Shown piece after piece: positions 1 to 64,000 of a DNA stretch of 64,000 bases. Every line of letters starts with the position of its first letter. Positions within the stretch are counted from its first letter, which is position 1. Source of the DNA: Watersipora subatra (lineage: Eukaryota; Bryozoa; Gymnolaemata; Cheilostomatida; Watersiporidae); contig NC_088717.1 in assembly GCF_963576615.1 (NCBI RefSeq), positions 31,165,213 through 31,229,212 on the forward strand, in the 5' to 3' direction. Position numbers and translations under genes: made by a program. Under the pieces are notes generated by a model, which was not told the origin of the DNA, did no database searches, and was given only the letters and a program-made list of their open reading frames with translations.

Positions 1-105
1 CAATGAGTGAACGGTAAGAAATAAATTATAGAAGATTGTTCACTGCGTAAAAGCCTTAATAAATGGCGCCTGTTATCTTTTTCAGGTCAACCACTATCCC
101 AGAGG

Positions 106-110
106 TCTCT

Positions 111-182
<72 letters not shown>
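106..182. repeat. (CT)n(TA)n microsatellite
   Basis: A short CT run passes into about 30 TA dinucleotides with one TG interruption. It is simple sequence, and the open frame across it (a run of IY dipeptides) is not a gene. Confidence 0.95.
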
Positions 183-183
<1 letters not shown>

Positions 184-208
184 TGGCTACGTCACCTTTT
201 CCCTTTGA

Positions 209-559
209 TCAGTTCACCATGTTTCTCTGCGCCGGGTGTCCGGAGCGCCTTGATGAGCCTGACGTCCATGGGATCGATAGCATCCAAATAAGACAGCTCT
301 TCGGAGTTATTCCCCCACGGTCTTTTTCATGGCCACCACTCCTTTCATAGAGTTTGTTCTTTAGAATATCTCGCTTTATTTTTACGTTTACAACAGCTGT
401 GGGCCGCAGCAGACAAAAGTGCTCGAGAAATGCAGTTCTGTTGGCGCCCCTTTCAATGGCAATTCCTGCTGTTATTAATACTAACTTGGGTATCAGAAAT
501 TCAAAACTGAAGTTGCCGAAACTGCCATTCTCACTTCTGAGAGAAAGTTTGAATAAAAA
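209..559 (-). other. Unassigned 116-codon open frame without clear start
   Basis: Reading the minus strand from just after a TGA at 560-562 to a TGA at 209-211, one frame stays open for 116 codons in AT-rich surroundings. The composition looks protein-like (stretches such as AGIAIERGANRTAFLEHF and KIKRDILKNKLYERSGG). There is no early methionine, so it could be an internal exon or a decayed transposon ORF. I do not recognise the family. No convincing splice site was fixed at either end. Confidence 0.25.
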
Positions 560-746
560 TCATGTTTTAGGAATTATCTCCCCTGTCACTAAAATTAATT
601 CCTAAAAGCCGCAGGTTTGCAACTTTTTTAAGTTATAACTATTTTGCAGCAATTTAGGATGTCAGTGGTGGAGTCAAAATTCACCTTGTATCTATTTATG
701 GAAAACTGCTATAGCTTCGCCACTACACAAAAGTGATGATCCAAAA

Positions 747-781
747 CTAGAAATTCCCCTGTCATACAGCCCACGACCTGA
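747..781 (-). repeat. Dispersed about 35-bp motif, copy 1
   Basis: The minus strand reads TCAGGTCGTGGGCTGTATGA and continues to TTTCTAG. The same block recurs at 5680-5712 (-) and 7796-7828 (+) with unrelated flanks. It starts with TC after an A, which is how Helitron 5' ends look, but no matching 3' end was found. Confidence 0.6.
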
Positions 782-941
782 TAATGGAATAAGTTATAAT
801 GGAAAAAATAAAGGGTAGTGCTGGTTGTTGAAAAAGTAGTTGTCAACAAAAATTGACAGAGTGTAGTGTGCATGAGAGTTGTTCGAGATGATATAAAATA
901 AATTTGAGGGAGCACGACTTCAAAAAGTAAATTCTATTAAT

Positions 942-1406
942 CTAGGAATTTGACAGGGGAACGTGTTGGCACGTATGACATAGTTGTATTTGAGCATTGT
1001 ATGTAATGAAATGTTTCTCATTACATACAGTACATGTAAGCTGTGATATGTTGTTGTCAAGTCTGCCTAGAAAGTTGTTACGCAGTTTTTGAAAATCAGG
1101 ACAATCTAAAGATTGAAAATGAGGAATGTGATGAAGGGGGGCAGCATTGGGAGGAGCAATATTGCTTTGTGCAATATTTTCATGGTCAATGATGTCCATA
1201 AAATCATGATCATCATCTGGAAACAAAGGGGCTGCCAAGTCCATGTCATTTACATCACCTACAACATCTACTAAAGAATTCTTTGAATCAGAGGAGTTGT
1301 TATTAATTTGAGTAGCATGTTGTTGAACATTTGTTGAACTTTCACTTTCTTCATAAAAGTGACTGCTAGATTTTACTATAAAATTGATCAGAAGTTGTTT
1401 GCTCAT
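942..1406 (-). CDS. Transposon-associated Cys-motif protein, copy 1
   Basis: An intact 154-codon frame. The middle is acidic and Asn/Ser rich (NNNSSDSK, then DDDHDFMDIIDHE). The C-terminal part holds two CxxC pairs (CTVCNEKH and CHTC) about 20 residues apart, a possible zinc site. The section after residue 35 is nearly duplicated at 5745-6179 on the same strand, so this is repeat-family coding sequence, not a unique gene. The CxxC layout after an F...L...C segment recalls the region ahead of the Rep domain in Helitron proteins, but this is a weak resemblance and no Rep or helicase motif follows. The 5' part (MSKQLLIN) differs from the second copy. Confidence 0.4.
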   Translation of the reverse strand: MSKQLLINFIVKSSSHFYEESESSTNVQQHATQINNNSSDSKNSLVDVVGDVNDMDLAAPLFPDDDHDFMDIIDHENIAQSNIAPPNAAPLHHIPHFQSLDCPDFQKLRNNFLGRLDNNISQLTCTVCNEKHFITYNAQIQLCHTCQHVPLSNS

Positions 1407-1439
1407 GTTTTTTTATTAAGAGTTATAATTTTTAGAAAA

Positions 1440-1965
1440 ATGTTGCCTTCTTGGAGTTAGATGATTTATCAATATTATCATAATTTACAGCACTATTACT
1501 GATATAATGAATAACAGCTCTCAGTAGTACTATTGTTCAATAAAAATCACCCAAAGTTCATAGACTAAAATTAGTAAAAATTCATAGTTGCAATGCGTCT
1601 AACACGACTGGTCATTGCTAACAATAAAGTGCGATAAAAATAAACGATTTTCAAAGCGAAACAACGCTCAAGATGAGTTGTTAATATGCTCTTATGTGGT
1701 CAATACATCCAGATAATGGTTTCTTTTCGTTTAAGTACAGATAGGGAAATTTAATGGTTTAGTGGTTAGAGTGCCGGAAAGCGAATCAGAGCGCTTGAGT
1801 TCAAATCCTGTTTGAGGTAATTTTATTCCTAACACTTTTGGCGAGGCTTCAGATGGAGGAACGGACATATGGACAAACACTGCTCTTATTATAGCCATTA
1901 TAGTAAAGCTTCTAGCAAACAACCCACGGACTAGGAAGAAGGCACATTGATAGTCAATAATGCAA
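1440..1965. repeat. Duplicated block, copy A
   Basis: About 520 bp here recurs at 2195-2712 in the same orientation, separated by about 230 bp. Shared landmarks include the sequence around GTCACCCAAA, the segment CTCAAGATGAGTTGTTAATA, and a tRNA-like module near the end of each copy. Confidence 0.85.
1747..1825 (+). repeat. tRNA-like SINE head, copy A
   Basis: TGGTTTAGTGGTTAGAG matches a pol III A box and GAGTTCAAATCC matches a B box, about 40 bp apart. Acceptor and T stems do not pair well, so this is a tRNA-derived retroposon or pseudo-tRNA and not a functional tRNA. Confidence 0.6.
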
Positions 1966-2194
1966 ATATTGATACAAATACATAATTATGGTTTCGAAAA
2001 AAACCTAATATTGGTCAGGGGCGCATATAAATCGTCATAGCTTTTGAACTACGCGATCTATCAACAATATTTGTGTACTAAATTAATCATTATACAAATT
2101 TACAGTAATTGATGTCATGAAAAATACCACAAATGCATTGCAAAATGAGAACATACCCTTTGTCGACCATTTTCAAAAAGACTGTGTGTATGCC

Positions 2195-2712
2195 TGAGTT
2201 GGACGATTTATCAAAAAACTGAGAGCGTGTCCGAGTTGGATGATTTATCAAAATTATTACAGTTTATGGCATTATTGTTACTGATAAAATATGAGCAATA
2301 AACTTCATTAGTATTATTGTTTGGTAAAAGTCACCCAAAATCCATAGATCCAAAATTAGTAAAAACTTGTGCATGTAGCTGTAATGCGTCTAGTACGACT
2401 GGTCATTGCTAACAATAAAGTGTGATAAAAATAAACAATTTTCCAAAGCAAACTACGCTCAAGATGAGTTGTTAATATGCTCTTATGGGGTCAATACATC
2501 CAGATAATGGTTTCCTTTTGTTTAAGTACAGATTGGGAAATTTAATGGTTTAGTGGTTAGAGTGCCGGAAAGCGAATCAGAGCGCTTGAGTTCAAATCCT
2601 GTTTAAAGTAATTTTATTCCTAACACATTTGTGTGGCATCAGACAAATGGATGAACACTGCTCTTATTATAGTAAAGCTTCTAGCAACCAACCCACGGAT
2701 TATAAAAAAAAC
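2195..2712. repeat. Duplicated block, copy B
   Basis: Second copy of the block at 1440-1965, with small indels. The segment after its SINE head lacks part of copy A (the ACGGACATATGG region), so the two have diverged since duplication. Confidence 0.85.
2537..2612 (+). repeat. tRNA-like SINE head, copy B
   Basis: Same A box (TGGTTTAGTGGTTAGAG) and B box (GAGTTCAAATCC) as copy A, inside the second duplicated block. Confidence 0.6.
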
Positions 2713-3039
2713 ACATTGATCACCATGGTTACCTACTTTTATGATAATATCTCATAAACTAGTAGTCAATTTCTACAATACTGTAACATGTTTCATGTGA
2801 TGGTGTTGTGTCACACAGATAGGGTAACTGACCTCTGATCAACTGATCAACGGTTCTCATGAGTACCATGTTCAGTGGGGTGTTGGCGATTATGGTTTAT
2901 CCCCACTTTTTGTCACAGGAAATGTTACAGGCAGGTTGCAACAGTGCTTGTCCATTGCCTTCCGTTAGTTGTTTTTATTGATACACCATTTCTTGCTAAC
3001 AGGCCGTTGGCTCAGAGAGGGACTCCTCCGCCTGTTGTC
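2713..3039. other. No gene recognised
   Basis: AT-rich sequence with no coding, RNA or repeat signal that I could support. Confidence 0.5.
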
Positions 3040-3250
3040 AGGTTTTGTTATTAGTCATGCGGGTGTGCTAGTTGTCCTCTTTATATACGCTGGAGCGCAG
3101 ATGGAGGAGCCAGATTGGTCGCCAATGACCTGGCTCAATTTGGCACATGAGCAATTATGGCTGGATGTCATTCCTAGCGCCACCCATGGTCTGAACCACC
3201 AACCTACTGATCACAAGCCAGCACCCTAACCACTGAACCCACAAAGCTGC
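3040..3250 (-). repeat. tRNA-derived SINE
   Basis: The minus strand begins with GGGTTCAGTGGTTAGGGTGC (A box) followed about 30 bp later by GGTGGTTCAGACC (B box, close to GGTTCRANNCC). A non-tRNA body runs on to about 3040. The plus-strand open frame at 2969-3229 is a shadow of this repeat. Confidence 0.6.
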
Positions 3251-3262
3251 TCCCCTAACGCT

Positions 3263-3288
3263 AATTATAAGCTAGTTAGCTTATAATT
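3263..3288. repeat. Perfect short palindrome
   Basis: Arms AATTATAAGCTA and TAGCTTATAATT around a 2-base GT centre. It can form a cruciform, but no function is implied. Confidence 0.8.
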
Positions 3289-3845
3289 CCTAACTGTGTA
3301 ACTACAGACTGGGATATAAGTTAGTTTTGTACAGTTCCTCCGAACATACTTCAATAGCTGTACATATCAACTGTTAGTAGTGAGTGTTACATTTTTCATT
3401 AGCTATATTATGCACAAAATACTAACAATATTTTCACCTTTAAAAATCACTTTAATTAAAGAGCTTGCTTAAATCTTGTTTATTATCTGCTGCTGCTGAT
3501 GCTGTTGCTAGGAAACCATGCGCCAGTTATTTTTTCTGCTTGGTGTTAAAGTAATGTGATATGTTATTAGCATTGCTATAATGAATTCTACAAGGATAAA
3601 AAATAGAAACAAGCTTAATAAGTTGGTGTAGAAGAAAAGAATAAATTTATTTGTTAGAGGAACGAATGAAGAAACGAGGAAAAACAAAAATGAAAAAGCG
3701 GCAGGGCCCAGTCCGTCAAAGTTGGTCTGTCTGTCGTCACATTGCTAGTCCTAGTCTCCTTGTCAGTCGTAGTCATTTCCGTCTGAGCAAAAAGCTTTGT
3801 CGTTTTTGTCATTGTTTGAGTCGTCTCGTTCCACAAGTCCAGTCG

Positions 3846-4632
3846 TCAAGGTCGTGTGTTCGTCGAAGAGTCAAGCTGAATTGGTCGTCTTGCTCTGAAT
3901 ATATAGGCGTTGAAATTGTTGTCGTTAGCATAGTCACTGTAGAATTTCATAGGGCTGGGCTCTGCCGCTGGAGGTGGAGTAGATAAAGATGATGATAAAG
4001 GAGGTAAAGTCGATGTTGATGGAGTTTGATAACAACTGGTTGAAGGTTCGTGGTAATCGTTAGGCCTTATATCTTCCAGGGGACCTATCAAAAAAAGGTA
4101 ATAGCATGTTAGAGCTACTCTACACTTTTTAGGTGATTATTATTTAGTGTAGCACATTATGGAAGCTCTCTCCTACTTTAATTTTTGCTATAATCATTAT
4201 TTTGCTGTAAGTCGTGAATTAAAATTATAAACATATCACACCAAAGTTGTTAGCGATGTTGGTAATGAAAACATTTTGGCCATGACTGTAAGAGGATTTC
4301 CTTAAGCATACAAAGACATTGTATATGTCAGAAGTGCCTCACAGTAGCCAATGGTATTTTGTTTTAACTCTAATATGAAATAAAACTAGAACACAGTAAT
4401 TTACAACAAAATAAGTTCCGTTTATTGATATTGTTAAAGCTTAGCTTTACCCGTGTTAATAAGCTGACAAGACCAAACTTATAACCCAGTTAGTCACAAG
4501 CTGCAAGTAGCATCAGCGTAACAGGATAAGTAAAAAACACTCACATTTGGTCCCATCAAAATTTCTTGCAAACTTGTGGTTGCATGTTTCGCACCATCTG
4601 TCATTACATGATTGGCACGTCTGGGTGCTCAT
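3846..4632 (-). CDS. Small two-exon Cys-rich protein, unrecognised
   Basis: Exon 1 codes from an ATG at 4630-4632 to 4545 and exon 2 runs from 4084 to a TGA at 3846-3848. The donor is AAAT/gtgagtg and the acceptor is tttttttgatag/GT. Exon 1 ends one base into a codon and exon 2 supplies the other two, giving Cys, so the phases match. The product is 108 residues. The N-terminus has a compact zinc-type motif (CQSCNDRWCETC, spacing C-2-C-4-C-2-C) with a further Cys at the junction. The rest is Ser/Thr/Pro rich. An acceptor-like TTTAAATTACAG lies six bases before the ATG, suggesting a spliced 5' UTR. I do not recognise the family. It could be a host gene or part of a mobile element, since the same strand carries repeat-family ORFs nearby. 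Confidence 0.6.
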
Positions 4633-4639
4633 TGCGCTC

Positions 4640-5679
4640 TGTAATTTAAAAATGATATTATTATAACCTACATAAAAACCATGAAGAAGTATAACTGAGC
4701 TCTACTCTTTTTCACTCTTTCTTGTCAGCATTGTTTACAAGGTTAAGAGTTTGTTAACCGAAACATTTCAAACAGTTTATTTCATCGAGTTACTTGATAA
4801 TACTTACAATTACTTTAGGCAGTATGCAGCGTGGAAAAACAGCAGCGAAGTGTTGAACAGCGGGGAAGCTATTAAAAAGAATGAGAAATCTTGCTCAGTG
4901 GGTATTTGCTCAGTGTTCAAACAGCTGAGTAAGACTACAGAGCAGGAGAGATATACAACTTGACATAGGCAGCACCAATAAGTAATCTCACAAATTCTGT
5001 GACATCACTAGTTTAAGTAGAACCTGTGCATTTTTGTCATTACTGTTATGTATAGAACTTGTTTATTCTAGAAAGTTCTATGGTGTTATTTACTTCTCAG
5101 CAATTTTATAAAATCGGTTGAATAATTTAAACACCGAACTTATTGGCTAAGAATATTCTGTAACTTAACTTAACTTTGTATAAAGAATAATTAATAATTC
5201 AAACAGTTTATAATATAATTGTCTCAAGGGTAGACTACAATAAGGAAGCGCTATGTGAATCTGTTAGTATAATCATTAGCATCAACACAGCAGCGAATAG
5301 AGTAGGAAAGAGTAGACAACTGGCATACGTATAATTAGATGTGTTTGATATTTTGATTAGGTTATGGATTTTCAAAAACTGTAAATTAATGTCAATGTTA
5401 AAATGCATCATAAACAAATAATTTAGATTTAAAAAATATTCTAGAAACACGACCTTTAATTCTAATTTAAAGAAGGTCAAAGGAGGTACTTCTACTAAAT
5501 TTGATTATATTTTAAGTTCTTTCAAAATTATCATGCATAGTGCAGAAAATATACAGCTAGTTTGACAAAAAAACGTATTTAATAAAAAAATATTTTAGAG
5601 CACGCGCTCAGATGAGAAGGCAGAGCTGTTCTGCGCCTGTTCTACACTTGTTGCATTAACAGAACTTTTAACAAAATTT
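4640..5679. other. No gene recognised
   Basis: AT-rich. The open frames at 4751-4963 (+) and 5235-5480 (-) have no recognisable motif or splice context, and I do not call them. Confidence 0.5.
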
Positions 5680-5712
5680 CTAGAAATTCCTGTCATACAG
5701 CCCATGACCTGA
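5680..5712 (-). repeat. Dispersed about 35-bp motif, copy 2
   Basis: The motif begins exactly where the Cys-motif ORF of 5745-6179 stops matching its other copy (after AATGAGAAACA). This suggests an insertion at an A/T dinucleotide in that ORF. Confidence 0.6.
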
Positions 5713-5714
5713 TG

Positions 5715-6179
5715 TTTCTCATTACATCCAGTACACGTGAGCTGTTATATGTTGTTGTCAAGTCTGCCTAGAAAGTTGTTACGCAGTTCTTGAAAATCAG
5801 GACAATCTAAAGATTGGATATGAGGAATGTGATGAAGGGGGGCAGCATTGGGAGGAGCAATATTGCTTTGTGCAATATTTTCATGGTCAATGATGTCCAT
5901 AAAATCATGATCATCATCTGGAAACAAAGGGGCTGCCAAATCCATGTCACTTACATCGCCTACAACATATACTAAAGAACTCTTTGAATCAGAGGAGTTG
6001 TTATTAATTTGAGTAACGAGTTGTTGAACATTAGCATTTGATGTTGATGGTTGCTGTGAGGACCTTCTAATTCTCCTCCTCCGTAATAATTGGGATGGGG
6101 TGTTCTGGGAAGTTGTATGTCCATGGTAGTTGTCAAGTTGTTTTGAAATTAAATTCAAAAAGTCAATTATGCCAAACAA
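5715..6179 (-). pseudogene. Transposon-associated Cys-motif protein, copy 2, interrupted
   Basis: The open frame 6179-5745 shares about 100 residues with the ORF at 942-1406 (NNNSSDSK, the DDDHDFMDIIDHE run, SLDCPDFQ). Here a stop follows LDNNI. In the same frame beyond it, the first CxxC-like pair is still visible as CTGCNEKH before homology breaks at the dispersed motif near 5712. The N-terminal part is different and basic (RRRRIRRSS). It is a broken copy. Confidence 0.5.
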
Positions 6180-6707
6180 AAGATTGTAAAAAATTTACAC
6201 CTAATCTACTACTATCTCTAACCTATGTTTTACAACAATAAAATGAATATTAATTAAAGCTGTAGGCCTAACCTACTGTAATGTAATTTAACAACAGCAA
6301 TGAGGAAATATGCTTATTATATCTCTGAAATGCAATATTAGAAGTAAAATGGCAAGCTGTTGTGTAATATACACAGTTTGAAAGTTGATTGTGTTGAATG
6401 TAGAATGGTTTTGATAGCGATCTAGCAGAAAGCAAGTCTGGAAGTTTTCTGCAAACTAGAGCAAAATAAAAAAATGTTTTCATCATAAAGGGTTGTTTTA
6501 GTTCGGCCCTAGCTTGTACATAAAATGTAAAGAATTATGGCTAACGTTTTAAATAATTTAATGAAACATTCGGTAATTGGGAAAAAAACATAGGCTGATA
6601 GACTGTGTACCACAATTTCGTACATGTAAATCGGTCTAGGCCTTAAACGGTCTACGTTTATTACAAAAACCTTCGAACAAATAAATTCGAATAACTATTC
6701 TTACTAG
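6180..6707. other. No gene; inverted duplicate of spacer sequence
   Basis: Around 6280-6360 the minus strand resembles the plus strand at 7575-7670 (shared ATTTTACTTCTAATATTGCA). Nothing coding is supported. Confidence 0.5.
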
Positions 6708-7548
6708 TCATAAACGGCCCCCGCAAACCCTTGCAACAAAATCTCATCAACAAATTTAACCATTTTTCAATGGAGTCGTTTAAGTATAATAACGATACAA
6801 AACACATTAAACCTATTTAAATATGTTACCAAGTCTTTGTAAATTGTCGACAATATCTTAAAACTTACCCATCTGATCAGATTATACACAAATAGTCAGA
6901 TTAATTTGGCCGAAAGTTGTTATTAAAACTTGCCAAGCCTTATTTCTATCAAAATTAAGACCGGCAAACGAAACGCCGAGCGACAGAGAATAGAACTATT
7001 AAGCCATGCGCATTTCAGGAAAAAAAGCAGTGCACATTTCACCAGTCTATGGCATTGTCGAATTGCCGCAGGTTTCTGTAATTAATGTAGAAGTACTGAA
7101 AAGTAATCGTTTCTTTTTTGCCGATTTCAAAGTAACAGACATTTTGAACACTTTTGAGTACTTTGGTATTCTAACTGATGTCCAAAGCAGTGAAAGTAAA
7201 GGAAATGACGATGATATTTTTTTTAGCGATTCTTATGAAATTATTACAATATTTAATTACAAGCATAATTATTCGATTTATAAGATATAATTATAAGAAT
7301 AATTATTCGATTTTATAAGATTTAATTATATAAGGATAAGCATTCGAATTTACAAGATCGAAGTATATAGTGATCGATGTTGGGCAATATGTTACTGTTA
7401 TTATTATTTCTAAATAGTTTTGTTAAATACATGTATATTTTCTAAAGATCTATATAAATATCACAACTTCTTGATATTGTTAGCTATGACGTTATGAAAT
7501 GTAAATAAAACTGTGCATTGGTTTTCTATTATTACTGTATTACTATAT
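6708..7548 (+). repeat. Long inverted repeat, left arm
   Basis: About 0.84 kb that returns in reverse complement at 7826-8636. Both arms share CGGCAAACGAAACGCCGAG, GATCGATGTTGGGCAATATG and the ACTATATTAA inner end. The arms differ at many single bases and small indels, so this is an old fold-back structure. The left arm contains a 94-codon open frame (7006-7290) that is broken in the right arm. I see no known motif in it. Confidence 0.85.
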
Positions 7549-7825
7549 TAATAATATTGGTTATTCTAATAATATCAGTGCATTTTACTTCTAATATTGC
7601 ATTTCTCCTATTGCAGGGGGAGAGATATAAACATATAATCTTTTCCTTTCATTATTGCTGTTTGTTGTACATAATAACACCCACACCCAGTACATTACAG
7701 CTACCATTGCAGTTGTCCTATTGCACTGCAGTGCTATTTGACTGTTAATATTGCATTTCTCAACCATCAGTACCCTTTCTTTTCCAATATCTCTTTGGTC
7801 GTGGGCTGTATGACAGAGGAATTTC
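7549..7825. other. Spacer of the long inverted repeat
   Basis: About 280 bp of AT-rich sequence, including GTGCATTTTACTTCTAATA, which is also present inverted near 6340. The dispersed motif begins at its right edge. Confidence 0.5.
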
Positions 7826-7828
7826 TAG
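7796..7828 (+). repeat. Dispersed about 35-bp motif, copy 3
   Basis: TGGTCGTGGGCTGTATGACA through TTTCTAG, in the opposite orientation to copies 1 and 2. Confidence 0.6.
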
Positions 7829-8636
7829 TTAATATAGTAATATAGTAATAATGCAATGCACAATGCACAATTTTTTTTACATTTCAAAACGTCATAGCCA
7901 ACAATATCAAGAAGTTGGGATATTTATATAGATCTTTAGAAAATCTATTTAACAAAACTATTTAGAAAAAATAACAATAGTAACATATTGCCCAACATCG
8001 ATCACTATATACTTCGATTTTGTAAATTCGAATACTTATTCTTATAATTAAATCTTATAAAACCGAATAATTACTCTTATAATTAAATATTGTAATAACT
8101 TCATAAGAATCGTTAGAAAAAATATCATTGTCATTTCCTTTACTTTCACAGCTTTGGACATCAATTAGAGTACTAAAGTAATGTACTCAAAAGTGTTCAA
8201 AATGTCTGTTACTGTGAAACCAACAAAAAAGAAACGATTATATTTCAGCACTTCTACGTTAACAGAAACCTTCGGCAATTCGACAATGCTATAGATTGGT
8301 GAAATGTGCACGTTCTTTTTTGCTGAAATGCGCACGACTTAATGGTTCTATTCTCTGTCACTCGGCGTTTCGTTTGCCGGTCCTAATTTTGATAAAAATA
8401 AGGCCTGGCAAGTTTTAATAACAATTGTAGGCCGAATTAATCTGTCCATTTATGCATAATCCGATCAGATGGTTAAGGTTTAGGGAATTTTCTACAAATA
8501 ATAAAGACTTGGTAACATATTTAAATAGGTATATATGTGTTTTGTATCGTTATTATACTTTAACGACTCCATTGAAAAATGGTTAAATTTGTTGATGAGA
8601 TTTCGGTACAAGGGTTTACGACGACCGTTTATGAAT
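7826..8636 (-). repeat. Long inverted repeat, right arm
   Basis: Reverse complement of the left arm at 6708-7548, ending at CCGTTTATGA, which mirrors TCATAAACGG at 6708. Confidence 0.85.
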
Positions 8637-8679
8637 CATTTTCGTGAGTTGTGTGCACATATGCATTTATCATAAATCT

Positions 8680-8712
8680 CCCGACCAGTCGCTTCGCTCG
8701 TGTTTGGTCGGG
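8680..8712. repeat. GC-rich hairpin
   Basis: CCCGACC ... GGTCGGG with a 19-base loop. It is conspicuous because the surroundings are AT-rich. Confidence 0.6.
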
Positions 8713-11072
8713 GGACTATAATTTTATCTATTCCTATCTTGTATATTTTTATCCATTCCTATCTTATATATGGCCTACATGTGTTCTACCCTACATCACC
8801 TGTAAAATATACCAACCCACTATTTATATTACAAAAATAAGCTTTGCGACTTATATGACTTATATGCAAAGACCTAAACTTATCACATAAAAACCATCGC
8901 TCACCACCTACCAACTTATAACAAGCACTACTGATGTTTTTCCCTTACCTAAGGTATCACAGTACTTTACCTAAAGCTGGGCGGTATGTGTTATGCGGTA
9001 CTGCTGTTATTTGCGGTACTTGCTTTTAAAACCGAGCAGTCAAAGCTTCACAACGGAACCGCTGTGCGGTTCGGGTGTTCACACACTGAGGATACTGAAT
9101 AATTATGTGAACTTTCATGTGGTGTCGGTACGCACTCAGGTAGACCGAGCAACCGTTGTCAGATGGTAAAAGTGGCGCCAAAATAGAGCAGATTGATTGG
9201 TGGATGGAAATGATGTTTCGTCGCAGGGGGCCATCTTTTGCAGGAAGAAGAGTTGTCATGCTAGAATGGACGTCAAGAGTATCGTAGAAGGTAAATACTT
9301 TCATTGTTTCTTATTGTACTCGATGTTAGGCCATGAGTGGTCACACTTTAGATTTCTGTTTGAACTTGGTGCATTAGTTGGTATGGCTGGGAGGCATTCT
9401 AATCTCTAAATCTAAATCTATCGTATGCATGGGTGCGGATCATCATTTTTTTTGATTCAATAAAGATTGATGCTATTTGGCAGGAGAGCCTTGAACATTG
9501 ACTTACCAGTTATTGCAGTTTTAGTGTCCACACTATTTTTTTATAAATCCAAATGGAAAGGAAATACTAGCTTGGCAGCAGAATTAAAAGAGTATTATTT
9601 ATTCCAGATACGAACTCAAAATTTTCATGTTTGTTATGACTGTCAATGATAATTTCCAAACCATACACTTTGTCAGTTGCATTATCTTTTTAATTGTAAT
9701 AATTAATTCCTTATCACTAGGAGTTTTGTTTCCAGTCTGCACTTAAAACTAACCGCCTGAACTTAAATGAAATCTATCATTTTAATAATGTGCATTATTT
9801 CTTTGAAGCTTTCAAGAACAAAATTTTATGATATAGACATTGTTCAAAGCTTTTAGAATGACAATTACTGATATAAACATTGTTGCTTGCAAAATTTTAC
9901 TCTTCGCTGTTCACTCTCCTCACGTTCACGGACTGCTCTATATTTTATGTTTCTGTTTAGTTTGTAGTTCGTACTCTAACTGATTTTTGTCATCATTGGT
10001 AGGTCAAGACAATGAGGATGCTGATTTGAGGTTTTTATCACCGACATCATCATCATTGAAATCTAACGAAGTAACAGATTTGGAAGTTTTAACACCGACA
10101 TCATCGAAATCCGATGTTTGGCAATGTTCTAATACACTACATTAGAAGTATAAACTACGCTGCTTACTTCTTCCATGTTAGTTATTAATAAGCACGCGAT
10201 TTACTTGTAGATAGATGTAGGATTGCAGTCACCGCTGTCAAGTTGAATGTTGTTTTATATACGATATAGAAACCTTTTAAACACATCTATGTGCGTTAGT
10301 GGTGAATTCCACATGTTTTTACCGTTGGCCCGTTGCGTTGGCCCGTTGCATTGGCCCGTTGCATTGGCCGGTTGAGTTGGCTCGTTGCGTTGGCCCGTTG
10401 CGTGTCCTGACATTGATTGAACTGTCAGATGCACTCGCAGAGAAACTGACCAATCCGAGGACCCTTTTGGTGCTCTAGTTTATTTTTCTTTAAATTCAAA
10501 TAGTGAGCCGATTTCAGAGACAGTTAATTGGAAGCCTTAGCACTGGAAACAGTTAATTTAGAAGTCTTAATACTGGAAACGGTGTTTACTGCAGAACAAT
10601 GTTATTAAACAAAGGTTGTTAAAAGGAGACAAAGGTCAGTAAATTTGATGTATGTCTTTTTGATGTACTACCTTTTATTTGCTGTAAAGATACATGTTTC
10701 AATAAAGTTAATTTTGGCAATTAGATGACTTTTAATGGAAAGGTTAGGCAGCCACCAGCATTAGTTCCATGACTTTTATATTATATACTGTGTGCTATTT
10801 TACGCTATTGTGTTGCCCAGTTTATGTTTTATTAATTAATTAGTATTATGTAACATTTTCGCCTAGTTTATGTGAAGTTATGTTTTACAGACTTCACAGT
10901 AGTCTAAATAAAACACAGACAAGCAGTGAAACTTATTCTTTCTTCAAGCAACCCCAAGTAATTATAAGCGGGACGTAAAAGTCTCCACATACGGTAATGT
11001 AATTACATATATAAATAAAATAAATTGTCGTTCATTGCTGAAGAGCTGGGTTTATTCTCAACAAACATGGTA
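8713..11072. other. No gene recognised; one minisatellite and a weak exon candidate
   Basis: A 13-bp minisatellite (GTTGGCCCGTTGC, about six copies) lies at 10323-10401. At about 10003-10145 the plus strand has an acceptor-like TCATTGGTAG followed by an open stretch rich in Ser/Thr/Asp that ends in TAG. It could be a terminal exon, but no partner exon was found. Confidence 0.4.
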
Positions 11073-11214
11073 TGTGAATATGTAATAATACCGGAAACTG
11101 AAACAGGTGGAGCAGGCGTGCGGGCATTGTACTGAAAGTGTGGAGCTATCGAACGGAGACGCACAATACACAGCCAGGCAATAGTCAAACCTATGAAATA
11201 GAATATAATTTACA
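11073..11214 (+). repeat. 5' LTR
   Basis: 142 bp, TG...CA, followed immediately by the primer-binding-like site TGGTGGCAGCTTAAGG. Confidence 0.93.
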
Positions 11215-11395
11215 TGGTGGCAGCTTAAGGAACTGTGATACCTCCCTCACCATACCCGCCTTCATTGCAGGGACGCTAAGACCGGCCTAATAGATGACCG
11301 GAGTGAGAGTAACCGGTGAGCTGCTGAAATACTAACGCTACTACTTAACAAAAACTAACGCATTCCACACTTTTACATTAACGATAAATAACATT

Positions 11396-12178
11396 ATGGC
11401 TGATCTACCAAAAGTAACTGTAAAACTGCCAGAGCCATTCAGCCTAACAAAAACTCCAGCTGATGCCAATGCATGGCGTCTATGGAGGTCAATATGGGAA
11501 AGCTACTCAGCGATCACAATGTTGGAAGATAGCGACATACTGGCTAATTTCGCAAGAGCTTTACTAATGAGCATCATTGGTATGCGAACAGTCACACTAT
11601 ATTCAGAGTTTCAACCGGTGGCAACTGTCACCATTGCACAGATATTGGGAAAAATACAAGGGCGCATTGTTGGAGTACGAAGCAAAACCTTTGACAGATA
11701 CAGATTCAATTCACGGAAACAACAACCAAACGAATCGGTGGACACCTACGTCGCTGCACTACGTCTGATGATAGACCAGTGCAATTACACAGTTAACAAT
11801 CTGAAGGACTCACTGATTAGAGACCGCATCGTCAAGGGCATCAGCAACGAGACGACTCATGCAAGATTGCTACAAACTCCCAAACTGACCCTACGGTCAT
11901 GTATAGACACATGCCGGACATTAGAAGCTGCTAGGGAACAACTACACTCAATCTCTCATCCGAGTGGTGAAACCTCAGAACCAACAGGCCTACCCATACA
12001 TGTGGTCAGAAGCAAGAAACGGAACACAGATACACACAAACGCCAGAGTAGATACTGTGGAAATCAACACAAAATGAAGGAGAAATGCCCAGCATTGGGT
12101 AAAACTGCAACAAGAAGAACCACTTCAAAGCCGTATGCCGGTCAAAACCAGAAAAACCTGCCACTCTACACACAATAG
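11396..12178 (+). CDS. gag: Gag protein of the Gypsy element
   Basis: An intact 260-codon frame starting ATGGCTGATCTACC about 180 bp inside the 5' LTR. The N-terminus has the KLPEPFSL segment typical of Gypsy Gag openings, followed by the matrix/capsid-like part with a YRFNSRKQQPNESVDTYVAA segment (the F..R.Q...ES...Y motif of these capsids). Near the C-terminus a single zinc knuckle is degenerate (YCGNQHKMKEKC). It would package the element RNA. It is open here although the downstream pol is broken. It is read in frame 2, and protease follows after a stop and about 100 bp. Confidence 0.8.
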   Translation: MADLPKVTVKLPEPFSLTKTPADANAWRLWRSIWESYSAITMLEDSDILANFARALLMSIIGMRTVTLYSEFQPVATVTIAQILGKIQGRIVGVRSKTFDRYRFNSRKQQPNESVDTYVAALRLMIDQCNYTVNNLKDSLIRDRIVKGISNETTHARLLQTPKLTLRSCIDTCRTLEAAREQLHSISHPSGETSEPTGLPIHVVRSKKRNTDTHKRQSRYCGNQHKMKEKCPALGKTATRRTTSKPYAGQNQKNLPLYTQ

Positions 12179-12279
12179 CAACATACGAGGAGATGTTTAC
12201 TGTGGCCACAAGCCCATTTGCAAAAAACTAATCTCTCCCACTGTACGCCGAGATACCGATTGAGAGCAGGCCTGCCAAA

Positions 12280-12885
12280 ATGCAATTAGACACAGGTGCG
12301 GGCAACAACGTCATATCAAAGACAGCGGTCAGAGCCAGCCAGCTAACTGCAACCAACACTATCCTAGTGATGTACAATAGACAGCTTGTCTACCCACTAG
12401 GGCGATGCACACTGAACTTAACTAATCCCAAGGACACGTCGAGGAGTCACAAGGAGACATTTGAAGTGGTTGAACTGGAATGGGTCCCACTGCTGGGGCG
12501 TGACACCGTGGAGAGAATGCACTTCATCACAGTAAATTATGAGAACTTCAAACACGTTCACACATCTGGAGACTACACCACGAGCGTGGCAATTAACCAC
12601 TCACTGGGTGAAATAGATGATAAAATACACTTATGCGTTGACCCGAAAATAAAACCGAGACAGGGACAACCCCGCAGGGTACCGGTATCGATCCAAAGCG
12701 AAGAGAAGACAGAACGTGACAGAATGGTACAGCAAGGTATCATTAGCCATGTGGAGAAACCAACCGAATGGTGTGCCCAAATGAGTGTGGCAAGAAAACG
12801 ATCAATCAGGAGCATTGAGAATCTGTCTGGACCCCAGACACTTAAACACAGCACTGATAATAATGGAGAAGCAGCCTACCATAAG
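12280..12885 (+). pseudogene. pol: Protease and N-terminal RT of the Gypsy element
   Basis: The frame opens with the aspartic protease active site (LDTGAGNN, residues 3-10) and has the later LLGRD motif of retroviral-type proteases near residue 72. It then enters the RT linker (KPRQGQPRRVP, EWCAQMSV). A frameshift near 12815 moves the recognisable RT sequence (ICLDPRHLN) to another frame. Homology stops at about 12885, where an unrelated 1.7-kb insertion begins. RT resumes at 14593. Confidence 0.8.
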
Positions 12886-12929
12886 TGCTAAAAAAGTGAT
12901 TTTTTTTATATTAGATTGGATAATATGCT

Positions 12930-13560
12930 GAAATAATGTTCTAGACCAGAATTTTATGCTGATTCTAAATATCTAGTTTTTATACTTCTAAACTAGCCAC
13001 CAGACTAATTATAATGTATTACATAATATAATAAATTAATAATATAAATTTTATAACTTACAAGTTCGACCAGTACAGAGCGGGACTGTGATACATCAAA
13101 CTAGATCAAAATTTGTAGCTAATTTCAAATATTTTATTATGAGATTTCAAAAATGTATGAATTTGAGTTTATATTACATAAATATATTATTATGTAACTT
13201 ATATGCGTAGCTTGAAGTACGTATGTATTAAATATGATTGTGAATACCACCCAAATCCATTTGTTTTTGGACCAGAATTTGGAGCTTGTTCTGAGTATGT
13301 AATTGACAGTTCTCTCAACTGGCCATGAAATTTTTATAATGTATTATGTAATACATGAATTTAATGATATAACTTAAAATTTCGCCAGTTTATTATTTTG
13401 GGAAAGCAAAGAGGCTGCAACATATCAATCAAGATCAGAATTTGTAGTCTATTTCAGATTTAATATTTATATCTTTCTAAGTTACGCAGATTTGAACTTA
13501 TACACAATATTATATAGGTAATATAATGGATTACATAATTTGTCTGTCTGTCAGTCTGAT
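12930..13560. repeat. Diverged internal duplication in the nested insert
   Basis: Two copies of about 310 bp follow one another. Each runs from a GACCAGAATTT landmark through TTATAATGTATTA, ACATATCAAtCAAGATCA-like sequence and AGATTTgAAcTT-like sequence. They are far from identical. Confidence 0.55.
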
Positions 13561-13586
13561 GTAGCACCGTGACTGTGTGTTATCTT

Positions 13587-14117
13587 CTACACATCTACAA
13601 GAAAGAAAAATGAATCAAAAACTGTCACAGCTGTTGAAAGATTTGACCAAGATGTAGAATATTTTTTCTGTCTGGTATCAGGGAAAAGTATCATAAGTGG
13701 AAATATTCTGCAAACTTTTAATATAATTTTTATAAATATAATAATTTCAATACACTCTACCCAGAATCTAAATGTGGGGTTGCCTATTGAAGAGGTGACT
13801 ACAAAATCTTGGAATGCCTGGTTCATGTGGGCAATTTCAGATTGATTACATTCAGTGTCATTGAAAACAGCTCTACTAACATCCAAACTAAGAGAGTCAA
13901 GGGCGCTAGAGGATTCAAGACTTTCAGCAAATTCATCCAACAATAGGTCATACAGTGTTTCCATGCAGAGTTTGTGTGCCATGATGGACCTATTGTAACT
14001 TTGACCATTGATCACCCCTTTCAGGCTTCCTTCAGCAACACATTGCGATTCTGTGATTATTTCGGCCCCCCCAGCATCACCATACCTTTTGACTATCACA
14101 CCAAAGCAAGCCATCAC
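13587..14117 (-). pseudogene. Fragment of a repeat-encoded unnamed protein family
   Basis: A 176-codon minus-strand frame. The N-terminus MMACFGVIVKRYGDAGGAEI and the later segments RSIMAHKLCMETLYDLLL and GNPTFRFWVECIEIIIFIKI resemble a protein family I recall as highly repeated in cnidarian and mollusc genomes, usually of unknown function and probably spread with mobile DNA. The C-terminal half of that family (EGNW...H and NYARW motifs, from memory) is absent. The final 40 residues look like readthrough into non-coding sequence. It lies antisense to the host Gypsy element and may be the cargo or transposase remnant of the nested insertion. Confidence 0.45.
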
Positions 14118-14592
14118 TGTGTGGAAATCTCTTAATCTACGGACAAGTCTTGAAATCAGAATAGGATTGAGAAAGCGAATATTTTGTACTTTACAATATA
14201 TAGCTTGGTCAAACCTACTACTGCAGTTTTTATAGCAAATTTTTCAGCTTCATTGATACATTTCTGAAAAACCCTGACCAAGGTTTTCCCACAATTTTCC
14301 ACACAATAGTTTGTGTGGAATCCCACTCCTCATCATCCACGCTTTTATAACTCTAAAATGTGAAAACTTGACTCATAGCAGTAATTTCCAGCAGGAAAAT
14401 GGAGATTTCCCGAAGTTGTCCTCTCTCGAAATAAAATCGCCGTAAAACTTCTAAATGTGTCCAGTTATAGATGTAGAAACTATATTATATCATTAAACTC
14501 AGCATGAAATTCTGGCCAAGAATCTGGTCTTACTTTATTCTCCATATTTATATAAATAAGAGTGAAAGATAGCCCTGGGCTGCTTTTCCACT

Positions 14593-15200
14593 ATAAGGGA
14601 AAGATACATGAATCCAACAATAGAAGATATTCTCCCGGAAATAGGGGCTGCACGAGTATTTTCCAAATTAGATTTGTCTCAAGGCTACTGGCAATGCACC
14701 TTCAATGAACAAAGATCATACCTCACAACGATGGTAACCCCGTGGGGCTGATACACCTGGAAGTGACTGCCGTTCGGACTGAAAGTGAGCGGAGAGACTT
14801 TCCAGCGAAAACTTCACGAAAGCCTAGAAAGCCTGGTCGGAGTAGCGGGCGTGGCAGATGACATCTTTGTGTATGAAAGCGACCAGATATCACACGACAC
14901 ATGTCTAACAGGGCTTATCAAACGATGTGAGGAGAGAAGCATAAGCCTAAATAAAAGCAAATGGGAATTCAGCGTCAGCAGGATCTTGTTCCTTGGTCAC
15001 ATTATATCGGACGCAGGGCTAGAGGCAGATCCTAAGAAGGTGTCGGCCATCTCAAAAATTCTGCCTCCAACAGATGCAGAGGGAGTACGGCGGATTGTGG
15101 GTTCAATCGCATAAATAGCAAAACTCCTACCACGACTGTCGTTGGTGGCTGAACCAATCTGTGCAACAATCCCAACCAGCCCTTGGGCCTGGACAGCGGA
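14593..15200 (+). pseudogene. pol: Gypsy reverse transcriptase, central and C-terminal part
   Basis: After the insertion the RT continues with FSKLDLSQGYWQ (catalytic Asp motif), then LPFGL, and the active-site segment VADDIFVY (14851-14874) that corresponds to the YxDD box. Two in-frame TGA codons sit near 14750 and 14765 in place of residues around the FGL motif, and a further stop follows at about 15115. The product would have been the polymerase copying element RNA. The fragment 14785-15114 stays open but is not a gene by itself. Confidence 0.85.
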
Positions 15201-15239
15201 GGCAAAGGAAATATAGACTAGAATAAAAAAAATGGTATC

Positions 15240-15830
15240 CGATACACCTATACTGTAATATTATCAACCCTCAAAGGAACTTCTGATCGAATGCGATGCT
15301 TCAAGCACGGGACTAGGCGCGGCCCTGCTGCAAGATGGCCAACCGATTGGGTACGCAAGTCGGGCACTGACTGGCACTGAACAAAATTATGCCTAAATCG
15401 AAAAAAAATGCTTGGCTATAGTATTTTCTGTAGAACGCTTTCATCAATAAACGTTCGGGCATCCAATAATTGTTCACACGGACCACAAGCCACTGGAGGT
15501 CATCGTCAAAAAGTCGCCGAGCTCCCAAACATCTGCAGTCAATGATGCTGAAGCTGCTCAATTACGACCTCAAAATTACATATGGGGGTGGTACATCTCT
15601 ACACATCCCTGGCATGCTTTCACATGCGTACATACTAACTGCAGGACCCGAGGGCGACCAATTTCTAATTAACACAGTTGGAGAGCTAGCAATCTTGAGC
15701 GAGAGAGTCGCCGAATTCACCACAGAGACTGAAAGTGATCCACAAATGACCACACTCATGGCCACCATAAAGAATGGCTGGCCCGACAGTAAAGAAGAGA
15801 CACCCGATCATATTAAAACATTCTAACCAT
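15240..15830 (+). pseudogene. pol: Gypsy RNase H region
   Basis: Recognisable segments are [17 protein letters not shown] (first catalytic Asp), [14 protein letters not shown], and VHTDHKPLE, with an in-frame stop after NYA. A frameshift near 15480 leaves the downstream LLNYDLKITYGGGTSLHIP (the usual H-rich end of RNase H) in another frame. Confidence 0.8.
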
Positions 15831-15839
15831 ACAGAGATG

Positions 15840-16621
15840 AGCTCGCCGTGTACGATGGTCTGGTTTTCAGAGACATGACCGTCGTCGTCCCATGCACTCT
15901 GTGTTGTAGCGTAATTGACAACCTGCACCAATCACACCTCTGTGTCGACAGCCTCATAAGGAGGGCAAAGAAACTCGTCTACTGGCCATTCATGAGAAGT
16001 GACTTAGCGGAAGCAGTAATAAACTGTGAAGCATGCCAAACTATACAACAATCTAACCGCCGAGAGCCCATGATGCCAGTTGAGGCCAACACTCTGTGGC
16101 AATGCGTTGGTGTGGCTCCATGTCAGTAGAAGGTGAAGGACTTCCTGATCACAGTTGGTTACTTTTCGGGATTCTGGGAGATAGATTATCTAACCGCCAC
16201 AACCACTTGGGCGATCGTGATAAAACTAAAACGCCACTTTGCAAGATATGGGCTACCATTACGTTTAGTCCCCGACTCTGATCCACGGTTTTTGTCACAG
16301 GAATTCACAGACTTAATGACAGGCTGTGACATTGAACACAACAAAACCTCACCGCACCATTACCAGGGGAACGGCAAGGCGGAAAGCGCCGTAAAAGCAG
16401 CTAAACGAATGCTGATGAAATGCCACATAGATAGGACTGACCACGTGGAAGCACTCATAGAAATCAGGAATACACCTCAACAAGGAAGTGGCACAAACCC
16501 GTGGCAAAGAATATTTGGTGGGAGATGTAGAACAATGGTCCCTACAACCTCTGCACTACTACGATCTAGAGTGACAGAAGCAGACAACAAAGAAATACAA
16601 ACTAAAAAAACAAACAAGTGA
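15840..16621 (+). pseudogene. pol: Gypsy integrase
   Basis: The HHCC zinc domain is visible (H...H in the NLHQSHLCVDS region, then CEACQ). A stop at about 16128 separates it from the core. In the core, ITVGYFSGF has Gly where the first catalytic Asp of Gypsy integrases sits. The second Asp region (PDSDPRFLSQEF) and the Glu region (GNGKAESAVKAAKR) remain. The frame runs open to 16621. Loss of the first Asp and the internal stop indicate it is dead. Confidence 0.85.
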
Positions 16622-17199
16622 AATGCTACAACCGACACAAATTCCCATCCCGCCCCTTGGTTACAGGAACAAGTGTCGTGATGAAACCATTTAACACGGG
16701 AGAGAAGCACTGGAGGTGAGGCCGAATACTACAAAGGCTCGACGAGAGGTCGCACTTAGTACAGACCCCTGCTGGTCCAGTCCGAAAAGCCAGAGAACAT
16801 CTAAGACCAATACCCAACAACACACCAGAAGATACCAACCCGCAAGCAAACACAACAACGGTTGAAGAGACAAGTGCGACCCCAGCTGCGGAAGAAGCAA
16901 CCGATCGATGCAACACAAACACCAGGAATCACTCCCACTCCTGAACAGCGTACGTCGAGGAGAATCGGAAAACATCCCGAACGCCTCGAAGAATACGAGA
17001 CATTGTACTCTACGTAGGACCTCATAATAAGCGACTCGTGATTTACGCTTGACGACTTACGGAACTGATTACGATTTTGATTACACGCATTTGAACTATC
17101 ATAAACTTACGTACTGACCTCAATCATCAACACAGCTAAACGAGCTACGGGACATATACTAAATAGCAGTCACCTCGCCAACGCAATAACCAAACACGG

Positions 17200-17210
17200 A
17201 CAAGAGGGGA
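17200..17210 (+). other. Polypurine tract
   Basis: ACAAGAGGGGA immediately precedes the 3' LTR, the expected site for plus-strand priming. Confidence 0.75.
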
Positions 17211-17352
17211 TGTGAATATGTAATAATACCGGAAGTGGGAACAGGCGGAGCAGACACGCGGGCGTTGTACTGAAAGCGTGGAGCAAACAAATGGAGACTC
17301 ACAATACACAGCCAGGAAATAGTCAAACCTATGAAATAGAATATAATTTACA
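17211..17352 (+). repeat. 3' LTR
   Basis: 142 bp, same length and ends as the 5' LTR, followed by the target duplication TGGTA. Confidence 0.93.
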
Positions 17353-17574
17353 TGGTACATGATTTTATGTGTGTCTGTGTTTCTGTATTCTATGCGCGCT
17401 TTCCACAAGCTCGTCTAAAATAAAAAATACACAATATCCAACTTTAAAGTTTAGAGTTGGGTGGAATGAACCAACAATTGGATTGTGCAATTCAAATGCC
17501 ATCATCCCCTGTGCAAGGGGTGTGCTCAGCACACGGGACCCTGTAAGTGCCAAAACCATGTAAGTGCCTCTTCT

Positions 17575-18110
17575 CCACACTAGATCTCATGAGTAGCTAT
17601 TGGCAAATTCAATTAGATGAAGGTGCTAAAGATGAATCGGAATTTTGCACTTGAGAAGGCCTGTGGAGATGGAAGTCTTGCCATTTGGCTTGACAGCAAC
17701 TTCGGCAACATTTCAACGAATGATGGAGCAAGTGTTACAAGGACTGCATTGGAAGACTTTTGCTGCGGTATCTAGACGATTTTGTAGTCATGAGTAACAG
17801 CTTCGAAGAACATTACCTCAATCTTGAAAAGGTCATATCTCGGCTTCGATCGGCCCAGTTCAAGCTTAAGCCATCCAACTGCCATCTCTTTCAAGAAGAA
17901 GTGGCATATTTGGAACATATAGTTAGTAGTAATGGTATCGCAACTGATTCAAAGGAAATATCCGCTGCTGGTACTTTGCCATCTTCGAATAATGTAACCG
18001 AGCTACAATCTTTTCTTGGGACTGTTGGTTACTATCGTCAGTATGTCCAAGACTGCCAACAAAGCTCAACCACTGAAAAAGCTAACCAGTAAAACAGCCA
18101 AGTTTGAATG
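17575..18110 (+). pseudogene. pol: Gypsy RT remnant with YLDD box
   Basis: Starts at LDLMSSYWQIQLDE, has an in-frame stop after EFCT, a frameshift before LPFGLT, then the intact active-site box YLDDFVVMS at about 17769 and a long RT thumb segment (HLFQEEVAYLEHIVSSNGI) ending in FLGTVGYYRQYV. A further shift occurs near 18050. Confidence 0.85.
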
Positions 18111-18600
18111 GACTGAGAAGTGCCATGCAGCTTTTAACACACTGAAGCAGTCGCTACTGACAGCCCCAGTTCTGGGTTGTCCAAACTCGGCTCTTGATTA
18201 TGTCCTAGACACAGATGATTTTCTTAATGTGGTTGGTGCAGCTTTGTCTCAAATCCAAGATGGCCAGGAAAAGGTAATATCCTATTATAGTCGCGCTTTG
18301 TCACCTGCTCAGCCAAACTATTGTGGCAAGAAAAGAACTGTTAGCTGTTGTTAAAGCTGTTGCTCATTTTTGTCCATATTTGTATGGTAGAGTTCAAAAT
18401 TCGTACTTATCATGCTCAACTTTTATGGTTATGCAGGAAGACTACGCTTTTTGCCCAAGTTGCAAGGTGGTTAGAGATCTTGAGCAAATTCACATTTACC
18501 ATAGAGCATCGGCCAGGAAGCAAACATGGAAACGCTGATGGGTTATCAAGGATGCCATGCCATGACTGCATCAATGGTTACAGGGTCACCAAACAATGTG
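18110..18600 (+). pseudogene. pol: Gypsy RNase H remnant
   Basis: VLDTDDFLNVVGAALSQ and ISYYSRALSPAQPNYC are typical RNase H segments, followed after frameshifts by ARKELLAVV and by the domain end EHRPGSKHGNADGLSR (about 18490-18550). Confidence 0.85.
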
Positions 18601-18654
18601 GAGGACCAAGCATAGGCCAAATTCAGCATAAACTATCAAAGAGGGCACAAAATG

Positions 18655-19418
18655 AAAACCCTGTGTGGAACGTGGAAATAGAACTTTGGGCGATTCCCTT
18701 TGCTGTCTTTTACTTAGTCAGATGGAAGCTCAGGAAAACTGGGACATTATGCTACCACAGATTATGAGGGCATTTAGAGCAACCCCACATGCAGCAACAG
18801 AAGAAACTGCGAACTATTTGATGCTAGGGCGGGAATGTAGGCTACCTGACCAGTTAATAGATGGTACACATGATGTTGATAAAACTACGCGAAGTGAATA
18901 TGCTTCACATATGCAACACCAGTTAGATACTGCTTGCCAGTTGATTCGAACTCAACAAATGCTGCCTCCTAGATTACCTGATCAGGAGGATGCAATCTTC
19001 AAAGAAGGTGACCTGATGCTAGTGCAAAGCAAACCAAGATGAAAAGGAATCCACCCAAAACTACTACAGAAGTGTAGTGGGCCATACATTGTAAAGAAGG
19101 TTTTTGGCAATGGCACTTACAAAGTTACTGGTCAAGGAACCATCAATGAATGTCGTCTCAAGCTGTTTACGTTGGCATCTGTGCTAGCTGGACAACTGAG
19201 AAGCCTAAGGACCAGCTTGGATATTGACCAGCCAAGGAATGATTCTCCCAGGGATATGGAAGACAATATCGGGGCTGAAGAAGATTCAGCCTCAGCAAAA
19301 TGCTGCACTCGATCACCATTTTGATGATCTCAACATGTCCTGGGAAGAACAAGTTCTGCCTCCTGAACGCCCAAAGCGCGCCTTAAGAAAACCTCCTTGG
19401 TTGAAGGATGATGTGTGA
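18655..19418 (+). pseudogene. pol: Gypsy integrase C-terminal part
   Basis: VERGNRTLGDSL carries the third acidic residue of the integrase triad. The stretch MRAFRATPHAATEETANYLMLGRE is the usual sequence after it. The C-terminal domain (HPKLLQKCSGPYIVKKVFGNGTYKV) follows a TGA at about 19040, and a basic tail (RPKRALRKPPWLKDDV) ends at 19418. The zinc domain and first two catalytic Asp residues are missing, a clean internal deletion between RNase H and this part. Confidence 0.85.
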
Positions 19419-20620
19419 TATTGAGCTTTGAGGCCTTACAAGAAGATATTGGTATGCCCGATAACACCAAGTTGGAGACTTACTTGGAGAGTCTTGGATG
19501 TCTTGATTTAGGGTCTCAAGTCTTGCTATAGCGTCAACTGCCACTCAAAACATTCAACTCACTCTAATTAGCTGCATTGTCAGGACAACTAAGCATTGTA
19601 ACCTAAAGCTACAACAGAGTTGTCAACACTGTCAACATTGGAGCTGGATCCATAATCCATCTTTTAACGGTGCTTGTGAGCCAATATTACAATACTGGCA
19701 CCGCATCTAGGGGTAAAGAATGTATTGGATTTGCTAAGCTGAGCTGCTTTAATTACCATAAGTGTTAAGCTATTCTCAGATTAGCCCTGTAATTTAAAAG
19801 CCAGCTTGTGTGGAAAGCCTGTAGATTAACACTCAACCCGTGCTACATAAGCAGAGGTGATCCAGTGTTAAGGGAGAGAACAAAGAGCACAGAGCAAGTG
19901 ATACAGATTACGAACGACCAAAAAAATGACTGAGAAGTACGAAGAGTTACGAATCATTAAAGATGTGGTTGCGTCAAAAAGGTCAATTTAATGAAATTAA
20001 GGCCAATAAAAGGGTAAAACATCAACTACAATGTGATCTCATTTTTGTCTTTATAGATTAACCCTGTCCAGAGATACAAGCATTTGATTGAGGCCATCTT
20101 TTAAAAAACTCAGATTTGAGCAGGTGCTTCATTCGTGACATACCAAGTGCATACCTCCCAACTCTCACTCAATGGGCTTGAGACTCACGCAATCACCTCA
20201 AAGAAAAAATGAAAATGCGTGAGGAATGCGTGAGATTTTTGCCCCAATTTCCTCAATTTAACATATACTACCATTAATACATCAATTGTTCCAAAACTAA
20301 ATCTCAGGCATTGCTCCACACTTGGGTTGGCAGGCCTGACCAAGTGATACATGTGAAAAGTGTCCACAAGCGATAAATATAAGATTTCTTCATTAGCCAA
20401 TCCTCAGCACAAAACTTTCATATAGGTCATATTAAATGTTATCGCTCGTAAAACGGTTTGTCTGTTGTTTCGAAGATTCTCGTTGTCAGGGATTTTACTC
20501 TATTACTAGTTAGTTACATGCATTGACTAGTAGTAGATTCTAGTAGCTATGTGCATTGCCCTCTATATTTATTTTACTGATTTAATTGACATCGTTAATT
20601 TACTTAATTACTACACCGAC
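19419..20620. other. No gene; probable 3' end of the second Gypsy element
   Basis: TGTGATATTGAGC right after the pol stop could be the start of its 3' LTR, but no 5' partner is present to confirm this. The rest shows no coding signal. Confidence 0.35.
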
Positions 20621-20829
20621 AGTTGTATTATGGCATTTGTTAGGCTCAAGCTATACTGGTGTCTAAGCTCAAGGCAGTACAGGTGGTCTTGGTAATTACG
20701 GTGAGTGCGTAAAGCTAGTAGATTAGCTAGTGTAAGGCAGTATGGGGGAGGATATAAGGAAGTGTAACGAAAGACGGAGGCTTCTTCATCTTCACATCAG
20801 TACATGTAAGTACATTGATTTATACAACA
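20621..20829 (+). repeat. 5' LTR of the RT-less element
   Basis: 209 bp, ends TATACAACA. The expected first T is A here. It contains GGATATAAGGAAGTG, a possible TATA region. Confidence 0.9.
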
Positions 20830-21098
20830 TGGCGCAGTTGACAAAATTCGGATTTTTTTTATTTTTGTGTTATCATTAGCGAACATTTTTCTGGTTACGG
20901 GTTAAGTTTAACGGTTGATTAGACCCTTTCACGGGCATGCAGGTGCGGTGACGTGAGGTAGGGTGGTGTGGTGAGGTGTTGTAGCGGTGAAGCATCGGTG
21001 TAGATATTTATTAAGTGTTCGGAGGTGAGAATTACGTTAAACTTATACGAGTGGGGTAGAGTAGATTTGTGGCGAGAGATATATTGTGTTGAGTGGGG

Positions 21099-22394
21099 AT
21101 GGAGAGTGGTTTTCCGAAGCTGGTGTTCAGTGAGCACGGTGATAGTTTGTGGGAGAGATTTATAGAGAAGATGAATTTATGTATAGAGAGTGCTGTCGAG
21201 AGGAGAGGTTATGTAAATGATAAAGATGGCAATAGAGTACCTATTATGAGAGGTAGAGCTAGGTTAGTGCCACTATTGACAGCTATTGGGCACAGTGGTA
21301 GAGAAGTATTGAGGGGTGCAGGATTTAACGTAGATGGTGTAAATTCTACTTATGAAGGGGCAGTGGAGGTTTTGCAGGATTATTATGGTTAACAAGAGAG
21401 TATGTTCGTAAAGGGGCATAAGTTTCTGATGGCTAAGCAGGTACTTGGAGAAAGTGATAGAGAATATTTACAACGGGTAGAGAGTTTGAGCAGATATGCA
21501 GAGGTGGCTAACAATAATGATAGGGTAAGGTTTGCCCTTATAGTGGCGGTTAACGGGTTGAGAGATAGAGAAGTAAGCAGAGATTTAATGAAGAATGCCA
21601 ATCTTACTTGGTCATTATTGCATGAGGCATTGAGGGCTCATGAAATGGCCAACAACTCAGATAGATTTCTGAGAAATGAGGGTAGAAGTACTGATTTAAA
21701 AAGTGAGGTTAAAAGAGAAGTAGCAAAGGTATCAGAGTTTGATAGCCGAGCGCAGTACAGGAGTAATGATAGAGATAGAAGCTATGATTCAGTGGGTAGA
21801 TCTTCCCCTAGAGGTAGCCCGAGGAGTAGGAGAGGGTATTATGGTAGTGAAGAGCATGATACTAGTAGATATGGGACAAGAGGCCGGGAGTATAACAAGG
21901 ACAGTGGCAGTAGGAAGTATAGAGACAATAGCAGGGAAAGGTATGTCTCTAGACATGGAGAAAACAGTAGAGAAAGTAGAGATAGAGTTTGCTATAATTG
22001 CAGAGGTAGTGACCATGAGATGTGGAGTTGTTCCCACATTAAATGTTTTTTTTGTGGACGGCGAGGGCATGTATCCCGTTATTGTAGGGATAAGGGAGGA
22101 GATGTAGGTTACAACAGACGAGGTAGCAGCAGGAGGCCAGGAGGTAGTCGGGATAATAGTTATGAGCGATATGGTATCAGAGATAGTAGTAGGGAGAGGT
22201 ACAGGGGCCGAGAAAGCCCCCGCGAGATTAGAGACAAATTTAGCAGGTACAGGGACAGCAGTATGGATAGGTTTGAGGGGGAGAAGTATAAGGAGAGGCG
22301 CGAGACGAGCCGGTATGAAGGGTACCGGGATAGTAGTAAGGGCAGAAGTGTTAGATTCTCTGGTTTTAGGGATAAATATGAGGATGAAAGTTGA
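21099..22394 (+). CDS. gag: Gag with two CCHC knuckles and RS/RD-rich tail, one internal stop
   Basis: The frame starts at ATG 21099 (MESGFPKLVF) and is continuous to a TGA at 22392-22394 except for one TAA at 21390-21392. The first half is a capsid-like helical region (SDREYLQRVESLSRYAEVAN). Two zinc knuckles follow, CYNCRGSDHEMWSC (from 21990) and CFFCGRRGHVSRYC (from 22044). These are flanked by Arg/Ser/Asp/Tyr repeats such as RDSSRERYRGRES that resemble SR-protein tails and would bind RNA. The TAA probably inactivates this copy, though the rest is well preserved. The stop at 22392 is in frame with protease. Confidence 0.82.
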
Positions 22395-22398
22395 CTAG
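22392..22398 (+). promoter_or_regulatory. UGA-CUAG stop context between gag and protease
   Basis: The gag stop reads TGA CTA G, and protease continues in the same frame with no other stop. UGA followed by CUA(G) is the best known sequence context for stop-codon readthrough in animal cells and several RNA viruses. Readthrough here would make a Gag-protease fusion. The motif is seen directly; its use is inferred. Confidence 0.6.
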
Positions 22399-22715
22399 GA
22401 AGGAGAATTGTACAGATTTTAAAGGTAAATGGGAAAAATGTAGAGTTTACGTTTGATACTGGGGCTGAGGTGTCTATGGTAACCGAGGCAACAGCCAATA
22501 AGTTGAACCTACGGTTAAAGAAACCGTCGACAGTTTTAGAAACTGCTGATGGTAGTGAGTTAAAAGTGGTTGAAAGTGTAATAGTTAATTCGGAAAGCAA
22601 AGACAGGCATATTGATGCTGAAGTTCATGTGGTGAAAGGATTGAGAACAAACTTCTTGGGCATAACTGAGTTGAGGCAGCTTAAATTATTTGCTGTTGTA
22701 AATGCTGTTTTGTGA
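22395..22715 (+). CDS. Retroviral-type aspartic protease
   Basis: About 106 codons in the gag frame directly after the gag stop. The active site FTFDTGAEVSMV is at 22449-22484. A NFLGI segment near the end corresponds to the second conserved (LLG) motif. Lack of a nearby upstream ATG before the active site supports expression by readthrough of the gag stop. RT would normally follow. Here the frame ends at a TGA (22713-22715) overlapping the start of the next ORF. Confidence 0.8.
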   Translation, partial: LGRRIVQILKVNGKNVEFTFDTGAEVSMVTEATANKLNLRLKKPSTVLETADGSELKVVESVIVNSESKDRHIDAEVHVVKGLRTNFLGITELRQLKLFAVVNAVL

Positions 22716-23670
22716 AAGTAGGTTTGAGGCTGTTAAGGAGTGTAGAAGTATTAAGCCAGTTGAGCCGTTTTCGTTGAGAACCATTATTGCTAGGTCAAGT
22801 TATGTTTCAGATGATGTCGAGTTGCAAAACCTGACAAATAAGTCTGACAGAGAGAGCGAAGTTAAGAAAAGTCACACAGGTCAAGATTGGTGGACTTGTA
22901 AAACCAAGGGAGTGAAGAGTAGCGAATACGTAGAAATTGGGAGTCAACGGGGAACAGCCCAAGGCATCAGAGATGTGCAAGTGTCTATGGAGTATGATAG
23001 AGAACACGGTCACGATGAGGTAAGGGAAGGTGCTGAGAAAGTAGCTGAACCAGTGTCTGTAATGGAAAAGGTTTGCTCTTTTTTAGCCGAGGTATCTAGC
23101 AATGGAATGTTAGACAGAGAAGGTCATGAGAAAAAGGTAGCAGAGATTGAAAGAGAGGAAAGGGAGGTGCGGAGGAAGTTGAAGGAGAAATTGGCTAAGC
23201 TGAAAGCTAAACGGGAGACAGCAGTCATGGAATTGGAAAATGTCAAGGCATTCAGGGTAGTGGTGCAGGAGTTAGCCGAGGTTCAGAGAAGAATTGCTGG
23301 TAGCAGACCTGCACTGGTTGCAGGTGAGGTGGAGCTAGATAGGTCTGGGCCTATGCCAACTCCCAGCTCTGTGGTGCCATCCCCTGTGCAGCCGGTTACG
23401 GCTCAGGTGGAAACCTCCCACAGGAAGCCTGTCGAGCCTGCCTCTTACTGGGGAGAGCGAGGTAAAGACGGAAGAGACGGAGATGAGGTTGAGGAGTCAT
23501 TATTGACCCAACCAAAAGACTCCGGGCTAGTCAGGGTTGGTGGAAGTAGTGTTGGAGATGTTGGTGGAAGTAGTATTGGTAGTGACAGTGGTCACGGTAA
23601 AAGTACTGGTAGCTGCGGAGGTCAGGGTGATGGAAAAGCCAGTGCAGATTGGCAATGGAGCTGGCAGTAA
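22702..23670 (+). CDS. Unknown coiled-coil third ORF of the RT-less element
   Basis: A 322-codon frame starting at ATG 22702, overlapping the protease end by 14 bp in the +1 frame. Residues of about 120-200 form a strong charged coiled coil (EREEREVRRKLKEKLAKLKAKRE). A Pro/Val-rich linker follows (PTPSSVVPSPVQPV), then a Gly/Ser-rich tail. There is no RT, integrase, transmembrane or Env-like motif. I do not recognise it. It occupies the place of pol, so it may be an acquired gene, the leftover C-terminal region of a longer polyprotein, or a Gag-like accessory protein. The frame is intact, which argues it was maintained until recently. Confidence 0.6.
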   Translation: MLFCESRFEAVKECRSIKPVEPFSLRTIIARSSYVSDDVELQNLTNKSDRESEVKKSHTGQDWWTCKTKGVKSSEYVEIGSQRGTAQGIRDVQVSMEYDREHGHDEVREGAEKVAEPVSVMEKVCSFLAEVSSNGMLDREGHEKKVAEIEREEREVRRKLKEKLAKLKAKRETAVMELENVKAFRVVVQELAEVQRRIAGSRPALVAGEVELDRSGPMPTPSSVVPSPVQPVTAQVETSHRKPVEPASYWGERGKDGRDGDEVEESLLTQPKDSGLVRVGGSSVGDVGGSSIGSDSGHGKSTGSCGGQGDGKASADWQWSWQ

Positions 23671-23824
23671 CGAGAAGAGTACTTTAGATGGTGACACAGG
23701 GTCAGACAAGCTAGAGGCATAGCCTATGGAGACTGCCCTAACGGAGTCAGGTAACGAGCAACACAAGTAAGGTAAGTTACTACGTCTGCTTGTTGGTAGT
23801 GATGGAGTGGCCCAAAACAAAAAG

Positions 23825-23840
23825 AAAAAAAGAAAGGGCA
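23825..23840 (+). other. Polypurine tract of the RT-less element
   Basis: Run of purines ending AGAAAGGGCA just before the 3' LTR. Confidence 0.65.
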
Positions 23841-24049
23841 TGTTGTATTATGGCATTTGTTAGGCTCAGGCTATATTGGTGTCTGAGCTCAAGGCAGTAC
23901 AGGTGGTCTTGGCAATTACGGTGAGTGCGTAAAGCTAGTAGATTAGCTAGTGTAAGGCAGTATGGGGAAGGATATAAGGAAGTGTAACGAAAGACGGAGG
24001 CTTCTTCATCTTCACATCAGTACATGTAAGTACATCGATTTATACAACA
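23841..24049 (+). repeat. 3' LTR of the RT-less element
   Basis: 209 bp, starts TGTTGTATTATGG and ends TATACAACA. Confidence 0.9.
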
Positions 24050-24057
24050 ACAACAGA

Positions 24058-24198
24058 ATTGTAACAATGCTGAGTTCAGCGAAGGTGACTCAAAGTTCTC
24101 TGAGCGTCAGTTGATTAAAGATTGGGGCAGACAGGTTATGGTTAGAGCTGACAGGCGTCAGCAGCGTTTTGCTGCAGAGAAAGATAGGAGAATGGAGG
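24058..24198 (+). other. Possible exon next to the LTR insertion
   Basis: Directly after the 3' LTR, one frame is open for about 47 codons with a polar, Arg/Glu/Gln-rich sequence (ERQLIKDWGRQVMVRADRRQ). It ends at an AATGGAG/gtaaat donor-like site. No partner exon was found. Confidence 0.3.
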
Positions 24199-24862
24199 TA
24201 AATTTATCTTTAACTTTTGGTATCTTTTACATAAACTAACAGTAATAATTTTAGTGCTCATGAATACATCTACTAATAAGTAAAAATATAACTTTTCCTA
24301 TCACGAATGGCACGAATCATCGTTTCATAACCTTTTAAAGATGTGGTTGCCTCAAACTTGAGTTGATTTTAAAAGAAAGTATTTTTCTTTGTCTATCAGC
24401 TGATATGTTGTTTGTTGTGTTAGGCGATCTCATTATCAAGATGTTTGAAAACTAAAATCGAAAAAAATTGATCGCAGTAAAAGAGCTCAGGTTAAAAAAA
24501 ACATGCCCAGACTTGCCCAAAATGATATAAAGTGTGATACAACTTGTCTTTATCTCTCATATTCACATTGGTTAATGCGATAAAACTAGCCAGTGCTATG
24601 TGGCTCTATTGGCATATATTTTATTTTGTATTTGCTCATGTTGGCTAGAATAAAATTCTAAATCCAGATACAGTATTATGCATGTTTCAAACGCCTCAAA
24701 TAAAGGAAATTAAAAACTTGTCTAATTAACTTCTTCTAAATGCTGTGTAAACATTTGAGTACAGACTACCAATTCTACCGGTCTACAGTAATTAGTTCGG
24801 TCTACAGTAATTAGTTTTGTCGAGTTAGCTTGTTTTATCACGGCCTTTGTCGTTTGTATCAG
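24199..24862. other. No gene recognised
   Basis: AT-rich, with a tandem doublet of CGGTCTACAGTAATTAGTT near 24780-24816. Confidence 0.5.
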
Positions 24863-25065
24863 CCATAGATATAGTAAACTCTAGATATGCGAATAATCAA
24901 ACAAGTGAGGCCTATAATTAGCATGACGCAACGTCATGGTGATGTGCAAAGCGAATCAGCTGATCTATTAACTCCTATTGACTTAACACTAAAAACTGCT
25001 CAATTTTTCCATAGTTTGTGCATCTGAGACTGCATATTTTAATGAAAATATGTAAAACTTATATG

Positions 25066-26316
25066 CAGTAATACTTCAACTTACGAGTGCCCTAATGTAT
25101 GAGAAACTTGAGGTATGAGCCAGCTTTTAAGCAAGTTTTAGCACTAACATGCAAGCCATGTTTGAGATACGAGCACATGAGTCAGTTGCCAAGTATGTCG
25201 GAGGTGTTTTATGAGAACAGCATCACTCTGTATTTTTCAACTGCTCAGATTATACTTTTGTACCATGTTTTTGTGCGTGATTTTCAGTGCTGAATGATGT
25301 GAATTAGAAGTACCGTGTGTAGACCGAAAGTTTGCCAGTAAAAGAATAGATAATGCAAAGAAAAAGCGAATGATAACAATTGATATTAAACGGAAAACTA
25401 TTGAAAAATGTGCAAAACATGTATGCGTGATTGAGCTAGCTCAGCAATATGACAGAAATACATTCACAATTATCAAACACAAGGATTATATTCAAGGCAT
25501 TTAGTTTACAAAAGGACTAACCATAGTTTCTAAACGACGCAGCGATCTTCACGACCGCTGATGGAGAGACTGCTCAGGCGTTAGATGAAAGACAAACAAT
25601 TGACCAGTGACTGCGTAACTGAAACGATGCTACGTAAAAAGGCCGGAGCTATCTATCAAAACTATAAAATAGACATTCGGACAAGTTGGCTAGTGGTCGT
25701 GCATTAACACTTGGTGACGACACCTGTGTTCGTCCTGATCGCAACATGTTGAAAGGGCGACAAAGGCAAACGTCTTTAGATAGGTTTCTCTTAAAACGGC
25801 AGGCTGGTCGTGAGAGCGAAACAAAAGAAAAATTAGCTAACCAACGAGAAACTTAAAACTATGAAGGCCGAAGAAATTTTAATTACGTTAAGTTAAAGAC
25901 TAAAGTTTGCTTTTAGGTTTGCTTTTAAGTTTGTCTTTTAAGACTTGGATAAAATCCAAATTTTTCAAAGTCAACTGTTGTAATGAAGGATAACTTATCT
26001 CTCTCTCTCTCTGGCAAATGCTAGCATTAGCTGCTATTGTATGTATTTAATTTTACAATTTAATTAATCACATTTCCTTGCATTATTTTTTATTTGTTGC
26101 TTTTTGAAAGCATGTGGTAAGTTAGGACAATAACCAACATGTTCTTTCTGTTACAATATATTGTTTTGAGTGTTTTATTTGCATTTTTAGAGTATGGAAA
26201 CCAATCAATATATATTTAATTGTTCTATATATAAATAAACTGCACCAACATGCGAGTAAATTGACATACGAGCTCAGTCTCTGAACACATTAAGCTCGTA
26301 AGTCGAAGTATGACTG
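25066..26316 (+). mobile_element. Tigger/pogo element remnant
   Basis: The termini are inverted: CAGTAATACTTCAACTTACG at the left, and the reverse complement CAGTCATACTTCGACTTACG at the right. This CAGT...CTTACGAG pattern is characteristic of Tigger-type termini. The inside holds decayed pogo-type transposase. Confidence 0.85.
25354..25830 (+). pseudogene. Tigger transposase remnant
   Basis: The CENP-B-like N-terminal helix-turn-helix region is readable (KKKRMITIDIKRKTIEK, then ELAQQYDRNTFT), followed by GLTIVSKRRSDLH after a stop. Near 25745-25800 the typical C-terminal tail (GRQRQTSLDRFLLKR) appears. The DDE catalytic core between them is deleted. Confidence 0.8.
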
Positions 26317-26619
26317 TAATGACTTTGGATGAGAAAGGCAAGAATCTTACACACATGGTAATGAATAATAGCAATGATTTAGAAGCTTCTATATCAATGA
26401 TAATACAAAGAGTGACCAAATAGAAATTAAACTAATAACAAACTAATGAATCAAATGAGATTTAGAAGCAGTTACGCTGGGCCACTGTATTAAACACCCA
26501 TTAGACATGACTGAAAGTAACTAGACGAGATAGTTTTTGTCTAAGGTTGGTTGAACTAGATTCCTGCTTTGAAGCGGCATAGTTTATTCTGATTTTAGTA
26601 TAGCGATTTGCTATAGTTT

Positions 26620-27335
26620 TGAGTAGACTGTTGGCATGCACTGTACATGTAAAACCTTGATTGAGGTTATGTAATAAGACATATATGTTATTGTCTGTGA
26701 TGTTACTTGTTTAAAAGCTCTCTGTGTGATACCATAGCTCTCCATGTGTGAACGTAGGCACTTTTCTGCAGCAATACATATTTGGCCTATCAATCTGGTC
26801 ACCAATCCTCCTCTGTTTTCAACTGAGATTAGGGTTATGTCATCACTATTTCTACTTCCCACTACTTCTACATCAGTCAAGAACTTGATACACTCATCAC
26901 ATTTGAGTTAGAAAATAATCCTCATCACCGAACTCCTCATCTTCACCTTCCTCAGCTTTTGTCTTGTTTTTCTTTTTCTTTCTAGCCAGAGAATGTAGCA
27001 GGAGTTGGCCAGTTTTTTCAGCCCTGCTCACATCCAGATCAATACAGTTAACATTGGGACTTGGTGTGATATCTGCTTTTATGAACAGTGCTCGAAGTGC
27101 AGATCTAAAGCACTGCACATCCAGGTTATTGTCATTGCCACCCTTAGATCGTATTGTGAAAAACAGAATCTCAATGTGATCCTGGTTGATCTTAAAGGTT
27201 AGGAAGTAGTTGATGTAAGGGTAGTTGCTGAAAAGATATTGAGCAATGCCATGTACAGATTTGGCTGCTGACTCAAAACCAATGACGAAATGATGATGAT
27301 TTTCCTATTATTTTCCACTAGCAGCTTTCAGCTTG
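26620..27335 (-). pseudogene. P-element/THAP9-type transposase C-terminal remnant
   Basis: On the minus strand the segments appear in order: LTFKINQDHIEILFS (about 27170-27215), GGNDNNLDVQCFRSALRALF after a frameshift, KCDECIKFLTD near 26870-26905, and SVENRGGLV near 26800. The N-Q-D-H-x-E-x-x-F-S block and the later CxxC...RGGL block are features I know from P-type transposases. The THAP domain is absent, and a frameshift plus stops make it non-functional. Confidence 0.75.
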
Positions 27336-27686
27336 GTGTCTTTAATCGGCATAGATAGCTCATGATATTGTTGAGAACTTGTTTTGAGTTGAAGTTCTGT
27401 CTTGTTATGGGCAATTTAAGATATACCTGGAGTGTTGTGGTCTCTTCTGATGACATTTCACTAAGAATTTGGTCTTATTGTTACGTTTATGACTTAAAAA
27501 CTAGCATGCCAAGCATGCTTCTACTACTAAACTTATTGCTCAATTGAAGGCTTTGATGCTGTGATGCACATCACTACGACGTAACGTCGTGAAAACAACA
27601 GCCAATTATAGGCCTCACTTTTGCTCCATTGTTATGATGGCTATTTGCCAATCTAGGTTTTACTATATCTATGGTACATGTATCAG

Positions 27687-28443
27687 CTAAATTCACAGTT
27701 GCTACACGCACACCGGAAACTAGCTCCTAAATAAAGTAGGCCCGTTGCTATCTTTGGGAATAATATGTTCAAATATGTCATTATATGTAGCGAAACCAAC
27801 TGCATCCCAAAAGTAATGTATAGTCTACGTTATCTAGTCATTATCAGTATCAATTTGTAGAAAGTTTTACTGGTCTCATTCGATTAGTTAATTCAAGTAC
27901 AAAAACATGGTTTTATGAGTTGACTGAAATAGTGAACGCAAAACAACGTAAAGTTCGTTGAAATCAATTAACCCATCGATTCTGGTAAAAGATTAATAAA
28001 ACCATTATTGCACCTGATTGACGGTTTGTGGACTCAGCTGTTTTCACTTAGTAGAGTGGAGCATAAAGTTTTGTGAACTTAATATTTGGTCCGTTGGAAT
28101 TGAGTCGAGCTATTCAAAAGTACCTGCCAATACAGCTCTGATCACGCTTCATAAATCCATCTATCAGAGAGGATTTTAGCACAGGTGATAACAGGGCTAT
28201 AATATATTCAATATGTTCTGCAAATCATGTTTTGCTTTGTCTTCAACAATATTATTTTATTATATAATTTTTACAAGCCAAAAAATTTTCATCCCAGCGC
28301 AAAGTTTTTATTAAAAACATCCATCCAAGTCGTGGCCATTCACATAGTTTCAGTTCATATAATAGGACAAAATGATCTACTGCAGCAAACTCACAAAAAA
28401 CATATTTATGATTTGTACAGCACACATTCGTGCACATTCAGCC
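27687..28443. other. No gene recognised
   Basis: Unique-looking AT-rich sequence between the P-like element and the minisatellite. Confidence 0.5.
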
Positions 28444-30230
28444 CACCTACTATCTACTACCTACTCTCTACTACCTACTCTCTATTACCTACCCTCTATT
28501 ACCTACTCTCTATTACCTACTCTCTATTACCTACCCTTTATTACCTACTCTCTATTACCTACCCTCTATTGCCTACTCTCTATTACCTACTGTCTATTAC
28601 CTACTCTCTATTGCCTACCATCTATTACCTACCCTCTATTACCTATTCTCTATTGCCTACTCTCTATTACCTACTCTCTACTACCTACTCTCTACTACCT
28701 ACTCTCTATTACCTACTCTCTATTACCTACCCTCTATTACCTACCCTCGATTACCTACTCTCTATTACCTACTCTCTATTACCTACTCTCTACTACCTAC
28801 TTTCTATTACCTACTCTCTATTACCTACCCTCTACTACATACTTTCTATTACCTACTCTCTACTACCTACTCTCTATTACCTACTGTCTATTACCTACTC
28901 TCTATTGCCTACCTTCTATTACCTACCCTCTATTACCTATTCTCTATTGCTTACTCTCTATTACCTACTCTCTACTACCTACTCTCTACTACCTACTCTC
29001 TATTACCTACTCTCTATTACCTACCCTCTATTACCTACCCTCGATTATCTACTCTCTATTACCTACTCTCTATTACCTACTCTCTACTACCTACTCTCTA
29101 TTACCTACTCTCTATTACCTACTCTCTATTACCTACTGTCTATTACCTACTCTCTATTACCTACTCTCTATTACCTATTGTCTATTACCTACTGTCTATT
29201 ACCTACTCTCTATTACCTACCCTCTATTACCTACCCTCGATTACCTACTCTCTATTACCTACTCTCTATTACCTACTCTCTACTACCTACTCTCTATTAC
29301 CTACTCTCTATTACCTACTCTCTACTACCTACTCTCTATTAACTACTCTCTACTACCTACTCTCTATTACCTACTCTCTATTGCCTACCTTCTATTACCT
29401 ACTCTCTATTACCTACTCTCTACTACCTACTCTCTATTACCTATTCTCTATTACCTACTCTCTACTACCTACTCTCTATTACCTACTCTCTACTACCTAC
29501 TCTCTATTGCCTACCCTCCATTACCTACTCTCTATGACCTACTCTCTATTACCTACTCTCTATTACCTACTCTCTATTACCTACTCTCTATTACCTACTC
29601 TCTACTACCTACTCTCTACTACCTACTCTCTATTACCTACTCTCTATTACCTACCCTCTATTACCTACCCTCGATTATCTACTCTCTATTACCTACTCTC
29701 TATTACCTACTCTCTATTACCTACTCTCTATTACCTACTCTCTATTACCTACTTTCTATTACCTACTCTCTATTACCTACTGTCTATTACCTACTATCTA
29801 CTACCTACTCTCTATTACCTACCCTCTATTACCTACTCTCTATTACTTACTCTCTACTACCTACTCTCTATTACCTACTCTCTATTGCCTACCCTCTATT
29901 ACCTACTCTCTACTACCTACTCTCTATTACCTACCCTCTATTACCTACTCTCTATTACCTACCCTCTATTACCTACCCTCTATTACCTATTCTCTATTAC
30001 CTATTCTCTATTACCTACTCTCTACTACCTACTCTCTATTACCTACTCTCTACTACCTACTCTCTATTGCCTACCCTCCATTACCTACTCTCTACGACCT
30101 ACTCTCTACTACCTACTCTCTACTACCTATTCTCTATTACCTACTCTCTATTACCTACCCTCTATTACCTACCCTCGATTACCTACTGTCTATCTTTTCA
30201 GTCTACTACCACTCTCTATTACCTACAGTT
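28444..30230. repeat. 14-bp minisatellite, about 127 copies
   Basis: Consensus CTACTCTCTATTAC with point variants (CTACCCTCTATTAC, TGTCTATTAC, CTACTACCTACTC). Because 14 is not a multiple of three, each frame cycles through the same 14-residue peptide, and none of the three plus frames meets a stop over most of the array. The very long open frames here are therefore not evidence of genes. Confidence 0.97.
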
Positions 30231-31065
30231 TATTACTAAACATCAGAAAGTATTTATTGACTTTAAAGTTAACAACTTAAACAGTTAAACTTTTAATGGA
30301 AAAAGTATTATATTTCAGAGAAAGTTGAAAGTGATAGTGACAATTAGTTTTATTGCAGCATCCAAACAATTTCAATTTAGTAGAACCCATTTATACATGT
30401 ATTTATTGGGTTTCTGCCTGTTAATAAGTAACTTCAAAGCAATGCAAATACGAACTGCAGGCAACTTAACTCAACACATAAAAATATATTAGACAAAGCC
30501 ATCAATAACTGTACAAGTGAGTCTGGTTTTTAACCATAATAATTCGCCAAAAATTGTTTTGTACATCTACATGTAGATAAAAGTATATTCAAAACAAATG
30601 GGAATAAGGGAAGAATTAAAATATGCTACATTCACAGCAGTAATTTATGTATTGGCAGCATTTCTCTAATGCATTAATGCATGAGATGGCAGTTATGAGC
30701 TTTTCATTTGTTATAGTAACTCCGTTTCCTTTTCAGCCTAATTTAAATGTGTTTATTTAAAATGGATGTAATGCATATTATCTCTCCTTGCTCGATAAAG
30801 ATATGATATACTATTTACATGCAGCTATTGCTATCTGCTGTTTTGCTGTTTCTACTACTAATATTAAATGGTATTGTAAACATTTATTTAAATTTTATTA
30901 TTATGCTTTAAACCATTATAATACATTAATTTTTCTAGAAATATTTAGTTATGATGGTACAAACTTTATTCAGGAATAAAACTGTGTGTGTTAGAGTTTT
31001 GGCTTTGAATAAAACAGGAATATAATAACCATAACTGGTAATAACAAAAACTGCTCCAGCCAGCC
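30231..31065. other. No gene; possible 3' UTR of the transporter gene
   Basis: AT-rich. A minus-strand AATAAA at about 30965-30972 could be a distant poly(A) signal for the transporter gene ending at 31538, but the distance is long. Confidence 0.35.
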
Positions 31066-31335
31066 CATGTACTAGTGGTACAACAAGCAGCTCACGTAAA
31101 GTGGTACAACAACTAACTCATGTACTTGTGGTTCAACAAATAGCTCACATACTAGTGGTACAACAACTAGCTCATGTAGTAGTGGTACAACAGCCAGCTC
31201 ACGTAAAGTGGTACAACAACTAGCTTATGTACTAGTGATACAACAACTAGCTCACGTCCTAGTGGTACAACAACTAGCTTATGTACTAGTGGTATAACAA
31301 CCAGCTCATTCATTAATGGTACAACAATACATGAG
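31066..31335. repeat. 27-bp minisatellite, about 10 copies
   Basis: Unit close to ACTAGTGGTACAACAACTAG plus CTCATGT, diverged between copies. Confidence 0.85.
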
Positions 31336-31537
31336 TTATAATTGTGGATGTGATATACTGCCTCGATATGTTCTTAGTTGCAAAGAAGCTGATTACCGAA
31401 TATGGCTTTTTCGATCTCCATTTAAAACTAAAACAGTTGAAAGACCTCAATCGTGTTAGAGCTCATCCAGTGCTACGGAAACCACTAAAAGCTCAAAGAG
31501 TATTTTTCGTCTGACTACGATGGTGGTGATAAATACT

Positions 31538-31698
31538 TCAGTTGATCCTAACATCTTGAAACTTAGTGTGGTAAAGAGCTATTTGAATTGTCTCCCCTGA
31601 GTGGATAATTGATGGCACAAGCTCGGAGTTTTCTTCTGCAGCAAGTGGAACGGCATCTATGAATATAGCACTTGCTGCCTCTTGCTCTTCCTGTGTAT
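31538..31698 (-). CDS. Probable terminal exon E of the MFSD6-like gene
   Basis: Acceptor ttatatatatgtag/ATACACAGG, then 52 codons to a TGA at 31538-31540. Its first two bases complete the codon left by exon D (G+AT = Asp). The peptide is acidic (TQEEQEAAS, AAEENSELVPS) with an IIHSGETIQIALYHTK end, fitting a cytoplasmic tail. The link rests on phase and strand. It crosses a 16,951-bp intron and needs transcript support. Confidence 0.6.
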
Positions 31699-34600
31699 CT
31701 ACATATATATAAGAAGGTATCAGATTGAATGGACTGACAAAAAGAATAAACAGTGGAACAAAATCCAGAAGTAAAACAGATCATCTGCTACTGTTACAAA
31801 GAAATTCACCTCTTTAAAATTTCTAATTTACAGCTTATATATACCAACTTCATCAGCCTGTCTAATTTACAGCTTATATATACCAACTTCATCAGCCTGT
31901 CTAATTTACAGTTTATATATACCAAACTCATCAGCCTCTCTAATTTACAGCTTATATATACCAACTTCATCAGCCTGTCTAATTTACAGCTTATATATAC
32001 CAACTTCATCAGCCTGTCTAATTTACAGTTTATATATACCAACTTTATCAGCCTGTCTAATTTACAGCTTATATATACCAACTTCATCAGCCTGTCTAAT
32101 TTACAGCTTATATATACCAACTTCATCAGCCTGTCTAATTTACAACTTATATATACCAACTTCATCAGCCTGTCTAATTTACAGCTTATATATACCAACT
32201 TCATCAGCCTGTCTAATTTACAACTTATATATACCAACTTCATCAGCCTGTCTAATTTACAACTTATATATACCAACTTCATCAGTATGTCTAATTTACA
32301 GCTTATATATACCAACTTCATCAGCCTGTCTAATTTACAGCTTATATATACCAACTTCATCAGCCTGTCTAATTTACAGCTTATATATACCAACTTCATC
32401 AGCATGTCTTATTTACAGTTTATATATACCAACTTCATCAGCCTCTCTAATTTACAGTTTATATATACCAACTTTAACAGCCTGTCTAATTTACAGCTTA
32501 TATATACCAACCTCATCAGCCTGTCTAATTTACAGTTTATATATACCAACTTCATCAGCCTGTCTAATTTACAGCTTATATATACCAACTTCATCAGCCT
32601 GTCTAATTTACAACTTATATATACCAACTTCATCAGCCTGTCTAATTTACAGCTTATATATACCAACTTCATCAGCCTGTCTAATTTACAGCTTATATAT
32701 ACCAACTTCATCAGCATGTCTTATTTACAGTTTATATATACCAACTTCATCAGCCTCTCTAATTTACAGTTTATATATACCAACTTTAACAGCCTGTCTA
32801 ATTTACAGCTTATATATACCAACTTCATCAGCCTGTCTAATCTACAGTTTATATATACCAACTTCATCAGCATGTCTTATTTACAGTTTATATATACCAA
32901 CTTCATCAGCCTGTCTAATTTACAGCTTATATATACCAACTTCATCAGCCTGTCTAATTTACAGCTTATATATACCAACTTCATCAGCCTGTCTAATTTA
33001 CAGTTTATATATACCAACTTCATCAGCCTGTCTAATTTACAGCTTATATATACCAACATCATCAGCCTGTCTAATTTACAGCTTATATATACCAACTTCA
33101 TCAGCCTGTCTAATTTACAGCTTATATATACCAACTTCATCAGCCTGTCTAATTTACAGCTTATATATACCAACTTCATCAGCCTGTCTAATTTACAGCT
33201 TATATATACCAACTTCATCAGCATGTCTTATTTACAGTTTATATATACCAACTTCATCAGCCTGTCTAATTTACAGTTTATATATACCAACTTCATCAGC
33301 CTGTCTAATTTACAGCTTATATATACCAACTTCATCAGCCGGTCTAATTTACAACTTATATATACCAACTTCATCAGCCTGTCTAATTTACAGCTTATAT
33401 ATACCAACTTCATCAGCATGTCTTATTTACAGTTTATATATACCAACTTCATCAGCCTGTCTAATTTACAGCTTATATATACCAACTTCATCAGCCTGTC
33501 TAATTTACAGCTTATATATACCAACTTCATCAGCCTGTCTAATTTACAGCTTATATATACCAACTTCATCAGCCGGTCTAATTTACAACTTATATATACC
33601 AACTTCATCAGCCTATCTAATTTACAGCTTATATATACCAACTTCATCAGCCTGTCTAATTTACAGTTTATATATACCAACTTCATCAGCATGTCTTATT
33701 TACAGTTTATATATACCAACTTCATCAGCCTGTCTAATTTACAGCTTATATATACCAACTTCATCAGCCTGTCTAATTTACAGCTTATATATACCAACTT
33801 CATCAGCCTGTCTAATTTACAGCTTATATATACCAACTTCATCAGCCGGTCTAATTTACAACTTATATATACCAACTTCATCAGCCTATCTAATTTACAG
33901 CTTATATATACCAACTTCATCAGCCTGTCTAATTTACAGCTTATATATACCAACTTCATCAGCCTCTCTAATTTACAGCTTATATATACCAACTTCATCA
34001 GCCTGTCTACTTTACAGTTTATATAAGTAGTATATAGAGAGCAGATCTACACACAAAAGTGACGGATCCAGCGGGGGGATAGAAAAAGGGGGTTGTGAAT
34101 TAAATTGGCTAGGGGTGTAGATTGAATCGTGTGGAGTTGAATGAGATGTTGGGGTTTGGGGGGAAATTGTGGTGTAGAGTAGGGGGTTGAATTCGAGGGG
34201 TTACGGATCCGCTCCTGGCGTAATCGGCGGATTATCTGTGGATGAGTCATCGGATTAGCGGGGGATGAGTCATCCGATTGAACGCGGATTATCGCGGGAT
34301 TAGTCGGGGGAATCGTCGCGGATTAGTCGGGCGAATCGTCGCCGATTATCGGTGGAATAGTGGGGGTGAATATCTGGGACATCGAGGGCTGGATGGTTTT
34401 CCGGAGTGGATCTCGCGGATTATCGAGGAGAGCGAGAGATTACCTAGCGGATGAGTGAGGGGGTTAATATCTGGGACACCGAGGGGTTGATTTTCCGGAG
34501 ATTGTTATATATTTGGTTGAATGAGAGATAAGTTTTTATTATAAAATATAAACTATAAATGTTACAAAAAATTCAAAATCATTCTGTCATTCGTTTTAAA

Positions 34601-37600
34601 AAGGAAAGTTTTGGAATACATCTTTCTTGAATTTCATTCAATCCCAATTTTCTTCTTCTTCTTTCATTGTCGAATGAGAATGAACTGTCTACAATCAAAA
34701 CATACATTATTTTTAGTGAGATATAGTAAAAGTAAGACATACAATCAGATTAGATCATTCATTCAAACTAAAAATCAAATATAATGTAATACTTACTGAA
34801 GAAGAAGAAGATCCATCCTTTTTCTGAATGGAATCTTCCTGTTGAGATACGGGAGCCTGCAATTGCAATGATTACAGTCAGGATGGATTACTATAACCTT
34901 GCTGAGATAGTAGACTCTACATTCACAATGGACTCCAACTTAAATTGTAAATTTCAATTGCATTAGTCATCGAATCATAGAATGATATGCAAGATGTAAT
35001 GCAAACAGAATAGGATATGCAACCAGCTAGAGTAGGACATACAGACAATAAGAAAAACAAATATGTTACATCACATAGTCAGACTAGGACACACAGACAG
35101 AGGAGGATATTCAGTTAAAATAAAGAAATAAATATAATGTACTACTTACTGAAGATTCAAATTCATAAAGCCTTCTCCGAAAAGGACTATATTTAGTTCG
35201 GTGATGCCCAGGATCCTACAATTGCATTGATTATAGTCAGAGTAGAACATGCAGACAAATTAAAACACAGTCAGGTCTTACTTTGAATTTCAATTCCAAC
35301 TCCTTTTGTTTTAAAGTGGAGTTATACAAAATATTAATTACTGTTTTCACAGATTGATACTCATTTTAACATTCCTACATACCAATTGGAGTGAATTTTG
35401 TTGAATGTATTTGAACTTTAGTTACATGTTTTATCATTATACAACGATATTAGACGAAATAAATATAATGTAATACTTACTTTTAAAGTCAATGTAACAT
35501 CGAAGTTACGAAAGAACTCCTCTCTTTGCTGCTGCATGACCAATGATTTCTACAATAATTTCCAAATTACTTTGTATAATTTAATTGTTTCATTTAAGCA
35601 AACCCTATAATTCGAAATATATTTAATATGTAGTTTATATTCTCAAGTTTCCTTTAACCCTTTCACTGCCGAGCATGTACAAATTTGGGTATTTGCCAAG
35701 TACCAGCCATTTTACCGAAAATTGCCGATATTGCTTCATGGTATGTAAACAGTATTTTTTCCAATTTCAATCTCTATTCAGAACAATTTTATTACATATT
35801 TTAATTTGCTAACATTGTAGCCATCATTGCTATGCAAAAATTCAACGAATCTATACTTTGTGCGATGATAAAGCTGTGTGATGCTATGATCGATGCGAAG
35901 CTAAAACGATCTTCCGTGTTTCTTACTCTCACAAAATTATTACTTTCACTACTCTCAGAGACAGTGCTGCTGCTTTAACTATCTGTATAATCACGAAAAT
36001 CTGAATCTGAAATGGCTATAATGCCATCAACATTACTAATTACCTGTTTTCTGACTCGCGCGCGGTAATTAATGAACTCACACAAAAAATGTTCGTTATA
36101 AAATTAGAAGTTCTCTAACAAAAGTTTGAAATTGATTCGTTACTTTAGGTTAATTTTATAAACAAATCTTCAGACAACACTGTCAATTTCATAAAAGTCT
36201 GAAAGACCGTGGGTTATGCTGTCAACGAATAATAAAATGAGGTAACTACGCAATGGCTGGGAAAGTCGCATTAATGCGTCTACGGCAGTGAAAAGGTTAA
36301 TCAAAAATATAATTTAGTAAAATATTATAATGTAATACTTACTTTCTTTTGAAGCTTGATCTTGTTTCGAAAAGCCTTCTGTTTTTCAGGATCTACCTCT
36401 CTACCCCAAGGGCAGTAGCCCCATATCTCCACACACGTGTCGATGCAATTTGTCTGAGTTAGGAGTCTATCCACGTTTTTGTCTCGAGCACACATTGTAA
36501 ACTATTATAAATAAAATGAGATGAAAAACTTATTCTTTCTCGTTGCTTATATAGTAAGTAGAAGCAATGTTATGGTTCATTAAATTTGTGTAATTTATGT
36601 TCACGAAATTGTAAAATCAGCTAAACAGTTTTCGCGAAATTCACTTTCGCGAAATTCAATTTCGCGAAAGTTGACTATATAATATATATGTGTAATTTCG
36701 CGAAATCCAATTTCGCGAAATCCAATTTCGCGAAATTCACTTTCGCGAAAGTTGACTATATAATATATATAATGTGTAATTTCGCGAAATTCACTTTCAC
36801 GAAACTCAATTTCGCGAAAATCTGTTTACTATTTTCGCTTCATTAATTCCTTTGGACACACCCATCATTCTTCAATTCACTATATAAGCGTTGCATAATC
36901 TGATGGAATATTCTGCCTCATTAACCATCTCTTGATACCTACTTATATTTGAGAATTTGGGTCGATCGAGTGTTGATACCATAAGGCTTGTATGCTTCAG
37001 CTAGAATTCTGTTAGCCGGCTACTCGCGATTAAGTTCGTTGAGTGTCGCTGTTTTCAGGGGCTGTTGTGTGGACAAGCGCCTTGGCATTCGACTTGATTG
37101 TTTTCCTAGGTTTACCTATGGAATTCTCCTGTTTGGTTTGGCTTAACCATTCCATAACAGTTTCTCGACCAGTAAATAGATGAAGATGATGAACTAGTAA
37201 AGGGGCATACATGGATTAATATGTGGATTATTTTGAGGATAGCTCCAACTCAGTGTGAGTATATCAATATATAAAACTTATATCAAAAAGTAAATAATAT
37301 TCGGTTGTATTTGTTACCAACTTTATTTCGATATAAAGTATATATGTATATTCAATTGTAAAATATAGAAAAAAAAAATTTATGTCAGATCTTCTAGTAA
37401 TTTAACAATTTGGGAAGTTCCTTGAATATGTACATTGTCAACACCTTCATTTTCTTCGTTATTAAGACTTTTACTAATTTTTTTTTTCATTCCAATCATA
37501 TCTATCTAGTATAGTTTTTCGAACTACATGATCTCGTGTATCTGTTTCAGAAATTTTTAGCATAACTGTTAGAAAATCTTCTATTGAACATCCTCTGCTC

Positions 37601-40600
37601 CAAAATATTGCAAAGAGAAGACAGTAATCTCCACATGTTGTTGAAAGAATTGTTTCCAATGAAACAACCTTGTTGCCAATGACGTGCAACTAAATTTTTG
37701 GTTCAACAATTCCATTTCTAATTATTTTTTCAAAAACGGTAAAACCAGACCGTTATCGTCATGACAATAAGAAACACACCGAGTTTGTTCAACGCAAAGA
37801 AAAGCGTCAGGAATTTTGTGAGAGTAAGAGTTGCTAAACAATTTTACACCTATCTTGTGGAGAATTTTGTTCTGAATAAGATACATTTAAAAGTAAAACG
37901 ATATATGTTTTCATTTTTTGAGATATTGCTTAAATACTAACGGTATATCGGATTTTTTAGAAAATCCGTTTGAATTAACTTGGGCAGAATAATCGTTTGG
38001 TCAACAATTAACGTGGTAGCGAAAGAGTTAATATACAAGTGAGCAGTGATTATAAATGTATATATAATAATAAAATGTGAGTAAGATAAAAGCTACTGAA
38101 GATACAATAAACAAAGCTAGGATTGTGCTAGTCCATGTTGATATACAAGGGAGCAGTGATTATAAATATATATATATAATAAATCGTGAGTAAGATAAAA
38201 GCTACTGAAGATACAATAATCAAAGCAGAATTGTACTAGTCTATGTTGATGTACAAGTGGGCAATGATTATAAATGTATATATAATAATAAAATGAGAGT
38301 AAGATAAAAGCTACTGAAGATACAATAAACAAAGCTAGGACTGTACTAGTCCATGTTAATATACAAGTGAGCAGTGATTATAAATATATATATAATAATA
38401 AAATGAGAGTGAGTAATGTGAGTATATATAATAATACATTTTATTATTATATATAATTATAATCACTGCTCACTTGTAATCACTGCTCACATGGACTAGC
38501 ACAGTCCTAGCTTTGTTTATTGTATCTTCAGTAGCTTTTATCTTACTCACATTTTATTATTATATATACATTTATAATCATTGCTCACTTGTACACCAAC
38601 ATAGACTAGTACAATCCTAGTTTTTGTTTATTGTATCTTCAGTAGCTTTTATCTTACTCATATTTTATTATTATATATATTTATAATCACTGCTCCCTTG
38701 TATATCATCATGGACTAGTACAATCCTAGCTTTGATTGTATCTTCAGTAGCTTTTATCTTACTCACATTTTATTATTATATATACATTTATAATCATTGC
38801 TCACTTGTATATCAGCATGGCCTAGCACAATCCTAGTTTTGCTTATTGTATCTTTAGTAGATTTTATCTTACTCACATTTTATTATTATATATACATTTA
38901 TAATCACTGCTCACTTGTATATTAACATGGCCTAGCACAATCCTAACTTTGTTTATTGTATCTTCAGTAGCTTTTATCTTACTCACATTTTATTATATAT
39001 ACATTTAAAATCATTGCTCACTTGTACATCAACAGGGTCTAGCACAATCCTAGCTTTGTTTTATTGTATCTTCAGTATCTTTTATCTTACTCACGTTTTA
39101 TTATTATATATTCATTTATATTCGCTGCTCACTTGTATATTAACATAGACTAGCACAATCCTAGCTCTGTTTATTGTATCTTCAGTAACTTTTATCTTAC
39201 TCACATTTTATTATTATATATACATTTATAATCACTGCTCACTTGTATATTAACACGGACTAGCACAATCCTAGCTTTGTTTATTCTATCTTGAGTAGCT
39301 TTTATCTTACTCACATTTTATTATTATATATACATTTATAATCACTGCTCACTTGTACATTAACATGGACTAGCACAACCCTAGCTTTTATCATACTCAC
39401 ATTTTATTATTATATATACATTTATAATCATTGCTCACTTGTATATCAACATGGCCTAGCACAATCCTAGTTTTGCTTATTGTATCTTTAGTAGTTTTTA
39501 TCTTACTCACATTTTAATATTATATATACATTTATAATCACTGCTCACTTGTATATCAACATGGACTAGCACAATCCTAGCTTTGTTTATTGTATCTTCA
39601 GTAGCTTTTATCAATTATTCTAAAGTGCTGTAAAAGATCATCAGGAGTGTTAATAAAGTACTGAGAATAAGTATGTGTACAATTATTATAAAGTGCTGTA
39701 AGAGAACATCAGGAGTATTAATAAAGTACAGAGAATAAGTATATGTACAATTATTATAAAGTGCTGTAAGAGATCATCAAGGGTGTTAATAAAGTACAGA
39801 GAATAAGTATATGTACAATTATTATAAAGTGCTGTCAGAGATCATCAGGATTGTTAATAAAGTACAGAGAATAAGTATATGTACAATTATTATAAAGTGT
39901 AGTAAGAGATCATCAGGAGTGTTATTAAAGTACAGATAATAAGTATATGTACAATTATTATAAAGTTCTGTAAGAGTTCATCAAGAGTGTTAATAAAGTA
40001 CAGAGAATAAGTATATGTACAATTATTATAAAGTGCTGTAAGAGATCATCAAGAGTGTTAATAAAGTACTGAGAATAAGTATATGTACAATTATTATAAA
40101 GTGCTGTAAGAGATCATCAGGTGTGGTAAAAAAGTACAGATAATAAGTATGTGTACAATTATTATAAAGTGTAGTAAAAGACCATCAAGAGTGTTAATAA
40201 AATACAGAGAATAAGTATATGTACAATTATTATAAAGTGCTGTAAGAGATCATCAAGAGTGTTAATAAAGTACTGAGAATAAGTATATGTACAATTATTA
40301 TAAAGTGCTGTAAGAGATCATCAGGTGTGGTAAAAAAGTACAGATAATAAGTATGTGTACAATTATTATAAAGTGTAGTAAAAGACCATCAAGAGTGTTA
40401 ATAAAATACAGAGAATAAGTATGTGTACAATTATTATAAAGTGTAGTAAGAGATCATCAAGAGTGTTAATAAAGTACAGAGAATAAGTATGTGTACAATT
40501 ATTCTAAAGTGCTGTAAAAGATCATCAGGAGTGTTAATAAAGTACTGAGAATAAGTATGTGTACAATTATTATAAAGTGTTGTAAGAGAACATCAGGAGT

Positions 40601-43600
40601 ATTAATAAAGTACAGAGAATAAGTATATGTACAATTATTATAAAGTGCTGTAAGAGATCATCAAGAGTGTTAATAAAGTACAGAGAATAAGTATATGTAC
40701 AATTATTATAAAGTGCTGTCAGAGATCATCAGGATTGTTAATAAAGTACAGAGAATAAGTATATGTACAATTATTATAAAGTGTAGTAAGAGATCATCAG
40801 GAGTGTTATTAAAGTACAGATAATAAGTATATGTACAATTATTATAAAGTTCTGTAAGAGTTCATCAAGAGTGTTAATAAAGTACAGATATTAAGTATAT
40901 GTACAATTATTATAAAGTGCTGTAAGAGATCATCAAGAGTGTTAATAAAGTACAGAGAATAAGTATATGTACAATTATTATAAAGTGTTGTAAGAGATCA
41001 TCAGGTGTGTTAACAAAGTACAGATAATAAGTATATGTACAATTATTATAAAGTGCTGTAAGAGTTCATCAAGAGTGTTAATAAAGTACAGATATTAAGT
41101 ATATGTACAATTATTATAAAGTGCTGTAAGAGATCATTAGGGGTGTTAATAAAGTACAAAGAATAAGTATATGTACAATTATTATAAAGTGCTGTAAGAG
41201 ATCATCAGGTGTGTTAACAAAGTACAGATAATAAGTATATGTACAATTATTATAAAGTGTAGTAAGAGATCATCAAGAGTGTTAATAAAGTACAGAAAAT
41301 AAGTATGTGTACAATTATTCTAAATTGCTGTATGAGATCATCAAGAGTGTTAATAAAGTACAGAGAATAAGTATGTGTACAATTATTCTAAATTGCTGTA
41401 TGAGATCATCAGGAGTGTTAATAAAGTACTGAGAATAAGTATATGTACAATTATTATAAAGTGCTGTAAGAGATCATCAGGTGTGTTAATAAAGTACAGA
41501 GAATAAGTATATGTACAATTATTATAGAGTGCTGTAAGAGATCATCAGGAGTGTTAATAAAGTACTGAGAATAAGTATATGTACAATTATTATAAAGTGC
41601 TGTAAGAGAACATCAAGAGTGTTATTAAAGTACTGAGAATAAGTATATGTACAATTATTATAAAGTGCTGTAAGAGATCATAAAGAGTGTTAATAAAGTA
41701 CAGAGAATAAGTATATGTACAATTACTATAAAGTGCTGTAAGAGATCATCAGGTGTGTTAACAAAGTACAGATAATAAGTATATGTACAATTATTATAAA
41801 GTGCTGTAAAAGTTCATCAAGAGTGTTAATAAAGTACAGATATTAAGTATATGTACAATTATTATAAAGTGCTGTAAGAGATCATTAGGGGTGTTAATAA
41901 AGTACTGAGAATAAGTAGATGTACAATTATTATAAAGTGTAGTAAGAGATGATCAGGAGTGTTAATAAAGTACAGAGAATAAGTATATGTACAATTATTA
42001 TAGAGTGCTGTAAGAGATCATCAGGAGTGTTAATAAAGTACCGAGAATAAGTATATGTACAATTATTATAAAGTGCTGTAAGAGAACATCAAGAGTGTTA
42101 ATAAAGTACTCAGAATAAGTATATGTACAATTATTATAAAGTGCTGTAAAAGATCATCAGGAGTGTTAATAAAGTACAGAGAATAAGTATATGTACAATT
42201 ACTATAAAGTGCTGTAAGAGATCATCAAGAGTGTTAATAAAGTACTGAGAATAAGTATATGTACAATTATTATAAAGTGCTGTAAGAGATCATCAGGTGT
42301 GGTAAAAAAGTACAGAGAATAAGTATGTGTACAATTATTATAAAGTGTAGTAAAAGTCCATCAAGAGTGTTAATAAAATACAGAGAATAAGTATGTGTAC
42401 AATTATTATAAAGTGTAGTAAGAGATCATCAAGAGTGTTAATAAAGTACAGAGAATAAGTATGTGTACAATTATTCTAAAGTGCTGTAAAAGATCATCAG
42501 GAGTGTTAATAAAGTACTGAGAATAAGTATGTGTACAATTATTATAAAGTGCTGTAAGAGATCATCAGGAGTATTAATAAAGTACAGATAATAAGTATAT
42601 GTACAATTATTATAAAGTGCTGTAAAAGATCATCAAGAGTGTTAATAAAGTACAGAGAATAAGTATATGTACAATTATTATAAAGTGCTGTAAAAGTTCA
42701 TCAAGAGTGTTAATAAAGTACAGATATTAAGTATATGTACAATTATTATAAAGTGCTGTAAGAGATCATCAAGAGTGTTAATAAAGTACAGAGAATAAGT
42801 ATATGTACAATTATTATAAAGTGCTGTAAGAGATCATTAGGGGTGTTAATAAAGTACAGAGAATAAGTATATGTACATTTATTATAAAGTGCTGTAAGAG
42901 ATCACCAGGTGTGTTAACAAAGTACAGATAATAAGTATGTGTACAATTATTATAAAGTGTAGTAAGAGATCATCAAGAGTGTTAATAAAGTACAGAGAAT
43001 AAGTATGTGTACAATTATTATAAAGTGCTGTAAGAGATCACCAGGTGTGTTAACAAAGTACAGATAATAAGTATGTGTACAATTATTATAAAGTGTAGTA
43101 AGAGATCATCAGGTGTGTTAATAAAGTACTGAGAATAAGTATATGTACAATTATTATAAAGTGCTGTAAGAGATCATCAGGTGTGTTAATAAAGTACAGA
43201 GAATAAGTATATGTATAATTATTATAAAGTGCTGTAAGAGATCATTAGGAGTGTTAATAAAGTACTGAGAATAAGTATTTGTACAATTATTATAAAGTGT
43301 AGTAAGAGATCATTAGGTGTGTTAATAAAGTACTGAGAATAAGTATATGTACAATTATTATAAAGTGCTGTAAGAGATCATCAGGTGTGTTAATAAAGTA
43401 CAGAGAATAAGTATATGTATAATTATTATAAAGTGCTGTAAGAGATCATTAGGAGTGTTAATAAAGTACTGAGCATAAGTATTTGTACAATTATTATAAA
43501 GTGCTGTAAGAGATCATCAGGTGTGTTAATAAAGTACAGAGAATAAGTATATGTACAATTATTATAAAGTACTGATAAAGATTGTACATGAACATTTTCT

Positions 43601-46600
43601 TATGTATATATTCAATGTTTCATTTATACTATATTATCTTTATTGTGTCCTATCTACTTGAATATTTTCATATATTTCAAGTTAAACATAAACTATTTTA
43701 TTTTTATTGAAACAAAATGATGATGGAAATAATGAATAATACATATAAATATATCTTTTAAAGTGAATAATTTTGTAATAAAACTGATCTTTCATTCAAC
43801 ATATTAATTTCTCCAACAAATTTCAATCTTACATACAAAAAAAATACAAAAAAAACCGAAAATAAATTCCTTAAAATTCTTAACCATTCAAGAGCTTCAA
43901 CATTACAAAATCATCAAATCTTCAAAAAATAACTTTGTACATAAACACTTTCTCATATATATTCAATGTTTCAAATATATAACAATCTCCGGAAAATCAA
44001 CCCCTCGGTGTCCCAGATATTAACCCCCTCACTCATCCGCTAGGTAATCTCTCGCTCTCCTCGATAATCCGCGAGATCCACTCCGGAAAACCATCCAGCC
44101 CTCGATGTCCCAGATATTCACCCCCACTATTCCACCGATAATCGGCGACGATTCGCCCGACTAATCCGCGACGATTCCCCCGACTAATCCCGCGATAATC
44201 CGCGTTCAATCGGATGACTCATCCCCCGCTAATCCGATGACTCATCCACAGATAATCCGCCGATTACGCCAGGAGCGGATCCGTAACCCCTCGAATTCAA
44301 CCCCCTACTCTACACCACAATTTCCCCCCAAACCCCAACATCTCATTCAACTCCACACGATTCAATCTACACCCCTAGCCAATTTAATTCACAACCCCCT
44401 TTTTCTATCCCCCCGCTGGATCCGTCACTTTTGTGTGTAGATCTGCTCTCTATATACTACTTATATATACCAACTTCATCAGCCTCTCTAATTTACAGTT
44501 TATATATACCAACTTCATCAGCCTCTCTAATTTACAGTTTACATATACCAACTTCATCAGCCTGTCTAATTTACAGGTTATATATACCAATTTCATCAGC
44601 CTGTCTAATTTACAGTTTATATATACCAAACTCATCAGCCTCTCTAATTTACAGCTTATATATACCAACTTCATCAGCCTGTCTAATTTACAGCTTATAT
44701 ATACCAACTTCATCAGCCTGTCTAATTTACAGTTTATATATACCAACTTTATCAGCCTGTCTAATTTACAGCTTATATATACCAACTTCATCAGCCTGTC
44801 TAATTTACAGCTTATATATACCAACTTCATCAGCCTGTCTAATTTACAGTTTATATATACCAAACTCATCAGCCTCTCTAATTTACAGCTTATATATACC
44901 AACTTCATCAGCCTGTCTAATTTACAGCTTATAATTACCAACTTCATCAGCCTGTCTAATTTACAACTTATATATACCAACTTCGTCAGCCTGTCTAATT
45001 TACAGCTTATATATACCAACTTCATCAGCCTGTCTAATTTACAGTTTATATATACCAACTTTATCAGCCTGTCTACTTTACAGCTTATATATACCAACTT
45101 GATCAGCCTGTCTAATTTACAGCTTATATATACCAACTTCATCAGCCTGTCTAATTTACAGCTTATATATACCAACTTCATCAGCCTGTCTACTTTACAG
45201 CTTATATATACCAACTTCATCAGCCTGTCTAATTTACAGCTTATATATACCAACTTCATCAGCCTCTCTAATTTACAGCTTATATATACCAACTTCATCA
45301 GCATGTCTTATTTACAGTTTATATATACCAACTTCATCAGCCTGTCTAATTTACAGCTTATATATACCAACTTCATCAGCCTGTCTAATTTACAGCTTAT
45401 ATATACCAACTTCATCAGCCTGTCTAATTTACAGCTTATATATACCAACTTCATCAGCCTCTCTAATTTACAGCTTATATATACCAACTTCATCAGCCTG
45501 TCTACTTTACAGTTTATATATACCAACTTCATCAGCCTCTCTAATTTACAGTTTATATATACCAACTTCATCAGCCTCTCTAATTTACAGTTTATATATA
45601 CCAACTTCATCAGCCTGTCTAATTTACAGGTTATATATACCAATTTCATCAGCCTGTCTAATTTACAGCTTATATATACCAACTTCATCAGCATGTCTTA
45701 TTTACAGTTTATATACTATACCAACTTCATCAGCCTGTCTAATTTACAGCTTATATATACCAACTTCATCAGCCTGTCTAATTTACAGCTTATATATACC
45801 AACTTCATCAGCATGTCTTATTTACAGTTTATATATACCAACTTCATCAGCCTGTCTAATTTACAACTTATATATACCAACTTCATCAGCCTGTCTAATT
45901 TACAGCTTATATATACCAACTTCATCAGCATGTCTTATTTACAGTTTATATATACCAACTTCATCAGCCTGTCTAATTTACAGTTTATATATACCAACTT
46001 CATCAGCCTGTCTAATTTACAACTTACATGTATATATACCAACTTCATCAGCCTGTCTAATTTACAGCTTATATATACCAACTTCATCAGCCTGTCTAAT
46101 TTACAGTTTATATATACCAAACTCATCAGCCTCTCTAATTTACAGCTTATATATACCAACTTCATCAGCCTGTCTAATTTACAGCTTATAATTACCAACT
46201 TCATCAGCCTGTCTAATTTACAACTTATATATACCAACTTCGTCAGCCTGTCTAATTTACAGCTTATATATACCAACTTCATCAGCCTGTCTAATTTACA
46301 GTTTATATATACCAACTTTATCAGCCTGTCTACTTTACAGCTTATATATACCAACTTGATCAGCCTGTCTAATTTACAGCTTATATATACCAACTTCATC
46401 AGCCTGTCTAATTTACAGTTTATATATACCAACTTTATCAGCCTGTCTAATTTACAGCTTATATATACCAACTTCATCAGCCTGTCTAATTTACAGCTTA
46501 TATATACCAACTTCATCAGCCTGTCTAATTTACAACTTACATGTATATATATACCAACTTCATCAGCCTGTCTAATTTACAGTTTATATATACCAACTTC

Positions 46601-49600
46601 ATCAGCCTGTCTAATTTACAGCTTATATATACCAACTTCATCAGCCTGTCTAATTTACAGCTTATATATACCAACTTCATCAGCCTGTCTAATTTACAGC
46701 TTATATATACCAACTTCATCAGCATGTCTAATTTACAGTTTATATATACCAACTTCATCAGCCTGTCTAATTTACAGCTTATATATACCAACTTCATCAG
46801 CCTGTCTAATTTACAGCTTATATATACCAATTTTATCAGCCTGTCTAATTTACAGTTTATATATACTAACTTCATCAGCATGTCTTATTTACAGTTTATA
46901 TATACCAATTTCATCAGCCTGTCTAATTTACAGCGTATATATACCAACTTCATCAGCCTGTCTAATTTACAGCCTATATATACCAACTTCATCAGATTAT
47001 ATATAAATATACATTTTAAGGTGAGAAAGTGTAAGAAAAACAAAAACACAGCCTCATGCGGATGCATTTTGAAACATTTGGCGAAAAAGTCTGCAAAATA
47101 TTGCATTTCTATGATATTATGATATACATGTATGCATTACTTTGCTATTGTAATATACATGCATGCATTACTATGCTATTATAATAAACATGTATGCATT
47201 ACTATGATATTATAATATACATGTATGCACTGCTATGATATTATAATATACATGTATGCATTACTATGATATTATAATATACATGTATGCACTGCTATGA
47301 TATTATAATATACATGTATGCACTGCTATGATATTATAATATACATGTATGCATTACTATGATATTATAATATACATGTATGCACTGCTATGATATTATA
47401 ATATACATGTATGCACTGCTATATATTATAATATACATGTATGCACTGCTATGCTATTAAAACTTTGAGATACGGATACAAATATATATGAATTTATATA
47501 CAGATAAAATAAATAATTAGGGTCAAAGATAAATTATTAACTTTGCTAAAATAACTAGAGATTTGTCTGGCTCATTCTGCTGTTTACACAATGACCTTTT
47601 GACCTGGTGAAATGCTGGTTATTTCACTTTCTAATCGATCATCACATAATATTCCATTATGATATTGCTATTCCAATACAATATTGTTATTCCAATATGA
47701 TATTGCTATTCCAATACAATATTGTTATTCCAATATGATATTGCTATTCCAATATGATATTGCTATTCCAATACGATATTGCTATTCCAATACGATATTG
47801 CTATTCCAATACGATATTGCTATTCCAATACGATATTGCTATTCCAATACGATGTTGCTATTCCAATACGATATTGCTTGTATCGGTAGAGTTGACAGAG
47901 CAGAGCAGTCAAGTCCTTACTTCTGGGCACCGAAAGAAAAAAGACAAGTGACCGCACCCATAATTATCTCAGTGATCAGATGTTTTTTCATGGTAAATAT
48001 TAGGCTATATTAAAATATAGTCACCAATGCTGACAAGAAGAAACAACAGAAAGCGAATGAAATTTGTCAATTTTGCGACTAAAACTCTGCCACTTCTCTT
48101 AGCATAATATTCACATAGGTTTCACGTTTTTCTATTATTTGTGTTACCGCTGTTAAAGTGAACATTGAAAGTCTATAAATCTAGAAATGTCTCTACGTTG
48201 AAATCTAGTTTTTCCTGATAGTTAAATGTTATTAACTGCTACATCAAGGGGTAGAATGGTTTTAGCCTGTGTTCATTAAAGGTGCCAAACTGATTGCTAA
48301 ACAAATACTCTTCAACAGCTGTTGAGGTGCCTAAGATTCTATTTGGATTCAGACTAGGACTCAGCATGGCAGCAATTATTAGATCCTAGGGCTTTCTGCT
48401 ATGTTAAGAAGAGTAACACATCATGGAATTGAAACTATGCTGTGCATCAGACTGGCCCACATATTGATTTAGTGTTGTTATTAATAAAATCGCGCAGCAG
48501 GGAACCGAGACTAAAATGTCTGTTTATATTTCATGTCTTCCAAGCTTAATAACACACCAGGATTAATGGAATGTAAATTTTTCATGCTAACTTCATGAGT
48601 AAATGAGAAGGAAAACTCAGGCATTGCACTCAGAGGTAGTTGGAAATACCTTTTGAATGTCGCATCTTCATACGCAGAAATCTCACAACTAACTCGTTAA
48701 AGAGAATATAGAAGACCATGAGACACGCGCTGCTCACTCCGGAGACGAGAAAAAGAAACTGGCATCCCGTTGGATCATCAGGACTTTTATAGTACTCGGC
48801 AAAGTATCCTCCGAGGAGGCTTCCGAGTCCAAGACCTGAGGGAGTATTAAATGTGGTTGAGCAGCCATTACTTATCAAAGAAATCTGTTCATATATGAAA
48901 AACCTGATGCTAGCGTGAGTGGGTTCAGTATGTGAGTGGGTTCAGTGACAACTCAATATTAATGACAGCGACAAGTTTTCTTAATATTTTAATTACTCAA
49001 AATGATTAAAGGTAATATAGCGAGAACATTTATTGTTACTAATTGATGATGCAACTAATTTAGGTAAGTCATTGTGATGCATCATATTTCAACTCTGTCA
49101 CTGACTGAAGAGCTCCGTAAAAAATCTCCAAATTCTAATTGCAACCAGAAAATAATAAATCAACCATCTTTCTACAGATTTCTTAGCACTGTTTTAATTA
49201 TGGTTTTTCCTCAGGTAACATGTTTTCACATTACGAAGAAAAAGGTAACTTTTGATCAATGTCACTATATCTCATAGACGTTGTTACTTTGAATGCAGGA
49301 CTTATGTTCAATCGTATGTGCCTGGCTACATCTTATACCATGACTGTAGTGTGCGTCTGGCTACATATTATACCATGACTGTAGTGTGTGTCTGGCTACA
49401 TATTATACCATGACTGTAGCATGTGTCTGGCTACATATTATACCATGACTGTAGTGTGTGTCTGGCTACATATTATACCATGACTGTAGTGTGTGTCTGG
49501 CTACATATTATACCATGACTGTAGTGTGTGTCTGGCTACATATTATATCATGACTGTAGTGTGCGTCTGGCTACATATTATAGCATGACTGTAGTGTGTG

Positions 49601-52600
49601 TACCATGCCTAATAATATACATGTATGCACTGCTATGCTATTATAATATACATGTATGCACTGCTATGATATTATAATATACATGTATGCACTGCTATGC
49701 TATTAAAACTTTGAGATACGGATACAAATATATATGAATTTATATACAGATAAAATAAATAATTAGGGTCAAAGATAAATTATTAACTTTGCTAAAATAA
49801 CTAGAGATTTGTCTGGCTCGTTCTGCTGTTTACACAATGACCTTTTGACCTGGTGAAATGCTGGTTATTTCACTTTCTAATCGATCATCACATAATATTC
49901 CAATATGATATTGCTATTCCAATACAATATTGTTATTCCAATATGATATTGCTATTCCAATATGATATTGCTATTCCAATACGATATTGCTATTCCAATA
50001 CGATATTGCTATTCCAATACGATATTGTTATTCCAATATGATATTGCTATTCCAATACAATATTGCTATTCCACTATGATATTGCTATTCCAATACAATA
50101 TTGTTATTCCAATACGATATTGCTATTCCAATACAATATTGCTATTCCAATATGATATTGCTATTCCAATACAATATTGCTATTCCAATATGATATTGCT
50201 TTTCTAATACAATATTGCTATTCCAATATGATATTGCTATTCCAATATGATATTGCTATCCCAATATGATATTGCTATTCCAATACAATATTGTTATTCC
50301 AATATGATAATGCTATTCTAATACAATATTGCTATTCCAATATGATATTGCTATTCCAATACAATATTGTTATTCCAATATGATATTGCTATTCCAATAT
50401 GATATTGCTATTCCAATATGATATTGCTATTCCAATACGATATTGTTATTCCAATACAATATTGTTATTCCAATATGATATTGCTATTCCAATATGATAT
50501 TGCTATTCCAATATGATATTGCTATTCCAATACAATATTGTTATTCCAATATGATATTGCTATTCCAATACAATATTGTTATTCCAATATGATATTGCTA
50601 TTCCAATATGATATTGCTATTCCAATATGATATTGCTATTCCAATATGATATTGCTATTCCAATACAATATTGTTATTCCAATATGATATTGCTATTCCA
50701 ATACAATATTGTTATTCCAATATGATATTGCTACATATTATATCATGACTAGTGTGTGTCTGGCTAAATATTATATCATGACTGTAGTGTGTGTCTGGCT
50801 ACATATTATACCATGACTGTAGTGTGCGTCTGGCTACATATTATATCATGACTGTAGTGTGCGTCTGGCTACATATTATATCATGACTGTAGTGTGTGTC
50901 TGGCTACATATTATATCATGACTGTAGTGTGCGTCTGGCTACATATTATATCATGACTGTAGTGTGCGTCTGGCTACATATTATATCATGACTGTAGTGT
51001 GTGTCTGGCTACATATTATATCATGACTGTAGTGTGTGTCTGGCTACATATTATATCATGACTGTAGTGTGTGTCTTGCTACATATTATACCATGACTGT
51101 AGTGTGCGTCTGGCTACATATTATACCATGACTGTAGTGTGCGTCTGGCTACATATTATACCATGACTGTAGTGTGTGTCTTGGTCGCAAATTTGGACCA
51201 TTATGAGAGGGATTCCAACCTACGGCGTTTTCGTGATGGCTGCGATAAACTGTTTTGTTTTTTAGCTTTCAAGAGCTTGTAATCACATTTCTGCATACTT
51301 TGAACCTACTACACATCAGAATAAGTCATGATGAATCATTTGATACCAAATAACTGTAATGTGAAGTCTCGTTGCAAGTCAACCTTTAATAAAAATGTGC
51401 TGTAATCTTCCACTGCCCAATGACTTGTGATAATTTCCTTATAAATACCGCAGGTAATTATAAAAATTTGAAATAAAGAGTCACCGGTATACCAAATTTT
51501 CTAATGATATAAAACAGCTAAATGAAAACCAAGTTTTTTATTCACACCTTGCAGGTTGCACATTTCAATCTAGGACTACAGTAATAAGTTGAGAATGTTT
51601 CAAATACCGTACTTTTCGGACTATTAGTCACTACTTTTTTTGATGTTTCGAGTCATGTGGCTTATATAAGGGTGCGGCTATGCTGTGGTTTTTTCTTTCA
51701 AAGCTAGGGTGCTTTAACCGGACTCTCTGGTTAGTGCGCTTCTAGCGGTGAAAGAGAAAATGAAACAACGCCTAACGGTACTGTTCCGTTAGGCACTGTC
51801 TTCAAAAAGCATCTTTTAATACAGAACAGTGCCTAACAGCACTGTTCCGTATTAAAAGACGCTATTTAACCCAGTGCCTAATGGTTGCTGTTGTCCAGTG
51901 ACTAACGGTTGCTGGTTTAACTTTGTTGATTAATACAGAAGAGTGTCTAACGGCACTGTTCCTTATTAACCAGCAAAGTTGCTGCCGTATTAAAAAGCAC
52001 CATCATGACTTCTGCGGCCTATACAAAAGCTGCAGCCTATGTATTGTTTTATTGTCGGTTTTTGAAAATAAAGCAGATTCGGCTTATATAGGGGTGCGGT
52101 TAATAGTCCGAAAGGTACGGTACGTCAAAGGCTCAATTTATTTTCTAAAACTTCTTACAGCATTATTATATTTCCATGTTTGTTTGTTTCATCAATAGAA
52201 AAATAGAAATAACGAGCAATAAATGGAACAACACAAAGGAGGTGATGATGAAGCCATATGCCATATGAATATGCAACGGTGAACCAATCAAGGCAAGGCC
52301 CAGTTAGATGATAGCAGAAAAAAAATCGACTCTCACTCTCGCTCCAGAAGATGAACTCTTAGACTATTTTTAAATTTGAAAATGGTCCTATGTTTGTTAA
52401 CATATATAGGTAGTTGGTTCCATAGCACCGATTCTTGGTATGCTGTTTTTGATGACTGGCAGTAGAGCTAGATGGTGGAATGGTAAATTTACTTTTACAA
52501 TGTACTTTCATTATGCTTTCGCTTACAGATTAGACCCTCCTACAATGTAAATGAGAACATTTACGTTACACAAAGGTTATAGCACGTGACCGGAGAGAGG

Positions 52601-52982
52601 CGCGTGGACAGAGAAATAGATTGGCTGGCAGAGGTCCTTGAATGATTGGCGTTAGTACCCCAGGCCCCAGCCCACCAATTCATCACACTTCAGCACTCAG
52701 GATCCGAAGAGTACCCTCCAACCAAGTGGCCAGATAGTTGGACATTCTAGCCAAGTTCCAGTTTACGCTGAAACACCAAGCCAGTCTCCGTCACGGGAAC
52801 GCTAATGGGCTCAGTGTAACAATCAGGGCTCAGTGTTACAATCCTTTCGATACAACTATGGCTGACTCAAATGATGCATTCCATGCCGAGCTGTCCACCG
52901 ACTGAGGCACCTCTGAAAAGGTCCTAACAAGAGAAAGAGGAGAGAAAGAGGAGAGAAAGAGGAGAGAAAGAGAAGGAAAGAA

Positions 52983-53025
<43 letters not shown>

Positions 53026-53066
53026 AAGAGAGAAAGAGAGAGAGAGAGAAAAAAAGAGAGAGAGAA

Positions 53067-53097
<31 letters not shown>

Positions 53098-53142
53098 GAC
53101 AGAGAGAGAAAAGAGAGGAGAGAGAGAGGAGAGAGGAGAGAG

Positions 53143-53182
<40 letters not shown>

Positions 53183-53526
53183 GAGAGAGAGAGAAGAGAG
53201 AGAGAGGAGAGAGAGAGGAGAGAGAGAGGAGAGAGAGAGGAGAGAGAGAGGAGAGAGAGAGGAGAGAGAGGAGAGAGAGAGAGGAGAGAGAAAGAGTGGA
53301 GAGAGAGGAGAGAGAGAGGAGAGGGAGAGGAGAGGGAGAGGAGAGGAGAGGGAGAGGAGAGAGAGAGGAGAGAGGAGAGGGAGAGGAGAGGGAGAGGAGA
53401 GGGAGAGGGAGAGGAGAGGGAGAGGAGAGGGAGAGGGAGAGGAGAGAGAGAGAGCGAGGAGAGAGAGAGAGAGAGCTAGGAGAGAGAGAGAGAGAGCTAG
53501 GAGAGAGAGAGAGCGAGGAGAGAGAG

Positions 53527-53558
<32 letters not shown>

Positions 53559-56500
53559 CTAGGAGAGAGAGCTAGGAGAGAGAGCTAGGAGAGAGAGCAA
53601 GGAGAGAGAGCGAAGAGAGAGAGCGAAGAGAGAGAGAGCGAGGAGAGAGAGCGAGGAGAGAGCGAGGAGAGAGAGCGAGGAGAGAGAGCGAGGAGAGAGA
53701 GCGAGGAGAGAGAGCGAGGAGAGAGAGCGAGGAGAGAGAGCGAGGCGAGAGAGCGAGGAGAGAGAGGTGATGGCAGGCTCACCGAGCTCAAAAAAGTAGT
53801 CTAAATCTTTATAAAAACAATGTTGGTGTTTTGAGCCAGATAAACGATCAACTGTGTTAGTTAATAACCCCAAGCGCTTCAAGTGTGAGTATTTTAACCA
53901 ATGTAGTTGATCTAATCACAATCATTTATTAAAAGAGTCTGCTGAGCGATTGAAGTCTAGTGGTTTAGATGGCAAGTCTTCAGACCTGGAGGTACTAAGA
54001 TCGCATACTTTGCGAAGCAGATTGTTCCTTGCTTGATTTTACTTGTTATAACTGAACACAGTTATGACCGACAAAAAAAAACACTAATATATTTATATAT
54101 ATTTCTAAAAGTTAATCATCGTTGTATATGTCCAGCTATAGCTATTAAGATCTTAGTATTAAAAGTTTTAATAGTTAAAAGAAATTAGTACCGCAAGTTT
54201 AAAATCCCGTCAGTTTACCACTGAGCCATTTAATGCATAATCATCCAAGTAGTTATCATATACCACTATAGCGCATGCAGAGGCTAATTTTTTTTAGCAT
54301 TGCGCCCACGTGTTACGATACCCCTGTTAAGAAATATTTTAGGACCTAAGTTAATGCAACACGATGCTTCTTCGTCTTTTTTTGTTAGAGCTAATTAGTT
54401 CTGCCCCGTGATATTAACAATGATATCATCAAACTTAAAATTTCGCGATTTGTATACTGATTATATACGTTATTAAAATATTTACGTCGCTCGCTTATAC
54501 TATTAATTCAACAAATTCAGAATTTTTATTTGGTTTTCTCAGTCTGTATTAATTGTGTCATTACCGAATCATCTTTTATCGTAGCAGAACAGACTTAACT
54601 TCGCTATTACTTACTAATTATTTCATAATTACATTTAAGCACTTTTATAGCTGTTTTATTTTTTTAATTCATTTGACCTGAACAAAAATCTTTCCTCATG
54701 ATATGAAATTTGAAAGTTACAGCTGTTTGAAAAAGTTTGAAAACTTTGCAGTTGTTTTTATTTTTTCTCCTAATTTATTTTAACTACACAAAACACTTCT
54801 CATGATATGTAGTTTGAAAGTTAGAAAGGCAAATGTTGTTATATATTAAATACAAATTAATTTTCTGTCCAAAGACTTTTTCACTACCCAGGCAGTACAG
54901 CTAGTATATTATATATATACTAGCTTGATGCCCGGCATTTCCCGAGTATCAAAAATCAGCTTATAAACAATGAGAGGAAATGTAGTTGCCTGCCACTTGC
55001 TATTAGTCTAACACATTGCCAATGGCTAATTTGAGTAAGCTTCCTAATACGAGCTAACTACTTGCTCTTACGATTGAGCACACACAACATTATGCTGCTG
55101 CTTCTCATAACATTGCGCGGTAACAGAGAGCGGTAGTGTATTTTCTCCCGTACAGCTACATACAATGTATATCACTGAATGTGGCTGAATTGGCACGGCT
55201 TTGGACATGCAAATGGAAGGAACAGGTTTTTATTCCAAGAATCTAATAGCTGGACAAACACATGGACAGACCAACTTTGAAAAACATATATATATATAGA
55301 CATATATCATATATTTTTATGTACATGTATATACATGTATATCCAGATACCCCAGTAGTTCATTTTCTCTCTCAAGTGCAGCAAGAGACAAAATGATACT
55401 TTCAAGGGTAACTATGGAACGCTCGTTGTTAAAAACAAATTTGAGAGCTTGCACCAACTTGACGCTTTACTTTATATAAAGTTTTTTGCATATGTTAAAG
55501 CAAAGACTTTACATAAATTTAACTTAAACATAACTTTAAATTAAAGTACACTTATGTAGAATGTAATTTATAGCTAATAATAATGGAATAAAATGAGGTT
55601 TACATTATAGGGATGTCTACTGTACTTTTACTAAAGAAATATCAAGTTGTTTGGCGTTGTTGGCAAATTATCTATCATGAGCATAAGAATATATAATGTA
55701 TATAATAATATATATGATTATATCATGAATATAAGCAAAAACTAAAAATTAAGCTGTGTATTACAAACAAATCATTTACCATATAATCGTGAGAACTCGC
55801 TTACCTGGACAGCTAACTCCCATGTTAACATTCCAACTCGACAGCCAGCGTTAGAATACATCCTAAATGAGTTAAATCTAAAAGAACCAGCTGACTGCTG
55901 CTAGTTCAAAAGGTGACCTACCTAGTCCCCATTTGATGCCATTAATGAGCCCGACCATTGTGCCTGTATAACCATTGGAGGTTATCTTTCCTGCATGCAT
56001 ATTCGCTGCGGTAAACGTGAGGCCAAAGGTGAAGGTGTGTGTAGTCTCTAGAAGAACTGCCCACCATGATGTTGGTATGAAGACCAAGCCCAAGAACTTG
56101 ACAGCATAAGCTATCAAAGCAATGTATAAGCAGGCCATCGTCCCTATCTGCCACAAAGAGAAATGAAGAATGTTTGGAATAGCAAAACATTTCAATAAGA
56201 GTGGTTATTATTCAGTGAAATAGGTAAAATTGTATGAGAAGCGTGAGACTATAATGCTAATACTAGGTGAATGCCCGGCATTGTCAGAGTAATAAAAGTG
56301 TGTTTGCACAGAAAATTTATTTAACATATAACAAGTTACCGTTCTAACTGTCAAACTTCATATCATGAGAAAAGCGTTATGTGCAATTTAAATAAATTAA
56401 AAAAGAACAAATAAAACAACTGTATTCATACTTTTTTCAAACAGCTGTAAATTTTAAATTTCATATCATAAAAGAAATGTTTTGTGCAGGCGAAATAAAT

Positions 56501-59500
56501 TAAGAGAAAAAATAAAACAACTGTAAAGGTGTTTAAATGTTAATGTGAAATAATGAGTAAGTAATGGCTAAATAAAGTCTGTTTTGCTACGATTGCATTG
56601 ACAAATTATTTGGTATACAATAATATGATTTTAATTTGTTTCAGTGTTAGTATAGTGCAAAAATGTCCTATAGAGTCATATAGAAACCCATAGTAATTAT
56701 TTACAACTTCTAATAAAGATCATCCATATTTTATCTGGGTACTATACATATGTTAGTACTATACATATTAAAAATTAGTTACAAAATACTATGTTAACCT
56801 TAGTAACTACAGTTGCCCACAGTAACTTTAGGGTATTTAATGGCTATGATCGGCAAAAAAATGTAGCATTACAAAGTACTACTCGCAGTATGTACTGTGG
56901 GGAGTTCTTACCTTCACGACAGACACACAGTATGTACTGTGGGGAGTTCTTACCTTCACGACAGACACACAGTATGTACTGTGGGGAGTTCTTACCTTCA
57001 CGACAGACACACAGTATGTACTGTGGGGAGTTCTTACCTTCACGACAGACACACAGACAGACACACAGACAGACACACAGACAGACACACAACATAAACG
57101 TTGAATTTAACTTGAATTAATTTAATTTATTAAATACATACTTGAGGCTAAACGTATGGCCACTGTCATCACTTTATGTAGAAATAGCTATATTGTTACT
57201 AAATTACTCTATTGATTACAAAATGATTCTCCAGAAATCCAATAACCTTGTCGTATTGAAACATTGAATACACAAGATATATCGGAAGTGTTTAAAAAAA
57301 TTCTTTGCTAGGTTCTTGATGACGTCCTGGGAGGATATACGTCCTGAGAGGATTAATATTTTAGCGTGTGCAATCGCAAGAAAGAAATACAGTATATGGT
57401 AAAAGCGATGAGCGAGTTCAGCGTTTTTTGTTATGACGCTTCTAAAAATTTACAGTTTTTTACCATAATTGTGCACAAAAGTATGCACCAAACTTTGGGT
57501 GTGTGTATATCCTCTCTGGATTTCTGGAGAATCATTTTGTAATCAATAGAGTAATGTAGAGAATAACTAGAGAGTAATTAGAGAAGTTGAAGGCTTCAAC
57601 AATCATCCTATGGACCACTAAGCCACCTGTGTTCTATAGCTATTTCTACATAAAGCGATGACAGTGACCATACGTCATTGACTCATACGTCATTGACTCA
57701 TACTTCAATGACTCATACCTCAATGACTCATACCTCAATGACTCATACCTCAATGACTCATAATTCAATGACTCATACCTCAATGACTCATACCTCAATG
57801 ACTCATACTTCAATGACTCATACATCAATGGCTCATACCTCAATGACTCATACTTCAATGACTCATACATCAATGGCTCATACCTCAATGACTCATACAT
57901 CAATGGCTCATACCTCAATGACTCATACTTCAATGACTCATACTTCAATAACTCATACTTCAATGACTCATACTTCAAAACCTCAATGGCTTATTTTTCC
58001 AAGCAATGACTCAACATCTTTATTAATCATTACTATCTTAACAAGCAGGTATGCTGCCATGCTGCCATCTCCACTAATTGCTTCCATTCAATCAGTTTCA
58101 AATAGATTGATTAGGCCACCTGGCGATCTTGTATTGCACCCAACTGTCAGGGTATAGCTACAAGAATCATTAAACAAGCTGATAGAATGAGAATGGAACT
58201 AACCTTTTCCACAATTCTACCTCCAAAAAAGAAGATCGGTATTTCTGTAAGAACAGTGATGAGCACACAGAGGCCGATGTTGAGCTGACTAGCCATGAAC
58301 TTAGCCCTGAGATAGATGTAGGTGTATGTGATCATAACTCCGTTGTAGAATCCAAGGATGAGGATGATCATTAGAAATACTACCACCCTTGAATCCTGTA
58401 GTATCTTTCCAACTCCTAATAAAGAAAAACTTGAAAAGCCCAAGCATGAAAAGCCCAAGCATGAAAAGCCCAAGCATGAAAAGCCCAAGCATGAAAAGCC
58501 CAAGCATGAAAAGCCCAAGCATGAAAAGCCCAAGCATGAAAAGCCCAAGCATGAAAAGTCCAAGCATGAAAAGCCCAAGCATGAAAAGCCCAAGCATGAA
58601 AAGCCCAAGCATGAAAAGTCCAAGCATGAAAAGCCCAAGCATGAAAAGCCCAAGCATGAAAAGCCCAAGCATGAAAAGCCCAAGCATGAAAAGCCCAAGC
58701 ATGAAAAGCCCAAGCATGAAAAGCCCAAGCATGAAAAGCCCAAGCATGAAAAGCCCAAGCATGAAAAGCCCAAGCATGAAAAGCCCAAGCATGAAAAGCC
58801 CAAGCATGAAAAGCCCAAGCATGAAAAGCCCAAGCATGAAAAGCCCAAGCATGAAAAGCCTAAGCATGAAAAGCCCAAGCATAATCGCATAAAAGGCATG
58901 AGAAGAAAATTATTGTAAGAAAATTGAGGCAAATATGAAGAAGACATAGCTCTATCTTTTTTATTATCTTTTTTCTGTGAAAAGCCATAATAATACCACA
59001 AAAAAGAAAAACCACAAAAGCACATAAAGCAGTCCCTCATGGGGGGCCAGTTCTTTTACAATATTACTGTCTAACCAGTAATGTTCATGAGAAACAGTTC
59101 AGCCACCATTGTGATGAAAAGTACTTATGTCTATACTGGAGACATTTAAAGACGCAATCATCTAAAACCATTAGATATACTTATATCAAAAAGTATAACA
59201 GATAGTTTAGAAACACTTGAGATTTTGCTTGTTGTTTTATGTGAATTTACTGCCACGATGTTTCAAGTTAAAAATTGGCAATACTTGATCACAGCTAAAA
59301 TTATTAGCCAAAAAAGACACCCAAAACTATGGCATTAGTTTCCCTTGTTGTTTATGTGACAAAATATGTTTACAAGTGACAAGATATGTTTACAAGTGAC
59401 AAGATATGTTTATAAGTGACAAGATATGTTTACAAGTGACAAGATATGTTTATAAGTGACAAGATATGTTTATAAGTGACAAGATATGTTTATAAGTGAC

Positions 59501-61575
59501 AAGATATGTTTATAAATGACAAGATATGTTTACAAGTGACAATATATGTTTACAAGTGACAAGATATGTTTATAAGTGACAATATATGTTTACAAGTGAC
59601 AAGATGTTTATAAGTGACAATATATGTTTATAAGTGACAAGATATGTTTATAAGTGACAAGATATGTTTACAAGTGACAAGATATGTTTATAAGTGACAA
59701 GATATGTTTATAAGTGACAAGATATGTTTATAAGTGACAAGATATGTTTACAAGTGACAAGATATGTTTATAAGTGACAATATATGTTTACAAGTGACAA
59801 GATGTTTATAAGTGACAATATATGTTTATAAGTGACAAGATATGTTTACAAGTGACAAGATATGTTTACAAGTGACAAGATATGTTTATAAGTGACAAGA
59901 TATGTTTACAAGTGATAATATATGTTTACAAGTGACAATATATGTTTACAAGTGACAATATATGTTTACAAGTGACAAGATATGTTTATAAGTGACAAGA
60001 TATGTTTATAAGTGACAAGATACGTTTATAAGTGGCTAGATATGTTTATAAGTGACATGCTATCTCATCAGCATCTAGCACTTATATCTTTACAAATCCT
60101 TTAAAAAAACAAAGAGACAGATTTTAAGCACCCTATTTTTAAATCATTTGAAAACCCTATAGCGTTTTTCAAATAAATAAAGTTTGAAGTTTTTTTTCAA
60201 GAATCGTGAGCGCACTCACACGGTATCAAATAGAGAAAATAAAGAGAAACACTAAGACTTATTCATGGTTTACATTGTATTAGATGTATATTGCATATTG
60301 TCTAGTTTATATCGTAGGTCTTTTATATTATAGCCCTAACAACATTTACTAATAAAGAGCAATGGATGAGCTTAAGGTGCTTTCAAGCTCTCTATACGTT
60401 TTCCCAAGCATTATGGGTAACAAATATCTGCCGTCGACTTTGGTGCCACGAGTCTGATTCATACCCACATCACATATTTATAAAAAGTCTGAAAATACCA
60501 AAACTTACATCATAGTCTAATAACTAAGCAAATGAAAGAAAACTGTTTGCTTTCTGTTTGCTACTAGAACAGCGTAGAAGGCAATACAAATGTTTGCGAG
60601 TAAAGATATAAAATAGAGATAATCTGCTTAATATTTTTGAATCAATATTAGCCATCAAAAGTTATCAATAAATCAGCTAAGAGCAGTGAGTCTAGAGTTT
60701 AGATGTCATTTATGAGGATTACATACAAGGTGCGAGGCTATTGCTTGCAGAACCAAGGCTATTGCTTGCAGAACATACTTCTCTAAATTAGGTGCGAGTA
60801 ACGCGAGAGATTTGCCTGTCACATCCAGGAACAGAAAAGCAGACTTTAAACTTAACTTAGGTAGTGTTATCATTACAGTTGCTTTAGTCTAATTCCATGC
60901 ATAGTATTAGACAAAGTAGCAAAATCATTGAATAGAAATATTGGTTTTGTGATTGAATAATTTAGATTGTTATCAAATTCAATAGCGCTGTTAGCGATTA
61001 TCGCACACCAGCTATTAGGAAACGAATTCTTGTTTGCTTTTGTTTCTTATTGTTTTTATAATAGATTGTAGCTAAACAAAGAATATAGTTTAATGTGTTC
61101 ATATGAACTACTACTAAACATGCTACTACTACACTACTACCTCCCTACTACTACGCTCCTACTGAACATGCTACTACCACGGTACTACTGAACATTCTAC
61201 TACCACGCTACTACCATGCTACTAGTAATACAATGGTTAGCTTTGTCAAGCAACTATTTACAACATCGAGTCAAACATCTATTGATGATGAGGATCTTCT
61301 AATGAAGTTCTACCCACCAAAATAGCATGTGCACTTACCTTTCAGCACCTCTGATGACTTTATGCCATCTCTTGTCGGGTGAAAATATGCCACAATTCCA
61401 TTTGATAGGCTGATGATCAGGTAAATATAAAAAGATGGAGTGTAATCGATAGACTCGCCATGGGTAGCCTCACGGTCTCCGAGTTTTTCTATGAGGAGAC
61501 TAACAAACAAACTCGCGAGTCCGTAGCCTAGGCTACCCCAAAGACGAGACAACCCCCACATCTTCCTGTCATCAC
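31538..61575 (-). CDS. MFSD6-like major facilitator transporter, 3' half (5 exons)
   Basis: Exons on the minus strand: 61339-61575, 58204-58415, 55922-56147, 48650-48835, 31538-31698. Intron phases (1, 0, 1, 1) match at every junction, and the joined sequence is one open frame of about 339 codons to a TGA. At least eight hydrophobic segments are visible. The sequences RLWGSLGYGLAS, TEIPIFFFGG, and the glycine-rich GLGSLLGGYF after the sixth visible segment are typical of the MFSD6 / MFS_1_like family of 12-helix membrane proteins, whose substrates are mostly unknown. The product ends in an acidic cytoplasmic tail. The N-terminal helices and promoter lie beyond position 64000. Introns hold numerous minisatellites and a 10.4-kb transposon. 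Confidence 0.8.
31822..34025. repeat. 39-bp satellite, left block (about 56 copies)
   Basis: Unit TCTAATTTACAGCTTATATA plus TACCAACTTCATCAGCCTG, with common variants (CAGTTT, CAACTT, TCAGCATGTCTTATTTAC). 39 is a multiple of three, so a 13-residue peptide repeats on the plus strand and a different one (KLVYISCKLDRLM) on the minus strand. Neither is a gene. The block ends within a unit where the transposon at 34026 inserted, and resumes at 44462. Confidence 0.97.
34020..34025. other. Target site duplication TATATA, left copy
   Basis: TATATA here matches 44462-44467. Removing the element plus one copy restores a normal 39-bp unit (CAGTTTATATATACCAAC). Confidence 0.9.
34026..34515 (+). repeat. 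Left terminal inverted repeat (490 bp)
   Basis: GC-richer than its surroundings, with many GCGGATTA / GGGATTAGTC sub-repeats. The 67-codon frame inside it occurs at both ends and is not called as a gene. Confidence 0.95.
34535..34540 (-). terminator. Poly(A) signal AATAAA
   Basis: Minus-strand AATAAA about 100 nt after the stop of the five-exon gene and just inside the left inverted repeat, well placed to end that transcript. Confidence 0.6.
34638..34688 (-). CDS. Exon 5 of the element's five-exon gene
   Basis: 51 nt including the TGA stop, acceptor tttgattgtag/ACAGTTC. Encodes TVHSHSTMKEEEENWD. Confidence 0.65.
   Translation of the reverse strand, partial: TVHSHSTMKEEEENWD
34638..36495 (-). 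CDS. Five-exon gene inside the Polinton-like element, unrecognised
   Basis: Coding exons on the minus strand: 36343-36495, 35481-35549, 35150-35215, 34797-34856, 34638-34688. All four donors read gtaagt and all acceptors end in TTGTAG or TTGCAG. Every intron is phase 0, so each internal exon (69, 66, 60 nt) can be skipped without a frameshift. The 132-residue product starts MCARDKNVDRLLTQTNCIDT, has four Cys within the first 29 residues (C2, C17, C21, C28) plus WGYCPWGRE, then Lys/Arg/Gln-rich parts, a Ser run, and the acidic end MKEEEENWD. A TATA box lies 50 nt upstream of the ATG. No known family is recognised. It may be an element gene or a captured host gene. Confidence 0.65.
34797..34856 (-). 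CDS. Exon 4 of the element's five-exon gene
   Basis: 60 nt, acceptor caattgcag/GCTCCCG and donor TCTTCTTCA/gtaagtatt. Ends in a run of Ser codons. Confidence 0.65.
35150..35215 (-). CDS. Exon 3 of the element's five-exon gene
   Basis: 66 nt, acceptor caattgtag/GATCCTGG and donor GAATCTTCA/gtaagtag. Encodes a basic segment (HHRTKYSPFRRRLYEF). Confidence 0.65.
35481..35549 (-). CDS. Exon 2 of the element's five-exon gene
   Basis: 69 nt, acceptor ttattgtag/AAATCATTG and donor TTTAAAA/gtaagtatt. Encodes a Gln/Glu/Phe-rich segment (MQQQREEFFRNFDVT). Confidence 0.65.
35658..36296. mobile_element. piggyBac-type MITE in intron 1
   Basis: 639 bp flanked by TTAA (35654-35657 and 36297-36300). Terminal inverted repeats are CCCTTTCACTGCCG at the left and CGGCAGTGAAAAGG at the right. 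TTAA duplication with CC(C/T)TTT ends is the piggyBac signature. No transposase is present. It explains most of the 793-nt length of intron 1 of the five-exon gene. Confidence 0.85.
36343..36495 (-). CDS. Exon 1 of the element's five-exon gene
   Basis: 51 codons from ATG 36493-36495 to donor CAAAAGAAA/gtaagtatt. An alternative is an acceptor at tttataatag/TTTACAATG just before the ATG, which would make this a later exon. Confidence 0.65.
36541..36555 (-). promoter_or_regulatory. TATA box facing the five-exon gene
   Basis: Minus strand ACTATATAAGC, about 50 nt before the ATG at 36495. The same 11-mer faces the other way at 36879. Confidence 0.6.
36630..36819. promoter_or_regulatory. Array of TTTCGCGAAA palindromes
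   Basis: Nine perfect copies of TTTCGCGAAA and one variant (TTTCACGAAA) in 190 bp, often spaced about 15-16 bp, as two related sub-blocks each ending GTTGACTATATAATATATAT. The block lies between two TATA boxes that face outwards. The core TTTCGCG resembles E2F-type sites, and binding is inferred only. Confidence 0.7.
36879..36890 (+). promoter_or_regulatory. TATA box facing right
   Basis: ACTATATAAGCG on the plus strand. No convincing plus-strand coding sequence follows within 1 kb, so it may drive a non-coding transcript or a lost gene. Confidence 0.45.
37030..37212 (-). CDS. Small ORF in the Polinton-like element
   Basis: A 60-codon minus-strand frame (starts MYAPLLVHHLHLFTGRE, ends SDTQRT) with no stop or repeat structure. 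It contains a possible donor CCATAG/gtaaac after about 33 codons. Splicing to the exon at 36495 would put that exon out of frame, so the two are not joined. I do not recognise it. Confidence 0.3.
   Translation of the reverse strand: MYAPLLVHHLHLFTGRETVMEWLSQTKQENSIGKPRKTIKSNAKALVHTTAPENSDTQRT
37380..37689 (-). pseudogene. Adenain-type cysteine protease, C-terminal fragment
   Basis: The minus strand encodes LSTTCGDYCLLFAIFWSRG and IEDFLTVML. This is the block around the catalytic Cys in adenovirus-type/Ulp1-like proteases, an enzyme carried by Polintons. The His and acidic residues of the active site would lie upstream and are missing, and the usual Gln before the Cys is not seen. An acceptor-like aaaaatttag precedes it at 37690. 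After ERYDWNE-like sequence a run of ten A residues (37478-37487) is followed by a shifted but clearly open tail (SKSLNNEENEG to LLEDLT, stop 37380-37382). It is either a frameshift mutation or a slippage site. Confidence 0.55.
38032..38415 (+). repeat. About 113-bp tandem repeat, left arm of a palindromic array
   Basis: Roughly four units containing GTGAGTAAGATAAAAGCTAC and CAGTGATTATAAAT. The same family continues in reverse orientation from about 38430. Confidence 0.85.
38430..39612 (-). repeat. About 113-bp tandem repeat, right arm (inverted)
   Basis: About ten units of the reverse complement (GTAGCTTTTATCTTACTCAC, ATTTATAATCACTGCTCAC). The switch near 38420 forms a large fold-back. Confidence 0.85.
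39613..43575. repeat. 68-bp satellite, about 58 copies
   Basis: Unit around AATTATTATAAAGTGCTGTA, AGAGATCATCAAGAGTGTTA and ATAAAGTACAGAGAATAAGT, then ATATGTAC. A marked variant (ATTCTAAAGTGCTGTAAAAG with CTGAGAATAAGTATGTGTAC) recurs at 39616, about 40501 and about 42471. These gaps are close to 13 and 29 units, so higher-order structure exists. Confidence 0.95.
43576..43971. other. AT-rich end segment of the element, no gene
   Basis: No coding signal between the satellite and the right inverted repeat. Confidence 0.6.
43972..44461 (-). repeat. Right terminal inverted repeat (490 bp)
   Basis: Reverse complement of 34026-34515, with no difference found on reading them side by side. Confidence 0.95.
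44462..46995. repeat. 39-bp satellite, right block (about 65 copies)
   Basis: Same unit and orientation as the left block, starting with the TATATA duplication copy. A run at about 44600-45130 recurs at about 46080-46380 with the same order of variants (TTATAATTACC, TTCGTCAG, TACTTTACAG), showing higher-order duplication. Confidence 0.97.
47105..47455. repeat. 31-bp minisatellite
   Basis: Unit ATGATATTATAATATACATG plus TATGCACTGCT, about 11 copies, also at 49601-49702. Confidence 0.9.
47456..47660. repeat. Duplicated unique-looking segment, copy 1
   Basis: About 200 bp (GAGATACGGATACAAATATA ... CTAATCGATCATCACATAAT), nearly identical to 49703-49895. In both places a 31-bp array precedes it and a 19-bp array follows. 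Confidence 0.9.
47652..47876. repeat. 19-bp minisatellite, short block
   Basis: Unit GATATTGCTATTCCAATAC with AATATTGTTATTCCAATAT variants, about 12 copies. Confidence 0.93.
48014..48629. other. Intron sequence, nothing recognised
   Basis: Intronic for the MFSD6-like gene, with no repeat or exon signal. Confidence 0.5.
48650..48835 (-). CDS. MFSD6-like exon D
   Basis: Acceptor tttaatactccctcag/GTCTTGG and donor CATTCAAAAG/gtattt. Encodes GLGSLLGGYFAEYYKSP and the last helix (CQFLFLVSGVSSACLMVF). If the weak donor is skipped, translation stops six codons later at 48630-48632, giving a shorter C-terminus. Confidence 0.82.
48836..49309. other. Intron sequence, nothing recognised
   Basis: A doublet GAGTGGGTTCAGT occurs near 48917-48946. 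No exon was found. Confidence 0.5.
49310..49600. repeat. 35-bp minisatellite, block 1
   Basis: Unit GTAGTGTGTGTCTGGCTACA plus TATTATACCATGACT, about 8 copies. The same unit forms block 2 at 50733-51180. Confidence 0.93.
49601..49895. repeat. 31-bp array plus duplicated segment, copy 2
   Basis: Three 31-bp units followed by the second copy of the 47456-47660 segment. Confidence 0.9.
49893..50732. repeat. 19-bp minisatellite, long block
   Basis: About 44 copies of GATATTGCTATTCCAATAC-type units, mixing ATG/ACG and GCT/GTT variants. Confidence 0.95.
50733..51180. repeat. 35-bp minisatellite, block 2
   Basis: About 13 copies of the 35-bp unit, directly abutting the 19-bp array. Confidence 0.93.
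51181..51604. other. Intron sequence, nothing recognised
   Basis: Ordinary AT-rich intron sequence of the MFSD6-like gene. Confidence 0.5.
51605..52122. mobile_element. MITE with TIR (T)ACCGTAC...GTACGGT(A)
   Basis: Terminal inverted repeats TACCGTACTTTTCGGACTAT and (reverse) TACCGTACCTTTCGGACTAT bound 518 bp. A TA duplication fits Tc1/mariner/pogo-type elements. The interior has short repeats such as GTGCCTAACGGCACTGTTCC. No transposase. Confidence 0.75.
52325..52452 (-). pseudogene. C-terminal end of a non-LTR (LINE) ORF2
   Basis: Minus strand reads ESVLWNQLPIYV followed by a FKFKNSLRVHLLE segment. The pattern (W)N.LP...(T)...FK..L..HL is the usual C-terminus of jockey/CR1/RTE-type ORF2 proteins. 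Only about 40 residues remain. Confidence 0.6.
52717..52818 (+). pseudogene. pol: Gypsy RNase H fragment
   Basis: LDILAKFQFTLKHQ and RHGNANGLS match the end of Gypsy RNase H (compare KFTFTIEHRPGSKHGNADGLS in the element at 18.5 kb). One stop lies just before LDILAK. No other domain of this element was found next to it. Confidence 0.7.
52926..53770. repeat. GA-rich (purine) microsatellite, about 845 bp
   Basis: Irregular GGAGAGA / GAGAGCGAGGA repeats, purines on the plus strand with only scattered C and T in the right third. Both-strand open frames here are artefacts. Confidence 0.95.
53771..54535. other. Intron sequence, no gene recognised
   Basis: tRNA-like fragments (TCTAGTGGTTTAGATGGC near 53958; minus-strand TGGCTCAGTGGTAAACT near 54220) occur without a proper partner box. 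Confidence 0.4.
54536..54915 (-). repeat. Dispersed repeat, copy 1
   Basis: Contains two TCTCATGATATG-AGTTTGAAAGTTA-type sub-units. Its reverse complement matches 56265-56600. Confidence 0.7.
54916..55290 (+). repeat. Dispersed repeat starting TACTAGCTTGATGCCCGGC
   Basis: Starts with the same TACTAG...TGCCCGGCATT head as the copy at 56268 and ends before a TA run near 55290 (GGACAGACCAACTTTGAAAA). Confidence 0.6.
55291..55921. other. Intron sequence, no gene recognised
   Basis: AT-rich with short TA runs. A minus-strand candidate exon was not seen. Confidence 0.5.
55922..56147 (-). CDS. MFSD6-like exon C
   Basis: Acceptor tttctctttgtggcag/ATAGGGACG in phase 0 and donor GGGGACTAG/gtaggt. 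Encodes MACLYIALIAYAVKFLGLVF, SWWAVLLETTHTFTFGLTF and the glycine-rich start of the next helix. Confidence 0.88.
56265..56600 (+). repeat. Dispersed repeat, copy 2 (inverted relative to 54536-54915)
   Basis: TACTAGGTGAATGCCCGGCA head, then ATATCATGAGAAAAGCGTTA and CAACTGTATTCAT-type segments shared with copy 1. Confidence 0.7.
56887..57090. repeat. 42-bp tandem repeat (4 copies) plus AGACAGACACAC repeats
   Basis: Unit AGTATGTACTGTGGGGAGTT plus CTTACCTTCACGACAGACAC and AC. On the transcribed (minus) strand each unit contains GTGAAG/GTAAGA, a strong 5' splice-site match. The copies look identical. Confidence 0.93.
57147..57672. repeat. Inverted repeat pair (SINE/MITE-like)
   Basis: 57150-57245 and 57515-57672 are inverted copies (TTTATGTAGAAATAGCTATA; ATTACAAAATGATTCTCCAG). 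The right arm carries an extra segment whose minus strand has GTGGCTTAGTGGTCCATAGG, an A-box-like sequence. Confidence 0.7.
57666..57985. repeat. 15-bp minisatellite ACTCATACCTCAATG
   Basis: About 21 copies with T/C variants. The MTHTS peptide repeat is an artefact of the 15-bp period. Confidence 0.95.
58204..58415 (-). CDS. MFSD6-like exon B
   Basis: Acceptor gtttttctttattag/GAGTTGG and donor GTGGAAAAG/gttagt. Encodes two helices (VVVFLMIILILGFYNGVMIT and IGLCVLITVLTEIPIFFFGG). A 15-bp minisatellite begins only about 20 bp upstream of the acceptor. Confidence 0.88.
58436..58881. repeat. 15-bp minisatellite AAGCCCAAGCATGAA
   Basis: About 30 nearly perfect copies starting roughly 20 bp upstream of the exon B acceptor (in gene direction). 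All forward and reverse frames of the unit are open. On the gene strand it reads CLGFS repeated, in frame with exon B. Confidence 0.97.
58882..59339. other. Intron sequence, nothing recognised
   Basis: Ordinary intronic sequence, A-rich near 58960-59020. Confidence 0.5.
59340..60050. repeat. 21-bp minisatellite, about 33 copies
   Basis: Unit AAGTGACAAGATATGTTTAT(A) with C/T and G/T variants. Confidence 0.95.
60051..61338. other. Intron sequence, no gene recognised
   Basis: A doublet CAAGGCTATTGCTTGCAGAA is at 60735-60775, and degenerate CTACTAC repeats lie at 61105-61225. Confidence 0.5.
61339..61575 (-). CDS. MFSD6-like exon A
   Basis: Acceptor ttttctaccag/GTGATGAC and donor CTGAAAG/gtaagtg. 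Encodes KMWGLSRLWGSLGYG, a helix (LASLFVSLLIEKL) and a second helix (FYIYLIISLSNGIVAYF). It begins two bases inside a codon, so an upstream exon ending in phase 1 must exist. Confidence 0.85.
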
Positions 61576-62384
61576 CTGGTAGAAAAGAGGTGCCATGAAA
61601 TATGAATCTATTCATAACCCAGAGACTTACTTAACTACATGCAAACATATGTCGGAGTTGTCAACTTGACAACATAATGTAAAGCAGCCTGTACAGTACA
61701 TTTGCTATGCGTATCAAACATTCATGTTTGCTGATACAAACACTAAATCATAAATCAGTATTTGAATTCTAGGTCATATGAACTATGGGTTTAAAGCTTG
61801 GACCAGCATAGTGAATTTGGTTCAAAACACTTATAATATTGCATCTCATTAGCTAATTTTATTAGTGCGGAGTGCAACCTTTGTTTTTTTGAAAAGCAGC
61901 TGAAAATATTTTTCACGCACTTGAAAATTATCAAAGTTGATAGTCTAAGAATAGTCTAATTACTTAAAAATAATATTCTTAGACAATAGTCTAAGAATAT
62001 TTACAAATAATGAGTATGTATAAAATACAACAAAAAACTGTTTGGATGTCAGCCCTGCATGTCTCGCCAGTAAAGTGCTGCAATCACGTGAGATGTCTTT
62101 TTTGTAGCAGCTGATTGCCGAGTCCAAGTCTGAGTGAAGGAAGAAGACAGAGGATCCCGAGACCGACACCAGGATCAAGCCAAACTTGGCAGACAACACC
62201 GCCCTCATTAAAGCCCCTGGTAGTCGGTCGCGAAATCGGTCACTGAGTTGGTCCTGCCATCTTAAAGCTTGCCATTCTACAAAGACTATATAAGAAGATG
62301 CAGAAGCAACAGAAGGTAGAGCACCTCGAAATCACATGTTGTGCAGTTTACTGTTTGTTAATCACATCTAACATCTATTAAACT
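61576..62384. other. Upstream intron; weak minus-strand open frame
   Basis: A minus-strand frame around 62090-62290 is open (WQDQLSDRFRDRLPG, then a hydrophobic stretch), but it has no splice sites that fit the next exon. It may be retroelement debris. Confidence 0.3.
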
Positions 62385-62429
62385 GTGCCCTTACATATAT
62401 TTAAAAAGTATATAATTGATACCTTGTAC

Positions 62430-63537
62430 TCAAGTGGTTTGATTCTTATGGAGCAGAAAAGAAACACGGCGGCTGCTTTTAAACTGGTGGCTGCGATGGG
62501 ATCACAATTGCCAACTTTACAGGAACCTGTAGATGTGCTAATCAAGGCTGCCCTAGTGATGGTAAAAGAGAGAGATCTTCAGAGGGAACAAATACACTGA
62601 GATAAAAGACCCTCGAACTAGTAAGAGCCTGAGCTGCCTTAAAAGCAGCCCATCTCAAAAGATCCGAAGAGCCCTCTCATAAGGGTTTGCTCTAAGATGA
62701 CCACCAGACACCCTCAGAGCGTTGATAGATATACGAATTGCCTGGCTGTGATACTGCAAAGAATGATGGTGGCACCCCATGATGGTGCCACGGCCCACCA
62801 GTTCAAAGCACTCTGGTATTCCAGCTCGGGAGACTTAGAGTACTTCATCCGATGATTGCATGGAGTACCTGAGACAAATGAATGAACGAAGGCGGCCAGC
62901 CTACTGCGGTTTCAAGAGGCTTCCAGAGAAAAGCTATAAAAAAAGACAAGCCTAACAAGTAGAAGCAATCTTTGACGTGCTGAGAACTCCATTTGGCCTT
63001 TCTCCTCGACAAACTCAGTGTGAACTGAGTACCCTAAGAAGAGCCACAATGACTACCCTCTAGAAGCATGCAGTCTAGGTAGAATGGCTCCGATTAGCTT
63101 ATAGAAACTTTCCAGCATCTACCAAGCTGACATGGCAAAGGAAGATACAGCAGTACCCTGAGCCACACTAGCCTTCAACACCACCTCTTTACAGTAGCTC
63201 CACATACATTGACAGCCACAGTCAATTCTGGCATATAACTTCTGCGAATAAATTCTGAAAACGCCAGCCGAAGGTCGTTTGGTCTATGGAGGAGCTGGTA
63301 AAACAAGCTACAGTGGTACCGGACCAAACCGTCAGCCAGCTGGCACTACTCATGCAGCAACTGATGAAGCAGGTTCAACAGCTGCAAGAGAAGAAGTGCA
63401 AGCCTAAAGAGGCTATCATAAAAAAGCTCTACAATGCTGGGGGTGTAGGAGCCAAGAGCAAGTTGGTAAAACATTTTCTAGCCAGAAGCTGCAAAACTGG
63501 TGAAATGGCAAAGGGCCGCAACACTATTGTCGACTAG
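62430..63537 (+). pseudogene. Gag-like retroelement remnant with two eroded zinc knuckles
   Basis: Open pieces at 62385-62600 and 63286-63537 surround broken coding sequence with a VEWLRLAYRNFPAS-type segment near 63080-63120, seen in Gypsy Gag proteins. The 63286 frame begins MEELVKQATVVPDQ and continues with a Gln-rich helix (MQQLMKQVQQLQEKK). LYNAGGVGAKSKL and SCKTGEMAKGR follow, which line up with CCHC knuckles in which most Cys and both His are replaced. No LTR was found in the window. Confidence 0.4.
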
Positions 63538-64000
63538 TGGTTGCACTAAGGCCCAAAACCAATCCAGCTCAGAGATATCATGCCAAGTTGGACTTTAGCC
63601 GGAAAGAGTTTGAGAGGTGACAGAGAAGCACCACGGCAAACTTCTGCCTCAACCATCACAAATGAAGCAGTAGAGAGGGAGTCTCTCCCATAGTTGTCCG
63701 GAACTATTATGAAGCTTTAAGAAGCTGAAATTTAAATATCTGAAGGACAGCCCAGTCAAGGAAACACAGTCAGAGTCTAGGGAGTCACACAAAACTGCAC
63801 TGCAAAAAATTCCCTTGGAAGCAAGTCTGAAGTAACCCGACCTGTGAGCAGTTAGAAGCTTGCTTTAAAAGCAGTAGGGCCAGCTCACACAGACCCTTCT
63901 TTCCTGACTGAGTTGACACACCAAGAGCCTGCTGCAAGATTGTTTAACAACATGAGTATACTCAGAAATGAGTCCAAATAACTCTGCAGGAGCATAGTCG
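63538..64000. other. No gene recognised at the window end
   Basis: Probably continues the retroelement remnant, but there is no readable domain. Confidence 0.4.

Follow-up and report, generated by a model that had tools for sequence, protein, structure and literature searches.

The window, a 64,000-nucleotide stretch of the Watersipora subatra genome, carries a 10,436-bp insertion (34026-44461) within a 39-bp satellite. The original prediction had described a Polinton-like element of 10.4 kb with identical 490-bp inverted repeats, AG/CT termini and a duplicated TATATA, and each of these features was recovered. The left terminal inverted repeat (TIR; 34026-34515, plus strand, tip AGTAGTATATAGAG) matches the reverse complement of the right TIR (43972-44461, minus strand) at 490 of 490 positions, with the match ending at 34516, and the element begins with AGTAGT and ends with ACTACT. 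Long TIRs, by which Polintons/Mavericks are recognised, are thus present at 490 bp here, and ~407 bp are matched in a 4.3-kb copy. TATATA flanks the element at 34020-34025 and 44462-44467. When the flanks are joined with a single TATATA, the resulting 69-mer agrees at every base (0 mismatches) with satellite from another part of the window, so that removal of the element restores the satellite as had been claimed; at the 16 other joining offsets (-8 to +8), the number of mismatches is 6 to 29. The length of the target-site duplication (TSD) is ambiguous at this site, since TATATA is palindromic: on its own the site fits 6 bp (with AG..CT ends), 4 bp or 2 bp (TA). The TSD is exactly 6 bp in 13 of the 13 copies with both flanks read (the window and 12 others; P11 and a 15.4-kb copy, each lacking a flank in the sequence read, are not counted), and in 0 of the 12 others does it reach 7 bp. 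A TA or 4-bp duplication, which would fit the window, is ruled out by these copies, and none of the copies read shows a duplication of the differing length that had been named at the outset as evidence against a Polinton-like element.

The left TIR is followed by a subterminal module of ~120 bp (34516-34635), which comparison with type B, a relative described below, shows to be common to both; it contains the final part of the 240-aa frame of type B and, by our reading, an AATAAA-like signal. On the minus strand lies a predicted spliced gene (34638-36495) of five exons (36495-36343, 35549-35481, 35215-35150, 34856-34797 and 34688 onward, the frame of the last being uncertain). It has four phase-0 introns with GTAAGT donors, would encode a 132-aa protein, and is present in six further copies of the window's type, type A (P1, P4, P6, P7, P9 and P11). 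The gaps within its exons in the most divergent copy, P9, are two, of 3 bp each. Five predicted exons, phase-0 introns and 3-bp gaps make it plausible that this is a real gene, as had been proposed. The protein has no convincing Pfam or PDB relative, and it finds no match in the 4.3-kb copy L056, whose tips are the same and whose TSD is 6 bp. One intron of the gene holds a nested MITE of 639 bp (35658-36296) with TTAA on either side; we read this MITE as piggyBac-like from its TTAA target and its ends. The same MITE is found in five type A copies at different places (the window, P1, P4, P11 and P9, where it is itself interrupted), and in P6 and P7 the corresponding site is precisely empty, with a single TTAA. 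Type A has been copied repeatedly to new sites.

The remainder of the interior is largely repetitive. A TTTCGCGAAA-rich array, present in type B too, lies at 36630-36819. Arrays of a 110-bp repeat occupy 38027-39612, the two parts (38027-38410 and 38436-39612) running in opposite directions, and a 68-bp satellite array of ~58 units, whose length varies from copy to copy, lies at 39612-43582. The 68-bp and 110-bp arrays make up 53% of the element, in agreement with the original estimate of more than half satellite. A right subterminal module (43583-43971) is also common to type B; here the window differs from the copy P2 by 11 substitutions in 344 aligned positions and by 7 gap blocks. A stretch at 37474-37689 on the minus strand looked by eye like the remnant of an adenain-type protease; this idea was dropped, as the stretch has no Pfam or PDB match and none to the Polinton protease of the same genome. 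Neither a protein-primed family-B polymerase nor any other recognised Polinton gene was found in the window element, consistent with the earlier observation that polymerase, integrase, ATPase and capsid genes are not visible.

The exact 34-base tip of the element occurs 189 times in the genome. The 490-bp module might have been an ordinary repeat occurring singly, an outcome that would have counted against the original prediction; 90 of the 100 listed tips (189 in total) instead form 45 inverted pairs, and 10 are unpaired, one of them because the list stops there. In a comparison of the TIR with the genome, the best 40 of 667 candidates are all full-length at 100%, with 26 at the top bit score. 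All 24 of the 24 ends compared start with AGTAGT, and their TIRs differ from that of the window at 0-1 of 490 sites. The window insertion is a young, repeatedly copied mobile element with Polinton-type ends. The type A copies read span 4.3 to 11.3 kb, and one partly read copy has a 20.4-kb span, of which 4.8 kb from the middle was read and is all 68-bp satellite. Type B shares the 490-bp TIR and has a different interior of its own, at a total length of ~11.0 kb. A type B marker has 122 exact copies in the genome and lies inside 24 of the 45 listed pairs, all of at least 10.8 kb, and not in the other 21. The longer same-TIR copies were considered as complete Polintons, and none such was found among the copies read. 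Those of 15.4 and 13.8 kb are type B with inserted elements, Gypsy-like and piggyBac-like by our reading; the 4.8 kb read of a 17.3-kb copy is a Gypsy element, and a 13.7-kb copy contains the type B marker.

Type B encodes a family-B, Polinton-type DNA polymerase, whose gene appears to contain introns. For comparison, we used a Polinton of this genome that does carry a capsid gene (G000:C5:27984197-28000200) and that we take to be adintovirus-like; alongside its double jelly-roll capsid protein it has an A32-type ATPase, an integrase whose ORF gives a weak chromodomain match and, by our reading, a protease. Its polymerase aligns with that of type B in three collinear stretches (4e-16, 0.005 and 0.031). 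The type B polymerase also holds a Vsr-like insert (TIGR00632, 3.2e-7, and PF03852, 2.5e-5, both below the curated cut-off; 1odg/1vsr in the PDB, 2.3e-5). A genome search with PF03175 gave 35 matches with no type B copy among them. The silence of hmmscan on PF03175 in type B is uninformative, because hmmscan also missed this family in the polymerase of the capsid-bearing Polinton (93.3 bits in the genome search). Of the best 69 of 341 polymerase candidates, which were scored, 51 have no stop in a 635-aa piece. Ratios of nonsynonymous to synonymous change, taken against P2, are 0.21-0.43 in four young type B copies, with 5-10 and 5-6 changes per copy behind them, and 0.83-0.86 in two older type B copies, as expected of dead copies; the frames of the older 13.8-kb copy are partly broken. 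A search of IMG/VR for the polymerase returned 5 pattern matches, 0 of them confirmed. Four more open frames (322, 206, 191 and 240 aa) have no Pfam match above the cut-off, and comparison with the PDB gave best E values of 1.6 (322 aa) and 0.12 (206 aa) and no match for the 240-aa protein.

The other Polinton genes were sought in types A and B by direct alignment with protein queries from the capsid-bearing Polinton, an approach adopted because hmmscan was weak (on that Polinton it gave a sub-threshold Chromo match for the integrase and nothing for the protease). No RVE-type integrase was found in either type at E<=5. In a control on two Gypsy-bearing copies, the integrase query detected the integrase in L058 (2e-7) and missed that in L049; its reach, and with it the weight of the negative result, is limited accordingly. 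The capsid protein, the ATPase and one unnamed protein gave only matches with E of 2.2-4.5, and the protease query gave no match. The expectation that a whole-genome search with the 490-bp repeat would turn up longer relatives with polymerase and integrase was thus borne out for the polymerase and not for the integrase.

Type A is probably a deletion derivative of type B, because it keeps fragments of type B genes: the window element retains the last 18 aa of the 240-aa frame (94%), and P9 retains 36 aa of the 322-aa frame (94%). The direction, A from B, rests on these two short fragments; both subterminal modules are common to the two types. Our main reading, to which we assign a probability of roughly 80%, is that type A, the window insertion included, moved recently and is not autonomous, and that it derives from type B, an 11-kb element of Polinton descent with the polymerase as its one recognised Polinton gene. 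Against this reading count the searches that turned up no integrase for the integration step in either type, the PF03175 result, the unrelated TIR of the capsid-bearing Polinton, a type A protein with no known relative, and ratios of change that rest on few changes in the young type B copies and look like those of dead copies in the older ones. The polymerase-bearing relatives with the same TIR lend support to the original proposal of a non-autonomous Polinton family with its own predicted spliced gene, and the window element likely lives as a parasite on a Polinton stripped down to an unusual degree.

Non-autonomous DNA transposons, MITEs among them, keep their ends, lose or replace their interior and are mobilised in trans. 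Type A resembles them in its kept ends and replaced interior, and differs in being very large and satellite-filled and in having a partner with a polymerase instead of a transposase. Repbase may list non-autonomous Polintons; in the mostly openly accessible papers covered, we found nothing on non-autonomous Polintons/Mavericks and recognised nothing as the same system as types A and B. The nearest known elements are Mavericks. The motif (AGT)2//(ACT)2 is the commonest end motif of vertebrate Mavericks, which make 6-bp duplications and have TIRs of 46-1,447 bp and intact lengths of 12.7-24.6 kb, according to PMC8097293. A VSR-endonuclease insert in the polymerase is reported for group I Mavericks in PMC10328495. 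The present family agrees with group I Mavericks in its ends, duplications, TIR length and, in type B, the Vsr-like insert. It departs from them in that no core gene was recognised in type A and no integrase, ATPase, protease or capsid gene in type B, and from vertebrate Mavericks in the apparently intron-bearing polymerase gene and the shorter length of type B. In PMC4028283, nine of 72 Polintons lack capsid, protease and ATPase genes; type B likewise lacks recognised virion-building genes and, in addition, shows no integrase. The capsid-bearing Polinton, the one such element examined, shares AG..CT termini, a 6-bp duplication (there TGCCTA), a long TIR (there 598 bp) and a polymerase related to that of type B; it differs in its capsid protein, ATPase, integrase ORF and putative protease, and in a TIR unrelated in sequence to the 490-bp TIR (best E 1.5).

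Protein-primed replication via a linear intermediate is what the type of polymerase and the TIRs would suggest. The type B polymerase would recognise the shared ends and replicate both A and B by protein priming, and an integrase supplied in trans would insert the resulting linear molecules, cutting the target with a stagger of 6 bp. Both the satellite and the small spliced gene would be passengers gained as type A lost most type B genes. The TIRs differ at 0-1 of 490 sites, in contrast to the 11 of 344 in the adjoining module, and may be kept nearly identical because replication copies one end of an element from its partner, or through gene conversion. The integrase might most simply come from the capsid-bearing Polintons, a guess, since the TIR there is unrelated in sequence. 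Extending this, we tentatively envisage, at somewhat under even odds, a two-tier parasitism in which a Polinton lineage left the viral lifestyle: type B, lacking integrase and capsid, would borrow a Polinton integrase or use a new enzyme of its own, and satellite-loaded type A elements would be hyperparasites that use the type B polymerase and exchange TIRs. Polintons have been discussed in PMC4028283 as standing between viruses and transposons. Here, a large young family has Polinton-type ends and a polymerase, no recognised virion gene or integrase, and a set of non-autonomous dependants. With such a family one can test directly if Polinton polymerase and integrase act in trans and how TIRs stay identical, and type A shows a route for moving large satellite blocks around the genome.

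Type B could instead have an integration enzyme that our searches did not recognise, either the Vsr-like nuclease or one of the 322-, 206-, 191- and 240-aa proteins, in which case B would be autonomous and A would need B alone. Its abundance and youth, the four frames to which searches assigned no function, and the failure to find an integrase with a query that picked up just one of the two Gypsy integrases fit such an enzyme, but the Vsr insert is also a feature of group I Mavericks (PMC10328495), an RVE-type integrase is a named Polinton/Maverick gene in PMC12721341, PMC8097293 and PMC4028283, none of the four proteins has a Pfam match above the cut-off, and the three compared with the PDB gave E 0.12 at best; we consider it possible, if rather unlikely. 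Far less probable is a cut-and-paste transposon of another superfamily, whose ends the polymerase element would have captured. Superfamilies other than Polinton also make 6-bp duplications, and no Polinton gene was recognised in the window element; against this, A and B have one and the same 490-bp TIR and both subterminal modules in common, A keeps fragments of B genes, and Mavericks have the same end motif and TSD length. Slightly less credible still is that the 132-aa spliced protein drives an autonomous type A: the gene recurs in six further copies with 3-bp exon gaps in P9, but the protein is small and belongs to no catalytic family, L056, with these tips and a 6-bp TSD, has no match to it, and a polymerase-bearing partner exists. 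Least probable of all is an assembly artefact or segmental duplication within satellite. This reading, suggested by the 39-bp satellite flanks and by the insertion at C2:50.10 and 52.63 Mb, which looks segmentally duplicated, is refuted for the family by perfect 6-bp duplications at 13 sites with differing flanks and by 45 inverted pairs at differing places, which also argue against the misassembly raised in the original prediction.

The window element spans 34026-44461. Its two 490-bp arms, which the original prediction described as looking identical, match at every position, and the identity stops at 34516. The host site is a 39-bp satellite, and the proposal that removing the element restores a normal satellite also held up: the flanks with a single TATATA form a sequence that is present unaltered elsewhere in the satellite. 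From left to right, the interior begins with a 120-bp subterminal module and a predicted spliced gene on the minus strand, in which a MITE flanked by TTAA is nested. TTTCGCGAAA repeats come next, followed by 110-bp repeats that occur in both orientations, and then by a 68-bp satellite array that precedes a second subterminal module. As first proposed, no polymerase, integrase, ATPase, or capsid gene is recognized in it, so the element is not a complete Polinton; that it is Polinton-derived and mobilized in the Polinton style is well supported. Within 34723-35481, the introns of the predicted gene have common stretches at their ends, with GTAAGTATTACATTATATTT-like donors and, in two of them, GCAATTGYAG acceptors, as if exon-intron units had been duplicated or the introns came from a repeat.

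The whole-genome search for further TIR copies that the original prediction called for, run on the assembly containing the window (784 Mb, 239 contigs), found many. Of 667 candidates, 40 were scored, and every one of these matches at 100% along the 490 bases, 26 with the top bit score and 14 just below it. There are 92 forward and 97 reverse occurrences of the exact 34-base tip of the TIR, and 0 of the backwards control pattern. Among the 100 tips listed, 90 make up 45 inverted pairs, with spacings between 4.3 and 20.4 kb and a median of 11.04 kb; for one of the 10 unpaired tips, the missing partner is explained by the end of the listing. The duplication is exactly 6 bp in all 13 copies with both flanks read; a 7-bp duplication was found in 0 of 12 copies tested.

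Reading eleven further pairs (P1-P11, with the right flank of P11 left out) revealed two interiors within the same TIR. P1, P4, P6, P7, P9, and P11 (7.3 to 11.3 kb) resemble the window element and are termed type A, while P2, P3, P5, P8, and P10 (11.04-11.06 kb), termed type B, have a polymerase interior and are 99.1-99.96% identical to one another over their longest matches. An exact 40-base type B marker, found 122 times in the genome (backwards control, 0), lies inside 24 of the 45 listed pairs, namely all 21 of 10.84-11.43 kb plus three of greater length. It is absent from the other 21 pairs: 19 measure 4.3-10.7 kb, and the five of these that were read (P4, P6, P7, P9, and L056, a 4.3-kb copy) are type A-like; the remaining two measure 17.3 and 20.4 kb. 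Because P1, a type A copy, is 11.3 kb, size alone is insufficient to separate the types. In the part of the genome common to both listings, 24 of 68 markers (75 on contigs C1-C6 minus 7 past the last listed tip) fall within exact-tip pairs, and many type B copies are therefore older, truncated, or altered at their tips. The type B copies at G000:C2:50097643-50109065 and C2:52628379-52639803, separated by 2.5 Mb, have the same right flank; they look like one insertion duplicated with its surroundings, either segmentally or in the assembly.

Type B has a long plus-strand frame with a C2H2 finger, in which we recognize polymerase landmarks: YDIE and FNSQNYD in the exonuclease, DANALY (motif A), KLIGNSSYGK (motif B), and MDTDS (motif C). 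A Vsr-like domain is placed between motifs A and B, and by our reading GT-AG introns probably separate motifs B and C. The best 69 of 341 genome candidates for a 635-aa piece of this polymerase are 98-100% identical, with stops within that piece absent in 51 and present in 18; the commonest open frame has 1,385 codons. The other type B frames encode 322 aa (minus strand), 206 and 191 aa (paralogues, 3e-9), and 240 aa (with what we read as a signal-peptide-like start), and no convincing known relative of these four proteins was found. The frames are open in the five type B copies checked, except in P5, where the 240-aa frame is cut and the motif C anchor was not found. In an older 13.8-kb copy they are broken.

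Eleven proteins of a separate, capsid-bearing Polinton in this genome (G000:C5:27984197-28000200; L053, L054, L055) served as queries against both types. That element has AG..CT ends and a 6-bp duplication, and it encodes a double jelly-roll capsid protein (PF21738, 3.6e-41), an A32 ATPase (PF04665, 2e-6), an integrase ORF that weakly matches a chromodomain, and, by our reading, a protease. Only its polymerase matched type B, aligning in three collinear stretches. The integrase query had no match in type A or B at E<=5, with limited sensitivity: in a control with the Gypsy integrases of two same-TIR copies, it matched that of L058 (2e-7) and missed that of L049. We regard this as evidence of absence at that sensitivity, not proof. 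Of the longer relatives with polymerase and integrase that had been sought, type B thus provides the polymerase but no integrase match. The capsid-bearing Polinton also has 598-bp TIRs (99.5% identity), a phospholipase A2-like domain protein (PF08398, 1.6e-8), and a protein that we read as RING-like.

At 24 ends covering both types, the TIR shows 0-1 differences from that of the window element over its 490 sites. The adjoining right module is less uniform: in it, the window element and P2 differ at 11 of 344 sites, a rate at which about 16 TIR differences would be expected. The arms of an older 15.4-kb copy diverge more (98.6 and 99.2% identity). Such uniformity could result from gene conversion, from strong constraint, or from one end being copied from the other as the linear form replicates; by analogy with end repair as understood for adenovirus-like linear genomes, we favor the last. 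In the mechanism that we consider most likely, type B would supply the polymerase, which would initiate at the TIR ends of both types; integration with a 6-bp stagger would require an integrase, and, with none found in either type, that of the capsid-bearing Polinton may be used. PF03175 gives 35 matches in the genome, some being pieces of one gene, and the capsid-bearing Polinton is the one such element read. The ends, duplication, and polymerase are shared with Polintons/Mavericks, and the Vsr insert is a group I Maverick feature, according to two reports (PMC8097293, PMC10328495). Capsid-less Polintons have already been published, with 9 of 72 lacking MCP, protease, and ATPase in one survey (PMC4028283). 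What appears unusual is that a recognized integrase is also absent from type B, together with the high, recent copy number, and that the non-autonomous partner, type A, is satellite-filled with a predicted spliced gene.

The left module of the window element codes for the final 18 amino acids of the 240-aa type B frame (94% identity), and P9 retains 36 residues of the 322-aa frame (94%). Type A therefore most likely descends from a type B-like element that lost its middle and acquired other DNA. P9 also has a different ORF, of 197 aa, and a copy of the right-hand module at each end. A 639-bp MITE occupies the same position in the window element, P1, P4, P11, and P9 (interrupted in the last), while P6 and P7 have its exact empty site with a single TTAA; type A has therefore itself been copied repeatedly to new sites. 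Within the nested MITE of P9 (L045), a 1.46-kb stretch unique to that copy (3376-4837) contains a 'GEPINRLD' repeat open in several frames. The 4.3-kb copy has a TIR of about 407 bp and no match to the 132-aa type A protein. In the 20.4-kb copy, the 68-bp satellite is unbroken throughout the 4.8 kb read inside, so the array expands and contracts.

Unrelated tandem arrays are abundant around the window element (28445-30226, 47102-51181, and 52930-53766), with 14-, 19-, 31-, and 35-bp and AG-rich units. An MFS-like reading frame on the minus strand (58147-59055; PF12832, 2.4e-11) contains a 15-bp minisatellite at 58432-58882 (about 30 copies, 98% matches), which adds a long pentapeptide repeat to the frame.
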